The translations under genes were made by a program, and so were the position numbers. From Nonomuraea antri (lineage in GTDB: Bacteria > Actinomycetota > Actinomycetes > Streptosporangiales > Streptosporangiaceae), in assembly GCF_013283785.1 (NCBI RefSeq), contig NZ_JABCPZ010000007.1:1-64000 (forward strand): 64,000 bases of DNA, in the 5' to 3' direction. Under the pieces are notes generated by a model. That model did no database searches. It worked only from the letters and a program-made list of their open reading frames with translations, and was not told the origin of the DNA. Positions 1 through 64,000 of the stretch are shown here, one piece after another; positions within the stretch are counted from its first letter, which is position 1; every line of letters begins with the position of its first letter.

Positions 1-48
1 GCACTCGACCGTGCGCAGGCCCGCGAGCCCGCCCCCGACGACGATCAT
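1..48 (-). CDS. FAD/NAD(P)-dependent oxidoreductase, N-terminus only (cut by window edge)
   Basis: Only the first 16 codons are present. They read as an N-terminal Rossmann nucleotide-binding motif ([15 protein letters not shown]), as in ferredoxin-reductase-type and related FAD oxidoreductases. The start chosen is the ATG at 48-46, which overlaps the larC stop as ATGA and has GGAG a few bases upstream. A second in-frame ATG at 57-55 also has a good ribosome site and cannot be excluded. The coupling makes it the next gene of the leftward operon. Substrate and exact family cannot be judged from this fragment. Confidence 0.7.
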   Translation of the reverse strand, partial: MIVVGGGLAGLRTVEC

Positions 49-1295
49 GTTCTCCATGGCTGCCGCCTCTCCGGTTGCTCCTGATGCCGCCCGACGTCCG
101 CCACGTCCGCCACCTCCGCGACCTGCGCGGCGGCGGCGATCGAGCGTGCCAGCGCCGCCTTGACCGGGACGCCGAGGCGGTCCGCCGCGGCGACCACGTC
201 CTCGTACTCCGGCTGGACGTTGACGATCCGCCCGCGGTGCCTGGCCACCTTGACCCGGACCTCGGCGGTGCCGACGGCCACGGTGGTGAACTCCCGTGCC
301 AGCTCGCGCTTGCGCACCCGGTACTCGCGGCTGCCGATGGTGGAGGTCTCCGCGACGATCGTCTCCCGCACGTCCGCCAGGGCCTGGGGGGAGCAGAGGA
401 CGGACAGGACGTGCGCCGGGCGCCCCTTCTTCATCAGGACGGGCGTCAGCCAGGCGTCGGCCGCCCCGGCACTCAGCAGGCGGGCCAGGACCTGGGGCCA
501 GATCCGCGGGTCGAGGTCGTCCACGTTCGCGTCGACGACCACGGCCTCCGTCCCCGGGTACGCGTCGTCGTCGAGCGGGCTGCCGAGCACGACCCGGACG
601 ACGTTCGGGACGCCGGCCAGGTCCCTCGCGCCGGCCCCCGACCCGGTCCCGAGCACGCGCAGCGGCGGCAGGCCACCCCACCCCGAGCAGAGCGTGAGCA
701 CGAGCGCCACCCCCGTAGGCGTGGCCATCTCGTAAGGGAACCCGCCGGAGCGGGCCGGCGCCCCGTGCTCGGCCAGCAGCCTGAGCACCGCGGGCGCGGG
801 GACGGGGAGCCGCCCGTGCGCGCTGGGCACGCTGCCCGAGCCCAGCGTCAGCGGCGTCGCCGTCGCCGGGCCGACGCCGAGCTCGTGCACGGCCGCGCAC
901 ACGCCCACCACGTCGGCGATCGCGTCGAGCGCGCCGACCTCGTGGAAGTGCACGTCGTCCGCGGGCACGCCGTGCGCGGCGGCCTCGGCGCGGGCCAGGC
1001 GCGAGAACACCGCGAGCGCCCGCTCCCGCACCGGCTCGGCGAGCGTGGCGCCGGCGAGCGTGGCGCGGATGTCGTGCCAGGTGCGGTGCGGCGGGCCGGG
1101 CTCGGTGTCGACGTGCACGCGGGTCGCCGCGAGGCCGCAGCGCCGGACGGTTTCGACGCGGACGCGGACGGCCCCCGGCGCGACCGCCTCGACGGCCCGC
1201 TGGACCGCCGCGAGTGACGCCCCGGCGTCGAGCAGGGCGCCCAGGATCATGTCGCCGGCCGCGCCGGCCGAGCAGTCGAACCAGGCGGCGGTCAC
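45..1295 (-). CDS. larC: LarC, nickel insertion protein for nickel-pincer nucleotide cofactor
   Basis: The 416-residue protein matches the LarC family end to end, starting with the [20 protein letters not shown] region and including [16 protein letters not shown]. Known LarC enzymes insert nickel into the bis-thiocarboxylate pyridinium nucleotide made by LarB and LarE, using CTP. The gene is one continuous frame here, whereas Lactiplantibacillus plantarum needs a ribosomal frameshift to fuse its two LarC parts. The GTG at 1295 is chosen because it overlaps the larB stop as GTGA and starts exactly at the conserved N-terminus; a longer frame to 1430 has no family similarity in its extra part. 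It is tightly coupled to larB upstream and to a flavin reductase downstream. Confidence 0.92.
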
Positions 1296-2107
1296 CGCGC
1301 GCTCACCGCGTCGGGCTCGGCCGATTCCCGGCATGCCATGCCGTGCACCATGCCGCGCGTCATCCGGGCGGCCGCGACCGCCGCGCCGAACCCGTTGTCG
1401 ATGTTGCACACCACCACGCCGGGGCCGCACGAGTTGAGCATGGTCAGCAGCGCGGCGAGGCCGCCGAACGCGGCACCGTACCCGACGCTGGTCGGCACCG
1501 CGATGACGGGGACGCCGACGAGACCGGACACCACGCTGGGCAGCGCGCCGTCCATCCCGGCGACGACGATCAGGCAGTCGGCCGCGTCGAGCCGGTCGCG
1601 AACGGCGAGCACCCGGTGGATGCCGGCCACGCCGACGTCCCGCACCAGCTCGGCCGCGCAGCCGAACTCCGCGGCGACGAAGGCCGCCTCCCGCGCCACC
1701 GGCTCGTCCGTCGTCCCGGCGGTGACCACCAGGACCGTGCCCCGGGCCGGTGGCCGCTCGCCCACGGCCGCGCAGCGCGCCCGCGCGTCGACGCGCGCGC
1801 CGGGGAAGGTCTCCGAAACCGCGTCGAGCGCGCTCTCCGACAGCCGGGTCGCCAGCGCCGAGCGCCGTCCCGGTTGCCGGTGGAGCTCCTGCAGCAGGGC
1901 GACGACCTGCGGGGTCGTCTTGCCCTCGCCGTAGACCACCTCGGGGTCGCCGGTACGCAGGGCGCGATGGGTGTCCAGCCGGGCGAACCCGAGATTGCCG
2001 GGGGCGAGCGGGCCGGACACCAGCGCGCCGAGCGCCTCCTCGGCGGTCGCGGCGCCCGCCGACACGCGGCGCAGGAGTTCCAGGACTTCGGCTCGATCCA
2101 TGCTCAC
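1292..2107 (-). CDS. larB: LarB, pyridinium-3,5-biscarboxylic acid mononucleotide synthase
   Basis: The 271-residue protein has the LarB layout: a short helical N-terminus and a C-terminal AIR-carboxylase-like (PurE-fold) domain with [45 protein letters not shown] and [16 protein letters not shown]. Known LarB carboxylates and hydrolyses nicotinic acid adenine dinucleotide, the first step to the nickel-pincer cofactor. The GTG at 2107 overlaps the larE stop as GTGA and the gene ends in GTGA overlap with larC, so larE-larB-larC are translationally coupled. An ATG two codons in (2101) is an alternative start. Confidence 0.93.
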
Positions 2108-2970
2108 CGCTCCGCGATCTCGTTGAGCGCGCCGGACCTGAACCCGCGCGGATCGACCTCCACCGCGGCGAATCCCGCGGACCGGACGGCCTCCAGCGCG
2201 GGGTCGCAGGCCGCGACCCGGGCCACGGCCGACCGGTCGACCTGGATCAGCGCCCGCTCGCCGAGGTCGCGCACACGCAGGTCGTAGGTGTCGATCCCGG
2301 CCGCGCGCAGGCTGTCCGCGAGCATCTGCTCGGCCGCCTCGACGCGGGACAGCCGGGCGCGGGTGATGGTCAAGCCGTAGGCGACGCGGCTGGACAGACA
2401 GGGCGAGGAGGGCTTGTGCCAGGTCGGCAGCCCCCAGGCCCGGCTCACCGCCCTGACCTGGTCCTTGGTCAGACCGGCGTCGGCCAGGGGGGTGACCAGC
2501 CCGCGACCGGCGGCGGCGCGGATGCCGGGGCGGAACGGGTCGTTCAGGTCGTCGGCGTTGGTTCCCGTCGCGACGTGGTCGAAGCCCCGCTCGGCCGCCA
2601 CGTCCAGCAGCCGCCCGGCCAGCTCGTCCTTGCAGAACCAGCAGCGGGACCGCGCGTTCCCGCGGTAGCCCTCGACCTCGAGCTCGCGGGTCTCGACGAA
2701 GGCGTGCGGCACGCCGATCGCGCCCGCGACCTCGCGGACGGCGCCGCGCTCGCGTTGCGACAGGCTCGCCGAGTCGCCCGTGACGGCGAGCACGCGTTCC
2801 GTGCCCAGCGCTCGCGTGGCCGCGGCCAGCAGCAGGGCGGAGTCCACGCCGCCGGAGAAGGCGACCACCAGCGATCGCAGTTCCAGCAGCCGCAGGCGCA
2901 GGGCCTCGACCCGCCGGGCCGGGAACGCGCCGGTCGGCGGGGTGGTCGGTGGTGACATCGGGGTCGGCAT
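2104..2970 (-). CDS. larE: LarE, ATP-dependent sacrificial sulfur transferase
   Basis: This is a 288-residue PP-loop ATPase with the SGGVDS pyrophosphate motif at residues 39-44, CWFCKDEL near 110-117 and KPSSPCLSSR near 186-195. In the family the enzyme adenylates the LarB product and adds sulfur to its carboxylates. In the single-cysteine type the sulfur comes from a cysteine that is turned into dehydroalanine, and Cys191 in PCLSSR is the visible equivalent. The gene follows isochorismate synthase after 4 bases and overlaps larB. The ATG at 2970 has a weak ribosome site, so expression probably relies on coupling. An internal ATG at 2958 is also possible. Confidence 0.93.
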   Translation of the reverse strand: MPTPMSPPTTPPTGAFPARRVEALRLRLLELRSLVVAFSGGVDSALLLAAATRALGTERVLAVTGDSASLSQRERGAVREVAGAIGVPHAFVETRELEVEGYRGNARSRCWFCKDELAGRLLDVAAERGFDHVATGTNADDLNDPFRPGIRAAAGRGLVTPLADAGLTKDQVRAVSRAWGLPTWHKPSSPCLSSRVAYGLTITRARLSRVEAAEQMLADSLRAAGIDTYDLRVRDLGERALIQVDRSAVARVAACDPALEAVRSAGFAAVEVDPRGFRSGALNEIAER

Positions 2971-2974
2971 GGCG

Positions 2975-4471
2975 TCACTCGATTCCCAGTGCGGACATCA
3001 TGGGGCGCAGCTTCGCGCAGGTCTCGGCGTACTCGGCCTCCGGGTCGGAGTCGGCCACCAGGCCGCAACCGGCGTACAGCGAGGCGGAGGAGCCGTCCAG
3101 GAGAGCCGAGCGGATGGTGACCGAGAACTGGCCCTGCCCGGCGGGGTCGGCCCAGCCGACCACGCCCGCGTACCAGTTGCGGTCGAACCCCTCGTGGTCG
3201 GAGAGCCAGCTCAGCGACTCCGCGCGGGGATGGCCGCCGAGGGCCGGCGTCGGGTGCAGCCGATCGACGAAGTCCAGCACGCCGACCGCCGCGCCGGCGT
3301 CGAGCCGGCCCCGCACCTTGGTGGACAGATGCTGGACGTTGGCGAGCTTGACCACGCTGGGCCGGTCCTCGACCGCGACCTCGGTGCAGGAGCGGTGGAA
3401 GGCGTCACGGAGCATCTGGACCACGATGTCGTGCTCGTGCCTGAGCTTGGGGCTGGCCGCGAGCTCGCGTTCGAGTGCCTCGTCCTCCTCGGGCGTGGCG
3501 CCGCGCGGCGCGGTGCCGGCCAGCCCCAGCGCGTGCACGGCCCGGTCCTCGACCCGCACCAGGTATTCAGGGGTGGCGCCGAGGAAGGTGTACTCCTCGT
3601 GATCGACCGCGAAGACCGTGGTGCCGGGATTGGCCGCGCGCAACCGGTGCACCGCGGCCGGGATGTCGAACGGCGCGGACGCGATGACACGCAGCTCGCG
3701 GGCCAGCACCACCTTCTCGAAGCGGCCGTCGCGGATGTCGTAGGTCGCGCGGCGCACCAGCCCCTTCCAGTCGTCGGCGCCGGGCCGCTCGACCCGGGTG
3801 TACCGGGCGGCCGGAGACGGCGCGGGCGGACGTTCCGCGCCCGCGCCGCCACGCAGGCACCGCTCGGCGAGCTGGGCGAGTGCCTCGGCCACCTGCTCGG
3901 GGTCGCTGTCGTGCAGCAGGGTCGCGTTGAGCCGCAGCTCGGCGGGGCCGGAGCGGTCCGCGGCGCCCCCGTCGGGCACGCGGCTGCGCAGTTGCAGCGC
4001 GGGCACCCACAGCAGGGCGTCGGGCAGCTGCCGCGCCTGCGTCGCCTGGTCGGGGCTGAACGCGAACCCGCCGATCGCGAGGGGCCCGCGGCCGGCGGGC
4101 AGCGCCGGGTCGGCCGCGCCGCCGCTGACCAGGTCGCGCGTCAGCGCCGCCCAGTCCTCGCGGACCCGGGCGATGCGCTGTTCGCCGCGCCCGCGCAGGT
4201 CACGTGCGGTGCCGATGGCGACGATCGAGCCCTGGTCCCACGCCGACTGCCACAGGAACGAGCGCGACGTGCTGCGCCGCGCGCGGCTCCAGACCACCAC
4301 GGGGTCGGCGAGCGTGAGCCGCTTGGCCCAGCTCATGAGCACCGGGCGGCGGGTTCTGCGGGCCCTGTCGAGCGCGTGCCTGCAGGTGGTGAGCAGGCTT
4401 TCCCCGTCGCCGCGGTCCAGGGCCGGCGCCGGCCGCTCCCGGCCGGCCGCCAGGGCAGTGCTGTTCCTCAC
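2975..4471 (-). CDS. Isochorismate synthase (MenF/EntC/DhbC family)
   Basis: The 498-residue protein has a complete chorismate-binding domain in its C-terminal half. Key residues fit isochorismate synthase: Lys253 in FEKVVLARE and Glu302 in GATPEY (spacing like the EntC general base and acid), Glu346 in KLRHEHD, HPTPALGGHPR near 406 and YAGCGLVADSDPEAEYAET near 466-483. There is no glutamine-amidotransferase domain, so it is not an ADIC or anthranilate synthase. It should convert chorismate to isochorismate. No isochorismatase or isochorismate-pyruvate lyase is visible nearby, so the next step is unknown. Two bases separate it from the upstream gene and four from larE. The start is GTG at 4471 behind GAAGGAG. 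Confidence 0.88.
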   Translation of the reverse strand: MRNSTALAAGRERPAPALDRGDGESLLTTCRHALDRARRTRRPVLMSWAKRLTLADPVVVWSRARRSTSRSFLWQSAWDQGSIVAIGTARDLRGRGEQRIARVREDWAALTRDLVSGGAADPALPAGRGPLAIGGFAFSPDQATQARQLPDALLWVPALQLRSRVPDGGAADRSGPAELRLNATLLHDSDPEQVAEALAQLAERCLRGGAGAERPPAPSPAARYTRVERPGADDWKGLVRRATYDIRDGRFEKVVLARELRVIASAPFDIPAAVHRLRAANPGTTVFAVDHEEYTFLGATPEYLVRVEDRAVHALGLAGTAPRGATPEEDEALERELAASPKLRHEHDIVVQMLRDAFHRSCTEVAVEDRPSVVKLANVQHLSTKVRGRLDAGAAVGVLDFVDRLHPTPALGGHPRAESLSWLSDHEGFDRNWYAGVVGWADPAGQGQFSVTIRSALLDGSSASLYAGCGLVADSDPEAEYAETCAKLRPMMSALGIE

Positions 4472-4473
4472 GT

Positions 4474-5571
4474 TCAGTACACTCCTTCGACCGCTACCGG
4501 GCCGCCGTCTCTGGTCAGGGGCTGGACGTCGGCCACCCCGTCCTGCGGGTACGCGGCCGTGGGGGCGACACGCAGCAGCGAGTCGCGCTCCAGGGTCCAG
4601 GGCAGGAAGAGGTCACGGGAGACCAGGGAGATGCGCGCCTGGCCGCGTTCGCCGTAGGCCACCTCCGCCGTCGGGTTCTCCGGGTCCACCACCCTGACCC
4701 GGCTGAACGGGTGGAAGGGCACGAAGACGCAGCCGGCATCGGCCGGGTCCCCGTTCCTGGGCCGCTGGGGGGCGATGCCCATCATGGTGTTGCCGTACAG
4801 GCCGGCCACGCGGGCCTCGGGGAAGACCTCCTCCTCCAGGAACCTGAGGGTCTCGGGGCTCACGCTGGTGCCCGCCCAGACGATGCCGCGCACCTTGTCC
4901 CGCACCAGGTCCAGCAGCCGCTCGTCGGCGGCCAGGGCCTCCAGGACCGGCGGGGTCGCGAACAGCACGGAGACCGGCTGCGTGGACAGCACGTCCGCGG
5001 CCTGGGCCAGGATGTGCCGCACGTAGCGGGCCGCCTCGTCGGAGTGCCCCTGCTTCAGGCTGCTCTTGACCCAGCGCGGGTCGAGGTCGATGTAGTGGCA
5101 GAACGTACGGCGCAACTGGGCCAGCAGCCCGATCGAGCGGCCGACGATGTGCGGCCCCGTCGGGCCGAGGTGCAGCCAGTGACCGCCGCCCTCCCCGGGG
5201 ATGCCGTGTTCGGCGAGCACCTCGCTCACCCACAGCACCCCGTTGCGGCGCGAGCGTGACTCCACGATGCGCTTGGGGCTGCCCGTGGTGCCGCCGCTGT
5301 CGAACACCTGGAAGTCCCAGTGGCCCCCGGTGAGCCCGGCCGGGACGAGGTCGTCCACGGAGACGTCTCGCCACTCGCCGCTGACCTCGGGGAACAGGTC
5401 CAGGTCCGCCCAGGTCGCGACGTCGGTCAGTGGATTGAAGTCCAGCTCGGCGGCCCGCTTCAACCAGTAGGGAGAGCCGGTCTCCGGCGAGAAGTGCCAG
5501 CGCATCGCGGCGCGGATGAACTCCTCGGGGGAGAGGTCGGCGGTGAACGGCTCGGCCGTGGTCTCCAACAT
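4474..5571 (-). CDS. LuxE/EhpF-like acid-adenylating enzyme (PaaK superfamily)
   Basis: The 365-residue protein belongs to the short phenylacetate-CoA-ligase-like adenylating enzymes. The ATP-binding loop is FDSGGTTGSPK at residues 90-100. The N-terminal MRWHFSPETGSPYWL region resembles actinobacterial proteins called phenazine antibiotic biosynthesis protein (EhpF type). EhpF and LuxE activate a carboxylic acid so that an aldehyde-dehydrogenase-fold partner can reduce it; such a partner is encoded at 8794-10137. The ATG at 5571 has GGAGAAGG ten bases upstream; a longer open frame further upstream lies inside DAHP synthase and is not coding. By context I infer a shikimate-derived aryl acid substrate. 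Confidence 0.8.
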   Translation of the reverse strand: MLETTAEPFTADLSPEEFIRAAMRWHFSPETGSPYWLKRAAELDFNPLTDVATWADLDLFPEVSGEWRDVSVDDLVPAGLTGGHWDFQVFDSGGTTGSPKRIVESRSRRNGVLWVSEVLAEHGIPGEGGGHWLHLGPTGPHIVGRSIGLLAQLRRTFCHYIDLDPRWVKSSLKQGHSDEAARYVRHILAQAADVLSTQPVSVLFATPPVLEALAADERLLDLVRDKVRGIVWAGTSVSPETLRFLEEEVFPEARVAGLYGNTMMGIAPQRPRNGDPADAGCVFVPFHPFSRVRVVDPENPTAEVAYGERGQARISLVSRDLFLPWTLERDSLLRVAPTAAYPQDGVADVQPLTRDGGPVAVEGVY

Positions 5572-5597
5572 GATCGTCCTTCTCCGGTAGCGGCTGG

Positions 5598-6653
5598 TCA
5601 GACCTGGGCAAGAAAGTGCGAACGGGACGGCGACAGGATGCGTCCCACCGCCTCCACGACGGGCTTGAGCCGGCTCATCAGCTCGGCGAACTGCTCGCCC
5701 GTGATCGCCTGCGCGCCGTCGCACAGGGCGTTGCGCGCGTCGGTGTGCACGTCGATGATCAGGCCGTCGGCTCCGGCCGAGGCCGCGGCCAGGGACATCG
5801 GCGCGACGAGGTGCGGACGCCCGGTGCTGTGGCTGGGATCGACGATCACCGGCAGGTGGGTGAGCCGCTTCGCCTCGGCCACCGCGCTGAGGTCCAGGGT
5901 GAACCTGGTGCTGCGGTCGTAGCTGCGGATGCCGCGCTCGCACAGCACCACGTCGCCGTTGCCGGTGTGCAGCAGGTATTCGGCCGCGAGCAGCCATTCC
6001 TCGATCGTGGCCGACATGCCCCGCTTGAGCAGGACCGGCCGGTTCGACTCCCCGGCGGCGCGCAGGAGCTCGAAGTTCTGCATGTTGCGCGTGCCGATCT
6101 GGAGCATGTCGCTCTCCTCGGCGACGCACTCCACGTCGGCCGGCGTGACGACCTCGGTGACCACGGGCAGGCCGGTGCGCTTGCGCTGCTCGGCGAGGAG
6201 CGCCAGGCCCGCCAGCCCCATGCCCTGAAAGCTGTAGGGGGAGGTGCGGGGTTTGAACGCGCCGCCGCGCAGCATCACCGCGCCACCCGCGACGACGGCG
6301 TCCGTCACGGAATCCATCTGCTCCTTGCCCTCGACCGCGCACGGCCCCGCGATCACGGTGAACTCCGGGCCGCCGATCACCGCCTCGCCGGCCGGTCCCA
6401 CCCGCACCCGGGTGTCCTCCGCCAGGAATTCCCGGCTGGTGAGCCGCATCGCCCCCGTGACCACGACCACGCGGTCGACCCCGGGGGAGTTCTCCACGAC
6501 GGACGCCAGCTCCGGAGAGCCGTTCTCCTGGGTGACGAACATGGAAACGCCCAGCAGCGTGCCGGACATCGGTGTTAAACCCTGGTCCCGGAGAAGTCCG
6601 ACGATGAAATCCAGCTGTTCGCGGGTGGCCCGCGAACGCATAACCACGATCAT
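5598..6653 (-). CDS. aroF: 3-deoxy-7-phosphoheptulonate (DAHP) synthase, type I-beta
   Basis: The 351-residue protein has a short N-terminal ferredoxin-like regulatory domain (about 1-70) followed by the KDO8P/DAHP synthase barrel: AGPCAVEGKEQM, LRGGAFKPRTSPYSFQG, VVTEV, IGTRNMQN, LLKRGMSATIEEWLLAAEY, VIVDPSHSTGR and GLIIDVH. It joins phosphoenolpyruvate and erythrose 4-phosphate, the entry to the shikimate pathway. As first gene of the leftward operon with isochorismate synthase it probably boosts chorismate supply for the local product. Leu26 is a TTA codon (6578-6576), rare in GC-rich actinomycetes. The ATG at 6653 has GGAAGG upstream. Confidence 0.92.
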   Translation of the reverse strand: MIVVMRSRATREQLDFIVGLLRDQGLTPMSGTLLGVSMFVTQENGSPELASVVENSPGVDRVVVVTGAMRLTSREFLAEDTRVRVGPAGEAVIGGPEFTVIAGPCAVEGKEQMDSVTDAVVAGGAVMLRGGAFKPRTSPYSFQGMGLAGLALLAEQRKRTGLPVVTEVVTPADVECVAEESDMLQIGTRNMQNFELLRAAGESNRPVLLKRGMSATIEEWLLAAEYLLHTGNGDVVLCERGIRSYDRSTRFTLDLSAVAEAKRLTHLPVIVDPSHSTGRPHLVAPMSLAAASAGADGLIIDVHTDARNALCDGAQAITGEQFAELMSRLKPVVEAVGRILSPSRSHFLAQV

Positions 6654-6831
6654 GGGAACCTTCCAGTGGGTTGACTTTCGGGCCGGCGGTGCGGCGTCAT
6701 CGATCCGCGACGGGACCGGAGGTAATCAACTATCCACATCGGCACTTTTGATAGGAAGCCGGTGGCAGTTTCCTGCCAGGACCCCCTTGAGAGGTTGCCG
6801 CGGGCTCGGCCCAATGTGCTCTCATCTCTAC

Positions 6832-6847
6832 TGGCGAACGTTTGCCA
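6832..6847. promoter_or_regulatory. Candidate operator palindrome in the divergent promoter region
   Basis: The 16-base sequence TGGCGAACGTTTGCCA is a palindrome with a single mismatched pair, centred on ACGT. It lies 20 bases before the start of the cyclase gene, in the 213-base gap between the two divergent biosynthetic operons. This is a typical place for a repressor of the TetR or LacI type. The binding protein is not identified; the only regulator of the locus in view is the LuxR-type gene at 14722-15498. Confidence 0.5.
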
Positions 6848-6866
6848 AACGAGCGAGAGGGTGACC

Positions 6867-7538
6867 GTGGAGATCATCGACATTAGTCAGGGCTGGTACG
6901 AGGGAATGCCCTCTTATGCCGCGCCCTGGTATCCGAAATTCGGCGTACGCAGAGCCATGACGCCGCAGACCGATCCGTCGGGAGTCGGCCGCACGTTCTC
7001 CGACCTTCAGATATTTCCGCACAACGGCACGCACGTGGAGTCGGGATATCACTTCTTTGCCGACCGCGAGCGGATCGACGAGGTTCCGCTGGAGGTCTTC
7101 GTGGGCCGCGCCTGCGTGGCGGACCTGTCGCACAAGGGCGATCTCGACCCGGTCACCGGTGAGGATCTGGAGAAGGCGCTGCGCGAGGTGTGGCGGCCGG
7201 GCGACCGGCTGCTGGTGCGCACCGACCACCCGAATCGTCACCTGGGCCGCGACGACTACTGGGACAAGCCGCCGTACCTCACGGTCTCCGCGGCGGACTG
7301 GATGGTGGACAACGGCTGCGTCCTGGTCGGCATGGACTGCATCACCGAGCAGCCCGACGACCGCAGCGGGCAGGTGCACCGGCGCCTGCTGGCCGCCGGG
7401 ATCCCGATCCTGGAGAACATCCAGCACCTCGACCGGATCTCCAATCCGGTCGTCCAGCTGATGGCCTTGCCGATCAAGGTCTCCGACGTGGAGGCGGCGC
7501 CGGCCCGGGCCATCGTGCTGGACGGCTGGCCTTTCTGA
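6867..7538 (+). CDS. Cyclase-family (kynurenine formamidase-like) metal-dependent hydrolase
   Basis: The 223-residue protein belongs to the cyclase / kynurenine formamidase fold (PF04199). The metal motif reads HNGTHVESGYHF with His52, His56, Glu58 and His62, where the usual form is HxGTHxDxPxHF. Aspartate has become glutamate and the proline is lost, so substrate or metal use may differ from KynB. The GTG at 6867 is preferred because GAGAGG lies six bases upstream; GTG at 6861 would touch the ribosome site. It is the first gene of the rightward operon. Family members hydrolyse formamides, lactones or imides; the true substrate is unknown. Confidence 0.75.
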   Translation: MEIIDISQGWYEGMPSYAAPWYPKFGVRRAMTPQTDPSGVGRTFSDLQIFPHNGTHVESGYHFFADRERIDEVPLEVFVGRACVADLSHKGDLDPVTGEDLEKALREVWRPGDRLLVRTDHPNRHLGRDDYWDKPPYLTVSAADWMVDNGCVLVGMDCITEQPDDRSGQVHRRLLAAGIPILENIQHLDRISNPVVQLMALPIKVSDVEAAPARAIVLDGWPF

Positions 7539-7576
7539 ACCTGCCCTGAATTCGCAATCCCCCGTTAGGGAGTTCC

Positions 7577-8794
7577 GTGAGCGGCGAACTGACTCCAGTT
7601 GCTCTCGTCCGAGCCGAAGGACGGACGGCCGCCGAGATCGCCGATGCGACCGAAGCGGCGCTGGATCTTCTCGGCGATCCTTTGCGGCACATCTGCAAAG
7701 GCGACCGCGTGGTCATCAAACCCAATATGTTCCAGCGGAAACCGGGATTCGTCACGAGCCCCGAACTGCTGCTCGTATTGGCCAGGCAGGCCGCGGCGCG
7801 CGGGGCCGAGGTGTATATCGCGGAGCGGACGCAGGTCATCAAGGAAATACTCGACCTGAGCCCGATCCACCGTTATGCCAAGGTCGTCAGTTTCGACGAT
7901 CGGCCCTTGCGCGTCGTCCAGGTGCCGGGCGCCACCTCGCTGAGAGTGCCCATCGCCATCCCGGACATCGTGCTGGATTGCGAGTTCTTCATCGGCGCCC
8001 CGCAACTGCGCACCCATTCCAGCGTGGTTCTCACCAATGCCATGAAGAACCTGGTCGGGCTGCTGCCCGGATTCACCACGCGGGTCGTCCACATGGCCGG
8101 CGTGGAGGAGGCGCTCGTCGACCTCAACCTGCTGCGCCCGCAGCACCTGGTCGTCTGCGACGCGCTGACCGTCATCGAGGGGAACTACCCCATGGCGGGG
8201 AGCCTGCGCGAGGTCGGCCTGATCGCCGCGTCGCGCAACGCGGTCGCCATGGACGCCACGATGGCCGGGGTGGCCGGCGTCGGCTGGTGGGAGCTCGCCT
8301 ATCTCCGCGACGCGTGTGAACGCGGCATGGGACCGGTCGATCCCGCCGACATCGAGGTGCGGGGACTCGCGGTCGAGGACGCCGCGTTCGCCATCGAGCG
8401 CGCCCCGGTGGACCTGACCCCGCCCAGGGACGGCATCCACGTGCACGCCGACACCGCGTGCGCGGACTGCCGGCGCTGGCTGGCGGCCGCCATGCACCGG
8501 CTGCGGGACGAGCTGCTGAGCTTCCCCGGCGAGCTGACGATCGTGTCCGGGCCCATGGAGCGTCTTCCCGCGCTGCGCGGCGCGGTGGTGCTGGTGGGCA
8601 ACGCCCTGTACGAACACCGCGAGGCCGGCGTCTACCTGGAGGGCTGCCCGCCGCGGGCCATCCAGATCGCGGGCCTGCGCCACGCGATGGGCCACCCCGT
8701 CACCGAGCAGGAGTCCACCCAGTTCCGCGTCCCGCGACAGGACGCCGAACGCGCCGGCGGCCACGCTTGGCCGGCCCCCGAGGAGTTGGTCTGA
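7577..8794 (+). CDS. DUF362 protein, candidate LarA-like nickel-pincer enzyme
   Basis: The 405-residue protein is a DUF362 family member: VVIKPNMF near 46-53, PQLRTHSSVVLTNAMKN near 142-158 and GLLPG at 161-165. It lacks the ferredoxin cysteine clusters found in some relatives. His147, Lys157 and His172 are spaced 10 and 15 residues apart; in LarA lactate racemase the catalytic His174, the cofactor-bound Lys184 and the nickel ligand His200 are spaced 10 and 16. With larE-larB-larC in the divergent operon and no LarA in view, I infer that this could be the nickel-pincer client enzyme, perhaps a racemase or other hydride-transfer enzyme. This is a hypothesis from spacing and context. The GTG start has TAGGGAG upstream and the stop overlaps the next gene as TGATG. 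Confidence 0.75.
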   Translation: MSGELTPVALVRAEGRTAAEIADATEAALDLLGDPLRHICKGDRVVIKPNMFQRKPGFVTSPELLLVLARQAAARGAEVYIAERTQVIKEILDLSPIHRYAKVVSFDDRPLRVVQVPGATSLRVPIAIPDIVLDCEFFIGAPQLRTHSSVVLTNAMKNLVGLLPGFTTRVVHMAGVEEALVDLNLLRPQHLVVCDALTVIEGNYPMAGSLREVGLIAASRNAVAMDATMAGVAGVGWWELAYLRDACERGMGPVDPADIEVRGLAVEDAAFAIERAPVDLTPPRDGIHVHADTACADCRRWLAAAMHRLRDELLSFPGELTIVSGPMERLPALRGAVVLVGNALYEHREAGVYLEGCPPRAIQIAGLRHAMGHPVTEQESTQFRVPRQDAERAGGHAWPAPEELV

Positions 8795-10137
8795 TGTCGA
8801 TGTCCATCCCCGTGCTGCGCGGCGGCTCGGAACGCGCCTCGCAGGACACGCGCCCGCTGTCCGGCGTGGACGGCGAGCCGCTGGCGGTGGTGCACGAGGC
8901 TCCCGCCCTGATGGTCAGGATGACCGCGAAGTCGATGCGCCAGGCGCCGCACCTGCCGCTGGACGAGCGCCTGGCGGTGCTCGCCCGGGCGGGCGCCCTG
9001 TTCGCCGAGGCCACCCTGGGCGGGCAGACCCCGGAGGAGTACTGCGAGATCCAGGCCCTGGCCTCCGGCGTGCCCATCAGCGTGGCCAGGCAGACGCTGC
9101 ACCGGGTGAGCGGCGACTGCGCGCTGCTCGGCGAGGTCGTCGGGCGGCAGTCCCCGGCCGGCGCCGGCCGTACGGCCCGATGGGAGCGCCGCGGCTCGAC
9201 GCTGGGGGTCGTCGCGCCGAGCAACCATCCCGCCACCCACGGCGCCTGGCTGCAGGCCGTCGCGCTGGGATACCGGGTGGCGGTCCGGCCCGGCGCGCGC
9301 GATCCGTTCACCCCGCTGCGCCTGGCCAGGGCGCTGCTGGCGGCCGGGCTCGACCCCGGCTGGATCAGCCTGCTGCCCGGGTCGCACTCCGCCGTCGACA
9401 CGCTCGTCCGGTCGGCGGACCTGGCGCTGGTCTACGGCGGCGAGTCCACGGTCGCCAGGCTGCGCGGCGACGATCGGGTGCTGGTGCGCGGCCCGGGACG
9501 CAGCAAGGTCCTCGTGGACCGCCCGCTCGACGGCGCGACGCTGGACCACCTCGTCACGGAGATCGCCGCGGACGGCGGGGTGCGCTGCACCAACGCCACC
9601 GCGGTCTTCACCTCCGGCGATCATCTGGCGCTCGCCGAGGCGCTGGCGGAGCGGCTGGCCGCGCTGCCGGCCCACCCGGTCACCGACGGCAGGGCCGTCC
9701 TGCCCGCCCGTCCGCTGCCTGAGGCGCAAGCGCTTCGGGCGTCTCTCGACCGGGCCGCCCAGGGCGCGGCCGACCTGGCGCTGCGCCACTACGACGACGG
9801 CCCGCTGGCCCCCGTGGGCGGGGCGGCCGTGGCGCTGCGTCCCGCGGTGCTGGCCGTCGACCGGGCCGACCATCCGGGGCTGGGCGTGGAACTGCCGTTC
9901 CCCTGCGTGTGGGTGGCGCCCTGGCGGCGGCCGGAAGGCGTGCGGCCGCTGGACGGCTCGCTGGCGCTGACCCTGCTGACCGATGACACCGCGCTCGTCG
10001 CCGAGGCGCTGCGCACGCCCGGCATCCGCACCGTGCTGCATGGCCCGGTCGCCGGGTGGTGGCGGGACCCGTATCTGCCGCACGACGGCCATCTCGCCCA
10101 GTTCCTCATGGAGGCGCGCGGCTTCGCCGTGGCGTGA
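8794..10137 (+). CDS. Aldehyde dehydrogenase-fold acyl reductase (LuxC/EhpG-like)
   Basis: The 447-residue protein has the aldehyde dehydrogenase fold: PSNHPATHG near 142-150, an NAD(P)-binding region around 160-240 and the likely nucleophile Cys265 in GGVRCTNAT. Overall it looks more like acyl-CoA reductases of the LuxC type than classic aldehyde dehydrogenases. With the adenylating enzyme at 4474-5571 it forms a pair that could reduce a carboxylic acid to an aldehyde, as proposed for EhpF/EhpG in griseoluteic acid formation and shown for LuxE/LuxC. The ATG at 8794 overlaps the DUF362 stop (TGATG). The substrate is unknown. Confidence 0.72.
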   Translation: MSMSIPVLRGGSERASQDTRPLSGVDGEPLAVVHEAPALMVRMTAKSMRQAPHLPLDERLAVLARAGALFAEATLGGQTPEEYCEIQALASGVPISVARQTLHRVSGDCALLGEVVGRQSPAGAGRTARWERRGSTLGVVAPSNHPATHGAWLQAVALGYRVAVRPGARDPFTPLRLARALLAAGLDPGWISLLPGSHSAVDTLVRSADLALVYGGESTVARLRGDDRVLVRGPGRSKVLVDRPLDGATLDHLVTEIAADGGVRCTNATAVFTSGDHLALAEALAERLAALPAHPVTDGRAVLPARPLPEAQALRASLDRAAQGAADLALRHYDDGPLAPVGGAAVALRPAVLAVDRADHPGLGVELPFPCVWVAPWRRPEGVRPLDGSLALTLLTDDTALVAEALRTPGIRTVLHGPVAGWWRDPYLPHDGHLAQFLMEARGFAVA

Positions 10138-10180
10138 AGCGCCCGCCTTCGACACGTCGCCGGCTCTGAAGTCTCAACTG

Positions 10181-10225
10181 TTTCCACGGTTCTCAAGGTC
10201 TCCAAGGTCTCCAAGGTTTCCAAGG
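10181..10225 (+). repeat. Five tandem 9-base units at a ribosome binding site
   Basis: Between the reductase gene and the next start lie five head-to-tail 9-mers: TTTCCACGG, TTCTCAAGG, TCTCCAAGG, TCTCCAAGG and TTTCCAAGG. The last unit runs straight into TGAAGACATG of the following gene. Four units end in AAGG, which resembles a Shine-Dalgarno core, so the number of units could change translation of the gene at 10233. Confidence 0.85.
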
Positions 10226-10232
10226 TGAAGAC

Positions 10233-11321
10233 ATGTCTGCTGCTTGCCCCGACATCCCGATCGTCGTCCTGCCAGAGAACAACCTGGTGCGCGCGTCCAC
10301 CCGCCCGTCGCCGCGGGTCGCGGCCGCCCTGTCGGCGGCCGTGGACGCGCTGACGCGGCTGCACACCGAGCTGCTGAGCCCCGACGGGGCCGGCGGCGTG
10401 GTCAAGGCCGCCATGGACGCCGCCGTCGACCGGGCCGACCACCTGGCCGTCGTGGCCGCCGTCGCCCCGATGGACACCGCGCCGCTGCGGCCGATCGTGC
10501 CCAACCACGAGTACTTCGGCGTCAGGACGGCGCACGTCGACGACGCCTACCTCGCCGCCGAGATGACCACGGTCATCGCGCGAGCGCTGACCGACCTGCG
10601 TAACGCGCGGCTGGACCTGAACGACCAGGCCGCCGAGGTCCGCGCGATGGCCGCGCTGCTCAGGGGGCTGGACCCGGGCTCCGGCCCGGCGGCGCCCGAG
10701 CCGGCCGCCCCGGCCCACCCGGCGCCCTACCGGCCGGGCGGCGACGAACTGACCCGCTGGGTCATCACCCATCACCTGTACTTCCTGCTCAACCTCGCCG
10801 CGGCGGACGCCGTCTCCCAGGCGATCGCCGGGCTGCGTGACGGTGACCGCGACGCGGCGCTCGCCGCCCTCCGCACGGCGACCGTGCACGTTCGCGGCTT
10901 CACCGCGGCGATGATGCACTCCGGGGACATGTCGGCCCCCTGCTATGACGCCAAGGTCCGGCCGACCATGCAGCCGCCCGCCGTGCCGGTGGCGCTCACC
11001 GGCCGCACGCAGCCCGAGCACCGCTCGTTCAGGAAGGCGATGCGCGGGCTCCTGCCGGCCTCCCCGGAGTCCTTCGGCAAGCTGTTCGCCGCCGACCCCG
11101 AGCTGGCCGTCGCCAGGGACGCGCTGCTCGAAGCCGACCTGCAGGACATCGAACGGCACATCATCGTGACCGCCGCCCTGGTCGGCGACGACTTCTCCAT
11201 CATCCAGGGCGAGGCGTCCGCGGAGAGCGCGATCGCCGTGCTGCGCCGCATGCGGCACATCAGGGCCGAGGCCTACCAGGACCTGATGCGCTACGGCGAC
11301 GTCGTCAGCCTCACCGCCTGA
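10233..11321 (+). CDS. Unrecognised, probably all-helical protein of the biosynthetic operon
   Basis: I do not recognise this 362-residue protein. It is soluble, with no signal peptide or membrane segment, and is rich in Ala, Leu and Arg with long predicted helices. A low-complexity Ala/Pro linker near residues 151-166 splits it into two parts. The C-terminal part holds several His, Asp and Glu residues (THHLYF near 179, MMHSGDMSAPCYDAK near 230-244, DLQDIERHI near 304), which could bind a metal or heme, but no family motif is clear. It lies between the reductase and the flavoreductase in the same direction. The ATG at 10233 follows AAGGTGAAGAC, the end of a tandem repeat. Confidence 0.7.
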   Translation: MSAACPDIPIVVLPENNLVRASTRPSPRVAAALSAAVDALTRLHTELLSPDGAGGVVKAAMDAAVDRADHLAVVAAVAPMDTAPLRPIVPNHEYFGVRTAHVDDAYLAAEMTTVIARALTDLRNARLDLNDQAAEVRAMAALLRGLDPGSGPAAPEPAAPAHPAPYRPGGDELTRWVITHHLYFLLNLAAADAVSQAIAGLRDGDRDAALAALRTATVHVRGFTAAMMHSGDMSAPCYDAKVRPTMQPPAVPVALTGRTQPEHRSFRKAMRGLLPASPESFGKLFAADPELAVARDALLEADLQDIERHIIVTAALVGDDFSIIQGEASAESAIAVLRRMRHIRAEAYQDLMRYGDVVSLTA

Positions 11322-11351
11322 ACCCCGTACGAAGGAAGGAATGCCGAAGAG

Positions 11352-12224
11352 ATGACGACGACGCGGACGACCCGCACCAGCCGGGTGCACACCGGCCGGG
11401 TCCGCCACGCGGAATGGATCACGCCGGGGATGAGACGCGTGGTCTTCGGCGGGCCGGGGCTGCGCGACTTCCCGCAAGGCGAGCTGACGGATCGCTACGT
11501 CAAGCTGCTGTTCCCGGCCCCGGGCGTCACGTATCCGGAGCCGTTCGACCTCGCGGCCGTCCGCCGGGACCTGCCGCGCGAGCAGTGGCCGCGCATGCGC
11601 ACGTACACGGTCAGGCGGTGGGACGAAACGGCTCGCGAGCTGACCCTGGACTTCGTCCATCACGGGGACCGCGGCCTGGCGGGCCCATGGGCGGCGGCGG
11701 CAGTCCCCGGCGACCAGTTGTCATTCCTCGGGCCCGGCGGTGGTTACGCGCCCGATCCGCTGGCCGACTGGCATCTCATGGCCGGGGACGAGAGCGCGCT
11801 CCCGGCGATCGCCGCCTCGCTCGAAGCGCTCCCGGAGAGCGCCACGGCACTGGTCCTCGTCGAGGTGTCCGGCCCGCGGGAGGAACAGCGCCTGGAGAGC
11901 AGGGCTCGGGTGCGCGTCACGTGGGCGCACCGCGACGCGGACGAGCCGGCCGGCGGGCTCGCCGCCCTGCTCGCCGGTGCCGAGTTCCCGCCTGGCCGGG
12001 TCCACGCGTTCGTCCACGGCGAGGCGAACCTGGTCAAGGAGCTGCGCCGGCACCTGCTGGTCGAGCGGAACCTGAGCCGCGACCGGCTGTCGATCTCCGG
12101 CTACTGGCGCAGGGGACTCAACGAGGACGGCTGGCAGGCCTCCAAGAGCGAGTGGAACCAGCGGACAGAACACGAGCACGAGACGTTGTCGACCCGTTCG
12201 ACCTCAGCAGGAGTGGAACTATGA
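11352..12224 (+). CDS. Siderophore-interacting-protein family FAD reductase
   Basis: The 290-residue protein matches the siderophore-interacting protein family (ViuB/YqjH type): an FAD-binding beta-barrel with RMRTYTVRRWD near 78-88 and VHHGDRGLAGPWA near 101-113, then an NAD(P)-binding domain with LMAGDESALPAIAASLEAL and SISGYWRRGLNEDGW at the C-terminus. Family members reduce ferric siderophores to release iron in the cytoplasm. Its place in the operon suggests either that the product binds metal or that this flavin reductase serves a biosynthetic step. The start has GAAGGAAGGA 11 bases upstream. The stop overlaps the next ATG as ATGA. Confidence 0.88.
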   Translation: MTTTRTTRTSRVHTGRVRHAEWITPGMRRVVFGGPGLRDFPQGELTDRYVKLLFPAPGVTYPEPFDLAAVRRDLPREQWPRMRTYTVRRWDETARELTLDFVHHGDRGLAGPWAAAAVPGDQLSFLGPGGGYAPDPLADWHLMAGDESALPAIAASLEALPESATALVLVEVSGPREEQRLESRARVRVTWAHRDADEPAGGLAALLAGAEFPPGRVHAFVHGEANLVKELRRHLLVERNLSRDRLSISGYWRRGLNEDGWQASKSEWNQRTEHEHETLSTRSTSAGVEL

Positions 12225-13465
12225 ACACCCGCCCGACCATCGCCATCGTGGACGCCTATTCGAGCGCCCGTTTCCTGAAGGCGCTGTTCGCCGAACGCGG
12301 CTACGACTGCGTCCACGTGCAGAGCTCACCCGTGCTCAACGCGCTCGACCGGCACTTCGACCCGGGCGAGTTCGTCGCCAACATCGTCCACCGGGGCGAC
12401 GCGGACGAGACCGCGGCGGCGGTCGCCGAGTTCGCGCCGCGTCAGGTGCTGCCCGGCGTGGAGAGCGGCGTGGAGGTCGCCGACATCCTGAGCTCCAGGC
12501 TCGGCCTGCTGACCAACGGGACCGAGCTGAGCGCGGCCCGCCGCGACAAGTACCTCATGATGGAGACGGTCAAGCAGGCCGGCGTGCCGGGCACCCACCA
12601 GGTCCTGGCCACCGACTTCGACACGCTGCTCGACTGGTACGAGGGCGTCGAGGGGCGGGTGGTGCTCAAGCCGCTGCGCAGCACCGGCAGCGACGGCGTG
12701 CGCTTCTGCGACGACCTCGACGAGCTGCGCGCCGGCTTCGAGAGCCTGCTCGGCACCAAGAGCGCGCTCGACCAGCGCAACAACGCCGTGCTCGCGCAGG
12801 AGTACCTGTTCGGCCGCGAATACATCGTCGACACGGTGAGCCTGAACGGCCGTCACCACGTGACCGACGTCTGGAAGATGCACCACCTCAGCGCCAACGG
12901 CGTCCGCGACCTGACGGCCGGCGCCGAGCTGATGCCGCGCCGGGGAGCCGAGCAGGACGCCCTGGTCGCCTACACCTGCCAGGTGCTGGACGCGCTGGGG
13001 GTGCGCCACGGCGCCGCGCACACCGAGCTGAAGCTCACGCCCGACGGCCCGCGGCTGATCGAGACGGCGGCCCGCATCTGCGGCGCCGACGTGCACGTGC
13101 CGGTCCGCGCGGCCACCGGGGAGAGCCAGCTCGAATGGACCGTGGACGCCTACCTCGACCCCGAGCGGTTCCTGGCGCGGTGTGACGACGACTATCGGCT
13201 GATCAAGCACGCGGGTATCGTGAACATGGTCTCGCCCGTCGCCGGGAAGCTCGTCGCGTATCCCCGACTGGACGAGATCTACGCGCTCGAGAGCTACTGC
13301 GGAATCAAGTTCCAGTACTCGGCAGGCGAGGAGGTCCATCGGTCGGTGGACGACTGGACCTTCCCCCTGCGGATCTACCTCGCCCACGAGATCGAGGGCG
13401 TCGTCGCCCGCGACCTCATCACCGCTCGCCATCTCGACGGCGCCGGGTTCTACGAGGTCGAGTAA
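12221..13465 (+). CDS. ATP-grasp carboxylate-amine ligase
   Basis: The 414-residue protein has an N-terminal Rossmann-like domain (IAIVDAYSSARFLKALF) and a central ATP-grasp domain with RRDKYLMMETVKQAGVPGT, VVLKPLRSTGSDGV, QEYLFGREYIVDTV, the metal ligands in AHTELKLTPDGPRLIETAAR and a conserved C-terminal extension. Such enzymes activate a carboxylate as acyl phosphate and couple it to an amine, often an amino acid in small peptide-like natural products. It could attach an amino acid to the aryl product of the locus. The ATG at 12221 overlaps the previous stop, with AGCAGGAG upstream. The partner substrates cannot be predicted. Confidence 0.85.
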   Translation: MNTRPTIAIVDAYSSARFLKALFAERGYDCVHVQSSPVLNALDRHFDPGEFVANIVHRGDADETAAAVAEFAPRQVLPGVESGVEVADILSSRLGLLTNGTELSAARRDKYLMMETVKQAGVPGTHQVLATDFDTLLDWYEGVEGRVVLKPLRSTGSDGVRFCDDLDELRAGFESLLGTKSALDQRNNAVLAQEYLFGREYIVDTVSLNGRHHVTDVWKMHHLSANGVRDLTAGAELMPRRGAEQDALVAYTCQVLDALGVRHGAAHTELKLTPDGPRLIETAARICGADVHVPVRAATGESQLEWTVDAYLDPERFLARCDDDYRLIKHAGIVNMVSPVAGKLVAYPRLDEIYALESYCGIKFQYSAGEEVHRSVDDWTFPLRIYLAHEIEGVVARDLITARHLDGAGFYEVE

Positions 13466-13555
13466 CCGCTTGTCATTTCCCTGTTCTCCCAGAGATTGAA
13501 GCGATCACATGTCTCATCCCTGCCCTCATCCCCCCAGCGCCGCTGAGGTGGGTTG

Positions 13556-14770
13556 ATGACGTCGGTCTCACCACAGGCCAAGGAGCGTCCCGCCGTCGTC
13601 GTGGCGATCCTGGCGGGCCTGTCCGCGATCGGCCCTCTGTCCATCGACATGTACCTCCCCGCGCTCCCCGAGCTGGGCCGGGAGCTCGGGGCCGGGGCCT
13701 CGCTCACCCAGCTCACGATCACCGCCTGCGTGGTCGGCATCGCCCTGGGCACGATCGCCGCCGGCCCGACCAGTGACCTGCTGGGCCGGCGCCGGCCGCT
13801 GCTGGCGGGCGTGATCGGCTACGCGGTGGCCTCGCTGCTGTGCGTGATCGCGCCGTCGGCGACACTGCTCATCGTCTTCCGGCTGTTACAGGGGTTCACC
13901 GGCGGCTGCGCCATGGTGATCGCCCGCGCGGTGGTCCGCGACCGCCACGAGGGGGTGGCCGCGGCGCGCTTCTTCGCCACGCTCATCCAGATCAGCGCGC
14001 TCGCGCCGGTGCTCGCGCCGCTGGCGGGCGGGCTGCTGCTGGAGGTCATGCCCTGGCGCGGCCTGTTCGCCGTCATCTCCGGGCTCGGCGTGCTGCTGAC
14101 GCTCATGGTGCTGTGGTTCCTGCCCGAGTCCCTGGCTCCGGACAAGCGCGACGCCCAAGGCCCCAAGGCCGTGCTGGCCAAGTTCGGGCGGCTGGCGTCG
14201 GACCGCACGTTCGCCGGGTACGCGCTGACCGCCGCGCTGTCGTTCGCGGCGCTGTTCACCTACATCTCCGGCTCGTCGTTCGTGATCCAGGACGTCTACC
14301 GGCTGTCCCCGCTCACCTACTCGGTGATCTTCGCGCTGAACAGCGCGGGCATCGTGGTGATGGGCCGGATCAGCTCGCGCGTCGTCGGCCGGCACGGGCC
14401 CCGTCGGATCCTCGGCATCGGCCTGGCCCTGTCGTCGGTGGGCGGGCTGGTGGTCGTCACCTCGCCGGTCGCCGGGCTCTGGACGCTCCTGCCCGGGTTG
14501 TTCCTGGTGGTGGCCTCGGTCGGGTTCATCGTGCCGAACTCGGTGGCGCTGGCCATCTCCAGCCATCCGCCGCACATGGCGGGCACCGCGTCGGCGTTCA
14601 TGGGCGCCACCCAGTTCCTCTTCGCCGGAGTGGCGGCTCCGCTGGCGGGTGCCGGCGGAGCGCACACCTCCACTCCGATGGTGTTGATCCTCGCGGGCCT
14701 GAGCCTGTCGGCCCTCGTCGTCTACCGCCTGACCCCGGTGCCCCAGACCGCGGACGCCGGCGAGTCGTGA
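13556..14770 (+). CDS. Bcr/CflA-type MFS drug or metabolite exporter
   Basis: The 404-residue protein shows about twelve membrane segments and the DHA1 Bcr/CflA signatures: GPLSIDMYLPALPEL near the N-terminus, GPTSDLLGRRRPLL in the first cytoplasmic loop and QGFTGGCAMVIARAVVRD in segment 4. It is probably the exporter of the compound made by this locus and a self-resistance factor. The ATG at 13556 follows GAGGTGGG; a TTG directly before it is an alternative. Leu111 is a TTA codon (13886-13888). The last 49 bases overlap, tail to tail, the convergent regulator gene. Confidence 0.88.
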   Translation: MTSVSPQAKERPAVVVAILAGLSAIGPLSIDMYLPALPELGRELGAGASLTQLTITACVVGIALGTIAAGPTSDLLGRRRPLLAGVIGYAVASLLCVIAPSATLLIVFRLLQGFTGGCAMVIARAVVRDRHEGVAAARFFATLIQISALAPVLAPLAGGLLLEVMPWRGLFAVISGLGVLLTLMVLWFLPESLAPDKRDAQGPKAVLAKFGRLASDRTFAGYALTAALSFAALFTYISGSSFVIQDVYRLSPLTYSVIFALNSAGIVVMGRISSRVVGRHGPRRILGIGLALSSVGGLVVVTSPVAGLWTLLPGLFLVVASVGFIVPNSVALAISSHPPHMAGTASAFMGATQFLFAGVAAPLAGAGGAHTSTPMVLILAGLSLSALVVYRLTPVPQTADAGES

Positions 14771-15498
14771 CGCGGCGCCGCCGCCCGCGGCTCGCCTTCG
14801 CGGGCGTGGGCGGCGGACACCTTGCGGAGGTCGTGACTCCTGGGCGTCTGCATCCTGAGCGAGGCCAGCCGTGACCCGGCCTGGAAACGGGAGCTCGCGC
14901 CGACCTTCTCCAGCAGCTCGGCGACGTGACGGCGATACGTGCGCACCGAGATGCTCATGCTGCGGGCGGCGACCTCGTCCGTCATGCCGGTCTCCAGGGC
15001 GGCGATGATCTGCCGCCACCGGTCGCCGACCAGGCCGTCGATGATGCGGGTGTCGCTCAGCGTCAGCCGCTGCGCGCTGTCCCAGCCGGCGCGCGTCAGC
15101 TCGACGAGCGGGCGCACGTGCCGCACGTCCCGGTAGACGGTCGCACGGTACGTGCCGTCATCGCGCCCGGGATCCCAGGCGACGGCCACCGACCGATCGA
15201 CGATCAGCAGATTCGACAGATGCGAATTGCTGACCCTGACCTGCATGCCCAACGCCACCCAATGCAGCAGATTGCGGTGCGTCAACAGGCCGAAGCATTC
15301 TTGAGAGAGCAGGCAGTGAACCCTTCTGCCGTCGGCCAGGTGGGATTTGGCCGCGACCACGCCACTGCGATAAGGGCAGAACGGAACGGGTGTCCCCGAC
15401 CCGACGATCATTATTTCGGACCGGGCTGATCGAAAGAGGTCTGCGATGAAGTCGGCCCAGTCCTGGCCGCCGAGATCCTGGAGCCCTGTCTTCCTCAT
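14722..15498 (-). CDS. LuxR-type HTH regulator with PLD/TrmB-like sensor domain
   Basis: The 258-residue protein has an N-terminal domain resembling the phospholipase-D-like region of TrmB-type regulators (DLFRSARSEIMIVGSGTPV near 20-38; VHCLLSQECFGLL) and a LuxR-type helix-turn-helix near residues 165-205 (AALETGMTDEVAARSMSIS, RTYRRHVAELLEKVGA). Actinobacterial proteins of this layout are often pathway-specific regulators. A low-complexity basic tail of about 45 residues follows the HTH. The ATG at 15498 has GGAAGGAAC upstream. It converges on the exporter and overlaps it, so the two transcripts are antisense over 49 bases. It is the best candidate controller of the 1-15 kb locus. Confidence 0.8.
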   Translation of the reverse strand: MRKTGLQDLGGQDWADFIADLFRSARSEIMIVGSGTPVPFCPYRSGVVAAKSHLADGRRVHCLLSQECFGLLTHRNLLHWVALGMQVRVSNSHLSNLLIVDRSVAVAWDPGRDDGTYRATVYRDVRHVRPLVELTRAGWDSAQRLTLSDTRIIDGLVGDRWRQIIAALETGMTDEVAARSMSISVRTYRRHVAELLEKVGASSRFQAGSRLASLRMQTPRSHDLRKVSAAHAREGEPRAAAPRHDSPASAVWGTGVRR

Positions 15499-16129
15499 CT
15501 GTTCCTTCCAAGTCAGGCGAATCCTTGATGAATTCTTCCGGGCAGGATGGGGGAATCGCCGCTCAAGGCAAGCGAATGATCGCCCTGTTGTGAGGAGGCC
15601 TCATTACCTGATTCGTCGGATGGGCTCGGTGTGGAGGATCGGCGAACGTGACACTCAAAGGCCCCACGCGGCGGGCAGGCTACTGCGACACTCCTGTCGC
15701 AGCCCCGTCACCTGTCGCCGAACGGAAACGCGTGGCGTCGCCGACAGCTGCTCTGCCAGGACTTCCCCTCGTGGCGCGCTGCCGCCCCCGGCGCACACCG
15801 ATCCACACTCAACCGAGCCTGGCGCTGATCTTCCCCGTTTTCCTTGCGGTCTTTCTCCACATAGAGCGAATGTCTCCCCGTGCGCGCTACGTGACAGTCA
15901 TGATTATCAGTCGTCCGAACGATGACTGCGTGTACCGTCCAAATTCTGCCAGATCGCCCTCGCGAGCGCGACAGGCACAGGGCCGGGATATCCCATTGAA
16001 ATGTGTATTAATCCACGCTGGGACGCGTTCATCCGGCCGATCATGTACGGCGGTGTTTTCCGAAAACGATTACGAGGCTGTTGCGCAGGACATTCATCGG
16101 TGAAGACGGATGATGACCGCCGCCGGGCC
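15499..16129. other. Non-coding gap with small palindromes
   Basis: This 630-base gap has lower GC than its surroundings and no frame with convincing coding character. It separates the biosynthetic locus from the potassium-transport block. Two small symmetrical elements are visible: an imperfect inverted repeat with arms CAGTCGTC and GATGACTG at 15908-15928, and the perfect palindrome GGGATATCCC at 15985-15994. The part near 15500 should contain the promoter of the LuxR-type regulator. I see no tRNA or other known RNA. Confidence 0.5.
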
Positions 16130-16160
16130 CACCCCCCGCGCTCCGCGGCGACGGGGGGTG
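16130..16160 (-). terminator. Hairpin downstream of the TrkA pair
   Basis: CACCCCCC at 16130-16137 pairs with GGGGGGTG at 16153-16160, and the loop holds a second possible small stem (CCGCG/CGCGG). It begins 14 bases after the trkA stop in the leftward direction. No clear U-tract follows, as is common in actinomycetes. Confidence 0.6.
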
Positions 16161-16173
16161 CCGGATCGCGTGC

Positions 16174-16833
16174 TCAGTGCTGGGAGAGCAGGTGGGCGAG
16201 CTCCTGCTCCACCTCCTGGCTGGCCACGAACAGCAGCTCGTCGCCGGCCTCCAGCGGGTCGTCGGAGGTGGGCACCAGCACCCGGCCCTCCCGCAGGATC
16301 GCCACCAGCGCCGCGTCGGTCGGCCACGGCACCGAGCCGGCTCGCTGGCCCACCACCGGCGCGTCGTCGGCCAGGGTGAGCTCGACCAGGTTGGCCTGCC
16401 CCTGGCGGAAGGTCATCAGGCGCACCAGGTCGCCGACGCTCACCGCCTCCTCGACCAGCGCGCTGAGCAGGCGCGGCGTGGAGACCGCCACGTCGACGCC
16501 CCACGACTCGTTGAACAGCCACTCGTTGTTCGGGTGGTTGATGCGGGCGACGACGCGCGGCACCCCGTACTCGGTCTTGGCCAGCAGCGACACCACCAGG
16601 TTGACCTTGTCGTCGCCGGAGGAGGCGACGACGACGTGGCAGTTGTTCAGCCCGGCCTCGTCGAGCGAGGCGATCTCGCAGGCGTCGGCGAGCAGCCACT
16701 CGGCGCGCGGCACGCTGTCGATCTTGATGGCCCGCGGGTCGATGTCGATGAGCAGGACCTCGTGGCCGTTCTCCAGGAGCTCGGCGGCGATGGAGCGGCC
16801 GACGGCGCCGGCCCCGGCGATGGCGACGCGCAT
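16174..16833 (-). CDS. TrkA family potassium uptake regulator (CeoC-like)
   Basis: The 219-residue protein has an N-terminal RCK/TrkA-N NAD-binding domain (MRVAIAGAGAVGRSIAAELL, LLIDIDP, ADACEIASL) and a C-terminal TrkA-C domain (about 140-215, with GQRAGSVPWPTDAALVAILR and LEAGDELLFVAS). It senses nucleotides and gates a potassium transporter from the cytoplasm. The ATG overlaps the stop of the upstream TrkA gene (TGATG), so the two are made together, like the CeoB/CeoC pair of mycobacteria. The cognate membrane protein is probably the transporter encoded divergently at 17602. Confidence 0.9.
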   Translation of the reverse strand: MRVAIAGAGAVGRSIAAELLENGHEVLLIDIDPRAIKIDSVPRAEWLLADACEIASLDEAGLNNCHVVVASSGDDKVNLVVSLLAKTEYGVPRVVARINHPNNEWLFNESWGVDVAVSTPRLLSALVEEAVSVGDLVRLMTFRQGQANLVELTLADDAPVVGQRAGSVPWPTDAALVAILREGRVLVPTSDDPLEAGDELLFVASQEVEQELAHLLSQH

Positions 16834-17498
16834 CAGTGTTCCTCTTCCGGTGCCGCGGCCAGCACCTTGTTGATCCGGTCCATGTCCCGCTCGGCGGCGA
16901 TGACGTGCAGGATGTCCCCCTCCTGCACGACGGTGTCGTCGGCGATGGTCAGCGCCTCGCCCATGCGGTTGATGAAGGCGACCCGGGTCTTCGCGCGCGA
17001 CTCCAGGTCGACGACGCGGGTGCCGATCCAGGACGGGTGCGCGGCGACCTCGGCCAGCACCACGGTGCCCGTCGGGTCGCGCCAGAGCGGCTCGGCGCCC
17101 TCGGGCAGGATGCGGCGCAGGATCTGGTCGGCCGTCCAGCGCACGGTGGCCACGGTCGGGATGCCCAGCCGCTGGTAGACCTCGGCGCGGCGGGGGTCGT
17201 AGATGCGGGCCACCACGTTGTCGACGCCGAACGTCTCGCGCGCCACCCGGGCGGAGATGATGTTCGAGTTGTCGCCGCTGGAGACCGCCACGTAGGCGGT
17301 GGCGGACTCGATGCCGGCCTCGGTGAGCACGTCGCGGTCGAAACCGACGCCGGTGACCCGGCGGCCGCGGAACCCGGCGCGCAGCCGGCGGAACGCCTGC
17401 GGATCGCGGTCGATGATGGCGACGGAATGGCCGCTGTCTTCGAGGATGTGGGCCAAAGTCGATCCGACCCGGCCACACCCCATGATCACAATATGCAT
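16833..17498 (-). CDS. TrkA family potassium uptake regulator (CeoB-like)
   Basis: The 221-residue protein is a second complete TrkA-N plus TrkA-C protein: MHIVIMGCGRVGSTLAHIL, IIDRDPQAFRRL, AVSSGDNSNIISARVARE and a C-terminal domain ending with VQEGDILHVIAAERDMDRI. It pairs with the downstream TrkA gene. The ATG at 17498 fits the family N-terminus, although GGGGGAGT lies only one base before it; a GTG at 17510 would add four residues. The two TrkA genes differ clearly, so this is an old pair and not a recent duplication. Confidence 0.9.
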   Translation of the reverse strand: MHIVIMGCGRVGSTLAHILEDSGHSVAIIDRDPQAFRRLRAGFRGRRVTGVGFDRDVLTEAGIESATAYVAVSSGDNSNIISARVARETFGVDNVVARIYDPRRAEVYQRLGIPTVATVRWTADQILRRILPEGAEPLWRDPTGTVVLAEVAAHPSWIGTRVVDLESRAKTRVAFINRMGEALTIADDTVVQEGDILHVIAAERDMDRINKVLAAAPEEEH

Positions 17499-17587
17499 AC
17501 TCCCCCGCACTCCGCGGTTCCGGCCGGTTGCTCGACACCAGTATGGCCCGGCGGGGGAGCGCCGGGTTTATCGACTCCAGGTGGGGC

Positions 17588-17593
17588 TAGCAT
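17588..17593 (+). promoter_or_regulatory. Possible -10 element for a leaderless transporter mRNA
   Basis: TAGCAT lies eight bases before the GTG at 17602 and no ribosome site is seen at the usual distance. This fits transcription starting at or next to the start codon. A clear -35 element is not visible. Confidence 0.35.
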
Positions 17594-17601
17594 CTCGTTA
17601 C

Positions 17602-19650
17602 GTGGCGAAGGTAGCGGATCTTGTCAAACGCGTGCTCGTGGGGCGCGCGCTGCGTAGCGGGCAGCTCCACGAGCAACTCCTGCCGAAACGTATCGCCCTG
17701 CCGGTTTTCGCCAGTGACGCCCTTTCCTCCGTGGCGTACGCGCCCCAGGAAATTCTGGTCATTCTGTCGCTGGCCGGTGTCTCCTTCTATTCCTACAGCC
17801 CGTGGATCGCGATCGCCGTCGTCGTCGTGATGCTCACGGTGGTGGCCTCGTACCGGCAGAACGTGCACGCCTACCCCAGCGGCGGCGGCGACTACGAGGT
17901 GGCCAACACGAACCTGGGCAAGAACGCCGGGCTCACCGTGGCCAGCGCGCTCATGGTCGACTACGTGCTGACCGTCGCCGTGTCGGTGGCCAACGGCGTC
18001 GACTACGTGGGCGCCACGATCCCGTTCGTGGCCGAGCACAAGCCCGCCGTCGCCATCGTCATCGTGGTGCTGCTCACCGTGGTGAACCTGCGCGGCATCC
18101 GCGAGTCCGGGGCGGCCTTCGCCGTCCCCACCTACGCCTTCATGATCGCGGTGCTCGGCCTCATCGTGTGGGGCGGGTTCCGGCTGCTGGTGCTCGGCGA
18201 GGAGCTGCGCGCGCCGACGGCCGACTTCACGATCAAGGCGGAGCAGACCAACCTGACCGCCTTCGCCGCGGCGTTCCTGATCCTGCGCGCCTTCTCCTCC
18301 GGCTGCGCCGCGCTGACCGGTGTCGAGGCCATCTCGAACGGCGTGCCCGCCTTCCGCAAGCCCAAGAGCAAGAACGCCGCCACCACGCTGCTGATGATGG
18401 GCCTGGTCGCCATCACCATGTTCGGCGGCATCATCGCGCTCGGCCTGGCCTCGGGCGTCAAGGTGGACGAGCCGTCGGTGGCCCCGCACAACCTCATCAA
18501 GCCCGACGGCAACCCGGTCGGCGAGGGCTACCACCAGCAGCCGATCATCTCCCAGGTGGCCGACGCGGTCTTCGGCAGCGGGTCGCTGCCGTTCGTGGTG
18601 ATCTCCGCGGTGACCGCGCTCATCCTGTTCCTGGCCGCCAACACCGCCTTCAACGGCTTCCCCGTGCTCGGCTCGATCCTGGCCCAGGACCGCTACCTGC
18701 CGCGCCAGCTGCACACCCGCGGCGACCGGCTGGCCTTCTCCAACGGCATCGTCATCCTGGCGCTCGGCGCCTGCCTGCTGCTGTGGGGGTTCCAGGCGGA
18801 CGTCAGCCGGCTGCTGAACCTCTACATCGTCGGCGTGTTCGTGTCGTTCACGCTCAGCCAGATCGGCATGGTCATCCACTGGACCCGCCACCTGAAGACC
18901 GAGACCAGCCCCAAGATCCGGCACCAGATGCAGCGCTCCCGGGTGATCAACTTCTTCGGCGGCATCATGACGGGCCTGGTGCTGATCGTCGTGCTGCTGA
19001 CGAAGTTCCTGGTCGGCGCGTGGATCGTGGTCATCGCGATGCCGCTGCTGTTCCTGATGATGAAGGGCATCCGCCGCCACTACGACAACGTGGCCGCCGA
19101 GCTGGAGATCAGCGACGACGAGGAGCCGCCCACGCTGCCCGCACGCAACCACGCCATCGTGCTCGTCTCCAAGATCCACAAGCCGACGCTGCGCGCCCTG
19201 GCCTACGCCCGCGCCACCCGGCCGTCCACGCTGGAGGCCATCACGGTGGGCGTCGAGGGCGAAGACGCGCGCCGGCTGCAGGAGGAGTGGGAGCGGCGCG
19301 GCATCCCGGTGCCGCTCAAGATGCTCGACTCGCCGTACCGGGAGATCACCCAGCCGATCCTCGACTACGTCAAGACGCTGCGCCGGCGCTCCCCGCGCGA
19401 CGTGGTGACCGTGTTCATCCCCGAATACGTGGTCGGCCACTGGTGGGAGCACCTGCTGCACAACCAGAGCGCGCTGCGGCTGAAGGCGCGGCTGCTGTTC
19501 AAGCCGGGCGTGATGGTGACGAGCGTGCCGTGGCAGCTGCACTCCTCCGACCGGCTCAAGGGCCGTCCCGAGCCGTTCGCGCCGGGCGCGGTGCGCCGGC
19601 CCTGGCACCAGACGGTCAAGGACGAGGGAGGCCAGGCCGGGACCCGCTGA
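17602..19650 (+). CDS. KimA-like APC-family potassium transporter
   Basis: The 682-residue protein has about twelve membrane segments of the APC superfamily (LPVFASDALSSVAYAPQEIL near the start, YPSGGGDYEVANTNLG, VNLRGIRESG, FNGFPVLGSILAQDRYLPRQ) and a cytoplasmic C-terminal domain of about 170 residues starting with HAIVLVSKIHKPTLRAL. This matches KimA (YdaO), a high-affinity proton-coupled potassium importer of Bacillus. The divergent TrkA pair supports a potassium role. The GTG at 17602 is chosen from the conserved N-terminus; it may be leaderless. An in-frame GTG at 17581 is less likely. Confidence 0.82.
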   Translation: MAKVADLVKRVLVGRALRSGQLHEQLLPKRIALPVFASDALSSVAYAPQEILVILSLAGVSFYSYSPWIAIAVVVVMLTVVASYRQNVHAYPSGGGDYEVANTNLGKNAGLTVASALMVDYVLTVAVSVANGVDYVGATIPFVAEHKPAVAIVIVVLLTVVNLRGIRESGAAFAVPTYAFMIAVLGLIVWGGFRLLVLGEELRAPTADFTIKAEQTNLTAFAAAFLILRAFSSGCAALTGVEAISNGVPAFRKPKSKNAATTLLMMGLVAITMFGGIIALGLASGVKVDEPSVAPHNLIKPDGNPVGEGYHQQPIISQVADAVFGSGSLPFVVISAVTALILFLAANTAFNGFPVLGSILAQDRYLPRQLHTRGDRLAFSNGIVILALGACLLLWGFQADVSRLLNLYIVGVFVSFTLSQIGMVIHWTRHLKTETSPKIRHQMQRSRVINFFGGIMTGLVLIVVLLTKFLVGAWIVVIAMPLLFLMMKGIRRHYDNVAAELEISDDEEPPTLPARNHAIVLVSKIHKPTLRALAYARATRPSTLEAITVGVEGEDARRLQEEWERRGIPVPLKMLDSPYREITQPILDYVKTLRRRSPRDVVTVFIPEYVVGHWWEHLLHNQSALRLKARLLFKPGVMVTSVPWQLHSSDRLKGRPEPFAPGAVRRPWHQTVKDEGGQAGTR

Positions 19651-19664
19651 TCAGTGCCCGCTGA

Positions 19665-21302
19665 TCAGAGCACGCTGATCAGCTCGCGGAGCCTGGCGGT
19701 GTCGGCGGGCGTCCAGCCGGGCGGGGCGGCGACGGCGGCCCAGCCGTCGACGATGTTGGCGCCGTAGCGGTGCCCGTGCCCGGGCGGCACGGACCGCGCG
19801 GTCTCCATGTCCACCAGCACCTGCCAGAACGTCACCACCGGGAACCAGTTCATCCGCGGGTTCAGCCCCGGCGCCCGCCGGCCGGTCAGCCACGCCGGCC
19901 GCTCCCACAGCAGCTTGGGCGACCACCAGACCACCGGGTCGGAGACGTTCTGCAGGTAGACCACCCGCGGATGCCGCCAAGGGCCGGGCGGTTCGCCCAG
20001 GTCGCGCGGGGTCTGGGCGAACCTGGCCGAGGTGCCGGCGCGGGAGACCGGCCGCCAGATCGGACTGCCGGGGCGGCGGCCGGTGGTCAGCTCGTACCAG
20101 ATGTGGTTGGCGTTGGGCGGGCCCACGAACAGCGCGCCGTCGGTGCGGCCGATCAGGTCGTCCAGGTCGCGGAAGGCCTCCTCCAGCGCGAACGAGCCCA
20201 GGCTCTCGCCCGACAGCAGCAGCTTGGGCCGGGTGTGCGCGGGCAGCGCCGCCCAGCGCGCGCGTACCGCGCTGACCAGCGCCCGGCCCGTCTGGGCCGC
20301 CCGCTCCTTGTCGACCAGGAACGACACCCAGCTCGGCAGGTAGGAGTACTGCAGCGCGACCATCGCCGAGTGCCCGTTGTACATGAACTCCAGCGAGTCG
20401 GCGATGTTCTCGTCGACCCAGCCGGTGCCGGTGGTGCCGAGCACCGCCAGCACCGGACGGCCGAACGCGCCGGTGCGCTCCAGCTCGCGCACGGCCAGCG
20501 CGGCCCGCTCACTTACCGAGCCGGTGGAGTCGAGGCCGACGTAGACCCGGATCGGCTCGGCGGCCGGCTGCCCGGAGAACGACTCCAGCTGGTCGGGGGT
20601 GGCGGCGGTGCCGGTGAAGCGGCGGCCCTCCCGGCCCAGCGACTCCCAGCGCACCAGCGAGCCCGGCCCGCCGGAGAGCTTGGCCGAGGTGGGCGGGCTG
20701 ACGCCCGGATGCGTGCCGCTGTTGGCGACCGAGGAGACGTCGCTCATCCTGGCCACGAACGCGGAGAACAGCACGTCATTGGCGAAGACCGCCACCAGGA
20801 ACGCGATGATCAGCACCCCGGCCACGTGACCGGCCCACGGCGGCACGAACCGGTCCAGCCAGTCGATCAGCGTGCGCCCGCCCAGCCGGATCAGCCTGGC
20901 GACGAGAAGACACGGCAGGAACAACGAGACCGCGATGGCCAGGATCACCGGCGCGAACCAGGTGATCGCGGTGTCCATCCCCATGAGCGCGCGCAGGTCA
21001 CGCTGCCAGCCGAAGCTGTAGCCGAACGTCACCGTGGTCAGCAGCACGCAGGCGCCGATCATCACCCGCCAGGCGATCACCCGCCCGCGCTCCGGCAGCC
21101 GGTACGGGACGACCGCCCGGCCGATCGCGCCGATCGACGCGCCGACCGCGTACCCCATGATGCCGGTGATCGCGCCCATCACGCCCTGGAACAGCCAGGT
21201 GCGCGGCAGCAGCGACGGCGTCAGCGACGCGCACGCGAACAGCGTGGCCAGCAGCGTGCCCCCGAAGCCGAGCCGCCGCCGCACCACGCGCGCCCTGTCC
21301 AT
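19665..21302 (-). CDS. Integral-membrane alpha/beta-hydrolase (Abhydrolase_9 type)
   Basis: The 545-residue protein has four or five N-terminal membrane segments (to about residue 180) and a C-terminal alpha/beta-hydrolase domain with the nucleophile elbow GESLG in LLLSGESLGSFALEEAF. This is the layout of the actinobacterial PF15420/PF10081 family. Conserved features include VLGTTGTGWVDENIADSLEF and YLQNVSDPVVWWSP. Substrate is unknown; lipids or cell-envelope esters are plausible. The ATG at 21302 has AGGTGATT just upstream; GTG at 21308 overlaps that site and is less likely. It is divergent from the RNA methyltransferase. Confidence 0.85.
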   Translation of the reverse strand: MDRARVVRRRLGFGGTLLATLFACASLTPSLLPRTWLFQGVMGAITGIMGYAVGASIGAIGRAVVPYRLPERGRVIAWRVMIGACVLLTTVTFGYSFGWQRDLRALMGMDTAITWFAPVILAIAVSLFLPCLLVARLIRLGGRTLIDWLDRFVPPWAGHVAGVLIIAFLVAVFANDVLFSAFVARMSDVSSVANSGTHPGVSPPTSAKLSGGPGSLVRWESLGREGRRFTGTAATPDQLESFSGQPAAEPIRVYVGLDSTGSVSERAALAVRELERTGAFGRPVLAVLGTTGTGWVDENIADSLEFMYNGHSAMVALQYSYLPSWVSFLVDKERAAQTGRALVSAVRARWAALPAHTRPKLLLSGESLGSFALEEAFRDLDDLIGRTDGALFVGPPNANHIWYELTTGRRPGSPIWRPVSRAGTSARFAQTPRDLGEPPGPWRHPRVVYLQNVSDPVVWWSPKLLWERPAWLTGRRAPGLNPRMNWFPVVTFWQVLVDMETARSVPPGHGHRYGANIVDGWAAVAAPPGWTPADTARLRELISVL

Positions 21303-21367
21303 AATCACCTAGAATAATGGATCAAGTACGGAAAGTAGTCATCCAGGTCAGGGCATAAGGTGTCTCT

Positions 21368-22618
21368 GTGGAACAGGCATCTCTCGAGCTGACAGTTGGT
21401 CCGGTCGCGCACGGCGGCTGGTGCGTGGCGCGCCACGAAGGACGCGTGGTGTTCGTCAGGCACGCGCTGCCGGGGGAGCGGGTGATCGCCCGGGTCACCG
21501 AGGAGACCAGCCGCTTCCTCAGAGCCGACGCGGTGGAGATCATCGAACCCTCCGCCGACCGCGTCGTCCCGCCGTGCCAGTACGCGGGCCCAGGCCGCTG
21601 CGGCGGCTGCGACTGGCAGCACGCCACGCTGGAGGCCCAGCGCGGGCTCAAGGCCGCCGTGGTCGCCGAGCAACTGCACCGGCTGGCCGGGCTGGAGCGC
21701 GAGGTCGTGGTGGAGGAGGTGCCCGGCGCGAAGGACGGGCTCGGCTGGCGCACCCGGGTGCAGTTCGCCGCGCGCCCCGACGGGCAGCTCGGCTTCCGCA
21801 GGCACCGCTCGCACGACATCGAGGTCGTCGACGCCTGCCTGATCGCCCACCCCGAGGTGGAGGCCGTCGGCGCCGAGGCCTACGACTGGCCGGGCGCGGC
21901 GGGCGTCGAGGTGATCGCCGCCTCCGGCGGTGAGCGGGCCGTCGTCGTCTCGCCCAAGCCGCGCCGCTCGGTCACCGTCCCCGAACTGGACGCCCCCGCC
22001 TCCATCCTGCTCAACCAGGGCAAGGGCCGCACCGTCCCGCGCCGCGGCTCGGGCGTCCTGCACGAGCAGGTGGGCGAGCGCGACTTCCGGGTGGCCGGCA
22101 GCGGCTTCTGGCAGGTCCACCCGGGCGCCGCCGAGACCCTGCTCGACGCCGTGCTGTCCTACGCCGCGCCCGAGCCGGGGGAGTGGGCGCTCGACCTGTA
22201 CTGCGGCGTCGGGCTGTTCGCCGCCGGGCTGGCCGAGGGCGTGGGCCCCGACGGCGCCGTGTTCGGCCTGGAGTCCGAGGCCGCCGCCGTCCGCGACGCC
22301 CGCGCCAACCTCCGCGACCTGCCGCAGGCGCGGGTGGAGCGGGGGCGAGTGGAGGAGGCCCTCGACCGGTTCCAGATCGAACGCGCCGACCTGGTCGTGG
22401 TCGACCCGCCCCGGTCCGGGCTCGGCCGCGAGGTGGTCGAGCGGATCGCCGGGCTGGAGGCGTCGCGGATCGTGTACGTGTCGTGCGACCCGGCCACGCT
22501 GGCGCGGGACCTGGCGTGGTTCGCCGAACGCGGCTACCCGCTGACGGACCTGCGGGCCTTCGACGCCTTCCCCATGACTCACCATGTGGAGTGCGTGGCA
22601 CTGCTGGTCAGGGAGTAG
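21368..22618 (+). CDS. TrmA/RumA-family RNA (uracil-5-)-methyltransferase
   Basis: The 416-residue protein has an N-terminal TRAM-like domain (to about 60), a four-cysteine region typical of iron-sulfur RumA proteins (PPCQYAGPGRCGGCDWQHA near 68-86) and a C-terminal SAM-binding domain: ALDLYCGVGLFAAGLA, VVDPPRSGLGREVV and the catalytic cysteine in YVSCDPATLARDL. It should methylate uridine in rRNA or tRNA. The cluster spacing supports a 4Fe-4S centre. The GTG at 21368 has AAGGTG upstream. A strong terminator follows. Confidence 0.9.
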   Translation: MEQASLELTVGPVAHGGWCVARHEGRVVFVRHALPGERVIARVTEETSRFLRADAVEIIEPSADRVVPPCQYAGPGRCGGCDWQHATLEAQRGLKAAVVAEQLHRLAGLEREVVVEEVPGAKDGLGWRTRVQFAARPDGQLGFRRHRSHDIEVVDACLIAHPEVEAVGAEAYDWPGAAGVEVIAASGGERAVVVSPKPRRSVTVPELDAPASILLNQGKGRTVPRRGSGVLHEQVGERDFRVAGSGFWQVHPGAAETLLDAVLSYAAPEPGEWALDLYCGVGLFAAGLAEGVGPDGAVFGLESEAAAVRDARANLRDLPQARVERGRVEEALDRFQIERADLVVVDPPRSGLGREVVERIAGLEASRIVYVSCDPATLARDLAWFAERGYPLTDLRAFDAFPMTHHVECVALLVRE

Positions 22619-22655
22619 CACCGGCGGCGCGGCAGGCCGTGTATCGGGACGTTCG

Positions 22656-22689
22656 AAGGGCCGCTCTCCCCTGGGGGAGAGCGGCCCTT
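22656..22689 (+). terminator. Perfect 16-bp intrinsic terminator hairpin
   Basis: AAGGGCCGCTCTCCCC at 22656-22671 and its exact complement at 22674-22689 form a 16-bp stem with a two-base nominal loop, followed by TTC. It lies 38 bases after the methyltransferase stop and could also stop transcription coming from the opposite strand. Confidence 0.9.
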
Positions 22690-22861
22690 TCACGTGTGCG
22701 TACCGGTGTGCAGGTCGCCTCTCGGCGAAAGGCTCAACGCGGCTCCAGCCGAACGGTAGTCCGCGAAGGCGGTAGGTGAGGCCCGGGGACACTGGACACA
22801 CCGGTTACGAGATAGGTAACGGCCCCCACTCGCGATCCATTCCCGGCCCGGCGGCGGCTCG

Positions 22862-23461
22862 TCAGAGCCAGCCCATGCGCTGGGCCGTCCGGATGGCCTC
22901 CAGCCGGTTCTGGGCGTTGAGCTTGGTCATGGCGCTGGACAGGTAGTTGCGTACCGTGCCCTCCGTCAGGTGCAGCTCGGCGGCGATCCGCGAGATGGCG
23001 GCCCCGTCTCCGGCCAGCCGCAGCGCGTCGCGCTCGCGTTCGGTCAGCGGGCTGTCGCCGGCCGCCATGGCCGCCGCGGCCAGTTCGGCGTCCAGGTAGC
23101 GGCCGCCGGCGCGCACCTTGCGTATCGCCATGGCCAGCTCTTCCGCCGAGGCGTCCTTGCCGAGGAAGCCGCTCACCCCGGCCGCCATGGCGCGGCGCAG
23201 GTAGCCGGGCCGGCCGAGGCTGGTCAGGATGACGATCTTGCACTGCGAGCTGATCTGCTCGGCCGCGCTCAGGCCGTCCATGCCGGGCATCTCGATGTCC
23301 AGGACGGCCACGTCCGGACGATGCTCGGCCACCGCCGCCACCACCTCGTCGCCCCGGCCCACCTGGGCCACGACCTCGATGCCGTCCTCCAGGTCGAGCA
23401 GGGCCGCGATGGCGCCGCGGATCAGGTGTTCGTCGTCGGCCAGCAGCACGCGCGTGTTCAT
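22862..23461 (-). CDS. NarL/LuxR-family response regulator (DesR-like)
   Basis: The 199-residue protein has a receiver domain with phospho-acceptor Asp55 in VAVLDIEMPG and the conserved Lys in GFLGKDASAEEL, and a LuxR-type HTH (PLTERERDALRLAGDGAA, TVRNYLSSAMTKLNAQNRLEA). It follows two sensor kinase genes with ATGA overlaps, so all three are co-translated. DesKR-type systems in actinobacteria often answer membrane or cell-wall stress. The usual ABC transporter target is not next to it. About 160 non-coding bases separate its stop from the terminator at 22656. Confidence 0.93.
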   Translation of the reverse strand: MNTRVLLADDEHLIRGAIAALLDLEDGIEVVAQVGRGDEVVAAVAEHRPDVAVLDIEMPGMDGLSAAEQISSQCKIVILTSLGRPGYLRRAMAAGVSGFLGKDASAEELAMAIRKVRAGGRYLDAELAAAAMAAGDSPLTERERDALRLAGDGAAISRIAAELHLTEGTVRNYLSSAMTKLNAQNRLEAIRTAQRMGWL

Positions 23462-24591
23462 GCCGGCACCGCCGCCCTGAGCAGGTACGAGCCGCCAGGC
23501 GCCGGCGCGGCCTCCAGGGTGCCGCCCGCCGCGTTCAGCCGCTGGGCCAGGCCCGCCAGGCCGATCGGCGCGTGCTCACCCACCGGTCCCGTCACGCCGT
23601 CGTTCGACATCTCCAGCACCCCATCCTCGATCGTGATCGTGCAACGTTCCGCCTTGCTGTGTTTGAGCACGTTCGTCGCGCCCTCCCGGACCACCGTGGC
23701 CAGCAGCGTGCGCGCCTCCGGCGTCAGGTCGGCGGTGGCGGCCCGTACCGTACAGCGTACGTCGGCTGCCTCCAGCACCGCGCGCACGCTCGACAGCACC
23801 TCGTCCAGGTCCAGCGCCCGATAGTTCTGCACGGTCGTGCGCACCTCGCGCAGCGACTGCCTGGCCAGCTCGCGCACCTCGAACATCTCCTGGGCGGCGG
23901 TGCCCGGATCGGCCGCCAGCACGCGGGAGGCGCCGAGCGCGCGGGCCGAGATGTCGGACAGGCTCTGCCCGAGCAGCGCGTTCAGGTCGCGGGCGAAACG
24001 CAGCCGCTCCTCCGACACCGCCAGCCTGGCCTTGGCCTCCTGCCCCTCGTGGGCCTCCTTGGCCACCCGCCACAGCGACATGTTCGCCGGCAGGGCCGCC
24101 GCGCAGAGCGCGGTCAGCACGGTCTGCGTCAGGAGCACCGCCGGCTGGAACTCGTCCGCCAGCGTCACGTAGAGGTTGGTCGCCGCGACCGACGCCGCGG
24201 ACGCCAGCACGATGGTCCGCCTGCGGACGAACGGCGCGAGCGTCCCCAGCCACGTCGGAATGACCCACACCAGCGGGAAGATCGACAGCAGCAGGACGAT
24301 CACGCCGGTGGTGGCCAGGATCCTGGCGGGCCGGGGCCCGCCGCCGACGGCGATCCTGATCACCCGGAACGACAGGGTGATGTGCACCGCCAGCAGCACC
24401 GCGGCGACCGCGAGCAGCGGCGGCCACATGCCCTTCTGCCAGCGGATGTACAGGTCCACGAAGCCCATGAGCGACAGCAGGATGGTGATGTCGCTGGAGT
24501 ACAGGACCATCCACCGGACCTTGTCCAGCTTGGACGCGTGCCGCACCCGCGAGTAGGACTCACGCAGGCGGGCGAGGACGTCGAGGTTCAT
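23458..24591 (-). CDS. DesK-like sensor kinase lacking the phospho-acceptor histidine
   Basis: The 377-residue protein has about five membrane segments (residues 28-165) followed by a HisKA_3 region and an ATPase domain. Where the sister kinase has RFARDLHDLLGHSLS, this one reads RFARDLNALLGQSLS. Asn204 (codon AAC, 23982-23980) replaces the phospho-acceptor histidine and Gln209 replaces the second histidine. The ATP-binding N-box (VVREGATNVLKHSKAE) and the C-terminal G-rich region remain. It probably cannot phosphorylate itself and may act as a pseudokinase that pairs with or inhibits the sister kinase. Both ends overlap neighbours as ATGA, so production ratios are likely fixed. Confidence 0.9.
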   Translation of the reverse strand: MNLDVLARLRESYSRVRHASKLDKVRWMVLYSSDITILLSLMGFVDLYIRWQKGMWPPLLAVAAVLLAVHITLSFRVIRIAVGGGPRPARILATTGVIVLLLSIFPLVWVIPTWLGTLAPFVRRRTIVLASAASVAATNLYVTLADEFQPAVLLTQTVLTALCAAALPANMSLWRVAKEAHEGQEAKARLAVSEERLRFARDLNALLGQSLSDISARALGASRVLAADPGTAAQEMFEVRELARQSLREVRTTVQNYRALDLDEVLSSVRAVLEAADVRCTVRAATADLTPEARTLLATVVREGATNVLKHSKAERCTITIEDGVLEMSNDGVTGPVGEHAPIGLAGLAQRLNAAGGTLEAAPAPGGSYLLRAAVPA

Positions 24592-25709
24592 GCCGGGACC
24601 GCCGCCCGCAGCAGGAACTCGCCGCCGGGAGCGGGCTCGGCGGTGAAGGACCCGCCTGCCGTGGCCATGCGCTCGGACAGCCCGCGCAGCCCGCTGCCCG
24701 ACCCCGACACCTGCCCGTGCACGCCGTCGTTGCGGATCTCCAGCACCCCCTGCTCGATGGTGATCACGCATCGGGTGGCCGTGCTGTGCTTGATGATGTT
24801 GGTGACGCCCTCGCGGACGGCCCAGGCCAGCAGCGTGCGCGCGGCCGGCGACAGGTCGTCGGCGCGGACGTCGATCACGCACCGCGTCCCCGCGGCCGAC
24901 AGCGCGTCGCGCACCCGGGTCAGCTCGGCGTCGAGGTCGAGCGCCTGGTAGCCGTGCACGGCCACCTGCACCTCGGCCAGCGCCTCCCCGGCCAGGCGAT
25001 GCACCTCGGTCATCTCGGCGGCGGCGCGGCCGGCGTCCTTGGTCGACAGCTTCGCGGCCAGCTCGCTCTTCAGCGTGATGACCGACAGGCTGTGGCCGAG
25101 CAGGTCGTGCAGGTCGCGGGCGAAACGCAGCCGCTCCTCCGAGACCGCCAGGCTGGCCTTGGCCTGCTGGCTGTCGTGGGCGTCCCTGATCGTCCACCAC
25201 AGCCAGCGCCACATCAACAGCGCGAGCGTGAACAGCACGGCGCTGGCCGCCTGGGAGACCGCGATGCCCGCCCAGGGACGCCCGGTGACCACGGAGGTGT
25301 ATCCACTGATCACGGCGGTCAGCGCGGCCCCGAGGAGCACGAGCGCACGCGGGGGCAGGAAGAGCGCGGTCAGGGCGAACCAGAACGCCCACACCTCGGC
25401 CCACGTGGCGATGTCCTCGAAGGCGCCCGGAGGCAGCAGCGCCACCGACGCCGCCACGAACGCGCCGGCGATCCACAGCTTGGCCGGGGGCGAACGGCGT
25501 GCGTCGTAGCCGTCCCTGAGGATGAACGGGAAGAGCCCGTAGAAGCCCAGCAGGCAGGCGACCATGGCCGCCCCGTGGAGGATCGTGATGTGCCCCAGCG
25601 CGGCGAGCGTGCCGACGATCGCCAGGTGCAGCAGGGCCATGAGGACGGCCATGGCATCCATCCAGTACAGCAGCATCTTTCTGGCTGACGTAGGACGGCT
25701 CGCCACCAC
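24588..25709 (-). CDS. DesK-like sensor histidine kinase
   Basis: The 373-residue protein has about five membrane segments (residues 12-170), a canonical HisKA_3 site RFARDLHDLLGHSLS with phospho-acceptor His201, and an ATPase domain with AVREGVTNIIKHSTAT and SGLRGLSERMATAGG. It is the active kinase of the three-gene operon and should phosphorylate Asp55 of the regulator. Two adjacent GTG codons (25709, 25706) follow a GGGGGAGGGG ribosome site; either may start the protein. Its C-terminal half is clearly similar to the degenerate kinase downstream, so the pair arose by duplication. Confidence 0.93.
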   Translation of the reverse strand: MVASRPTSARKMLLYWMDAMAVLMALLHLAIVGTLAALGHITILHGAAMVACLLGFYGLFPFILRDGYDARRSPPAKLWIAGAFVAASVALLPPGAFEDIATWAEVWAFWFALTALFLPPRALVLLGAALTAVISGYTSVVTGRPWAGIAVSQAASAVLFTLALLMWRWLWWTIRDAHDSQQAKASLAVSEERLRFARDLHDLLGHSLSVITLKSELAAKLSTKDAGRAAAEMTEVHRLAGEALAEVQVAVHGYQALDLDAELTRVRDALSAAGTRCVIDVRADDLSPAARTLLAWAVREGVTNIIKHSTATRCVITIEQGVLEIRNDGVHGQVSGSGSGLRGLSERMATAGGSFTAEPAPGGEFLLRAAVPA

Positions 25710-25751
25710 GCCCCTCCCCCCGCTGACCGCAATGTCGTCAAAATCCTATAT

Positions 25752-26783
25752 TCAGCGAGGGGGGTGCCAGAGAATTCTGGCGATCTCGGGTGCGGGTTCC
25801 TGGCCGCGCAGTGACAACCAGGCGAGCCGGTGCCGGTCGGCGTAGGCGACGAGCTTGCGCGCGTCGAGCTCGCTCAGATCGGCCGATCCGGTGAGCACCG
25901 AGGTCAGGGCGATCCGCCCGCCGCTGTCGCCGAGCGCCGCGTCGATCTGGGTTCTGGCCGCGCGGACGGCCGCGGCCAGCCGGCGCATGCGCCCGTCCGG
26001 CGCGGTCTGCGGTTCGATCCGCGCCAGCAGGCCGACCGTGTCGATCCGCACGCCCGCCCGGCGCGTGAGCCGCAACATCGCCGCGTCCTCGGCGCTCAGC
26101 CCGTACGGGCCAAGCGGCAGCGTGACGGCCACCCGCAGCGGACGCTCGCGCTGCACCTGGTGCACGGCCCTGGCCCGGCGCAGCACCGTGGCCCGATCCG
26201 CGCTGTCACGCACCTCGAAGCCGACGTAGCGGGCGTCGAGCGCCACCACCACGCGACGGTAGAGCGCGGCCAGGGCGCCCGGCCTGGTGCAGGCGGCGGC
26301 CGGCTCGCGCCCGGCGGGGCCGCCGAAGACGGGACCGGCCTCGCCGCCCGCCGCGCGCAGCCGCCCCAGCCGCTCGCCCAGCGGCCGGGCGCGCGCCGCC
26401 AGCACGCCCTGGGCGGCCGTCGAAGACGCGCCCGGCGCCGCGGAAGTGGCCCAGCGGGGCGAGCAGCCGTCGTCGCCGCCCGCGATCACGTGGCCCAGCT
26501 CGTACCAGCGCACGCCGCTGCGGCGCGACTCGGCGGCCAGGTCGAGGCCGGGATCGAGGGCGGTGTCGACGAACGCGACGAACCCGGCGGGACCCGCGGG
26601 CTCGGCGCCGGAGGTGGCCGGCGGGGGAGACACGGTGGCGGCCCGTGGCGCGGGTGTGGCCTCCGGCTCGGCCGGGGCGGGGAGCACGGAGATCGCCATC
26701 GCCGTGCCCCCGACGAGCAGCACCGCGCCGAGGAACGCGAGCGGGCGGGGCAGCGTGCCGGGCGGCCGCACGTGCCGCGACAT
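25752..26783 (-). CDS. Membrane-anchored GH18/chitinase-like protein, probably not catalytic
   Basis: The 343-residue protein has an uncleaved-type N-terminal membrane segment (LAFLGAVLLVGGTAMAISVL), a Pro/Ala/Thr-rich spacer and a barrel-like domain resembling actinobacterial chitinase catalytic domains (FVAFVDTALDPGLDLAAESR and VRWYELGHVIAGGDDGCSPRWA). The GH18 catalytic motif DxxDxDxE is not found; the matching strand reads YVGFEVRDSAD. It may therefore bind sugars without cutting them, or belong to a different glycosidase group. The ATG at 26783 has GGAG six bases upstream; the TTG at 26789 is less likely. Confidence 0.65.
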   Translation of the reverse strand: MSRHVRPPGTLPRPLAFLGAVLLVGGTAMAISVLPAPAEPEATPAPRAATVSPPPATSGAEPAGPAGFVAFVDTALDPGLDLAAESRRSGVRWYELGHVIAGGDDGCSPRWATSAAPGASSTAAQGVLAARARPLGERLGRLRAAGGEAGPVFGGPAGREPAAACTRPGALAALYRRVVVALDARYVGFEVRDSADRATVLRRARAVHQVQRERPLRVAVTLPLGPYGLSAEDAAMLRLTRRAGVRIDTVGLLARIEPQTAPDGRMRRLAAAVRAARTQIDAALGDSGGRIALTSVLTGSADLSELDARKLVAYADRHRLAWLSLRGQEPAPEIARILWHPPR

Positions 26784-26879
26784 ACGCAACTCCGAGTGGT
26801 TGGTCGGCTACGCGCAGAAACGTTAGCAAGTGTTCGCCACGCGGCGCGGGCCTTTTCCCGATGCCGTCCGATGTGTGCG

Positions 26880-26885
26880 GATAAT
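26880..26885 (+). promoter_or_regulatory. -10 box for a leaderless oxidoreductase mRNA
   Basis: GATAAT lies six bases before the ATG at 26892 and there is no Shine-Dalgarno sequence between. This is the usual layout of an actinobacterial leaderless gene. No good -35 element is apparent. Confidence 0.5.
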
Positions 26886-26891
26886 GGCGTC

Positions 26892-27806
26892 ATGAAGCTG
26901 CGGATCTTCACCGAGCCCCAGCAGGGCGCCACGTACGACGACCTGCTAGCCGTCGCCCAGGCCACCGAGCGGCTGGGATTCGACGCGTTCTTCCGTTCCG
27001 ACCACTACCAGCGCATCGGGGCGGGTGACCCGGGCCCGGGCTCGACCGACGCCTGGATCACGCTGGCCGGCCTGGCCAGGGAGACCTCCAGGATCAGGCT
27101 GGGCACGCTGGTGTCGCCGGCCACGTTCCGCCTGCCCGGCCCGCTGGCGATCAGCGTGGCGCAGGTCGACCAGATGAGCGGCGGACGGGTGGAGCTGGGC
27201 TTCGGCACCGGCTGGTTCGACGGCGAGCACACCGCGTACGGCATCCCGTTCCCGCCGCTCGGCGAGCGGTTCGGCCGGTTCGAGGAGCAGCTGGAGATCA
27301 TCACCGGGCTGTGGACGGCGGAGAAGTCGTACCACTTCGACGGCCGCTACTACCGGCTCGCCGACTCGCCCGCACTGCCCAAGCCGGCCCAGCGGCCCAA
27401 GCCGCCGCTGATCATCGGCGGTTTCGGCGCCAAGCGCACCCCGCGCCTGGCCGCCGCGTACGCCGACGAGTACAACGTGCCGTTCCACGGCGTCGCCGAC
27501 ACCGGCCAGGCGTTCGACCGGGTGCGCCGGGCGGCGGAGGAGGCGGGCCGCACGCTCGTCCTGTCGGCGGCGCAGACCGTGTGCGTCGGACGCGACCAGG
27601 CCGAGCTGGAGCGCCGCGCCGCGGCCATCGGCCAGGACCTGGCCACGCTGCGCGAAGGCGGGCTGGCCGGAACTCCGGCCGAGGTGCTCGACAAGCTCGG
27701 GAAGTTCGGCGAGCTCGGCGCGGAGCGCGTCTACCTGCAGGTTCTCGACCTGTCCGACCTCGACCAGCTGGAGCTGATCGCCGCCGAGGTGCTGCCGCAC
27801 GTGTAA
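26892..27806 (+). CDS. LLM-class (F420-type) flavin-dependent oxidoreductase
   Basis: The 304-residue protein is a bacterial luciferase-like barrel: FDAFFRSDHYQRI, RIRLGTLVSPATFRLPG, QVDQMSGGRVELGFGTGWF, PPLGERFGRFEEQLEI and PPLIIGGFGAKRTPRLAAAYADEYN. Actinobacterial relatives use reduced F420 or FMN to reduce or oxidise diverse substrates. It stands alone, divergent from the GH18-like gene, and appears leaderless. The stop codon TAA lies inside a tandem repeat, so a copy change could move the end of the protein. Confidence 0.87.
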   Translation: MKLRIFTEPQQGATYDDLLAVAQATERLGFDAFFRSDHYQRIGAGDPGPGSTDAWITLAGLARETSRIRLGTLVSPATFRLPGPLAISVAQVDQMSGGRVELGFGTGWFDGEHTAYGIPFPPLGERFGRFEEQLEIITGLWTAEKSYHFDGRYYRLADSPALPKPAQRPKPPLIIGGFGAKRTPRLAAAYADEYNVPFHGVADTGQAFDRVRRAAEEAGRTLVLSAAQTVCVGRDQAELERRAAAIGQDLATLREGGLAGTPAEVLDKLGKFGELGAERVYLQVLDLSDLDQLELIAAEVLPHV

Positions 27807-27882
27807 GCCGCACGTGTAAGCCGCACGTGCAAATCGCGTGGCGGGTTAAATCGCGTGGCGGGTTAAATCGCGTGGCGGTGTT
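27795..27882 (+). repeat. Two tandem repeat families spanning a stop codon
   Basis: The 13-mer CCGCACGTGTAAG is present twice (27795-27807 and 27808-27820) and partly a third time. The 17-mer AAATCGCGTGGCGGGTT follows twice (27831-27847 and 27848-27864) and partly a third time. The first 13-mer carries the TAA stop of the oxidoreductase gene. The repeats fill most of the 102-base gap before the RNA methyltransferase gene. Confidence 0.88.
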
Positions 27883-27908
27883 TTGCCGGGCTACGGCAGA
27901 CTTGGGGC

Positions 27909-29426
27909 GTGCTTCTGACGATCTCGACCACTGCCCGTCCGGCGACCGACCTGGGCTTCCTCCTGCACAAGCATCCCGAGCGCGTGCAGGAGTTCGGCCA
28001 GTCGTTCGGCACCGCCACGGTCTTCTATCCCGAGGCGGGCGACGAACGCTGCACGGCGGCGCTCATGCTCGACGTCGACCCGGTGGCGCTGGTCAGATCG
28101 CGCGGCAGGAACTCGCCCGACTTCAGCTTGTCGCAGTACGTCAACGACCGGCCGTACGCGGCCTCGTCGCTGCTGGCCGTGGCGCTGGCCGACGTCTTCC
28201 GCACCGCGCGGGCCGGTCGCTGCAAGGCGCGTCCCGAGCTGGCCGAGCGCCCGCTGCCGCTGGAGATCAGGCTGCCCGCGCTGCCCTGCCGGGGCGGTCC
28301 CGAGCTGGCCAGGCGCCTGTTCGAGCCGTTGGGCTGGGACGTCGCGGCCGAGTCCGTCCCGCTGGACGAGGGTTTCCCCGAGTGGGGCGACTCGCGGTAC
28401 GTGCGGCTCACGCTGAGCGGCACGCTGCGGCTGGCCGACGCGCTCAACCACCTGTACGTGCTGCTGCCGGTGCTCGACGACGGCAAGCACTACTGGATCG
28501 CGCCCGACGAGGTCGACAAGCTGGTCAGGGCCGGGACCGGCTGGCTGCACGGCCACCCGGAGCGCGGCCTGATCACCCGCCGCTACATGGGACGGCGCTG
28601 GGCGCTGGCCCGCACCGCGCTCGCCAGGCTGGCCGAGCTGGGCGACGAGACGGAGGAGGAGCTGGAGCCGCCGGTGGCCGAGGAGGCCGCGCCGGACGAG
28701 AGCGCCGCCGACGAGGCGGCGGCGGCCGAGGCGGAAGCAGAGGGGGAAACGGCGACGGCCGAGGCGGAAACGGGAGAGCCCGCGCCCGACGCGGCGACCG
28801 GGGAGCCCGCGCCCAAGGCGAAGCCGCTCAACCTGCGCCGCCGCGAGGCCGTGCTGGCGACCCTGGAGGAGCTGGGCGCGGTCAGCGTGATCGACCTCGG
28901 CTGCGGCCAGGGCGAGCTGGTCGGCGCGCTGCTGGCCAGGCCCAGGTTCGCGCGCGTGGCCGGCACGGACGTGTCGTCGATGGCCCTCACCATCGCCGCG
29001 CGCAAGCTCCGCCTGGAGCGCATGCCCGACAGCAAGCGGGCCAGGCTCAGCCTGTTCCAGGGCGCGCTCACCTACACCGACAAGCGGCTGACCGGCTACG
29101 ACGCGGCCGTGCTCATGGAGGTCATCGAGCACGTCGACCCGCCGCGCCTGACCGCGCTCGAACGCGTCGTGTTCGGCCACGCCAGACCCCAGCACGTGCT
29201 CGTCACCACACCCAACGTCGAGCACAACGTGCGTTACGAGTTCCTGACCGGGCTACGCCACCCCGACCACCGCTTCGAGTGGACCCGCGCCGAGTTCCAG
29301 GCGTGGGCCGCCAGGGTGGCCGCCGACTACGGCTACCAGGTCGTGTTCAAGCCGGTGGGCGACGACGACCCCGAGGTCGGCCCGCCCACCCAGATGGGAG
29401 TGTTCACCCGTGATCAGCGTTCCTGA
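27909..29426 (+). CDS. hen1: Bacterial Hen1, 3'-terminal RNA ribose 2'-O-methyltransferase
   Basis: The 505-residue protein has the bacterial Hen1 N-terminal domain (MLLTISTTARPATDLGFLLHKHP start, about 1-240), an acidic Ala/Glu/Pro-rich linker (about 245-302) and a C-terminal SAM methyltransferase with SVIDLGCGQGELVGALL and the metal-binding EVIEH and VEHN segments. Hen1 methylates the 3' end at the break of a cut RNA before it is sealed, making it resistant to a second cut. It overlaps pnkp by 17 bases, the usual RNA-repair operon. The start is GTG at 27909. Confidence 0.94.
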   Translation: MLLTISTTARPATDLGFLLHKHPERVQEFGQSFGTATVFYPEAGDERCTAALMLDVDPVALVRSRGRNSPDFSLSQYVNDRPYAASSLLAVALADVFRTARAGRCKARPELAERPLPLEIRLPALPCRGGPELARRLFEPLGWDVAAESVPLDEGFPEWGDSRYVRLTLSGTLRLADALNHLYVLLPVLDDGKHYWIAPDEVDKLVRAGTGWLHGHPERGLITRRYMGRRWALARTALARLAELGDETEEELEPPVAEEAAPDESAADEAAAAEAEAEGETATAEAETGEPAPDAATGEPAPKAKPLNLRRREAVLATLEELGAVSVIDLGCGQGELVGALLARPRFARVAGTDVSSMALTIAARKLRLERMPDSKRARLSLFQGALTYTDKRLTGYDAAVLMEVIEHVDPPRLTALERVVFGHARPQHVLVTTPNVEHNVRYEFLTGLRHPDHRFEWTRAEFQAWAARVAADYGYQVVFKPVGDDDPEVGPPTQMGVFTRDQRS

Positions 29427-31869
29427 GCTCTCCCTCGTGGTGCTCGTCGGCGTGTCGGGCAGCGGGAAGTCGACGTTCGCCGCCAGGCACTTCAAGCCGA
29501 CCCAGGTCATCTCCTCCGACTACTGCCGTGGCCTGGTCGCCGACGACGTGAACGACCAGTCGGCCACGCCGGCGGCGTTCGAGCTGCTGCACCACATCGT
29601 CGGCGTGCGGCTGGCGCGCGGGCTGTTCACCGTGGTCGACGCCACCAACGTGCAGTACGCCGCCCGCAAGTCCCTCATCGACCTGGCCAGGAAGCACGAC
29701 GTGCTGGCCGACGCGATCGTCCTGGACGCCCCGGAGGAGGTGGCGATCGAGCGCAACAACGCGCGTCCCGACCGCGACTTCGGCCCCGGCGTCGTCATCA
29801 GGCAGCGCAAGGACCTGCGCCGCTCCCTCGGCAAGATCAACAACGACGGGTTCCGCCGCGTGCACGTGCTGCGCGGGCTCGACGCGATCGAGAACGCCGA
29901 GATCGTCTACGAGAAGGCGTGGAGCGACAAGCGCGAGCTGACCGGCCCCTTCGACATCATCGGCGACGTGCACGGCTGCCGCGCCGAGCTGGAGACGCTG
30001 CTGCGCGAGCTCGGCTGGCAGGGCCTGCACCACCCCGACGGCCGCACCGCCGTGTTCGTCGGCGACCTGGTCGACCGCGGCCCAGACTCGCCCGGCGTGC
30101 TCCGGCTGGTCATGGACATGGTCGAGGCGGGCACCGCGATCTGCGTGGCGGGCAACCACGAGCAGAAGCTCGTGCGCGCGCTCAACGGCCGCAAGGTCAC
30201 GGTCGCGCACGGCCTGCAGGAGTCGCTCGACCAGCTCGCCGCCCAGCCGCCCGAGTTCGTCGAGCGGGCCAGGCGGTTCATGGACGGCCTGCTCAGCCAC
30301 TACCGCCTCGACGGCGGCCGGCTCGTCGTCGCGCACGCCGGGCTCAAGGAGGCCTACCACGGCCGCGCCTCCGGCCGGGTCCGCGCGTTCGCCCTGTACG
30401 GCGACACCACCGGCGAGACCGACGAGTACGGCCTGCCGGTCCGCTACCCGTGGGCCGAGGAGTACCGGGGCCGGGCCATGGTCGTCTACGGCCACACGCC
30501 GACGACCCGTCCGGAGTGGGTCAACAACACGATCTGCCTCGACACCGGCTGCGTGTTCGGCGGCCACCTGACCGCGCTGCGCTACCCGGAGCGGGAGATC
30601 GTCCAGGTGCCGGCGGAGAAGACCTGGTACGAATCGGTCAAGCCGCTCGGCGGGCCGTCCCGCGATCCCGGCATGCTCGACATCAACGACGTGATCGGTA
30701 CCCGGCACGTCGAGACCAGGTTCGGCACCCGGGTGAAGGTCATGGAGGAGAACGCGGCCGCCGCGCTGGAGGTCATGAGCCGCTTCGCGGTCGATCCGCG
30801 CTGGCTGGTCTACCTGCCGCCGACGATGGCCCCGCCGGGGACGTCCACGCTGGACGGCTACCTGGAGCACCCGCACGAGGCGTTCGAGGAGTTCGCCGCG
30901 TCCGGGGTGAGCGAGGTCGTGTGCGAGGAGAAGCACATGGGCTCGCGCGCGGTCGCCGTGCTGGCCAGGACGCCCGAGGCGGCCGCGGCGCGCTTCGGCG
31001 TCACCGACGGCAGCGCGGGCGCGGTCTTCACGCGTACCGGACGGCCGTTCTTCCATGACATGGCGCCGCTGGTCGACCGGCTGCGCGCGGCCTGCGAGCC
31101 GCTGTGGGAGTCGCTGGGCTCGGACTGGGTGGTGCTCGACTGCGAGCTGCTGCCCTGGTCGGCCAAGGCCGGCGAGCTGATCCGCACCCAGTACGCCTCC
31201 GTCGGCGCCGCGGCCCGCGCCGCGCTGCCCGAGGCGGTGGCGGCGCTGGCGGCGGCGGCCGAGCGCGGGCTGGATGTGGGCGGGTTGCTGGCCCGCACCC
31301 GACGCCGCTCCGACAACGCTGCCCTGTTCCGCGACGCTTACGCACGCTACTGCTGGCCGGTCGACGGGCTCGACGGCGTGCGGGTCGCGCCGTTCCAGAT
31401 CCTGGCCTGCGAAGGGCGCAACACCGCGCTGGAGCCGCACGCCTGGCACCTGTCGACGCTGGGGCTGCTCGACTCCCCGCTGATCACCCCGACCAGGCAC
31501 GTGTTCGTCTCGCTCGACTCGGCCGCCTCGCGGGCCGCCGCGACCGAGTGGTGGGAGTCGATGACGGCCGACGGCGGCGAGGGCATGGTGGTCAAGCCGG
31601 CCGCGTACACGGCCGGGCGGGTGCAGCCGGGCGTGAAGGTGCGCGGGCGCGAATACCTGCGCATCATCTACGGCCCCGACTACACCGAGTCGCTGGACGT
31701 GCTGCGCCGCCGCTTCCTCGGCAAGAAGCGGTCGATGGCGCTGCGCGAGTACGCGCTGGGGCTGGAGGCGCTGTCGCGGCTGGCCGAGGGCGAGGCGGCC
31801 TGGCGGGTGCACGAGCCGGTCTTCGCGGTGCTGGCGCTGGAGTCCGAGCCGGTCGACCCGCGGCTGTGA
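29410..31869 (+). CDS. pnkp: Pnkp, polynucleotide kinase-phosphatase-ligase for RNA repair
   Basis: The 819-residue protein carries all three Pnkp modules: an N-terminal kinase with P-loop GVSGSGKST (14-22), a metallophosphatase with GDVHG (185-189), GDLVDRG (218-224) and GNHE (248-251), and a C-terminal ligase-like adenylyltransferase with the nucleophile Lys508 in EEKHMGSR and later motifs around GEGMVVKP. It heals the 5'-OH and 2',3'-cyclic phosphate ends left by ribotoxins. Pnkp needs Hen1 for sealing, and hen1 overlaps it directly upstream. GTG start at 29410. All catalytic motifs look intact. Confidence 0.95.
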   Translation: MISVPELSLVVLVGVSGSGKSTFAARHFKPTQVISSDYCRGLVADDVNDQSATPAAFELLHHIVGVRLARGLFTVVDATNVQYAARKSLIDLARKHDVLADAIVLDAPEEVAIERNNARPDRDFGPGVVIRQRKDLRRSLGKINNDGFRRVHVLRGLDAIENAEIVYEKAWSDKRELTGPFDIIGDVHGCRAELETLLRELGWQGLHHPDGRTAVFVGDLVDRGPDSPGVLRLVMDMVEAGTAICVAGNHEQKLVRALNGRKVTVAHGLQESLDQLAAQPPEFVERARRFMDGLLSHYRLDGGRLVVAHAGLKEAYHGRASGRVRAFALYGDTTGETDEYGLPVRYPWAEEYRGRAMVVYGHTPTTRPEWVNNTICLDTGCVFGGHLTALRYPEREIVQVPAEKTWYESVKPLGGPSRDPGMLDINDVIGTRHVETRFGTRVKVMEENAAAALEVMSRFAVDPRWLVYLPPTMAPPGTSTLDGYLEHPHEAFEEFAASGVSEVVCEEKHMGSRAVAVLARTPEAAAARFGVTDGSAGAVFTRTGRPFFHDMAPLVDRLRAACEPLWESLGSDWVVLDCELLPWSAKAGELIRTQYASVGAAARAALPEAVAALAAAAERGLDVGGLLARTRRRSDNAALFRDAYARYCWPVDGLDGVRVAPFQILACEGRNTALEPHAWHLSTLGLLDSPLITPTRHVFVSLDSAASRAAATEWWESMTADGGEGMVVKPAAYTAGRVQPGVKVRGREYLRIIYGPDYTESLDVLRRRFLGKKRSMALREYALGLEALSRLAEGEAAWRVHEPVFAVLALESEPVDPRL

Positions 31870-31879
31870 CCCCGGCGTC

Positions 31880-32602
31880 CTAGGCCGGTGACAGGACGAT
31901 CTCCTCAGGCAGCCCGGTGGGCAGGTTGTACGGCATGAGCGTCAGCCTGCCCCGGCCGAGCGCGACGACGTCCGCGCTCGGGGTCCCCGCGGGCAGCCGC
32001 ACCGGGCTCTGCGTCCAGCGGCCGCCCGACTGGTGCAGCATGACGACCTTGCCCCGGCCGTCCTCGGCCGTCACCCACAGCCCGCCGGCGCCGTCCGGCG
32101 CCGCGTGGTGCAGTCGCACGCCGCGCAGGCCGAGGTCGAGCAGGCGCCAGGAGCGCCCGTCCCAGCGCATGATCAGCTCGCGGTGATGGCTCCACAGGTC
32201 GCAGCACAGGTGCGTGGTCAGGTCGCCGACCGCCCAGGCCTCGGTCTCGGAGAGGTTGACGACGTCCTTGAGCCGGCCGGGCGTGAGCTTTGCCGGGTCG
32301 CCGACGGTGTCCGGGACCGGCACCTGGGGGAGGTCCGCCGTCCGCCAGGTGGCGCCGTCCCAGCGCTGGAGCACGCCGTCGCGGACCGCCCAGGGCCGGT
32401 CGGCGGGCTCCTCGCGCCGCCCGCCCGCGGTGGTGACGCCCCAGGTGACCGGGTCGAGCGGCAGCTCCACCCGGTACGGCACCGGGTCCGCGCAGCCGTC
32501 GGGCGTGCAGAACGGGCCGTCGGTCAGCAGGACGCCGCCCAGCCAGAAGACGCCGGCGATCCCCCCGAGGCACAGGACCATCCGTAACCAGATCATCCGC
32601 AT
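31880..32602 (-). CDS. Membrane-anchored extracellular protein of unknown function
   Basis: I do not recognise this 240-residue protein. It has one N-terminal membrane segment or signal anchor (MVLCLGGIAGVFWLGGVLL), then an extracellular part with repeated Trp-containing strands (LQRWDGATWRTADL, MRWDGRSWRLLDL, GGRWTQSPV) that look like beta-propeller blades, and several cysteines (FCTPDGC, HLCCDL). The ATG at 32602 is chosen because a promoter sits right before it (leaderless). A longer frame upstream has no support. Leu6 is a TTA codon (32587-32585). The 3' end converges on pnkp with a 10-base gap. Confidence 0.7.
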   Translation of the reverse strand: MRMIWLRMVLCLGGIAGVFWLGGVLLTDGPFCTPDGCADPVPYRVELPLDPVTWGVTTAGGRREEPADRPWAVRDGVLQRWDGATWRTADLPQVPVPDTVGDPAKLTPGRLKDVVNLSETEAWAVGDLTTHLCCDLWSHHRELIMRWDGRSWRLLDLGLRGVRLHHAAPDGAGGLWVTAEDGRGKVVMLHQSGGRWTQSPVRLPAGTPSADVVALGRGRLTLMPYNLPTGLPEEIVLSPA

Positions 32603-32610
32603 AGAGCAGC

Positions 32611-32638
32611 AGTATTGCGAAATATCGGGTTCTTTCAA
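32611..32638 (-). promoter_or_regulatory. Leaderless promoter: TTGAAA, 16 bases, AATACT
   Basis: On the minus strand TTGAAA (32638-32633) is followed after 16 bases by AATACT (32616-32611), and eight bases later by the ATG at 32602. The spacing places the transcript start at or next to the start codon, and no ribosome site exists. Confidence 0.6.
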
Positions 32639-32705
32639 GGTTGAGCAAGGGCAGCGGTACGCCCGTGAGCTGCGGGTAGGTCCTTGATCCGGGGGAAGGA
32701 CCTGC

Positions 32706-34106
32706 ATGGCTACTCAGTACCAGCACCAGGAGCACCTGGGCCACGTCGTGCTCATCGCGGCCGCGGCGGCCATCGGCGGGTTCCTGTTCGGATACGACAG
32801 CGCGGTCATCAACGGCGCGGTCGTCGGCATCCAGCGGCACTTCGACGTGGGCTCGGTGGAGATCGGGGTCGTGGTGGCCATCGCGCTGCTCGGTTCCGCG
32901 CTCGGCGCGTGGTTCGGCGGCGGGCTGGCCGACCGGGTCGGGCGCACCCGGTCGATGCAGATCGCGGCCATCGTCTTCGCGATCAGCTCGATCGGGCAGA
33001 TGCTCCCGTTCGCCATCTGGGACCTGGGCTTCTGGCGGCTGCTGGCCGGTGTTGGCATCGGCATGGCCTCCGTGCTCGGGCCCGCCTACATCGCCGAGGT
33101 GTCGCCGCCCGCCTACCGCGGCAGGCTGGGCTCGTTCCAGCAGCTCGCGATCGTGCTCGGCATCGCGGTCTCGCAGGCGGTCAACTACGTGATCGCACGG
33201 CAGGCCGACGGTGACGTCAACAACCACCTCTGGGGCCTGCAGGCCTGGCAGTGGATGCTCGGCGCGTGCGTGGTGCCGGCGCTGCTGTTCCTGCTGTTCG
33301 CCTCCACGATCCCGGAGTCGCCGCGTTACCTGGTGATGTCCGGGCGCACCCGCCGGGCCCGCGAGGTGCTGTCCGAGGTCGAGGGCGACGACGTGGACCT
33401 GGACGCGCGCGTCTCCGAGATCCAGAACGTGCTGCGCACCGAGGCCCGCCCCACCATGAAGGACCTGCGCGGCAAGGCGCTCGGACTGCTGCCGATCGTC
33501 TGGATCGGCATCGTCCTGTCGGCGTTCCAGCAGCTGGTCGGCATCAACGTGATCTTCTACTACTCGTCGGTGCTGTGGCAGTCGGTGGGCATCGACCAGC
33601 AGAGTTCCCTGCTGATCAGCTTCTCCAGCTCGATCATCAACATCGTCGGCACGTTCATCGCGATCGCCCTGGTCGACAAGATCGGACGCAAGCCGCTGCT
33701 GCTCACCGGCTCGGCCGGGATGGCGATCGCGCTGGGCACGGCCGCCTGGGCGTTCAGCCACGCCCGCCAGATCGGTGACAACGTCAGGCTGCCCGACCCG
33801 CAGGGACCGATCGCGCTGGTCGCCGCCAACGTGTTCGTGCTGTTCTTCGCCCTGTCGTGGGGTGTGGTGGTGTGGGTGCTGCTGGGGGAGATGTTCCCCA
33901 ACCGCATCCGCGCCGCCGCGCTGGGCGTCGCCGCCGCGGCCCAGTGGCTCGCCAACTGGCTGGTCACGGTGACGTTCCCGGCCATGTCGGAGTGGAACCT
34001 GCCGCTGACGTACGCCATGTACGCGCTCTTCGCGGCCCTGTCATTCCTATTCGTGACCAAGTGGGTCAAGGAGACCAAGGGCCGCAGGCTTGAAGAAATG
34101 GGGTAA
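32706..34106 (+). CDS. MFS sugar porter (major facilitator, sugar transporter family)
   Basis: The 466-residue protein has twelve membrane segments and the sugar porter signatures: GGFLFGYDSAVINGA in segment 1, GGGLADRVGRTRS, RLLAGVGIGMASVLGPAYIAE, PESPRYLVMSGR, QQLVGINVIFYYSS in segment 7, DKIGRKPLL and PNRIRAAALGVAAAAQW. It should import a hexose, pentose or polyol by proton symport or facilitated diffusion. The ATG has GGGGGAAGGA upstream. It is divergent from the leaderless membrane protein and has no catabolic gene next to it, so the sugar cannot be named. Confidence 0.92.
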   Translation: MATQYQHQEHLGHVVLIAAAAAIGGFLFGYDSAVINGAVVGIQRHFDVGSVEIGVVVAIALLGSALGAWFGGGLADRVGRTRSMQIAAIVFAISSIGQMLPFAIWDLGFWRLLAGVGIGMASVLGPAYIAEVSPPAYRGRLGSFQQLAIVLGIAVSQAVNYVIARQADGDVNNHLWGLQAWQWMLGACVVPALLFLLFASTIPESPRYLVMSGRTRRAREVLSEVEGDDVDLDARVSEIQNVLRTEARPTMKDLRGKALGLLPIVWIGIVLSAFQQLVGINVIFYYSSVLWQSVGIDQQSSLLISFSSSIINIVGTFIAIALVDKIGRKPLLLTGSAGMAIALGTAAWAFSHARQIGDNVRLPDPQGPIALVAANVFVLFFALSWGVVVWVLLGEMFPNRIRAAALGVAAAAQWLANWLVTVTFPAMSEWNLPLTYAMYALFAALSFLFVTKWVKETKGRRLEEMG

Positions 34107-34184
34107 CGCGCGCCGGGGCCGGGTACCGTTCCGCGAGACGGCCCGGACACGGGACCGCATCACCACGGGAGAAGGTGGGCTCGG

Positions 34185-34664
34185 GTGCTGGAGCTTCGGC
34201 CGGCCCCGGAGAGCCGCGCGGCCCTGGTGCGCCGGGGCTGGGCGGAGGACCGCCGCGTCGACGTCTCCGGCGTCCTCGCGGCCCTGAGATCGGCCGGATA
34301 CCGGATCGACCCGGTCATGGAAGAGGTCCTGAGCTGCCTGGCGGGCATCGAGGCCGGTCCCGTCAACGTCGAGGGCACCGGCTTCAAGAACGACGAACCG
34401 TTCGTCGTCGACCCGCTGGGCGTGGGACTGCGCCACCTGCGCGAGGCGAACGACCTGGCCGAGTGGTTCGGCGCGCCGTTCTGCCCGCTCGGCTGGTGGC
34501 TGTGCCGCTCGCACGTGTACTTCACCTCCGGCGGGCTGGTGGTGGCGTCCCTGCCCGGGGTGGTCTGGCACGTGGGTGACACGCTCTCGCGGGCCATCGA
34601 CTTCATGCTCCTGGCCGACGGCCCGCTGGTGCGGCTGTGGAGCATGGACGGCCTCGGCGGGTGA
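34185..34664 (+). CDS. SUKH-3 domain protein (possible orphan immunity protein)
   Basis: The 159-residue protein resembles the SUKH-3 family: AALVRRGWAEDRRVDV, the GLRHLREANDLAEWFGAPFCPLG region and a C-terminal VGDTLSRAIDFMLLADG. SUKH proteins are common immunity partners of polymorphic toxins. No toxin gene is next to it; neighbours are a sugar porter and a DNA glycosylase. It may be an orphan immunity gene or have a housekeeping role. The start is GTG at 34185. Confidence 0.75.
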   Translation: MLELRPAPESRAALVRRGWAEDRRVDVSGVLAALRSAGYRIDPVMEEVLSCLAGIEAGPVNVEGTGFKNDEPFVVDPLGVGLRHLREANDLAEWFGAPFCPLGWWLCRSHVYFTSGGLVVASLPGVVWHVGDTLSRAIDFMLLADGPLVRLWSMDGLGG

Positions 34665-34691
34665 GCCGGCCCGAGCGGGTAGCCTTCGTGC

Positions 34692-35192
34692 GTGCTCGAC
34701 GACGTGCTCGGTCCCTCGCTGGACGTGTTGTTCTGCGGCATCAACCCCGGTCTCATGTCCGAGGCCACCGGCCATCACTTCGCCCGGCCGGGTAACCGGT
34801 TCTGGCCGGCGTTGCATCGTTCGGGGTTCACGCCGCGGCTGCTCGTCCCGGCCGAGCAGCACCTGCTGCCCGCGTACGGGCTGGGCATCACGAACATCGT
34901 CGCCAGGCCCAGCGCCAAGGCGGCCGAGCTGACCAAGGAGGAGCTGGCCGAGGGCGGCCGGCTACTGGCCGGCAAGGTGGCCGAGTGGGAGCCGAAGGTG
35001 CTGGCGGTGCTCGGGATCTCGGCCTACCGGGCGGCCTTCGCCCGGCCCAAGGCACGCATCGGGCCGCAGCCGGATCTGGTGGGGGGTGCCAGGGTGTGGG
35101 TCCTGCCGAATCCGAGCGGGCTCAACGCCCACTGGACCGCCGACGGCATCGCGGGGGCGATGCGCGAACTGCGGGACTCCCTGGGGGAGTGA
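34692..35192 (+). CDS. mug: G/U mismatch-specific DNA glycosylase (Mug/TDG family)
   Basis: The 166-residue protein has the Mug signatures FCGINPGL near 14-21, ARPGNRFWPALHRSGF near 31-46, LGITNIVARPSAKAAEL near 63-79 and VLPNPSGLNAHW near the C-terminus. It removes uracil or damaged pyrimidines opposite guanine. Asn18 in GINPG is the catalytic water-positioning residue of Mug. GTG start at 34692, 27 bases after the SUKH-3 gene, so the two may share a transcript. Confidence 0.92.
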   Translation: MLDDVLGPSLDVLFCGINPGLMSEATGHHFARPGNRFWPALHRSGFTPRLLVPAEQHLLPAYGLGITNIVARPSAKAAELTKEELAEGGRLLAGKVAEWEPKVLAVLGISAYRAAFARPKARIGPQPDLVGGARVWVLPNPSGLNAHWTADGIAGAMRELRDSLGE

Positions 35193-35204
35193 CGTCGCCC
35201 GCGG

Positions 35205-35855
35205 TCAGTCCCTGCAGTGGAAGCGGCGGTGCGCCGCTTTGATCAGGAACGACACGACCACCACCACGATCAGCATCTTGACCAGCCCGAAGCCGCCCAC
35301 CATGAGCCCGACGGCGGCCAGGGCGACCAGGATCGGCACCATCGGGCTCGGGCCGTGGTGGCCGCGGCGCCCGCGGTGCATCTCCCTGCGGGCCTGATGC
35401 ATGGCGCGGACCTGCTCCCGGCTCGCCCGGTGCATCGCCTGCATCTGCCGCCGGTGCGCCCGCATGGCCTCGTGCCAGCCGTCGACGTCGTGCCGGCCGT
35501 GCCGATGATGCCCCTCGTGCGGATGAAGCCCGCCGTGCCAGCCGTGCCAACCGTGTCCGCCGTGCTCCTCGTGCGGGTCGGCCGGCGCGTAGGGCGACCC
35601 GGCTTCGCGGTAGGCGGCGCCGGGCAGGTCGGAGGTGACCGCGGCCAGGTCACGGGCCGTCTTGGCGGCCAGTGCCCGGTCGAGCCGTTCGTCCAGTTCC
35701 TCGTGGGTCAGGCGGCCCTGCGCGAAGTGCTCGCGCAGCGCGGCCATCGTCTGCTCGCGCTCGGCGTCGCCGATGCGGAGATCGTTGGGGTCCATGACGT
35801 GGTCCTCGCTCTCTCCGAACCGGCTTTCCGGTACGGCGCCGGTCATCGGGGTCAT
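35205..35855 (-). CDS. DUF1707 membrane protein with His-rich linker
   Basis: The 216-residue protein has an N-terminal DUF1707 domain (DPNDLRIGDAEREQTMAALR, then HEELDERLDRALAAKTARDL), a linker very rich in His and Gly (about 95-130, such as HGWHGWHGGLHPHEGHHRHG), a basic Met/His/Arg-rich helix and a C-terminal membrane segment pair. The His-rich part could bind zinc, nickel or copper. The ATG at 35855 overlaps the PadR stop as ATGA with GAGGA in front; a start at the internal ATG of MDPNDL is also possible. It is co-transcribed with the PadR regulator. Confidence 0.85.
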   Translation of the reverse strand: MTPMTGAVPESRFGESEDHVMDPNDLRIGDAEREQTMAALREHFAQGRLTHEELDERLDRALAAKTARDLAAVTSDLPGAAYREAGSPYAPADPHEEHGGHGWHGWHGGLHPHEGHHRHGRHDVDGWHEAMRAHRRQMQAMHRASREQVRAMHQARREMHRGRRGHHGPSPMVPILVALAAVGLMVGGFGLVKMLIVVVVVSFLIKAAHRRFHCRD

Positions 35856-36589
35856 TCCTCGCCCGGGTCGCCGTCGGCCAGAATCTGGTAGAGCTTGCGC
35901 CGGGTCTCAACCAGAGTCTTACGCGCTTCGCGGATTTGTGCGTCGTTCCCGGTCTGCAGAACCTGCATCATCGCGAACGCCGACTGCCTGGCGATGTGCC
36001 AGAGATCGGCGGCGTTGTCGTCGATGTCGGGACGCATCTCGTCCCAGGGGGCGCGCACCTCGTCGGCGTGCGACTCGATGTAGTCGCGGCCGGCCTGGGT
36101 GAGCGTGAAGGTCTTGCGGCCCTCGTTCTCCTCGGAGATGACCAGGCCCTCGTCGGTGAGCTGCTGCAACGCCGGGTAGACGGCGCCGGGGCTGGGCTTC
36201 CAGCCGCCTTCGCTGCGCTCGGCGATCTCCTGGATGATCTGGTAGCCGTTGCGCGGCTCCTCGGCCAGCAGCGCGAGGATCGCGGCGCGGACGTCGCCCC
36301 GCTTGGCCTTGCGGCCCCGGCCGCCGCCCCAGCCACGCGGACCGCCCCACGGACCGCCGCCGGGGCCGCCCCAGGGGCCGCCGCGGCCGAAGTCGAACGG
36401 GAAGGGACCGCCGGGCCGTCGCCCGCGGTGACGGTGCTCGTGCGGGCCCCGATGCTCGTGCGGACCACGCTGGTGGGGGGCGCCGAACTGCTCGAACGCG
36501 TCGGCCACGGCCTTGAACGCCTCGCGTGCGGCCCGCTTGTACTCGTGCGCGCCTGGCCAGTGGCCACCCGCCGCCTGTGCTGAAGACAT
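35852..36589 (-). CDS. PadR-family transcriptional regulator with Gly/His/Pro-rich extension
   Basis: The 245-residue protein has a typical PadR winged helix (RGDVRAAILALLAEEPRNGY, GWKPSPGAVYPALQQLTDEG, EGRKTFTLTQAGRDYIESH) and a C-terminal dimer helix. About 90 N-terminal residues precede it, including a stretch rich in His and Arg (QRGPHEHRGPHEHRHRGRR) and one rich in Gly, Pro and Trp. The ATG at 36589 follows GGAGGAAGAG. PadR proteins are usually autorepressors; an operator overlaps its promoter. It shares an operon with the His-rich DUF1707 protein, which hints at a metal or cell-envelope signal. Confidence 0.9.
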   Translation of the reverse strand: MSSAQAAGGHWPGAHEYKRAAREAFKAVADAFEQFGAPHQRGPHEHRGPHEHRHRGRRPGGPFPFDFGRGGPWGGPGGGPWGGPRGWGGGRGRKAKRGDVRAAILALLAEEPRNGYQIIQEIAERSEGGWKPSPGAVYPALQQLTDEGLVISEENEGRKTFTLTQAGRDYIESHADEVRAPWDEMRPDIDDNAADLWHIARQSAFAMMQVLQTGNDAQIREARKTLVETRRKLYQILADGDPGEE

Positions 36590-36600
36590 CTCTTCCTCCG

Positions 36601-36643
36601 GTATCACGATCTGTTCTTGATATGTCAACGATATATCGAGAAC
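36601..36643 (-). promoter_or_regulatory. padR promoter with overlapping inverted-repeat operator
   Basis: On the minus strand a perfect -35 TTGACA (36628-36623) is followed after 16 bases by TGATAC (36606-36601). The -35 lies inside an inverted repeat with 11-base arms (GTTCTTGATAT at 36613-36623 and ATATCGAGAAC at 36633-36643, one mismatch), which also contains the palindrome CGATATATCG. A bound repressor would block RNA polymerase, fitting PadR autoregulation. Confidence 0.7.
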
Positions 36644-36701
36644 ATGTCGTCGGCAAGGCGAAGAAGAGAGTGAGCCAGATCACGAAAAAGTTGCGGAATT
36701 T

Positions 36702-36730
36702 GGGAACATGCTTGGGACTAGTACCGTTGA
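36702..36730 (+). promoter_or_regulatory. Candidate ECF-sigma promoter GGGAAC-17-CGTTGA
   Basis: GGGAAC at 36702-36707 and CGTTGA at 36725-36730 are separated by 17 bases, close to the consensus of sigma-E-type ECF promoters in actinomycetes. The predicted transcript start falls near 36733-36737, at the left foot of the large hairpin that follows. No protein gene lies on this strand before 39257. Confidence 0.5.
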
Positions 36731-36735
36731 ACACA

Positions 36736-36802
36736 GCAGACGAGGTCGTTCCACGTCGGCAGGGCTGGGGGGTGCTGTCGCCGTGGAGACGGCCTCGTCT
36801 GC
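36736..36802 (+). ncRNA. Candidate structured small RNA (67-base extended hairpin)
   Basis: GCAGACGAGG (36736-36745) pairs perfectly with CCTCGTCTGC (36793-36802). Inside, CCACG (36751-36755) pairs with CGTGG (36782-36786) and CGGCAG (36757-36762) with CTGTCG (36775-36780, one G-U pair), around a 12-base G-rich loop. Internal loops TCGTT and AGACGG separate the stems. It begins where the ECF-type promoter should start transcription and is followed by GTTT. No known RNA family is recognised. A terminator or a DNA-level element remains possible. Confidence 0.45.
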
Positions 36803-36904
36803 GTTTACCAGCCCTTTCGGGCCGAAGACGGGCTGAGCGCGGCCCGCGCGGGCCCGATGGAGCGTTCCGCCGCCCGGGCCTGGAGCCTGGCCAGCCCTGA
36901 GCCT

Positions 36905-36922
36905 GCCGGCCTCGATGCCGGC
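36905..36922 (-). terminator. Small hairpin after the 110-residue gene
   Basis: GCCGGC at 36905-36910 and 36917-36922 form a six-base-pair stem with a six-base loop, 13 bases after the stop of the leftward gene. There is no U-tract. It may end the two-gene operon. Confidence 0.4.
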
Positions 36923-36934
36923 CGGCGGCGCTGG

Positions 36935-37267
36935 TCAGCCGAACAGTTCGCGGATCTGGCCGACCACCTCGACGATCACCGAGACCTCCGCCGCGCGCGC
37001 CGACAGCCGCTTGAGGGCGTCGAGCACGCGCGACCTGTCCGGCTCGGTCTCCGCCAGTTCCTGCCGCACGTCGGCCACGTCCCTGAGCGCCCGCTCGGGC
37101 TCGGCCACCTCGGACTGGTGTTCCCCGATCAGCTGCTCGAGCCGGTCGAGCAGCCGCGCCGCGGCCGGGTCGGCGAAGTTGTTGACGGTGGCGCGGGCGT
37201 GCGGGCCCATCGCGATGGGCCCGCTGACGTTTCCGCCGCTGATGTGCATGCCGTACTCGGTTCCCAT
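36935..37267 (-). CDS. Small VSGPIA-motif protein, function unknown
   Basis: I do not recognise this 110-residue protein. Its N-terminus carries VSGPIAMGPHARATVNN (about 14-30), nearly the same as the C-terminal tail of the protein encoded just upstream. The rest is a charged helical region (RLLDRLEQLIGEH, ALRDVADVRQELAETEPDRS, ALKRLSARAAEVS) that looks like a small coiled-coil bundle. Similar Gly-rich motifs occur in actinobacterial conflict-type and signalling proteins, but I cannot name a family. It lies 16 bases after the large membrane protein gene in one operon. Confidence 0.7.
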   Translation of the reverse strand: MGTEYGMHISGGNVSGPIAMGPHARATVNNFADPAAARLLDRLEQLIGEHQSEVAEPERALRDVADVRQELAETEPDRSRVLDALKRLSARAAEVSVIVEVVGQIRELFG

Positions 37268-37283
37268 GGGAGCCTCCCCTTCG

Positions 37284-39032
37284 TCAGCTGGCCGGGCGGG
37301 GCGGGTTGTTGACCGTCGCCGAGGCGTGGGAGCCGAAGGCGATCGGCCCGCTCACCGTACTTCCGAACACGTACATGCTCTGGTTGGTCACGTTGGCCGC
37401 CTGCATCCGGTACGCGCCGGTCTCCACCCCGCGCTCCTCCAAGAAGTCCAGGACGGACTCGGTGAGCCGCTGCTCGATCATCCGCACGTACTTGCGCACG
37501 TCGAGTCGCTGGATGTGGGTCTGCAGGTCGTCGTCGGCGCCGAACTCGCGGACGCTGAACCCGGCCCCGTACGGGTACACGACGTACTTGGCCGGGTTGG
37601 GCCTGGTCAGGCCCTGCCGGACGGCCTGCACCCCGGTGCGCGCGGCGCGTACCGGCGCGGCCAGCACGTCACGCAGCAGGCGCAGCTTCAGCGCCCTGAC
37701 CGCCTCCCAGGCGATGCGCCGGCTGTTCATCGCGGGCAGCAGGTCCACCACGTGGTAGATCGGGAGCACCGGCGGCAGCACGGTGACCACGAACTGCGTG
37801 TAGAGCATCCGCCCTTCGACGGCCAGGTGGATGAACGCCGAGGTGATCGCCTCCTGGTCGGCGGCGGGCGCGACGAGCCTGCCGTTCAGGTCGCGGATCT
37901 CCTGGCCGGTGTTGCTGATCGTCACGCGCTGGTAGTAGCGCACGCCGCCCTGCGGGTGGCGGGCGATCGCCGCGATCTCGTCGGGGTGCGCCTGGTAGCG
38001 GGGCAGCCCGGCCGGGTCGATCAGCGGGTGCGCCACGCCGGTGCCGTCGCCGTACCAGTCGGAGACGGTGAACAGGCCCTTGGTCACCACGTGGTCGCCG
38101 AGGTCGAGGCGGTGGATGCCCTCGTTCGGGCGCAGCACGTGGTCGCGCATCTCCTGCAGCCGGTTCCTGACGAACGCGTGCAGCACCATGGGGTCGATGT
38201 CGACGGGCGTGTCACGGCGGCTTGGCGGGCCCTCGGGTTCGCGGACCCGGTCCAGCTCGACCGCGATCGACCAGTTGAGCAGGATGTGCCCGGCGCCCAT
38301 GAACGCGTCCTCGTTGGCGTACATGGTGATGTTGCCGTGTTGCGCCCGGTGCACGTAGTCGAGCCTGGCGCGGGTCTTCGGGTCGGTGACGCCCGGTTCC
38401 GGCGCGGGCGCGCCCGGCCTGAGCACGCCGGCCAGCGTCAGGTAGACCGCGATGCGGTACACCAGCGCGACGGCGAGCGTGACCAGCGGGATGAACAACA
38501 TGCTCAGCATCGCGCCGACCGCCTCGGTGAAGTCGAACGCGGTGAGGTAACGCTCGTTCAGCCCGCCGATGAGGAGCAGGAGCGACTGCTGGAAGATCGC
38601 GGTCAGGAACAGCCCGAACGCCGACCAGACGGCCCAGATCCAGATCAGCGCCTTGACGATCAGCGGCCCGTTCCGCACCGGGCCGGTCGTCAGGAGCACG
38701 AACGGCACCAGCATGACCACCCACTGGATCGTCGTCAGCGGCGACACCACCAGCCCGAACAGGAGGATCACGGTGATCAGCACGTCGCGCACGATGAGCA
38801 TCGAACGGGAGCGGCGGCAATGATGGATCACCGGCATGAGGTCGAAGTCCCCGTAGGACGGGGAGACGGCGCGATATGGATCGGACAGGAGTTCGTCCAT
38901 CACGTGGTCGCGAAAGCCGCTGTCCAGATATGCGGCCGCGCACAGATAGCGGGTGTCGTTGCTCATTTGCCGCGGTTTCTCGCGGGCGAACGGCTCCCGT
39001 ACGGAACCGGTGTCGGTGCTGTTGACGGCCAT
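37284..39032 (-). CDS. Large membrane protein with C-terminal VSGPIA motif, function unknown
   Basis: The 582-residue protein is not recognised. It has a soluble N-terminus with SNDTRYLCAAAYLDSGFRDHV, then four to six membrane segments between about residues 75 and 200, and a cytoplasmic C-terminal half. The protein ends with VSGPIAFGSHASATVNN, shared with the N-terminus of the small downstream protein. The tail may be an interaction module linking the two products. The ATG at 39032 has GGGAGCAGG upstream. The membrane-plus-soluble-partner layout resembles actinobacterial defence or sensing units, but no effector domain is visible. Confidence 0.75.
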   Translation of the reverse strand: MAVNSTDTGSVREPFAREKPRQMSNDTRYLCAAAYLDSGFRDHVMDELLSDPYRAVSPSYGDFDLMPVIHHCRRSRSMLIVRDVLITVILLFGLVVSPLTTIQWVVMLVPFVLLTTGPVRNGPLIVKALIWIWAVWSAFGLFLTAIFQQSLLLLIGGLNERYLTAFDFTEAVGAMLSMLFIPLVTLAVALVYRIAVYLTLAGVLRPGAPAPEPGVTDPKTRARLDYVHRAQHGNITMYANEDAFMGAGHILLNWSIAVELDRVREPEGPPSRRDTPVDIDPMVLHAFVRNRLQEMRDHVLRPNEGIHRLDLGDHVVTKGLFTVSDWYGDGTGVAHPLIDPAGLPRYQAHPDEIAAIARHPQGGVRYYQRVTISNTGQEIRDLNGRLVAPAADQEAITSAFIHLAVEGRMLYTQFVVTVLPPVLPIYHVVDLLPAMNSRRIAWEAVRALKLRLLRDVLAAPVRAARTGVQAVRQGLTRPNPAKYVVYPYGAGFSVREFGADDDLQTHIQRLDVRKYVRMIEQRLTESVLDFLEERGVETGAYRMQAANVTNQSMYVFGSTVSGPIAFGSHASATVNNPPRPAS

Positions 39033-39256
39033 CGCCTGCTCCCGTCCTCGGGGATGTGCGAGCCGAGCCTACGGGGGCGAATCGGCTTATGGGAGCCCTA
39101 AACAAATAGGACGCATAAAGCCGCGAAAAGGGACAAATGATGACCGAAAAGATTATGATTTGTCGCGTTAAATAAAAATATGGTGGTCCGGGGTGCGGAG
39201 ACCGATTCTCCGGGGCCCGGCCGCGCGCGGGCGGGGTTTGCCGTACAGTCCCGATC
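39033..39256. promoter_or_regulatory. AT-rich divergent promoter region with inverted repeat
   Basis: This gap separates the divergent genes at 39032 and 39257. Its middle part (39100-39180) is clearly richer in A and T than the rest of the window. GACAAAT at 39132-39138 and ATTTGTC at 39158-39164 are perfect inverted arms 19 bases apart, flanked further out by CGCG on both sides. A regulator site is plausible. Confidence 0.4.
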
Positions 39257-39985
39257 ATGATGGGGCACACGCACGCGATGACGGGGGCCATCGCCTGGCT
39301 GGGACTGGCGCCGGCGCTGGCCGCGCTGCCGCTGTTGAACGAATCCTCCCGGTTCATCGAGACCGGCATCATGGCCGGCGCGCTCAGTCCGGCCGAGCTC
39401 ATCGCCGGCGCGATCATCTGCGCGGGCGCGGCGATGCTGCCCGACCTCGACCACCCGAGCGCGACCATCGCCCAGACCTTCGGGCCGGTCACCTGGGCGC
39501 TGAGCAAGGTCGTCGCGTGGCTGAGCGGCGGGCACCGGGGCGCGACCCACTCGCTGGTGTTCGCCGTCGCGGTGGGCATCGGCACGCACTGGCTGGCCAA
39601 CACCTATCCCATCGGCCGCGACATCATGGTGGTCCTGCTGATCGGCCTGGCGCTGCGCGCCATCGGCGTCGGCATCCCGGGTAACAAACTCGGCTCGGCC
39701 GCGGTCAACATCGGGCTGACCGCCGGGCTGTACGCCGTCTTCCTCTCGCTGGCCGTCGGGTACGCCTGGCTCGGCCTGGCCGTCGGCATCGGCTGCCTGA
39801 TCCACGTCGTCGGCGACTGCATGACCGAGCGCGGCTGCCCGGTGCTCTGGCCGCTCGGGGCCAAGTTCGTGCTGCCGTGGAAGATCGGGATCAAGACCGG
39901 CAAGAAGTTCGAGCAGAAGATCCTGGCCCCGGTGCTGTCGGTGGCGATCATCGGGCTGCTGTTCTGGCGGCTGGCACCCGTTTAA
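39257..39985 (+). CDS. YdjM/DUF457-type membrane-bound metal-dependent hydrolase
   Basis: The 242-residue protein starts with GHTHAMTGAIAWLG and has MLPDLDHPSATIA, GGHRGATHSLVF and DCMTERGCPVLWPL, the His and Asp motifs of the YdjM family of membrane-bound metal-dependent hydrolases. It has about five membrane segments. The substrate is unknown. Two ATG codons (39257, 39260) are possible starts. The stop is TAA within the AT-rich region that holds the aconitase operators. Confidence 0.85.
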   Translation: MMGHTHAMTGAIAWLGLAPALAALPLLNESSRFIETGIMAGALSPAELIAGAIICAGAAMLPDLDHPSATIAQTFGPVTWALSKVVAWLSGGHRGATHSLVFAVAVGIGTHWLANTYPIGRDIMVVLLIGLALRAIGVGIPGNKLGSAAVNIGLTAGLYAVFLSLAVGYAWLGLAVGIGCLIHVVGDCMTERGCPVLWPLGAKFVLPWKIGIKTGKKFEQKILAPVLSVAIIGLLFWRLAPV

Positions 39986-40024
39986 CTTGATGTCGAGATA
40001 CTCTGGAGATATCTTGACGTCGAG
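39986..40024 (+). promoter_or_regulatory. Two near-palindromic sites upstream of aconitase
   Basis: CTTGATGTCGAG (39986-39997) and CTTGACGTCGAG (40013-40024) are two copies of an imperfect palindrome close to TCTTGACGTCAAGA, with centres 27 bases apart. Similar elements are found before TCA-cycle and respiration genes in actinobacteria. The two sites probably bind one dimeric regulator each; I cannot name it. Confidence 0.6.
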
Positions 40025-40044
40025 ACATCCGCTGCAACGCGCGA

Positions 40045-40060
40045 GTTAGGGTGACCTAAC
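40045..40060 (+). promoter_or_regulatory. GTTAGG-GTGA-CCTAAC inverted repeat, iron-box-like
   Basis: A perfect 6-base inverted repeat with a 4-base spacer lies 68 bases before the aconitase start. TTAGG and CCTAA half sites are typical of DtxR/IdeR iron boxes, although the spacing is shorter than the 19-bp consensus. Iron control of an iron-sulfur enzyme would make sense. Confidence 0.4.
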
Positions 40061-40127
40061 GTTCTTCTCGCTCTCGGCGTGCGGCAGGATTTGGACTGAG
40101 CAACCGTCTATGAGGAGGCGAACCACC

Positions 40128-42863
<2,736 letters not shown>

Positions 42864-43022
42864 TCCCGCGTCCCCCGCCGCGGGGACCCGCGAACCTCCG
42901 CGCCGCCGCCCTGCCACGAGCCGGGCGGCGGCCGGGAGAACCGGCCACGCCCCGGCTCATGGCAGGGGCGGCCGGCCCGGCGCGACCTCACGCGCCACAC
43001 TCGGGGGATACCACCCGACTCA

Positions 43023-43063
43023 CGAGAGCCGCCCGGCGACCAACCGCCGCCGGGCGGCTCTCG
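43023..43063. terminator. 16-bp bidirectional terminator hairpin
   Basis: CGAGAGCCGCCCGGCG (43023-43038) pairs exactly with CGCCGGGCGGCTCTCG (43048-43063) around a nine-base loop. It sits between the convergent aconitase and metallopeptidase genes and probably serves both. The 160 bases between the aconitase stop and the hairpin show nothing else. Confidence 0.88.
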
Positions 43064-43069
43064 CCGTTC

Positions 43070-43954
43070 TCAGGCGACCTTGGCCGCGGGCGCCGACCAG
43101 GTGTCGCACGCCGCCGGGGACCTGCCCTGGTAACCCCGCTTCAGCCAGTGGACGCGGTTGGCGCCCTTGCCGTGGGAACGGTAGGCGGCGTACTCGTCGC
43201 CGCTGTCCTTGGTCTCGTCCAGCAGGGTCGTCCAGTCCTGGCCGGTACGGCTCATCGACCCCCACGCGGCGCCCAGGAACACCCCGGCCAGGCAGTCGGC
43301 CTGCAGTTCGTAGCGGCGGCCGAGCTCGCTCTGCAGCGCGCGGGACCGGGCGGCCCGCAGGCGGGACTCGAAGGCGCGCCTGATGCCGGTCAGGCTCTGC
43401 AGGTGGTGGCCGTACTCGTGGGCGGCGACCTTGAGCGGGTACAGGTCGGTGCGGTTCTCCACCCAGTCGCCGGTGAGCGGGAAGACCAGCGTGCGGCGGT
43501 CGGTGCAGTAGAAGGCCGCCGCCTGGGCCGGCCAGGGCAGGCCGCACACCTCGCGTACCGGCTCGTCGTAGAACTCCACGACCGGCGCGCGGAACGTTCG
43601 GCCGGACTTGGCCAGGTGCCGCGACCAGGAGGTGTTCAGGCACTTCAGCATCGTGCGGAGGTAGGACTCGGTGCGCGGCACGCCGCCGGTGATCATCGGC
43701 GGTTCCGGGCAGGTGGCGGCGGCGAGCTTGCCCGTCCTGGCGAACGGGTCGGCCCGCACGGTCGCGTTCGCGGTCGTGTTCGCAGGCGCGTTCGCGTTCG
43801 TGTTCGCAGACGTGTTCGCCGCCGCGTGCGCGGGCGCGGCCGGCAGGGCCGTCGCGACGCAGACGGCGGCAGCGGCGGCGGCTGTGGCGGCGACGGCCGG
43901 CAGGGCGAAACGGGCGCGGGGCGGCGAGGCCGGGCGGAAGCGGAGGAGTGGCAC
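43070..43954 (-). CDS. Secreted neutral zinc metallopeptidase (paralog 1)
   Basis: The 294-residue protein has an N-terminal secretion signal (LPAVAATAAAAAAVCVATAL, then APAHA) and a neutral zinc metallopeptidase domain (PF04228) with the HEYGHH zinc motif and ELQADCLAGVF. An Asn/Ala/Thr-rich spacer of about 22 residues follows the signal. The C-terminus WLKRGYQGRSPAACDTWSAP matches two further paralogs at 63117 and 63918. The GTG at 43954 is chosen because it starts just before the signal peptide and has a possible -10 (TAGGCT) eight bases away; starts up to 44011 are possible. Confidence 0.87.
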   Translation of the reverse strand: MPLLRFRPASPPRARFALPAVAATAAAAAAVCVATALPAAPAHAAANTSANTNANAPANTTANATVRADPFARTGKLAAATCPEPPMITGGVPRTESYLRTMLKCLNTSWSRHLAKSGRTFRAPVVEFYDEPVREVCGLPWPAQAAAFYCTDRRTLVFPLTGDWVENRTDLYPLKVAAHEYGHHLQSLTGIRRAFESRLRAARSRALQSELGRRYELQADCLAGVFLGAAWGSMSRTGQDWTTLLDETKDSGDEYAAYRSHGKGANRVHWLKRGYQGRSPAACDTWSAPAAKVA

Positions 43955-43980
43955 GATCAGTGAGCCTAGCGGCAGCCGTC

Positions 43981-44025
43981 CCACCGGTCCCGCCGGTCTC
44001 GCCGGTCCCACTGGTCTCGCCGGTC
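43981..44025. repeat. Five tandem 9-base units NNNCCGGTC
   Basis: CCACCGGTC, CCGCCGGTC, TCGCCGGTC, CCACTGGTC and TCGCCGGTC run head to tail, in the gap between the divergent metallopeptidase and exporter genes. Unit length and copy number equal those of the repeat at 10181-10225, but the sequence differs. Confidence 0.8.
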
Positions 44026-44077
44026 ACCGCGCCACCCGTGGCCGATCACGCGGCGTGCTGGTGGTTGACTCATCCGC

Positions 44078-44803
44078 ATGACGATTACGGCATTAGTCAT
44101 GATTTTTGGTGGTTTGGCGGTATTTGTCGGGGCGGTGGTTCAGGGGAGCGTCGGCTTCGGGGTCGGCCTGGTGGCGGTGCCGATGCTCACCCTGCTCGAC
44201 CCGGGTGTCATGCCGGGGGCGATCCAGGTGGTCAACCTGTCGCTGCCGGTGTTCACGCTGGTCACCGAGTGGCGCAAGGTGGACTGGCGCGGGCTCGGTT
44301 TCGCGTTGCTCGGCCGGTTGCCGGGCAGCGCGATCGGGGCGCTGATCGTCGTCCATGTGTCCATCCAGGCGATCGGCGTCTTCGTGGGCGTGATGGTGCT
44401 GATCGCGGTGATCATGACGGCTCGCGCGCCGAGCGTGACGCGCAACGGGCCGACGATCACCTCGGCCGGGTTCATGTCGGGCATCACCGGCACCGCCACC
44501 GGCATCGGCGGGCCGCCGCTCGCGCTGGTGTACCAGAACGCCAAGGGGCCGCAGATCCGGGCCACGCTGGCCACGTTCTTCTTCCTGAGCGCCGCGCAGT
44601 CGCTGGCCATCCTGGCCGCGGTCGACCGGCTGCCCGGGCAGGCGCTGCTCACCGGCGCGCTGCTGCTGGCGCCGATGCTGCTCGGGTTCCTGGTGTCGGG
44701 CCCGGTGCGCAGGTACGTGGACACGGGCAAGGTCAGGGTCGCCATCCTGGCCGTCGCGGGCGTGTCGGCCGCGGTGCTGATCGTGCAGAGCCTGCTGCGC
44801 TGA
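44078..44803 (+). CDS. TauE/SafE-family membrane exporter
   Basis: The 241-residue protein has seven to eight membrane segments and the TauE/SafE (DUF81) features: GAVVQGSVGFGVGLVAVPML in segment 1 and the repeated half motif FMSGITGTATGIGGPPLALV near residue 138. Family members export sulfite, sulfoacetate or similar small organic anions. The ATG at 44078 has no clear ribosome site. No sulfur gene is next to it, so the substrate is open. Confidence 0.87.
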   Translation: MTITALVMIFGGLAVFVGAVVQGSVGFGVGLVAVPMLTLLDPGVMPGAIQVVNLSLPVFTLVTEWRKVDWRGLGFALLGRLPGSAIGALIVVHVSIQAIGVFVGVMVLIAVIMTARAPSVTRNGPTITSAGFMSGITGTATGIGGPPLALVYQNAKGPQIRATLATFFFLSAAQSLAILAAVDRLPGQALLTGALLLAPMLLGFLVSGPVRRYVDTGKVRVAILAVAGVSAAVLIVQSLLR

Positions 44804-44879
44804 GCCCCGGGCGGAAAACCTGTCGACGGCGGCGGCCGCCGCTGCCAGCATGGGAGGCGATGTACCGAGCGTAGAACCA

Positions 44880-44989
44880 CCTCGATCACGACAGGGCGGG
44901 CTCCCCGGGAGCCGGCGCCCTGGTTCGGCGCGTACCACTCACTTTCCCGAAACTTCCCGTGATCGAGGCAGGGGCGTTCTTCGACGCCC
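44880..44989 (+). promoter_or_regulatory. Structured leader before the amidase gene
   Basis: CCTCGATCACG (44880-44890) and CGTGATCGAGG (44958-44968) form a perfect 11-bp outer stem around 67 bases. Inside lies a GC-rich hairpin built on GGCTCC/GGAGCC, bracketed by AGGGC/GCCCT. A third hairpin GGGCGT-TCTTCG-ACGCCC (44972-44989) follows at once, 18 bases before the ATG. This looks like a folded 5' leader, possibly a riboswitch or attenuator, but it matches no class I recognise. Confidence 0.5.
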
Positions 44990-45007
44990 GGAACAGGACT
45001 TCTTCCC

Positions 45008-46438
45008 ATGGATCTCCATGACTACGCCACGTACGACGCCGTCGGCCTGCGCGAGCTGATCAGCGCGGGCGACGTCACCGCCGCCGAGGTCGAGACCGCC
45101 GCCAGGCAGGCGCTGGCCGAGGTGAACCCCCGGCTCAACGCCCTGGCCCTGCCGGTGTTCGAGCCCGCGCTCGGCCACGCCGCCGACGGGCCGTTCACCG
45201 GCGTGCCGTTCCTCATCAAGGACCACGGCCCGGTGGCCGAGGGGGTGCCGTTCTTCCTCGGCAGCCGCAGCCTGCCGGCCGGGGTCGTCCCCGGGCACGA
45301 CACCGACCTGATGGCCCGCTTCCGCGCGGCCGGGCTGGTCACGCTGGGCCTGACCACCGCGCCCGAGATGTCGCTGAGCTTCGCCACCGAGTCGGTCAGG
45401 TTCGGCGTCACCCGCAACCCGTGGCACCCGGAGCGGGGCGCGGGCGGTTCGAGCGGCGGCGCCGCGGCCCTGGTCGCCGCCGGGGCCGTGCCGGTGGCGC
45501 ACGCCAGCGACGGCGCCGGCTCCATCCGGGTGCCCGCCTCCTGCTGCGGGCTGGTCGGGCTCAAGCCGAGCCGCGGCCGTCTCCCGTGCGGGCCCGACGT
45601 GGGCGAGCCGATGCTCGGCATGGCGAACGAGTTCGCGCTGACGCGTACCGTCCGCGACGCCGCCCACCTGCTCGACGCCGTCCACGGGCCGGGGATCGGC
45701 GACAAGTACACCGCGCCGCCGCCCGCCCGCCGCTACGCCGCCGAACTCGGCGCCGACCCCGGCCGGCTGCGCGTGGCGGTCACCACCGCGGCCTGGTCGG
45801 GCGCGAAGGTGGACGACGAGGTGGCCGCCGCCGCGATCGAGACCGGCCGGGTGCTGGAACGGCTCGGCCACCACGTCGACGCCGTAGGCCCCCGGGTCGA
45901 CTGGCCGGACGTCGTGCGAAGCTGGGTCACGGAGGCCGTCGCGGTGGCCTCGATGGTGCTGCTCGCGCCAAGGCGGCCCGACCCGGCGCTGCTGGAGGCC
46001 GTCTCCAGGCGCTTCCTGGAGACGGCCGACGCGTTCAGCGCGCTCGACCTGCTGGCCGGGCTCAACGCCCAGAACCGGGTCACCAGGTCGGTGAGCGCCT
46101 TCTTCACCGAGCACGACCTGCTCGTCACGCCCACGCTGGCCCGGCCGCCCGCGCCGCACGGCACGCTGCGCTACGACGACCCGGCGCACACGCTGCCGAG
46201 CTGGCTGGACGCGATGAGCGACTACGGGCCGTTCACGGTGTTGTTCAACATCACCGGGCACCCGGCGATCAGCCTGCCGCTCGGCCACGACGCCGGCGGG
46301 CTGCCCGTCGGCGTGCAGCTCGTCGCCGCCCACGGCCGCGAGGACCTGCTGCTCCGCGTCGCGTCGTGCCTGGAACAGGCCATGCCGTGGCGCGAACGTG
46401 TCCCGCCGGTCTTCGCCGGGCGCGGGTCTCGGGGGTGA
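45008..46438 (+). CDS. Amidase signature family amidase
   Basis: The 476-residue protein has the Ser-cisSer-Lys triad of the amidase signature family: Lys71 in FLIKDHG, cis-Ser149 in GGSSGG and nucleophile Ser172 in DGAGSIRVP. The overall length and the CCGLVGLKPSRG segment are typical. It hydrolyses amides to acid and ammonia; the physiological substrate is unknown. It is transcribed alone behind a long structured leader. The only ribosome-like signal is weak (AGGACTTC). Confidence 0.9.
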   Translation: MDLHDYATYDAVGLRELISAGDVTAAEVETAARQALAEVNPRLNALALPVFEPALGHAADGPFTGVPFLIKDHGPVAEGVPFFLGSRSLPAGVVPGHDTDLMARFRAAGLVTLGLTTAPEMSLSFATESVRFGVTRNPWHPERGAGGSSGGAAALVAAGAVPVAHASDGAGSIRVPASCCGLVGLKPSRGRLPCGPDVGEPMLGMANEFALTRTVRDAAHLLDAVHGPGIGDKYTAPPPARRYAAELGADPGRLRVAVTTAAWSGAKVDDEVAAAAIETGRVLERLGHHVDAVGPRVDWPDVVRSWVTEAVAVASMVLLAPRRPDPALLEAVSRRFLETADAFSALDLLAGLNAQNRVTRSVSAFFTEHDLLVTPTLARPPAPHGTLRYDDPAHTLPSWLDAMSDYGPFTVLFNITGHPAISLPLGHDAGGLPVGVQLVAAHGREDLLLRVASCLEQAMPWRERVPPVFAGRGSRG

Positions 46439-46476
46439 CGTGGCGCGGGTCCCGGTCGTGACGTGGCGCGGCGGGG

Positions 46477-47127
46477 TCAGCCCGCCGCGCTCGCGGCGTC
46501 GGCCGCCTCGATGCTCTTGCGCAGCGCGGTCGTGATCGGCTCGACGGGCTCGGACAGCTGCTTGATCCGGTCCTGGCGCTGACGCATCTCCAGCCAGGAC
46601 GGGATCACCGTCTTCAGCCCGGCCGCCGCGGCCAGCGCCGCCAGGACCCGGACGTCCTGCTCCAGGTGCCCGACCGGCCGGCCGTCGCGGTAGGCCCGGA
46701 CGACGCGCTCGGCCAGCCGCCGTGACAGGTACGCCTTGCGTGGCGTGATCCGCTCGACCGGGAACAGCAGGATCCTGCGCCGTTCCACGCGGACCAGCCG
46801 GGCGGCGGCCAGCTCGTCGCAGACGACGCGGACCGCCTTGCCGTGGTCTTTGCGCACCCACCGCTTCCACGAGTGGGGCGGTGAGTCCGAGATCTGCGCC
46901 CAGATCACGGCCGGCAGAGACCCCGGCGCGGCGGCCGGGGCGGTGCGGGCGCGCGCCTTGCCCGACTCGTCCGACAGGTTGCCCGCCAGCAGCAGCTCGG
47001 CCAGGGCCGCCGCGCGCAGCAGGTAGCCGAGCCGGCCGCGCTGGGTCAGCTTCTCCTTGCGCAGGTCGAAGGCCAGCAGGAAGGCCGACCGGGTCAGTGA
47101 CTCACCCTGCTTCACTCTCGTCTCCAT
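46477..47127 (-). CDS. GPP34 (GOLPH3/Vps74-like) protein
   Basis: The 216-residue protein resembles the GPP34 family of bacterial GOLPH3-like proteins: RSAFLLAFDLRKEKLTQRG, YLLRAAALAELLLAGNL, RITPRKAYLSRRLAERVV and an alpha-helical C-terminus. Eukaryotic members bind phosphoinositide membranes; the bacterial role is unclear. The ATG at 47127 follows AGGAG by eight bases and overlaps the upstream ribbon-helix-helix gene by 26 bases. A start at 47148 is possible. It is the last gene of an SPFH operon. Confidence 0.82.
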   Translation of the reverse strand: METRVKQGESLTRSAFLLAFDLRKEKLTQRGRLGYLLRAAALAELLLAGNLSDESGKARARTAPAAAPGSLPAVIWAQISDSPPHSWKRWVRKDHGKAVRVVCDELAAARLVRVERRRILLFPVERITPRKAYLSRRLAERVVRAYRDGRPVGHLEQDVRVLAALAAAAGLKTVIPSWLEMRQRQDRIKQLSEPVEPITTALRKSIEAADAASAAG

Positions 47128-47359
47128 CCGCCTGCTCCTGTTCTGCATGATCGGGGTCGTCGTCCTCTGGGGCCTTCCGCGGCCGTCCGCGCGGGCGCAT
47201 CCGCCCCACGCCCTCCGGCAGGCGTCCGGCGTCGGCGAGCGCTCTGCGCAGCAGGAACTCGATCTGGGAGTTCGTGCTGCGCAGCTCGTCGGACGCCCAC
47301 CTGACCAGCGCGTCGTGAACCACCGGGTCGAGCCGCAGCAGGATCTTCTTCCGCTCCAC
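47102..47359 (-). CDS. Arc-type ribbon-helix-helix DNA-binding protein
   Basis: The 85-residue protein begins with a ribbon-helix-helix unit (KKILLRLDPVVHDALVRWAS, then STNSQIEFLLRRALADAG) and ends in a charged tail (PRGRPRKAPEDDDPDHAEQE). Proteins of this kind bind short palindromes as paired dimers. The perfect palindrome in front of the operon at 48352-48367 is the obvious candidate site, so it is probably an autoregulator. GTG start, five bases after the SPFH stop. It has no toxin partner, so an antitoxin role is not supported. Confidence 0.83.
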   Translation of the reverse strand: MERKKILLRLDPVVHDALVRWASDELRSTNSQIEFLLRRALADAGRLPEGVGRMRPRGRPRKAPEDDDPDHAEQEQADGDESEAG

Positions 47360-47364
47360 GGTGA

Positions 47365-48315
47365 TTACTGGTAGAGCGTGCCCGTGTTGACCACTGGCTG
47401 GGTGTCGCGGTCACCGACCAGCACCACGAGCAGGTTGCTCACCATGGCCGCCTTGCGCTCCTCGTCGAGCTCGACCACGTCGTGCTCGGCGAGCCTGTCG
47501 AGGGCCATCTCCACCATGCCGACCGCGCCCTCGACGATCCGCTGCCTGGCCGCCACCACCGCGCCCGCCTGCTGACGGCGCAGCATGGCGTGGGCGATCT
47601 CGGGCGCGTAGGCCAGGTGGATGATGCGCGACTCGATCACCTTCACCCCGGCCGACGCCACCCTGGCCGCGATCTCGGCCGACAGCCGCTCGTTGATCTC
47701 GTCGGCGTTGTCGCGCAGGGACAGCCTGGGCTCGCCGTGCGCGTCGTACGGGTAGCTGCCCGCGATGTGCCGCACCGCCGTCTCGGCCTGGATGGCCACG
47801 AACTCCACGAAGTCGTCCACCTCGAAGATCGCCTGCGCGGTGTCCTGCACCTGCCAGACCACCACGGTCGCGATCTGGATCGGGTTGCCGTCGGCGTCGT
47901 TGACCTTGGTCACGTCGGTCTCGTGGTTGCGGATCCTGGTGGAGACCCGGCGGCGCACGGTGACCGGGTTGACCCACTGGAAGCCGGGGGTGCGCAGGGT
48001 GCCGACGTAGCGGCCGAGCAGCTGCACCACCCTGGCCTCGCCCGGCGCGACCGCGGTGAGGCCGAAGAAGGTGAAGAACCCGAACGCGAACACCAGGATG
48101 CTCGCGATGACCACCCACATGCCGCCCTGCCCGGCCCCCGAGGCGAGCAGGCGGATTCCCACGACGAGCAGCGCGATCGCGGCCAGCTCCAGCGCCGTCG
48201 CCACCGCCAGCATCACGAACCCGTTGGCCGCACGCACCGGCTGCTCGTTCGTGCGCGGTGCGGGCATGTCGACGACGGCCGCCTCGAGGGTGGCTCCGCC
48301 CGGTGTGTTCGGCAT
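47365..48315 (-). CDS. SPFH/Band 7 (prohibitin-like) membrane protein
   Basis: The 316-residue protein has two N-terminal membrane segments ([17 protein letters not shown] and [20 protein letters not shown]), then an SPFH domain ([49 protein letters not shown]) and a helical C-terminus ([21 protein letters not shown]). SPFH proteins form membrane microdomain scaffolds. The ATG at 48315 follows GGAAGGACGGGACG. It leads an operon with a ribbon-helix-helix protein and a GPP34 protein. Confidence 0.9.
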
Positions 48316-48351
48316 CGTCCCGTCCTTCCCATGTGTCATCGTCCCGATAGC

Positions 48352-48367
48352 AAAGTGATATCACTTT
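48352..48367 (-). promoter_or_regulatory. Perfect 16-bp palindrome upstream of the SPFH operon
   Basis: AAAGTGATATCACTTT is perfectly symmetrical and lies 37 bases before the SPFH start, where the promoter should be. The contained AGTGATATCACT looks like two abutting half sites, the form used by ribbon-helix-helix dimers. The operon's own regulator is the likely binder. Confidence 0.65.
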
Positions 48368-48420
48368 TCGGGTGCGCGGGGAAGGCCCGATCGCGCGCGA
48401 TCAGGCGGGCGGGGGAGGGG

Positions 48421-49929
48421 TCACGTCCTGAGCATGGCGGCCAGGGCCTGCGCGGCGACCTGGCAGCAGAGCGCGGTGCCGCCGAACGTGGCGACGTGCA
48501 CCGCGCCGGGGCGTTCGCCGCCGGGCACGCCGAGCTCGACCACGATCGCGTCGGGACGGCCGGCCAGCACCCGGTCCACGGCCGCGGTGAGGCGGGCGTC
48601 CCGGTAGGCGGTGCGCAGCACCAGGACGAGCGGACGCCCGGCGCCCGCGTCGACCGCCTGGCGCAGTTCGGCGTCGCCGGGCGCGTCGAGTCTGACCGCG
48701 GTCGTGCCGGGGACGAGCGCGGACAGCGGCGCGCCCAGGCCCCACGGGGTGGCCGGGTCGATCGCCAGGTTGGTGGGGGCGTCCAGTTCGATGACGTGCG
48801 GCACGCCCGGCGCGGTGAGCGCGGTGTTGATCGTGATGCTGAGCGCGCTGCGTGCGGCCGTGACGGCGGCATGAGCGTCGCCTTCCCCGGCGGGGGCGCC
48901 CGGGTGCCCGGCGGACCAGGCCGACAGGGCGCGGACGCGTCCCGCTGCCTCGGCCAGGCGCTCCTCGGGCAGCACGCCGTCGGCGACGGCGGCCATGATG
49001 CTGTTGCGCAGCAGCCCGACCACGCCCGGCGTGGCGTTCTCCCCGCCCACGCAGATGGCGTCGGCCCCGGCCGCCAGGGCGCGCACGGCGGTGCCGCCGA
49101 GCCCGTAGGTCGCCGACACGGCGGGCATCTCGATGCCGTCGGTCACGATCAGCCCGTCGAAGCCGAGTTCCTCGCGCAGCAGCCCGGTCATGAGACGGGC
49201 GCTGATCGTGGCGGGGGAGCCGGCGTCGTAGGCGGGCACGAGGAGGTGGCCGGTCATGATCGCGCGCACGCCCGCGGCGATGGCCGCGCGGTAGGGGAGC
49301 AGCGCGGTCGCGGCCAGCTCTGCCGCGGACAGCTCGACGGTCGGCAGCGCGTCGTGCGAGTCGACGGCGGTGGCGCCGTGGCCGGGGAAGTGCTTGGCGC
49401 AGCCGGCGACGCCGGCCGACTGCAGGCCGCTCACCCAGGCGGCGGTGTGGCGGGCGACCAGCTCGGGGTCCGAGCCGAACGCCCGGGTGCCGACGACCGG
49501 ATTGTGCAGCGCGGAGTCGATGTCGACCACGGGCGCGTAGTTGAGGTTGAGTCCCACTTCGGCCAGGTCGCGGCCGATGCCCCGGGCGACGGCCTCGGTC
49601 AGCGCGGGCTCGTCGGCCGCGCCGAGCGCCAGGTTGCCGGGGCGCGAGCTGCCGCTGAAGGCCTCCAGACGTGTGACGTCGCCGCCCTCCTCGTCGAGGG
49701 CGATGATGACGTCCGGGTTTTCTGCCCGAATTGCGGCCGTAAGTAGCTGTATCTGTCCCTTTTCCGCCAAATTTCGCGAATAGAGGGCTATGCCGCCGAG
49801 GCCGGTCGCGAGGCGCTTTCTGACCCAATCAGGCAGGGTCGTGCCCTTGAATCCGGGTTGGAGCACGGTGTCGGCAAGCTCGGCCAGGACGGGGCTCCCG
49901 AGGTTCCGGGCGCTTACCGACGACGTCAT
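48421..49929 (-). CDS. nagZ: Beta-N-acetylhexosaminidase, glycoside hydrolase family 3 (NagZ-like)
   Basis: The 502-residue protein has a GH3 barrel with the NagZ signature CAKHFPGHGATAVDSHDALP, the nucleophile Asp in GLIVTDGIEM and an additional C-terminal domain of about 130 residues. The Gram-positive two-domain NagZ proteins share this layout. It removes N-acetylglucosamine from cell-wall fragments. No signal peptide is visible, so it is probably cytoplasmic and works in peptidoglycan recycling. The ATG at 49929 follows AAGGACTTCGC. Confidence 0.88.
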   Translation of the reverse strand: MTSSVSARNLGSPVLAELADTVLQPGFKGTTLPDWVRKRLATGLGGIALYSRNLAEKGQIQLLTAAIRAENPDVIIALDEEGGDVTRLEAFSGSSRPGNLALGAADEPALTEAVARGIGRDLAEVGLNLNYAPVVDIDSALHNPVVGTRAFGSDPELVARHTAAWVSGLQSAGVAGCAKHFPGHGATAVDSHDALPTVELSAAELAATALLPYRAAIAAGVRAIMTGHLLVPAYDAGSPATISARLMTGLLREELGFDGLIVTDGIEMPAVSATYGLGGTAVRALAAGADAICVGGENATPGVVGLLRNSIMAAVADGVLPEERLAEAAGRVRALSAWSAGHPGAPAGEGDAHAAVTAARSALSITINTALTAPGVPHVIELDAPTNLAIDPATPWGLGAPLSALVPGTTAVRLDAPGDAELRQAVDAGAGRPLVLVLRTAYRDARLTAAVDRVLAGRPDAIVVELGVPGGERPGAVHVATFGGTALCCQVAAQALAAMLRT

Positions 49930-49958
49930 GCGAAGTCCTTGTCTGTGGTCATCACCTG

Positions 49959-50000
49959 TGTATAGCATCAAACCCTGCAAATAAATAGGAAACTTTCCTA
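49959..50000 (-). promoter_or_regulatory. nagZ extended -10 and upstream sugar-regulator-type palindrome
   Basis: On the minus strand the extended -10 TGCTATACA (49967-49959) fits a nagZ promoter. Upstream of it is the palindrome TAGGAAACTTTCCTA (49986-50000), symmetrical around one base. This form resembles operators described for actinobacterial ROK-type sugar regulators. It lies between nagZ and the NRPS operon and could affect both. A ROK gene is present at 61847-63067. Confidence 0.5.
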
Positions 50001-50055
50001 AGAGTTTTGTGGTGCAACGCCGCGCGCTGATCCGCGGCCCAGGGGGACGGTAAGA

Positions 50056-53000
50056 ATGGACACGGCGCGGGCTCATGACGCGGTCATGTCGAGAGCACAG
50101 GAGCGCCTGTGGTTCCTCGACCGGCTCGCGAGCGGGGGCTCCTCCTACAACATCGCGGTCGCGGAACGGTTCACCGGACCGCTCGACGCCGCCGCCCTGC
50201 AAGGCGCCTTCACCGACCTGGTCGCCAGGCACGAGGCCCTGCGCACGGTGTTCCCCGAGTCCGGCGGCCGGCCCTCGGCCCGCGTGCGTCCGGCCGGGCC
50301 CGTCACCGTCGAGCGGCTCGACGCCACCGAGGACCGGCTGCCCGAACTGCTCGCCGAGCGCTCGAACCGCCCGTTCGACCTGGCAGAGGGCCCGCTGCTC
50401 CGGCTGAGCCTGCTGCGGCTCGGCCCCGCCGACCACGTCCTGCTGCTGGTGCTGCACCACATCATCGGCGACGCCTGGTCGCTGGAGCGGATCCTGTTCC
50501 CCGAGCTGTCCGCCCGTTACGCGGCCCACCTCGCCGGCGACCCGGCGCCGATGCCCGGGCAGGCGCGGCCGTACTCCGACTACGCCCGCCGCCAGCGCGA
50601 GCGCGACCACGACGCCGACCTCGACTTCTGGAGCGCCGACCTGGCCGGCGTGCCCGCGCTCGACCTGCCGCTCGACCGGCCGCGACCGGCCGCCCCCAGC
50701 GGCGCCGGCGGCCTGGTCATCCACCGGATGCCCATCGAGCTGTGGGAAGGGGTGCGCGAGCTGGCCAGGGCCGAGCGGTGCACGCCGTTCATGGTGATGC
50801 TGGCCGCCTACCAGACGCTGATGTCGCGCTACTCCGGCCAGGACGACTTCTGCGTCGGCGTGCCGATCGCCGGCCGCGAGGAGGTCGACGACGAACAGGT
50901 CTTCGGCCCGTTCGTCAACACCCTCGCGCTGCGCGCCGACCTGGACGGCGACCCGACCGTACGCGACCTGGTCAAGCGGGTGCGCCGCAGGGTGCTGCGG
51001 TCGTTCGGGCACCGGGAGGTGCCCTTCGACGAGGTGGTCGGCGCGCTGCGCAGGCGCGGCGACGACGGGCAGCTCGTGCAGACCATGCTGAACCTGGACA
51101 ACCCCGAAGAGGGCCTGGCCAACGGCACCGGGTCGCTCAACCTGACCGGGCTCGACCGCGTGCCCGTGGTCTCCGGCCTGGCTCCGGCCAAGTTCGACCT
51201 GGCCGTGGACGTCATCGTCTACCCGGCCCACCTGCAGTTCATCCTCACCTACAGCAGCGAGCTGTTCGAGCCCGCCACCGTCGAGCGGATGGCCGGCCAC
51301 CTGCGCCGCCTGCTGGAGGAGATGGTGGCGCGGCCCGGCGCCCGGCTGTCCGAGCTGGACATGCTCACCGCCGAGGAGTTCGCGCTCGTCCTGCCCGACC
51401 GGCTGGACGGGCTGATCGCCCAGCAGACCGCGCGCACCCCTGACGCGCCCGCCGTCGTCACCGGCGCGGGCGTGCTCACCTATGCCGAGCTCGACCGGCG
51501 CGCGGCGCTGCTGGCCGCCGAGCTCGATCTGCCTCCCGGCTCGCTGGTGGGGGTTCGCCTGCGAGCCGGGACGGAGGCCATGGTCGCGCTGCTGGCCGTG
51601 CTCAAGGCCGGCGCCGCCTACGTGCCGATCGACCCGTTCCAGCCCGAAGCCAGGACCCAGGTCATGCTGGACGGCTGCGCCGCGGTGATCTCCGAGGACG
51701 GGATCACCCGCCTGCCCGGACGGGCGATCGAGGCCGGCGCCGCGTACGTGATCTACACCTCGGGCTCGACCGGGGTGCCGAAGGGCGTCGTGGTCGAGCA
51801 TCGCACCGCCGCCCGGCTGGCCGCCTCCTTCCGCGACGCGCACGGGTTCGGCCCCGGCCAGCGGGTGCTCATGGTGCCGCCGCTGAGCTTCGACGCCTCG
51901 GTCGGCGACATCTTCCCCGCGCTCATCAGCGGCGCCGCGCTCGTCCTGCACCCGGACCCGGCCTCGCTCAGCGGCCCCGAGGTCCTGCGGCTCTGCGCCG
52001 ACCTGGGCATCACCATGATCGACACGGCCAGCGCGCTCTGGCAGCAGTGGGTGGAGGACCTGTCAGGGCTCGGCCAGGCCGACATCGGGCCGCTGACCAC
52101 GATGATGGTCGGCGGCGAGAGCGTGCCGATCGAGCGGCTGCGCGCCTGGGCCGAGCTGACCGGCGGCAAGGTGGCCTTCTACAACCACTACGGGCCCACC
52201 GAGGCCACGGTGTGCGCGACCGTCTACCGCACGATCGACGGCGGCGAACTGCCCGGCCGCACCCACCTGCCGATCGGGCACGCCCTGCCGCACGTGCGCG
52301 CCTACGTCCTGGACCGGCACGGCAACCCGGCGCCGATCGGCGTGCCCGGCGAGCTCCACCTCGGCGGCGAGTGCGTGGCCAGGGGCTACCTCGGACGGCC
52401 CGAGCAGACCGCCGAACGCTTCCTGTCCGACCCGTTCCTGCCCGGCGCCACCAGGTACGCCACCGGCGACCTGGTACGCCGCCACCCCGACGGAACACTC
52501 GACTTCCTCGGCCGCATCGACAGGCAGCTCAAGATCAACGGCGTGCGGATCGAGCCGGGCGAGGTGGAGAGCGCCTGCCTGGCACACCCCGGGGTGCGCG
52601 AGTGCGTGGTGACCGCCGTCGGCGGCCGCCTGGTCGCCTACCTCGTCGGAACCCCGCCGACCACGCTGAGCACGGCCGAGCTGCGCGGCTTCCTGGCCGA
52701 CCGGCTGCCGCCCGCCATGGTGCCGACGGCGGCCGTCATGCTGGAGTCCGTCCCGCTGACCCCGCACGGCAAGGTCGACTTCCGCGCGCTGCCCGAGCCG
52801 GACGTCGCGTCCGTGCCGTACGAGAGCCCCAAGACCGCCACCGAGCAGGCCGTCGCGGACGTGTGGGCCGAGGTGCTGGGCGGCCGGGCCGGACGCTTCG
52901 ACAACTTCTTCGACCTCGGCGGCCACTCGCTGCTCACGCCGCGCACGGTCACCAGGCTGGCCGAGGTGACCGGGGTCGAGGTGCCGCTGGCCACCTTCTT

Positions 53001-54174
53001 CGCCTGCGCGGACCTGGCCGAACTGGCCGCCGCCATCGACGGCCGGGCCCCGGCCGCGCCACCCGACCTGTACGGCGACGCCGTCCTGCCCGCGGACTTC
53101 GCCGTCGGCGCGGGACGGGTGCCGGCCCAGCTCCGGCGGGTCCTGCTCACCGGCGCGACCGGCTTCCTCGGCGCCCACCTGCTGGCCGACCTCATGACCC
53201 GCACCCAGGCCACCGTCCACTGCCTGGTCAGGGGCGCCGACCCGGGCGAGCGGATCAGGCGCAACCTGGCGGCACACGGGCTGTGGCGGGAGGACTTCGC
53301 GGCCAGGATCGTCCCGGTTCCCGGTGACCTGAGCCGTGAGCTGCCCGGCCTGCCGTCCGAGCTGGACCTGATCCTGCACAACGGCGGGGCCGTCGACTTC
53401 ACCCGTCCCTACGCCCGGCTGAAGCCCGCCAACGTGGACGGCACGCTGGCGATACTCCGCCTGGCCGCCCGCACGGCGACGCCCGTGCACCTGGTCTCGA
53501 CGCTCGGCGTGTACCTGACGCCGGGGGAACGGGTGGTGCGCGAAGGCGACCTGCTGCCCGACCCCGGGCACCTGCACCTGGGCTACGACCAGAGCAAATG
53601 GGTGGCCGACCGGCTCGCGGCGGCGGCCAGGGAGACCGGGCTGCCGGTGGCGATCCACCGCCCGGCCAGGATCTCCGGCGACAGCCGCACCGGACGCTCG
53701 GTCAAGGACGACTTCCTGGCCAGATTCTTCGCCACCTGCGCGCAGCTCGGATCGGTGCCGGCCGGCGAACACCTGGACATGGCGCCCGTCGACCACGTCG
53801 CCGCCGCCATCGGCCACCTGGCCAGGTCCGGCGCCGAGGGCGACTTCCACTACCACAACCCGCGCACGCTGGGCTCGGCCGAGCTCGCGCGCGGGCTGAC
53901 CGAGCGCGGCATCCGGGTGCGCCTGGAGCCCGCCGACGCCTGGCGGGCCGAGGTGCGCCGCCGGCTGGCCGCGGGCGAGGAGCTGCCGCTGGCCGCCTTC
54001 CCCGCCTACTTCGCCGAGTACGGCGACGAGCGCGGCCCGAGCTTCGACTGCTCGGCCACCGCGTCCGTGCTGGCCGCGGCCGGGCTCGTCTGCCCGCCCG
54101 CGGACACCCTGCTCGGCGCCTACCTGGACGACCTGATCGACGCCGGTGTGCTGCAAGGAGCCCTTCGTGCCTAG
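50056..54174 (+). CDS. Single-module NRPS: condensation-adenylation-carrier-reductase
   Basis: The 1372-residue protein has a condensation domain (about 10-430) with active site HHIIGDA at 134-140, an adenylation domain (about 455-930) with YVIYTSGSTGVPKGV, YNHYGPTEATVCAT, YATGDLVRR and GRIDRQLKINGVRIEPGEVE, a carrier domain with the phosphopantetheine serine in DNFFDLGGHSLL (about 957), and a terminal NAD(P)H thioester reductase (about 1030-1372) with LLTGATGFLGAHLL and YDQSK. The N-terminal C domain needs an acyl donor from elsewhere, and the reductase should release an aldehyde. My tentative specificity code is D-A-G-D-M-G-H-V-C, which I cannot assign. ATG behind AGGGGGACGG. Confidence 0.92.
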   Translation: MDTARAHDAVMSRAQERLWFLDRLASGGSSYNIAVAERFTGPLDAAALQGAFTDLVARHEALRTVFPESGGRPSARVRPAGPVTVERLDATEDRLPELLAERSNRPFDLAEGPLLRLSLLRLGPADHVLLLVLHHIIGDAWSLERILFPELSARYAAHLAGDPAPMPGQARPYSDYARRQRERDHDADLDFWSADLAGVPALDLPLDRPRPAAPSGAGGLVIHRMPIELWEGVRELARAERCTPFMVMLAAYQTLMSRYSGQDDFCVGVPIAGREEVDDEQVFGPFVNTLALRADLDGDPTVRDLVKRVRRRVLRSFGHREVPFDEVVGALRRRGDDGQLVQTMLNLDNPEEGLANGTGSLNLTGLDRVPVVSGLAPAKFDLAVDVIVYPAHLQFILTYSSELFEPATVERMAGHLRRLLEEMVARPGARLSELDMLTAEEFALVLPDRLDGLIAQQTARTPDAPAVVTGAGVLTYAELDRRAALLAAELDLPPGSLVGVRLRAGTEAMVALLAVLKAGAAYVPIDPFQPEARTQVMLDGCAAVISEDGITRLPGRAIEAGAAYVIYTSGSTGVPKGVVVEHRTAARLAASFRDAHGFGPGQRVLMVPPLSFDASVGDIFPALISGAALVLHPDPASLSGPEVLRLCADLGITMIDTASALWQQWVEDLSGLGQADIGPLTTMMVGGESVPIERLRAWAELTGGKVAFYNHYGPTEATVCATVYRTIDGGELPGRTHLPIGHALPHVRAYVLDRHGNPAPIGVPGELHLGGECVARGYLGRPEQTAERFLSDPFLPGATRYATGDLVRRHPDGTLDFLGRIDRQLKINGVRIEPGEVESACLAHPGVRECVVTAVGGRLVAYLVGTPPTTLSTAELRGFLADRLPPAMVPTAAVMLESVPLTPHGKVDFRALPEPDVASVPYESPKTATEQAVADVWAEVLGGRAGRFDNFFDLGGHSLLTPRTVTRLAEVTGVEVPLATFFACADLAELAAAIDGRAPAAPPDLYGDAVLPADFAVGAGRVPAQLRRVLLTGATGFLGAHLLADLMTRTQATVHCLVRGADPGERIRRNLAAHGLWREDFAARIVPVPGDLSRELPGLPSELDLILHNGGAVDFTRPYARLKPANVDGTLAILRLAARTATPVHLVSTLGVYLTPGERVVREGDLLPDPGHLHLGYDQSKWVADRLAAAARETGLPVAIHRPARISGDSRTGRSVKDDFLARFFATCAQLGSVPAGEHLDMAPVDHVAAAIGHLARSGAEGDFHYHNPRTLGSAELARGLTERGIRVRLEPADAWRAEVRRRLAAGEELPLAAFPAYFAEYGDERGPSFDCSATASVLAAAGLVCPPADTLLGAYLDDLIDAGVLQGALRA

Positions 54175-55477
54175 AACGTTCACGGTGATCTGGTCGTCCC
54201 AGCTCCTGTCGATCATCACCTCCAGCGTCACCGGGTTCGTCCTGGGCGTCTGGGTCTTCCAGCGGACCGGCTCGGCCACCCAGTTCGTGACGATCACGCT
54301 CTGCGCGATCCTGCCCGAGGTGCTGTTCGCGCCGCTGGCGGGCTCGCTGGCCGACCGGTGGGACAGGCGCAAGCTGATGATGGGGGCCGACCTGGGCGCC
54401 GCCCTGACCACCGGCGCGCTGGCCCTGCTGCTCGTCACGGGCGAGCCGCAGGTCTGGCACATCTACCTCATCACCGCCGTCGGCGCGGTCTTCGGCACCG
54501 CGCAGATGGCGGCCTACCACTCGATGATGCCGCTGCTCGTGCCGAAGGAGCAGCTCGGCAGGGCCAACGGCATGATGCAGGTGGCCGACGCCGTCCGCAT
54601 CGCCGCGCCGCTGCTGGCGGGCACGCTGCTGGTGGGCGTCGGCATGACCGGCGTGGTCGTCATCGACCTGGTGGCTTTCCTGGTCTCGCGCGTGGTGCTG
54701 CACCTGGTGCCGCTGCCGAGCGCGGTGACCAGGCCGGGCGAGGGCAGGCCGGCCGAGCCGTGGCTGCGCGACCTGGCCTTCGGCATCAGGTACCTGCGGG
54801 CCAGGCAGGGGTTGCTCTGGCTGGTCGGGCTGCTGGCCGCGTACAACCTGTTCTTCGGCATGGCGGGCGTGCTCGTCCAGCCGCTGATCCTCTCCTTCGG
54901 CTCGGCCGCCGTGCTCGGCGCGCTCATGGCCGCGGGCGGGGCGGGCGTGTTCGTCGGCGGCCTGGTGCTGAGCGCCTGGGGCGGGCCCAAGCAGCGGGTG
55001 CGCGGCCTGCTCGGCTTCATGGCCGCGGGCGGCGCGCTGCTCGCCGCGCACAGCCTCAGCCCGTCGGCCGCGCTGATCGCCGTGGTCGCGCCCGCCTTCC
55101 TGTTCACGCTGCCGTTCGTCCAGGGGACCGGAATCACGATCCTCCAGCTCAAGACCCCACCGGACGAGCTGGGCCGGGTGCTCAGCACGGTCCGGATGGT
55201 CACCCAGGCCGCGACCGTGCTCACCTACCTGGCCGCGGGCCCGCTCGCCGACCAGGTGTTCGAACCGATGCTGGCGCCCGGCGGCCTGCTGGCCGGCAGC
55301 GTCGGCGAGCTGATCGGCACCGGGCCCGGCCGCGGCATCGCCCTGATCTTCATCATCGCCGGCGCCGGGCTGCTCGTGCTCGCGCCGTTGGCCTATCTCC
55401 AGCCCCGCCTGCGGCGGGTGGAGACGGAACTACCCGACATCGAGGAGCCCTCCGATGCCGCTGTATCTCGATCCTGA
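54167..55477 (+). CDS. MFS exporter of the NRPS cluster
   Basis: The 436-residue protein is an enterobactin-exporter-like (EntS/MFS_3 type) transporter with about twelve membrane segments: RTFTVIWSSQLLSIITSSV, LADRWDRRKLMMGADLGAAL, and QLGRANGMMQVADAVRIAAPLLAG. It probably exports the NRPS product. The GTG at 54167 overlaps the NRPS end by eight bases and has AAGGAG upstream. The end overlaps the methyltransferase by 23 bases. Confidence 0.88.
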   Translation: MPRTFTVIWSSQLLSIITSSVTGFVLGVWVFQRTGSATQFVTITLCAILPEVLFAPLAGSLADRWDRRKLMMGADLGAALTTGALALLLVTGEPQVWHIYLITAVGAVFGTAQMAAYHSMMPLLVPKEQLGRANGMMQVADAVRIAAPLLAGTLLVGVGMTGVVVIDLVAFLVSRVVLHLVPLPSAVTRPGEGRPAEPWLRDLAFGIRYLRARQGLLWLVGLLAAYNLFFGMAGVLVQPLILSFGSAAVLGALMAAGGAGVFVGGLVLSAWGGPKQRVRGLLGFMAAGGALLAAHSLSPSAALIAVVAPAFLFTLPFVQGTGITILQLKTPPDELGRVLSTVRMVTQAATVLTYLAAGPLADQVFEPMLAPGGLLAGSVGELIGTGPGRGIALIFIIAGAGLLVLAPLAYLQPRLRRVETELPDIEEPSDAAVSRS

Positions 55478-56504
55478 CGCACTACACACCTTCCGCGATC
55501 TCAACCAAGGCCCGGGCGCCATGCTCGACCTGATCGGCGCCATGGCCTTCCGCGCCGCGGGGACGGCCCAGCGGCTCGGCCTGTTCGAGGTCGTCGCCGC
55601 CGGACCCATGAGCGCCGCGGCGCTGGCCGGGAAACTCGGCGTCCCCGAGCAGCCACTGACCGTCCTGCTCGACGCGCTCACCGGCTTCGGCTACCTGGAG
55701 CGGACCGGCGAACAGTACGCCGCCGGACCCGCGGCCAGCCCGTGGCTCGACAGGAACGCCGGCGGCGGGTTCGCGCCCGCGCTGGCCGTCTGGCACGACC
55801 TGATCGGCGAGCTGTGGACCGGCCTGGAGCACGCGGTACGCACCGGCCGGCCGCGCGAGCCCTACTACCCGTGGCTGGAACGGCGGCCCGGCACCCTGCG
55901 CGACTTCCAGACCATGCTCGCAGGACTGGCCTGGATGCTCGCCCCCGCCGTGGTCAAGGCGGCGCCGCCGGTGCGCGGCAGCCTGCTGGACATCGGGGGC
56001 GGTCACGCGATCTACAGCCTCGCCTTCTGCCGGGCCGCCGCCGACCTGACCGCCACCGTCGTGGACCTGCCAGGCGCGCTGGAGCAGGGCCGCGCGCACG
56101 TGGCGGACGCCGGTCTGGCCGACCGGGTCCGGCTGGTGCCCGGTGACCTGGCCGACCCCATCGAGGGTCGGCACGACGCGGTGCTGCTGTTCAACGTCGT
56201 CCACGGTCTCGACCCCTCGGCCAACGCCGACCTGTTCGAGCGGGTCTTCGCCGCGCTGCGCCCCGGCGGCGTGGTGCTCGTCCTGGAGCCCTTCGCCGAC
56301 CCGCCGGCCGGGACCGGCGGGCACGACGCGGCCTTCCTCGGCGGTTTCAGCCTCAACCTGGCCGCCACTCAGGGCGGGCGGCTCTACGCCTTCGACGAGG
56401 TCGCCGGATGGGCGTCCGCGGCGGGACTGACCGGACTCGAACGGCTCGCGCTCGACGCGCCCAGCACCGACGAACTGCTCGTGGCCAGGCGGGAGGCGCA
56501 GTGA
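55455..56504 (+). CDS. SAM-dependent O-methyltransferase-like enzyme
   Basis: The 349-residue protein has the N-terminal dimerisation and winged-helix part seen in plant-type O-methyltransferases (RAAGTAQRLGLFEVVAAGPM, LAGKLGVPEQPLTVLLDAL) and a Rossmann SAM domain (GSLLDIGGGHAIYSLAFC, VVDLPGALEQ, LFNVVHGLDPSANADLFERV, LRPGGVVLVLEPFAD). The substrate is probably a hydroxyl group on the cluster product, perhaps one added by the flavoprotein encoded next. C-methylation is possible for relatives. ATG at 55455 inside the previous gene; the stop overlaps the next start as GTGA. Confidence 0.87.
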   Translation: MPLYLDPDALHTFRDLNQGPGAMLDLIGAMAFRAAGTAQRLGLFEVVAAGPMSAAALAGKLGVPEQPLTVLLDALTGFGYLERTGEQYAAGPAASPWLDRNAGGGFAPALAVWHDLIGELWTGLEHAVRTGRPREPYYPWLERRPGTLRDFQTMLAGLAWMLAPAVVKAAPPVRGSLLDIGGGHAIYSLAFCRAAADLTATVVDLPGALEQGRAHVADAGLADRVRLVPGDLADPIEGRHDAVLLFNVVHGLDPSANADLFERVFAALRPGGVVLVLEPFADPPAGTGGHDAAFLGGFSLNLAATQGGRLYAFDEVAGWASAAGLTGLERLALDAPSTDELLVARREAQ

Positions 56505-57730
56505 AGATCGCAATCGTGGGCGCCGGGCCCGCGGGCAGCCTGCTCGCCTGCTACCTGGCCAAGGGCGGCCACCGCGTGGACGTCTACGAGCGGCGCTCCG
56601 ACCCCCGCGGCCACGACGACGCCGAGGGCCGCTCGATCAACCTCGGCCTGTCGGCCCGCGGCGTGCGCGCGCTGACGGACGTCGGCCTCATGTCCGAGAT
56701 CTGGCCGCTGACCGTGCCGATGCGCGGCAGGGCCGTGCACACGCCCGACGGGCACGTGTCGTTCCACCCGTACGGCACCAGGCAGGAGGAGATCCTGCAC
56801 TCGATCCGCCGCCGCGACCTGGTCGTCAGCCTGATCAGGCACGCGAGCGCGGCCGGTGTCACCTTCCACTTCGACACCCCGCTCACCGACCTGCCGGAAG
56901 GGGACGCGGTCGTCGGCGCCGACGGCGCGTTCTCCACGGTCAGGACGCTGATGCAGCGCACCGTCAGGGCCGACTTCCGCCAGGAGTTCCTGCCCTGGGG
57001 GTACAAGGAGCTGACCATCCCGCGCGTGCCCTCGCACCACGAGGCGCTGCACGTGTGGCCGGGCGGCGACGACGGCCTCATCGTCACCCACCCCAACCTG
57101 GACGGCTCCGCCACCGCGACGCTGTTCCTGCCCTACGAGCGGTTCGCCGAGATCACCGACCCCGAGGCGTTCTTCGCCCGCCGCTTCCCCGACGCCCTCG
57201 ATCTCATCCCCGACCTGGCCAAGGAGTACGCCGAGCGGCCCGTGGGGCACCTCGTCTCGGTCCGCACCGCGCCCTGGCACCACGAGGGGCGGATCGTGCT
57301 CATCGGCGACGCCGCCCACGCCGTCTACCCCTTCTACGGCCAGGGCATGAACTCCGCGCTGGAGGACTGCACCGTGCTCGACGCCTGCGTGGCCGAGCAC
57401 GGCGACGACCTGGCCGCCGCCTTCGCCGAGTTCGAGCGCCGCCGCCGTCCGCACACCGACGTGCTGGACGAGCTGTCCAGGCAGAACTTCGTCGAGCTGC
57501 GCGAGCGGGTGCGCTCGCCGCTGCACGCCGCGCGCAAGCGCGCCGACCTCATGCTGGCCCGGGCCTTCCCCGGCCGCTGGGTCCCCCTCTACACGATGGT
57601 CTCCCACACCACCACGCCCTACGCCGACGCGCTCGCCCGAGCCGAGCGGCAGGACGCCGTCCTTCGCTGGGCCGCCCTGGGCGGCGCCGGGCTCGCCGCG
57701 ATCGCCATGCTCGCCAGGAAGGTCCGCTAA
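56501..57730 (+). CDS. Kynurenine 3-monooxygenase-like FAD monooxygenase
   Basis: The 409-residue protein is a group A flavin monooxygenase close to kynurenine 3-monooxygenase: IAIVGAGPAGSLLACYLAK, GRSINLGLSARGVRAL, the GD motif VLIGDAAHAVYPFYGQGMNS and a C-terminal hydrophobic helix (AALGGAGLAAIAMLARK) that recalls the membrane anchor of KMO. It should hydroxylate kynurenine or a related aromatic. No tryptophan dioxygenase or kynureninase is next to it. GTG at 56501 follows GGGAGG and overlaps the methyltransferase stop. Confidence 0.88.
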   Translation: MKIAIVGAGPAGSLLACYLAKGGHRVDVYERRSDPRGHDDAEGRSINLGLSARGVRALTDVGLMSEIWPLTVPMRGRAVHTPDGHVSFHPYGTRQEEILHSIRRRDLVVSLIRHASAAGVTFHFDTPLTDLPEGDAVVGADGAFSTVRTLMQRTVRADFRQEFLPWGYKELTIPRVPSHHEALHVWPGGDDGLIVTHPNLDGSATATLFLPYERFAEITDPEAFFARRFPDALDLIPDLAKEYAERPVGHLVSVRTAPWHHEGRIVLIGDAAHAVYPFYGQGMNSALEDCTVLDACVAEHGDDLAAAFAEFERRRRPHTDVLDELSRQNFVELRERVRSPLHAARKRADLMLARAFPGRWVPLYTMVSHTTTPYADALARAERQDAVLRWAALGGAGLAAIAMLARKVR

Positions 57731-57735
57731 GAACC

Positions 57736-58389
57736 ATGCTCACGGATCACACCGACCCCTCACGTGTGCTGATCGAACTGTCCGACCTCGACGGCGACGA
57801 CGAGATCGTCAAGTTGTACGGCGAACCGCTGCGTCACATCGTGACCTGGGCGCGTACGTACCTGACCCGCCCGCATCCCGAACTCGGCAGGAAGGGACCC
57901 GTGTGTCCCTACGCCCAGACCTCGCTCGACAAGGGCACCTTCTACCTGGCCGTCTGCCGCGGTGAGCCGACGGTGGCCGACCTGACCGGCCTGCTGGCCG
58001 GATACCGCGCGTGGTTCCAGCGGCTGGTCAGCCCCGAGGGGGTGTCGCCGCAGTTCCGCACGATCCTGGTCCTGGTGCCCGACCTGCCCGACGACGAGGC
58101 CGCGGCGGTGATCGACGCGGCCCAGCTCGAGTTGAAGACCGACTACGTCCGGGCCGGCCTGATGATCGGCGAGTTCTACCCGGGGCCGCCGCCCAAGGCC
58201 GGGCTGTGGAACACCGACTTCAGGCCGCTGGGCAGCCCGGTGCCGCTGCTGGCGATCAGGCACATGGTGGCCAGCGACTTCCCGTTCCTGAAGGACGACC
58301 CGGAGCAGACCGCCGCCTATCTGGAGCGCTTCGGCGACCGCCCGCCGGCCGTGCTCAGGGAGGCGATAGCCGCCGTCCGGCCGGGCTGA
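57736..58389 (+). CDS. DUF6875-like protein of the NRPS cluster
   Basis: The 217-residue protein resembles a poorly known actinobacterial family (DUF6875): RKGPVCPYAQTSLDKGTFYL near 54-73, a middle part LVPDLPDDEAAAVIDAAQ and a C-terminal MIGEFYPGPPPKAGLWN with LLAIRHMVASDFPFLKDDP. The conserved Cys-Pro-Tyr and the His/Asp residues hint at an enzyme, but no reaction is known. It follows the flavoprotein by five bases and closes the operon. I infer a tailoring or cyclisation role from position only. Confidence 0.72.
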   Translation: MLTDHTDPSRVLIELSDLDGDDEIVKLYGEPLRHIVTWARTYLTRPHPELGRKGPVCPYAQTSLDKGTFYLAVCRGEPTVADLTGLLAGYRAWFQRLVSPEGVSPQFRTILVLVPDLPDDEAAAVIDAAQLELKTDYVRAGLMIGEFYPGPPPKAGLWNTDFRPLGSPVPLLAIRHMVASDFPFLKDDPEQTAAYLERFGDRPPAVLREAIAAVRPG

Positions 58390-58417
58390 CCGGCCGCACC
58401 GCCGGGGCCGTCACATC

Positions 58418-58455
58418 GCGCCGCCGCCGTCCGACGAGGACGGCGGCGGCGCTTT
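58418..58455 (+). terminator. 15-bp intrinsic terminator with U-tract after the NRPS operon
   Basis: GCGCCGCCGCCGTCC (58418-58432) pairs with GGACGGCGGCGGCGC (58438-58452) around the loop GACGA and is followed by TTT. It ends the NRPS operon and isolates it from the ABC importer operon. Confidence 0.92.
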
Positions 58456-58492
58456 CGCATTCCCGGCCGGCCGCCGACAGTGCGTTTCTGGA

Positions 58493-58568
58493 TTGTTACC
58501 GGAAACAACAAACTCCGGACCTGGAGGGTCTTCCAAAGCAGGCCGCAGCGGAATACGTTGCCGCAAAC
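58493..58568 (+). promoter_or_regulatory. Operator-like repeats upstream of the sugar ABC operon
   Basis: TTGTTACCGGAAACAA (58493-58508) is a 16-base palindrome with one mismatched pair. A related sequence GTTGCCGCAAAC (58557-58568) follows about 60 bases later; both are followed by AACA-rich sequence. They lie before the binding-protein gene. The operon's own ROK regulator is a natural candidate binder. The site form differs from the palindrome near nagZ. Confidence 0.45.
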
Positions 58569-58609
58569 AACATTCATCCGGGCCCCTCCGGAAGAAAGGA
58601 CCCTGCACC

Positions 58610-59731
58610 ATGCGCAAGGGGATCCTCAGCATGACCGCCGCGGCAGCCGCGCTCGCCCTCGGTCTCACCGCCTGCGGGGGCGAAAGCGGTCAGACCACGT
58701 CGACGTCCTCCGCCTCAGCATCCGCCTCCCAGCCGGCGCAGAAGGCCGGGAAGATCGGCGTCATCCTGCCCGACAGCAAGTCCTCGGCCAGGTGGGAGAC
58801 GGCGGACCGCAAGTTCCTCCAGGAGGCGTTCACGGCCGCCGGCGTGGAGTACGACATCCAGAACGCCCAGAACGACAAGAACGCCTTCCAGACCATCGCC
58901 GACCAGATGATCACCAACGGGGCCACCGTCCTGATGATCGTCAACCTGGACAGCGGCAGCGGCAAGGCCGTCATCGACAAGGCCAAGTCCCAGGGCGTGG
59001 CCGTCATCGACTACGACCGGCTCACCCTCGGCGGCGGCGCCGCCTACTACGTGAGCTTCGACAACACCAAGGTCGGCACCCTGCAGGGCGAGGGCCTGAG
59101 CAAGTGCCTGACCGACAAGAAGGCGGACAAGCCCATCGTCGCCTACCTGAACGGCTCGCCCACCGACAACAACGCGACCCTGTTCAAGGCCGGCTACGAC
59201 GGCGTGCTCAAGCCCAAGTTCGACGCCGGCGAGTACGTCAAGGGCCCCGACCAGGACGTGCCCGAGTGGGACAACACCCAGGCCGGGACGATCTTCGAGC
59301 AGATGCTCACCAGCGAGCCGAAGATCGCCGGCGTGCTGGCCGCCAACGACGGGCTCGGCAACGCCGCCATCACCGTGCTGAAGAAGAACAAGCTCAACGG
59401 CAAGGTGCCCGTCACCGGCCAGGACGCCACCGTCCAGGGCCTGCAGAACATCCTGGCCGGCGACCAGTGCATGACGGTCTACAAGGCGGTCAAGAAGGAG
59501 GCCGAGGCCGGGGCCAAGCTCGCCGTGGCGCTGGCCAAGGGCGAGAAGCCGGCCGCGAGCGGGACCGTCAAGGACACCACCACCAACCAGGACGTCCCCG
59601 CCGAACTCCTCGAACCGCAGGCGATCTTCTTCGACAACGTCAAGGACGTCGTCGCGGACGGCTACGTCACCAAGGAGGAACTGTGCACGGGTGACTTCGC
59701 CGAGAAGTGCACCGAGGCCGGAATCCAGTGA
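58610..59731 (+). CDS. Sugar ABC transporter substrate-binding lipoprotein (XylF/RbsB type)
   Basis: The 373-residue protein starts with a lipoprotein signal (lipobox LTAC at about residues 20-23) and a Ser/Ala-rich spacer. It continues as a periplasmic-binding-protein type 1 domain: KIGVILPDSKSSARWETADR, DQMITNGATVLMIVNLDSG, KSQGVAVIDYDRLTLGG, GVLAANDGLGNAAITVL and VTGQDATVQGLQNILAGDQ. This matches xylose-type binding proteins. It is anchored outside the membrane and delivers a pentose or related sugar to the permease. The ATG follows GAAAGGA. Confidence 0.92.
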   Translation: MRKGILSMTAAAAALALGLTACGGESGQTTSTSSASASASQPAQKAGKIGVILPDSKSSARWETADRKFLQEAFTAAGVEYDIQNAQNDKNAFQTIADQMITNGATVLMIVNLDSGSGKAVIDKAKSQGVAVIDYDRLTLGGGAAYYVSFDNTKVGTLQGEGLSKCLTDKKADKPIVAYLNGSPTDNNATLFKAGYDGVLKPKFDAGEYVKGPDQDVPEWDNTQAGTIFEQMLTSEPKIAGVLAANDGLGNAAITVLKKNKLNGKVPVTGQDATVQGLQNILAGDQCMTVYKAVKKEAEAGAKLAVALAKGEKPAASGTVKDTTTNQDVPAELLEPQAIFFDNVKDVVADGYVTKEELCTGDFAEKCTEAGIQ

Positions 59732-59788
59732 AAAATGGGGTGCGGCCGGCGCCACGGGCGCGGGCCGTGCCCTCCTTTAGGGAGCCCC

Positions 59789-60562
59789 ATGACCCCCCTT
59801 CTTGAAGTGCGTGGGATCGACAAGAGCTTCGGCCCGGTGAAGGTCCTGCACGACGTGGCGTTCTCCGCCTACGCCGGCGAGGTCACCGCCCTCGTCGGCG
59901 ACAACGGCGCGGGCAAGTCGACGCTGGTCAAGTGCGTCGGCGGCATCCACCCGATCGACGCCGGCCAGATCTTCTTCGACGGCAGGGAAGTGCACGTGCA
60001 CGGCCCGCGCGACGCCGGCGAGCTGGGCATCGAGATCGTCTACCAGGACCTCGCGCTCTGCGACAACCTCGACATCGTCCAGAACATGTTCCTCGGCAGG
60101 GAGCGCAAGCGCGGCGTCCTGCTCGACGAGGAGACGATGGAGGAGCTGGCCGAGAAGACGCTCAGCAGCCTGTCGGTGCGCACCGTGAAGTCCATCAGGC
60201 AGCAGGTGTCGAGCCTGTCGGGCGGGCAGCGGCAGACCGTCGCCATCGCCAAGGCCGTGCTGTGGAACAGCAAGGTCGTCATACTCGACGAGCCCACCGC
60301 CGCGCTCGGCGTCGCCCAGACCGCGCAGGTGCTGGAGCTGGTGCGCAGGCTGGCCGACACGGGGCTGGCCGTGGTGCTCATCTCGCACAACATGAACGAC
60401 GTCTTCGCCGTCTCCGACCGGATCGCGGCGCTCTATCTCGGCAGGATGGCCGCCCAGGTCAGGACCGCCGACGTGACGCACGCGCAGGTCGTCGAACTGA
60501 TCACATCCGGCCGCAGCGGAGACCTCGGCCTCAAGAACGGGGTCGCCCGTGAGCAAGGTTAA
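59789..60562 (+). CDS. Sugar ABC transporter ATP-binding protein, single-domain
   Basis: The 257-residue protein has one ATPase domain with Walker A GDNGAGKST, signature LSGGQ, Walker B VVILDEPTAAL and switch His in VVLISHNM. Most RbsA/XylG proteins carry two fused ATPase domains in about 500 residues; this one has only one and probably works as a homodimer, as FrcA-type proteins do. ATG at 59789 behind TAGGGAG. The end overlaps the permease start by 14 bases. Confidence 0.92.
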   Translation: MTPLLEVRGIDKSFGPVKVLHDVAFSAYAGEVTALVGDNGAGKSTLVKCVGGIHPIDAGQIFFDGREVHVHGPRDAGELGIEIVYQDLALCDNLDIVQNMFLGRERKRGVLLDEETMEELAEKTLSSLSVRTVKSIRQQVSSLSGGQRQTVAIAKAVLWNSKVVILDEPTAALGVAQTAQVLELVRRLADTGLAVVLISHNMNDVFAVSDRIAALYLGRMAAQVRTADVTHAQVVELITSGRSGDLGLKNGVAREQG

Positions 60563-61811
60563 GGAACTGCCCGGCGAGGCCATCGTCGCCGCGACGGCCG
60601 CACCGTCCATCTCCAACAGCTTCTCCGCCTACGTGCAGCGGGTGCGCGGCGGCGACGTGGGCGCGCTGCCCGCCCAGCTCGGCCTCATCGCGCTGTGCAC
60701 GGTGTTCGGCTTCGCCAACCAGAACTTCCTCACCCCGATCAACTTCGCCAACCTGTTCACCCAGGGCGCCGCGATCACCGTGATCGCCATGGGCCTGGTG
60801 TTCGTGCTGCTGCTCGGCGAGATCGACCTGTCGGCCGGCTTCGCCAGCGGCGTGTGCGCGGCCGTGCTCGCCGTCTCGCTGACCAACCTGGGCCTGCCCT
60901 GGTACACGGCCGTGCTCGCGGCGATACTCACCGGCACGATCATCGGTGTGGTGCTCGGCTCGCTGGTGGCCAAGCTGGGCATCCCGTCGTTCGTGGTGAC
61001 CCTGGCCATGTTCCTGGCCTTCCAGGGCGTGCTCCTCATGCTGGTCAAGGAGGGCACGAACATCTCGGTCAGAGACGAGGTCATCGTCGCCATCGCGACC
61101 AGGAACCTGCCGCCGATGCTCGGCTGGGGGCTGTTCGCCGTCTGCGTGGCGGTCTTCGCGGCCGTCCAGCTCATGCGGGCCTCGAGCCGGGCCAGGCGCG
61201 GCCTGACCGCCGACCCGTTGTGGCTGATCGCCGTCCGGGTGGGCTCGCTGGTCTCGCTCGGCGGCTTCACGGTCTACGTGCTCAACCTGGAGCGCAGCCG
61301 CAACCCGGCGCTGGTCTCGCTGACCGGCGTGCCGATCGTGGTGCCCATCGTGCTCGCACTGCTGATCTTCTGGACGCTGGTGCTGCGCCGCACCTCGTTC
61401 GGCCGCCACATCTACGCGGTCGGCGGCAACGCCGAGGCCGCCCGCCGGGCCGGCATCGGCGTGGACCGGATCAAGATCAGCGCGTTCGTGATCTGCTCCA
61501 CGATGGCCGCCGTCGGCGGGATCATCGCCGCCTCCCGGGCCAGCTCGGTCGACCCGAACACGGGCGGCGGCCCGGTGCTGCTGTACGCGGTCGGCGCGGC
61601 GGTCATCGGCGGCACCAGCCTGTTCGGCGGCAAGGGCCGGGTGCTCGACGCGGTGCTCGGCGGCGCCGTGGTGGCCGTGATCGAGAACGGCATGGGTTTG
61701 ATGGGGTACGGATCCAGCGTGAAATACCTGGTCACCGGCTTCGTCCTGCTGCTGGCCGCGGGTGTCGACGCCCTGGCGCGCAAGCGGGCGGCGGCCGCTG
61801 GTCTAAGGTGA
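60549..61811 (+). CDS. Sugar ABC transporter permease (XylH type)
   Basis: The 420-residue protein has about ten membrane segments and the RbsC/XylH features FLTPINFANLFTQGAAITVIAMG, LLLGEIDLSAGFASG, the coupling-helix region FGRHIYAVGGNAEAARRAGI and GTSLFGGKGRVLDAVLGG. Its length of 420 residues fits XylH better than RbsC (about 320). GTG start at 60549. It follows the ATPase gene and precedes the ROK regulator. A xylose-like substrate is likely but not proven. Confidence 0.92.
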   Translation: MSKVKELPGEAIVAATAAPSISNSFSAYVQRVRGGDVGALPAQLGLIALCTVFGFANQNFLTPINFANLFTQGAAITVIAMGLVFVLLLGEIDLSAGFASGVCAAVLAVSLTNLGLPWYTAVLAAILTGTIIGVVLGSLVAKLGIPSFVVTLAMFLAFQGVLLMLVKEGTNISVRDEVIVAIATRNLPPMLGWGLFAVCVAVFAAVQLMRASSRARRGLTADPLWLIAVRVGSLVSLGGFTVYVLNLERSRNPALVSLTGVPIVVPIVLALLIFWTLVLRRTSFGRHIYAVGGNAEAARRAGIGVDRIKISAFVICSTMAAVGGIIAASRASSVDPNTGGGPVLLYAVGAAVIGGTSLFGGKGRVLDAVLGGAVVAVIENGMGLMGYGSSVKYLVTGFVLLLAAGVDALARKRAAAAGLR

Positions 61812-61846
61812 TCAGCGACTTCCAGCCCTTTAAGGAAACCCAGACG

Positions 61847-63067
61847 ATGCGTGCCGGCCCTTCGCAGGAGGACATCAGGCGCTACAACCTCGGCGCGCTG
61901 CTTCGCCATGTCCATCTGGGCGGGCCGATCTCGCGGGCCGAGCTGACCTCCAGAATGGGGCTCAACCGCAGCACCATCATGGCGCTGACCTCCGACCTCA
62001 CCGCCGCCGGGCTGGTGCGCGAAGAGCTGCCGCGCGAGACCGGCCGCGCCGGGCGGCCCTCCCTGGTGGTGCGCCCCGAGTCCGCCCGCGTGTACGTGTT
62101 CGCCTTCGACGTCGGCCCCGACCGGCTGGCCGTCGCCCGCGTCGGGCTGGGCGGGGTGATACTCGACCGCAGGGAGACCACGCGCGAACGCGGCCCGTTC
62201 GACCTGGACGAACAGGCCGGGATCCTGGCCGGGTTCGCCAGGCAGATGCGGCGCAGGACCCGTCCTGACACCGTGTGCGTGGGCGCGGCGGCGGCCGTGT
62301 CGGGCGGGGTGCGCAAGGGCGACGGGGTGATCAGGTTCGGCCCGAACCTCATGACCGAGGAGGTGCCCTTCGGCGAGGAGCTGGGCCGCAGGCTCGGCCT
62401 GGGCCTGCCGGTCAGCGTGGGCAACGACGCGAACCTGGCGGCACTGGCCGAGCACAGCCGCGGCGTCGGCGTCGCCGTACGCGACCTCATCTACCTGCAC
62501 GGGGACGTGGGCATCGGCGGCGGCATCATCGCCGGCGGCCACCTGCTCGGCGGCCACGACGGCTACGGCGGCGAGGTCGGGCACATGGTGGTCGACCCCG
62601 GCGGCCGGGCCTGCGGCTGCGGCTCGCACGGCTGCCTGGAGGCCGAGGTCGGCGAGCGGGCGCTGCTGGAGGCGGCCGGCCGGATCGGCACCGAGTACCC
62701 GGGCAAGGAGCCGCACGGCAGAGACGCGGTGCGTGCCGTGGTCGACGCGGCCGACCGGGGCGACATCGTCGCGCAGGAGGCGCTCAGCCGGGTCGGCGAC
62801 TGGCTCGGGCTCGGCGTGGCGAACCTGGTGAACATCTTCAACCCGGAAATGGTGATCTTCGGGGGGATGTTGCGTGAGATCTATCTCGGCTCGGCCGCGC
62901 AGGTGCGCAGCAGGCTGGCGCTGCACGCGATGGCGCCGCAGCGGGAGCGGCTGCGGCTGCGCACGTCCGCGCTGGGCGACGACGCGACGCTGGTCGGGGC
63001 GGCCGAGCTGGCCTTCGCCCAGGTGCTCGCCGACCCGCTGGAAGTGCTCGCCCGCGCCAGCGGCTGA
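61847..63067 (+). CDS. ROK-family transcriptional regulator (XylR/NagC type)
   Basis: The 406-residue protein has an N-terminal winged helix (GGPISRAELTSRMGLNRSTI, MALTSDLTAAGLV) and a C-terminal ROK sugar-binding domain with VGNDANLAALAEH, GIGGGIIAGGHLLGG, GEVGHMVVDPGG and the zinc-type CGCGSHGCLEAE motif. It probably represses the ABC importer operon until sugar binds, and could act on the nagZ-side palindrome. The ATG at 61847 has AAGGAAA upstream; a GTG at 61808 overlapping the permease stop is an alternative. Confidence 0.92.
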   Translation: MRAGPSQEDIRRYNLGALLRHVHLGGPISRAELTSRMGLNRSTIMALTSDLTAAGLVREELPRETGRAGRPSLVVRPESARVYVFAFDVGPDRLAVARVGLGGVILDRRETTRERGPFDLDEQAGILAGFARQMRRRTRPDTVCVGAAAAVSGGVRKGDGVIRFGPNLMTEEVPFGEELGRRLGLGLPVSVGNDANLAALAEHSRGVGVAVRDLIYLHGDVGIGGGIIAGGHLLGGHDGYGGEVGHMVVDPGGRACGCGSHGCLEAEVGERALLEAAGRIGTEYPGKEPHGRDAVRAVVDAADRGDIVAQEALSRVGDWLGLGVANLVNIFNPEMVIFGGMLREIYLGSAAQVRSRLALHAMAPQRERLRLRTSALGDDATLVGAAELAFAQVLADPLEVLARASG

Positions 63068-63088
63068 TCCACGTCCGTGGATGAGCCG
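63061..63088. terminator. Hairpin between convergent ROK and metallopeptidase genes
   Basis: CGGCTGATCCACG (63061-63073) pairs with CGTGGATGAGCCG (63076-63088) except for one G-G bulge pair, with a two-base loop. The ROK stop codon is inside the left arm. It can serve both converging genes. Confidence 0.8.
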
Positions 63089-63116
63089 CGCCGGTGAACG
63101 GGCCGCGCCGGCGGGG

Positions 63117-63875
63117 TCAGGTGACCTTGGCGGGGGCGGCGTTCCAGGTGTCGCAGGCGTCCGGGGTCGCGCCGCGAAAGCCCTGGTTCTGCCAGTAGGC
63201 CAGGTTGCGCGGCCGGCCGTGGACCTCGCTCTCCTCCGCCATGCGCACCGCGCCGAGCCAGTCCCGCCAGGTGATCCCGGGCCGGATCGAACGCAGCGCG
63301 CTCGCGTAGAAGGCCCCGGCGAAGCACTCGGCCTGCATCTCCAGCCGGTGGCTGAGCGTGGTGCGCGCCGCGCCGGTGGCCCGCTGGTACAGGGCGTTCT
63401 GCGCGTCGAGCACGCCGGTGAGCGCCTGCACGTGGTGCCCCCACTCGTGCGCGACGGCGTGCGCGGCGTTCATCCTGAACGGGTCGCGCAGGTCGCCCCG
63501 GGTGATCCTGATCACGATCGTGTGCTGCGCCGGGCAGTACTGGGCGCCGGTGACGATCTTCCCGCAGACCGAGTCTCGGCCGGTGGTGACGTCCACCGCG
63601 GGCGGCCGGTAGGCCAGCCGGGCCGCGGCGAACCTGGCCGACCAGAACTGGTCGGCGCAGGCGGCCATCCCACGGTAGAACGCGCGGAACGAGGCCGCGC
63701 TGCCCGTCCTGATCGGGGGCACCCGGCAGGTCAGCGGGGCGGGCCGGGCGGCCAGCAGCGGCCGCCAGCCCTCCAGCCCGCCGGGCCTGGCCGCGGCGGC
63801 CGCGGCCGGGGACACCCCGGACGACAGCAGATCCGCGACCATGCACATCGCAGCGGCGATGAGGGGAAGGCGCAC
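63117..63875 (-). CDS. Secreted neutral zinc metallopeptidase (paralog 2)
   Basis: The 252-residue protein has a short signal peptide (LPLIAAAMCMVADLLSSG, cleavage near SPAAAAA) and a neutral zinc metallopeptidase domain with zinc motif HEWGHH and the downstream LEMQAECFAGAF. The C-terminus WQNQGFRGATPDACDTWNAA matches the protein at 43070 and the fragment at 63918. It is likely secreted. Start GTG at 63875, no clear ribosome site. It follows the third paralog in tandem by 42 bases. Confidence 0.87.
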   Translation of the reverse strand: MRLPLIAAAMCMVADLLSSGVSPAAAAAARPGGLEGWRPLLAARPAPLTCRVPPIRTGSAASFRAFYRGMAACADQFWSARFAAARLAYRPPAVDVTTGRDSVCGKIVTGAQYCPAQHTIVIRITRGDLRDPFRMNAAHAVAHEWGHHVQALTGVLDAQNALYQRATGAARTTLSHRLEMQAECFAGAFYASALRSIRPGITWRDWLGAVRMAEESEVHGRPRNLAYWQNQGFRGATPDACDTWNAAPAKVT

Positions 63876-63917
63876 GGTCGCGGATCTCAGATCACGTAGC
63901 TGGCGGACGGACAGGGG

Positions 63918-64000
63918 CTAGCGGACCTTGCCCTTCGGCGCGGCCCAGGTGTTGCACGCGCTCGGCGACTCGGCGTCGAAGCCGCGCTGGAGCCACCACG
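63918..64000 (-). CDS. Neutral zinc metallopeptidase, C-terminus only (paralog 3, cut by window edge)
   Basis: The last 26 codons before the TAG stop read WWLQRGFDAESPSACNTWAA followed by PKGKVR. They align with the ends of the metallopeptidases at 43070 and 63117 (conserved Gly-Phe/Tyr, Pro, Ala-Cys, Thr-Trp). The rest lies outside the window. It is tandem with paralog 2 in the same direction. Confidence 0.75.
   Translation of the reverse strand, partial: WWLQRGFDAESPSACNTWAAPKGKVR

Follow-up and report, generated by a model that had tools for sequence, protein, structure and literature searches.

Enzymes dependent on the nickel-pincer nucleotide (NPN) are represented by the LarA superfamily (DUF2088, Lar_N PF09861), which includes lactate racemase and other NPN-dependent 2-hydroxyacid racemases and epimerases. 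The genes for NPN also occur without LarA. According to one survey, about 15% of the analysed genomes contain larB, larE and larC while a larA homologue is missing; many cyanobacteria belong to this group, and their NPN client is called 'yet-to-be-identified' there (PMC11796402). The same situation has been described for Haloferax volcanii (PMC8305020). DUF362 and the DUF2088 of LarA are assigned to a common Pfam clan, CL0471 (PMC11770544).

The locus described here lies at the beginning of the window, the whole 64,000-nucleotide stretch of DNA from the soil bacterium Nonomuraea antri that was analysed. Like the genomes mentioned above it carries NPN genes without LarA, but here the lar genes form one cluster with a gene encoding a DUF362 protein. 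This protein resembles the LarA superfamily in its predicted fold and in its association with larB, larC and larE; candidate His, Lys and His residues follow each other in the order and at nearly the spacing seen in LarA, in an alignment that is not significant. In contrast to LarA, it gives no significant profile match, its first catalytic histidine is not conserved and no Lar_N (PF09861) match is present, the only match besides PF04015 being a sub-threshold one to DUF6998. The cysteines 295, 298 and 357, which are invariant in eight aligned DUF362 proteins, and the biosynthetic cluster context also distinguish it from LarA. Within the DUF362 family, the protein matches PF04015 and has the common H-x9-K-N motif, but lacks the ferredoxin-type cysteine motifs of the clostridial DUF362 proteins L088 and L089. 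The nearest NCBIfam model, NF052623 (Npun_F2552), is matched with 63.7 bits against a cut-off of 500 bits. Two further proteins, encoded at 4474-5571 and 12221-13465, are similar to the tailoring enzymes EhpF, which modifies phenazines, and L-amino acid ligases. Unlike phenazine systems, the cluster contains NPN genes, and no phenazine core genes were found among the cluster proteins scanned.

Gene content of the cluster

The left half of the cluster is encoded on the minus strand:

1-57, minus strand: FAD-dependent oxidoreductase, first 19 codons only (from translation; cut by the contig end)
45-1295, minus strand: larC, nickel insertion, a single fused ORF with GTG start (PF01969, 430.8 bits)
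1292-2107, minus strand: larB (NF033503, 264 bits, cut-off 175)
2104-2970, minus strand: larE (TIGR00268, 275 bits, cut-off 150)
2975-4471, minus strand: isochorismate synthase (TIGR00543, 295.2 bits, cut-off 224.75)
4474-5571, minus strand: EhpF-like acid-adenylating (AMP-binding) enzyme (EhpF, PDB 3l2k/3hgu, E 5e-58)
5598-6653, minus strand: DAHP synthase (TIGR01361, 356.4 bits, cut-off 267.75)

The initial annotation had described these genes as one operon, which the analysis confirms; the curated models and the EhpF match support the gene identities. DAHP synthase, the EhpF-like enzyme, isochorismate synthase, LarE, LarB and LarC are encoded co-directionally in this order. The first three gaps measure 26, 2 and 4 bases, and the last two junctions, LarE/LarB and LarB/LarC, are 4-base GTGA start/stop overlaps, as had been reported. 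Both LarC domains exceed their curated cut-offs (TIGR00299, 190.7 against 90; NF052512, 141.3 against 50). The product of larE contains the motifs SGGxDS and CxxC...C (residues 39, 110, 190); the latter would assign larE 2104-2970 to the [4Fe-4S] type by the criterion given in PMC9283937. With LarB, LarE and LarC all above cut-off, the predicted set for NPN biosynthesis is complete by curated models. The isochorismate-synthase equivalog models listed were not matched above their cut-offs by the 2975-4471 protein.

The flavin reductase assigned earlier to the end of this operon could be recovered in part. The start of a co-directional FAD-dependent oxidoreductase gene is present, but it comprises only 19 codons because the contig begins at base 1 of the window. 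A full-length gene at the equivalent place of the related clusters L062, from Kitasatospora phosalacinea, and L080 encodes a FAD protein with Pyr_redox_2 and Reductase_C domains; a pattern search found no oxidoreductase gene at this place in L061, L063, L084 and L087.

Absent from the initial annotation was the adjoining divergent half (6762-14770), which carries the key DUF362 gene. Its genes and the regulator gene that follows are:

6762-7538, plus strand: 'cyclase'/kynurenine-formamidase-like metal hydrolase (PF04199, E 1.9e-26; 4co9, E 9e-19)
7577-8794, plus strand: DUF362 protein, the proposed NPN-dependent enzyme (PF04015, E 5.8e-31, 108.5 bits, cut-off 24)
8797-10137, plus strand: aldehyde-dehydrogenase (ALDH)-superfamily reductase (PF00171, E 2.6e-11)
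10233-11321, plus strand: relative of heme-dependent tyrosine hydroxylases (6vdp, 3-methyl-L-tyrosine peroxygenase, E 1.5e-14; 7kqr, E 1.7e-5)
11352-12224, plus strand: FAD reductase of the siderophore-interacting-protein type (PF04954, PF08021)
12221-13465, plus strand: ATP-grasp L-amino acid ligase, ATG start at 12221 (30vh, L-amino acid ligase, E 4e-66; comparison run on 12248-13462)
13553-14770, plus strand: MFS exporter (PF07690, E 1.2e-56)
14722-15498, minus strand: LuxR-type regulator (GerE, 22.6 bits, below the cut-off of 23.5; E 8.4e-5)

Homologues of the cyclase align only from residue 23-36 onward, and the true start of the gene is perhaps the GTG at 6861. The ALDH-superfamily reductase, which we take to resemble LuxC, is proposed to be the partner of the EhpF-like enzyme. 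The 10233-11321 protein has no Pfam match. Neither the siderophore-interacting-type FAD reductase nor the MFS exporter has a match in the eight related stretches described below. The LuxR-type regulator probably marks the edge of the cluster. Beyond about 15.5 kb, no shikimate-pathway families were found among the ten ORFs scanned at 16-34 kb, five of which have Pfam matches. The cluster product is probably a small molecule derived from chorismate. A structure is not proposed, because a literature search yielded no paper describing a cluster of such content.

Related clusters and the distribution of LarA

The search for the same gene order that the initial annotation had recommended revealed relatives of the cluster in seven other genomes and in one plasmid record, giving nine clusters with the window. 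DAHP synthase and the adjacent cyclase-DUF362 pair are present in all nine, and isochorismate synthase in eight. The genes larE, larB and larC likewise lie inside eight of the nine (the window, L060 via L080, L061, L062, L063, L064 via L083, L065 and L087), so that none of the clusters with LarB and LarE lacks LarC. The Tengunoibacter cluster keeps the cluster core, and in the 19.5 kb examined it contains neither lar genes nor isochorismate synthase. Two related clusters contain an NRPS. In the LarC tree, seven of the eight cluster LarCs make up one clade (100/99). The eighth, from the rearranged cluster of Kitasatospora MAA4, is placed outside this clade, and the drawn tree therefore needs two changes. 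Judged by its placement, this LarC appears to be of another lineage; the tree would also be compatible with a single origin of the cluster LarCs.

The initial annotation had considered a larA gene just outside the window. None was found in the assembly, with the reservation that base 1 is the end of the contig. The 580 contigs of the genome contain no LarA detectable by the Lar_N profile or a full-length profile, one LarC and one DUF362, the latter two both in the cluster. When the same searches were applied to eight whole genomes (this one and seven related ones), six gave no LarA, and in these six the sole LarC match is on the DUF362 contig. LarA was found in two of the related genomes. In one of them, Actinoplanes KI2 (G299), a piece of LarC is situated about 9 kb from LarA on contig C177, and the DUF362 cluster on C122 carries a further LarC.

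DUF362 and LarC tend to occur in the same genomes. With phylogeny ignored, LarC was detected in all eight DUF362-containing genomes of Actinomycetes versus 67 of 288 others, and in 90 of 127 DUF362-containing genomes of Chloroflexota versus 51 of 134 others. The other 37 of these 127, for which genome completeness is not stated, have no LarC match. Seven of the eight DUF362-containing Actinomycetes genomes have a Lar_N match. A universal role of DUF362 as NPN client was rejected for Actinomycetes, since 20 of the 21 LarC-positive, Lar_N-negative genomes have no DUF362. The control genome of B. ihuae has DUF362 and no LarC; C. glutamicum and M. jannaschii have LarC and neither a Lar_N nor a DUF362 match.

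Sequence and predicted fold of the DUF362 protein

The AF2 model of the DUF362 protein has a pLDDT of 78.9 and a pTM of 0.77. When it was compared with the PDB by Foldseek, all 16 matches at E<=1e-3 were LarA (best 4.8e-7), and the next match followed at 2.1e-3. The TM-scores of the LarA matches are only 0.27-0.37, with rmsd values of 8.6-14.4. Because the model is predicted and the TM-scores lie in this range, the LarA fold is regarded as weakly supported. The model is poor over residues 162-175, including H172, and a model of the N-domain only reached a pLDDT of 53. A PDB search with the sequence of the protein gave no matches at E<=10. The profile-profile comparison with LarA gave no usable match with eight sequences; with eleven sequences the alignment was collinear and not significant (p 0.086).

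The candidate residues of the protein are H147, K157 and H172, in the arrangement H147-x9-K157-x14-H172; the alignment with LarA is not significant. Fourteen LarA ORFs, picked by pattern, show the near-equal arrangement H-x9-K-x15-H, in which the lysine is reported to hold NPN and the last histidine to bind nickel (PMC12611868). H147 is invariant in all eight aligned DUF362 proteins. Position 86, aligned with the first catalytic histidine of LarA, is occupied by Q, H, A or R, which makes a classical two-base racemase unlikely. Of 26 readable DUF362 frames from Chloroflexota, 24 contain the His/Lys pair, including all eight from genomes without a LarC match, and 13 of those 24 have the third histidine at +15 (five of the eight from LarC-negative genomes). 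Since the pair is spread across DUF362 in this way, it is not diagnostic of NPN, and the His/Lys/His triad was rejected as proof of NPN binding.

Proposed role of NPN and alternative explanations

We consider it likely that the cluster supplies its own NPN to a DUF362 enzyme whose substrate is an acid derived from chorismate or isochorismate. LarB, LarE and LarC would make the cofactor inside the cluster, and it would be loaded into the DUF362 protein (7577-8794), a putative distant relative with the LarA fold. We infer that the loaded protein would catalyze a hydride transfer, that is a redox-neutral isomerisation or epimerisation, on the carboxylic acid, jointly with the cyclase-type hydrolase, its neighbour in all nine clusters. 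Here the acid would be converted into an aldehyde by the EhpF-like ligase and the ALDH-type reductase, with the ATP-grasp amino-acid ligase also taking part; in two relatives it would be passed to the NRPS. A biosynthetic NPN-using enzyme had been suggested in the initial annotation. Indirectly, the suggestion is supported by the failure to find LarA in the genome, by the LarA-like predicted fold of a DUF362 protein in the cluster and by the recurrence of the arrangement in eight of nine clusters. Observations that speak against the proposal are the occurrence of the His/Lys pair in DUF362 proteins of LarC-negative genomes, the 37 Chloroflexota genomes with DUF362 and no LarC match, and the 20 LarC-positive, Lar_N-negative Actinomycetes genomes in which DUF362 gave no match. 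We know of no other NPN enzyme from natural-product biosynthesis, and this protein would, if the proposal is true, be the first.

It is rather unlikely that DUF362 is NPN-independent and that LarB, LarE and LarC feed another cluster protein, for instance the adenylating enzyme or the hydrolase of the cyclase type. In favour of this, the cyclase recurs in the clusters as constantly as DUF362, and LarC-negative genomes carry DUF362 with the same His/Lys pair. However, the model of DUF362, the only cluster protein folded, matches LarA, and we know of no NPN enzymes in the cyclase, adenylating, ALDH-type, oxygenase or ligase families.

A product built by the chemistry of LarB and LarE, the other suggestion made earlier, found no positive support. 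These enzymes, with LarC, would have to act on the product, giving a pyridinium thiocarboxylate or a nickel complex from nicotinate adenine dinucleotide, which we regard as very improbable. The lar genes are indeed co-directional with the shikimate genes, and of the five junctions, four are overlaps or gaps of no more than 4 bases. Yet the chorismate-side genes would be left unexplained, the nickel inserter LarC accompanies LarB and LarE in every case, and the Tengunoibacter core has no lar genes in the stretch examined. Cofactor supply accounts better for a complete predicted cofactor pathway next to a protein with a LarA-like predicted fold. It is hardly credible that the assembly or the profiles missed an unlinked LarA which larEBC serve, and that these genes hitch-hike in the operon: the fragmented assembly, the contig end at base 1 and the LarA of two relatives would allow it, but two profile searches found no LarA in six of eight genomes, larE, larB and larC recur in eight of nine clusters, and one rearranged cluster has a LarC that is apparently of another lineage.

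Taking on-site NPN supply to the DUF362 enzyme as the preferred reading, we lean towards the wider view that a branch of DUF362 would be a second class of NPN enzymes outside the LarA family, recruited to secondary metabolism for the hydride-transfer isomerisation of a chorismate-derived ring. In some organisms without larA, for example cyanobacteria and haloarchaea, the missing client of NPN may likewise be a DUF362 protein. The cluster offers a concrete candidate for an NPN client, which in eight actinobacterial clusters is accompanied by genes for making the cofactor. This candidate makes the question of the client in larA-less bacteria testable; a published system allows NPN proteins to be co-expressed in E. 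coli (PMC11796402). Two of the 14 control genomes, those of S. elongatus and H. volcanii, are positive for LarC and DUF362 and negative for Lar_N.

Organization of the cluster

The larE, larB and larC genes, which encode the predicted makers of the nickel-pincer nucleotide (NPN), are located in a minus-strand operon in the order DAHP synthase, AMP-binding enzyme, isochorismate synthase, LarE, LarB and LarC. The genes are separated by gaps of 26, 2 and 4 bases, followed by two 4-base GTGA overlaps, and larC starts with a GTG at position 1295. The operon described in the initial annotation was reproduced in its gene order, gaps and start/stop overlaps. LarE, LarB and both LarC domains exceed the curated NCBIfam cut-offs, and the AMP-binding enzyme is a relative of EhpF. 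LarE carries a CxxC...C motif, which PMC9283937 assigns to the [4Fe-4S]-type LarE. The gene following larC had been annotated as a flavin reductase. Only its first 19 codons are present, and the rest lies beyond the contig end at base 1. The same place in the Kitasatospora phosalacinea cluster (L062) and in another relative's cluster (L080) is occupied by an FAD oxidoreductase that combines a Pyr_redox_2 and a Reductase_C domain, and therefore the label is roughly right. A pattern search of stretches in four further clusters (L061, L063, L084, L087) revealed no such oxidoreductase after larC.

A divergent unit, which the initial annotation had left out, begins approximately 110–210 bases away from where the DAHP synthase gene starts; the range reflects the choice of start codon. 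The unit encodes:

6762-7538, divergent unit, first gene: kynurenine-formamidase-like "cyclase"
7577-8794, divergent unit: DUF362 protein
divergent unit: aldehyde-dehydrogenase-type reductase
divergent unit: relative of heme-dependent tyrosine hydroxylases
divergent unit: siderophore-interacting-type FAD reductase
divergent unit: ATP-grasp L-amino acid ligase
divergent unit: MFS exporter

Elsewhere in the window, at 27909-31866, an apparently unrelated RNA-repair pair is encoded, consisting of Hen1 (Hen1_L and methyltransferase) and Pnkp (kinase-phosphatase-ligase).

Recurrence of the gene set and the search for LarA

A scan of genome contigs with the DUF362 protein led to seven loci, in Streptomyces sp. 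DvalAA-43, S. spiralis, Kitasatospora phosalacinea, Actinoplanes sp. KI2, Kitasatospora sp. MAA4, Actinacidiphila rubida and Tengunoibacter tsumagoiensis, the last of which is a member of the Chloroflexota. A plasmid search returned three records, including one close DUF362 relative (69%) in Streptomyces sp. NBC_01450, whose cluster is carried on a 2.35-Mb linear replicon. The window, the seven genomic loci and the NBC_01450 cluster were compared by tblastn with 14 window proteins. The cyclase–DUF362 pair and the DAHP synthase were matched in all nine clusters, the isochorismate synthase in eight, and larE, larB and larC together likewise in eight. The EhpF-like and aldehyde-dehydrogenase-type genes were matched in seven clusters, the ATP-grasp ligase in six and the heme oxygenase relative in five. 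The Tengunoibacter ligase shares just 25% identity, yet it contains ATP-grasp and LAL_C2 domains. The LuxR-type regulator found matches of about 30% in two relatives' clusters only (L063 and L080), and for the siderophore-interacting-type reductase and the MFS exporter the relatives' clusters gave no tblastn match. In A. rubida and NBC_01450 the matches are limited to the DAHP synthase, isochorismate synthase, larE, larB, larC, cyclase and DUF362 genes, and this minimal set adjoins an NRPS with two condensation-adenylation-carrier sets and a thioesterase. These seven genes therefore look like a building-block cassette with variable tailoring. In the 19.5 kb examined around the Tengunoibacter cluster neither isochorismate synthase nor lar genes were detected; an SDR and a zinc alcohol dehydrogenase are present there.

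The initial annotation had placed the lar genes in a biosynthetic context. In the 11.67 Mb, 580-contig assembly of N. antri, no LarA was found either by the Lar_N profile (0 matches) or by a full-length profile made from nine LarA proteins, and the single LarC and the single DUF362 match both lie within this cluster. LarC and DUF362 are present in all seven relatives' genomes, DUF362 as a single match in six and as two in Tengunoibacter. In five of them (G296, G297, G298, G300, G301) both LarA searches were negative, and the sole LarC match sits on the DUF362 contig. LarA is present in Actinoplanes and Tengunoibacter. Actinoplanes carries a LarC in the DUF362 cluster on contig C122 and further LarC pieces, one about 9 kb from LarA on contig C177. 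The two LarC matches of Tengunoibacter are on contig C1, its DUF362 cluster on C2.

A LarC tree was built from eight cluster LarCs, the best 29 loci by score of the Actinomycetes LarC search (75 genomes) and one Tengunoibacter sequence; the short rows L076, L078 and L079 were left out. Seven of the eight cluster LarCs form one clade (100/99). That of Kitasatospora sp. MAA4, whose cluster has a different gene order, falls outside on a long branch. The cluster label requires two changes on the tree (0 of 500 shuffles were as good), and therefore it is suggested that the lar genes may have been recruited twice into DUF362 clusters. The well-supported branches alone remain compatible with one origin.

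The DUF362 protein as a candidate NPN enzyme

The DUF362 protein is probably the NPN client of the cluster. An AF2 model from eight cluster sequences (pLDDT 78.9, pTM 0.77) gave 16 Foldseek matches in the PDB at E<=0.001, all of them LarA (best 4.8e-7); the next match was a methyltransferase (2.1e-3). The TM-scores to LarA are low (0.27-0.37) and the rmsd high (8.6-14.4), which could result from a differing orientation of the two domains. Modelling of the N-domain alone failed. The findings suggest an NPN client that would differ from LarA in sequence and have the same fold. PMC11770544 places DUF362 and DUF2088 in one Pfam clan and records the use of DUF362 as an outgroup in LarA-field work.

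All eight cluster DUF362 proteins in the alignment share H147, K157 and H172, with spacings of 10 and 15. The corresponding LarA spacings are 10 and 16 (14 LarA ORFs picked by pattern among the loci), and the Lys and the last His are residues 184 and 200 in L. plantarum numbering. A comparison of 11 DUF362 with 9 LarA sequences paired these residues without reaching significance (p 0.086). The position aligned with the other catalytic His of LarA is Q, H, A or R. According to PMC12611868, the Lys of LarA holds NPN, its last His binds nickel, and some homologues lack one catalytic His. PMC7583248 suggests that some homologues without active-site residues may catalyse another hydride-mediated reaction. 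Among the best 30 Chloroflexota DUF362 loci by score, the frame was readable in 26. H-x9-K-N occurs in 24 of these, including all eight from genomes without a LarC match, and therefore the His/Lys pair is a wide DUF362 trait and was rejected as a mark of NPN. A His at K+15 follows in 13 of the 24 frames (5/8 from the LarC-negative genomes). Four Cys residues are also invariant in the eight cluster proteins (C135, the CxxC at 295/298 and the GCPP at 357); they could be ligands of an Fe-S cluster or zinc.

We propose that LarB, LarE and LarC produce NPN, which would be taken up by the DUF362 protein. The loaded enzyme would then shift a hydride within a hydroxy acid that derives from chorismate or isochorismate; hydride transfer on an isochorismate-derived substrate is put forward tentatively. 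The cyclase-type hydrolase would assist and might take off the enolpyruvyl group. The scan of 14 cluster proteins turned up neither an isochorismatase nor an NAD-dependent dihydroxybenzoate dehydrogenase, a result that is consistent with a replacement of their chemistry and falls short of proof. Searches of mostly open-access PMC full text revealed no report of NPN genes in a natural-product cluster and none of DUF362 as an NPN enzyme, and no statement on NPN binding by DUF362 was found in the portions available there.

Co-occurrence of DUF362, LarC and Lar_N

Among 296 Actinomycetes genomes, DUF362 was found in 8, LarC in 75 and Lar_N in 63. LarC is present in all eight DUF362-positive genomes versus 67 of the 288 others (Fisher p 1.3e-5, with shared ancestry ignored and incomplete genomes included); seven of the eight also have a Lar_N match. 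DUF362 occurs in one of the 21 LarC-positive, Lar_N-negative genomes, that of N. antri itself. The other 20 (e.g. G010, G034, G051, G219) have neither Lar_N nor DUF362 matches and may contain a further NPN client. The 261 Chloroflexota genomes comprise 90 with DUF362 and LarC, 37 with DUF362 alone, 51 with LarC alone and 83 with neither (p 8e-8, again ignoring shared ancestry and including incomplete genomes). Among the 14 controls, LarC and DUF362 occur together without a Lar_N match in S. elongatus and H. volcanii, DUF362 occurs without LarC in B. ihuae, and in C. glutamicum and M. jannaschii LarC is the only one of the three that was matched. Haloferax volcanii may have an enzyme with a nickel-pincer cofactor, according to PMC8305020. 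A single ORF in each of two loci, L008 (genome G064) and L009 (genome G079), is weakly matched by DUF362 and Lar_N alike, and these ORFs are possible intermediates between the two families. The ORF in L009 is located about 2 kb from LarC.
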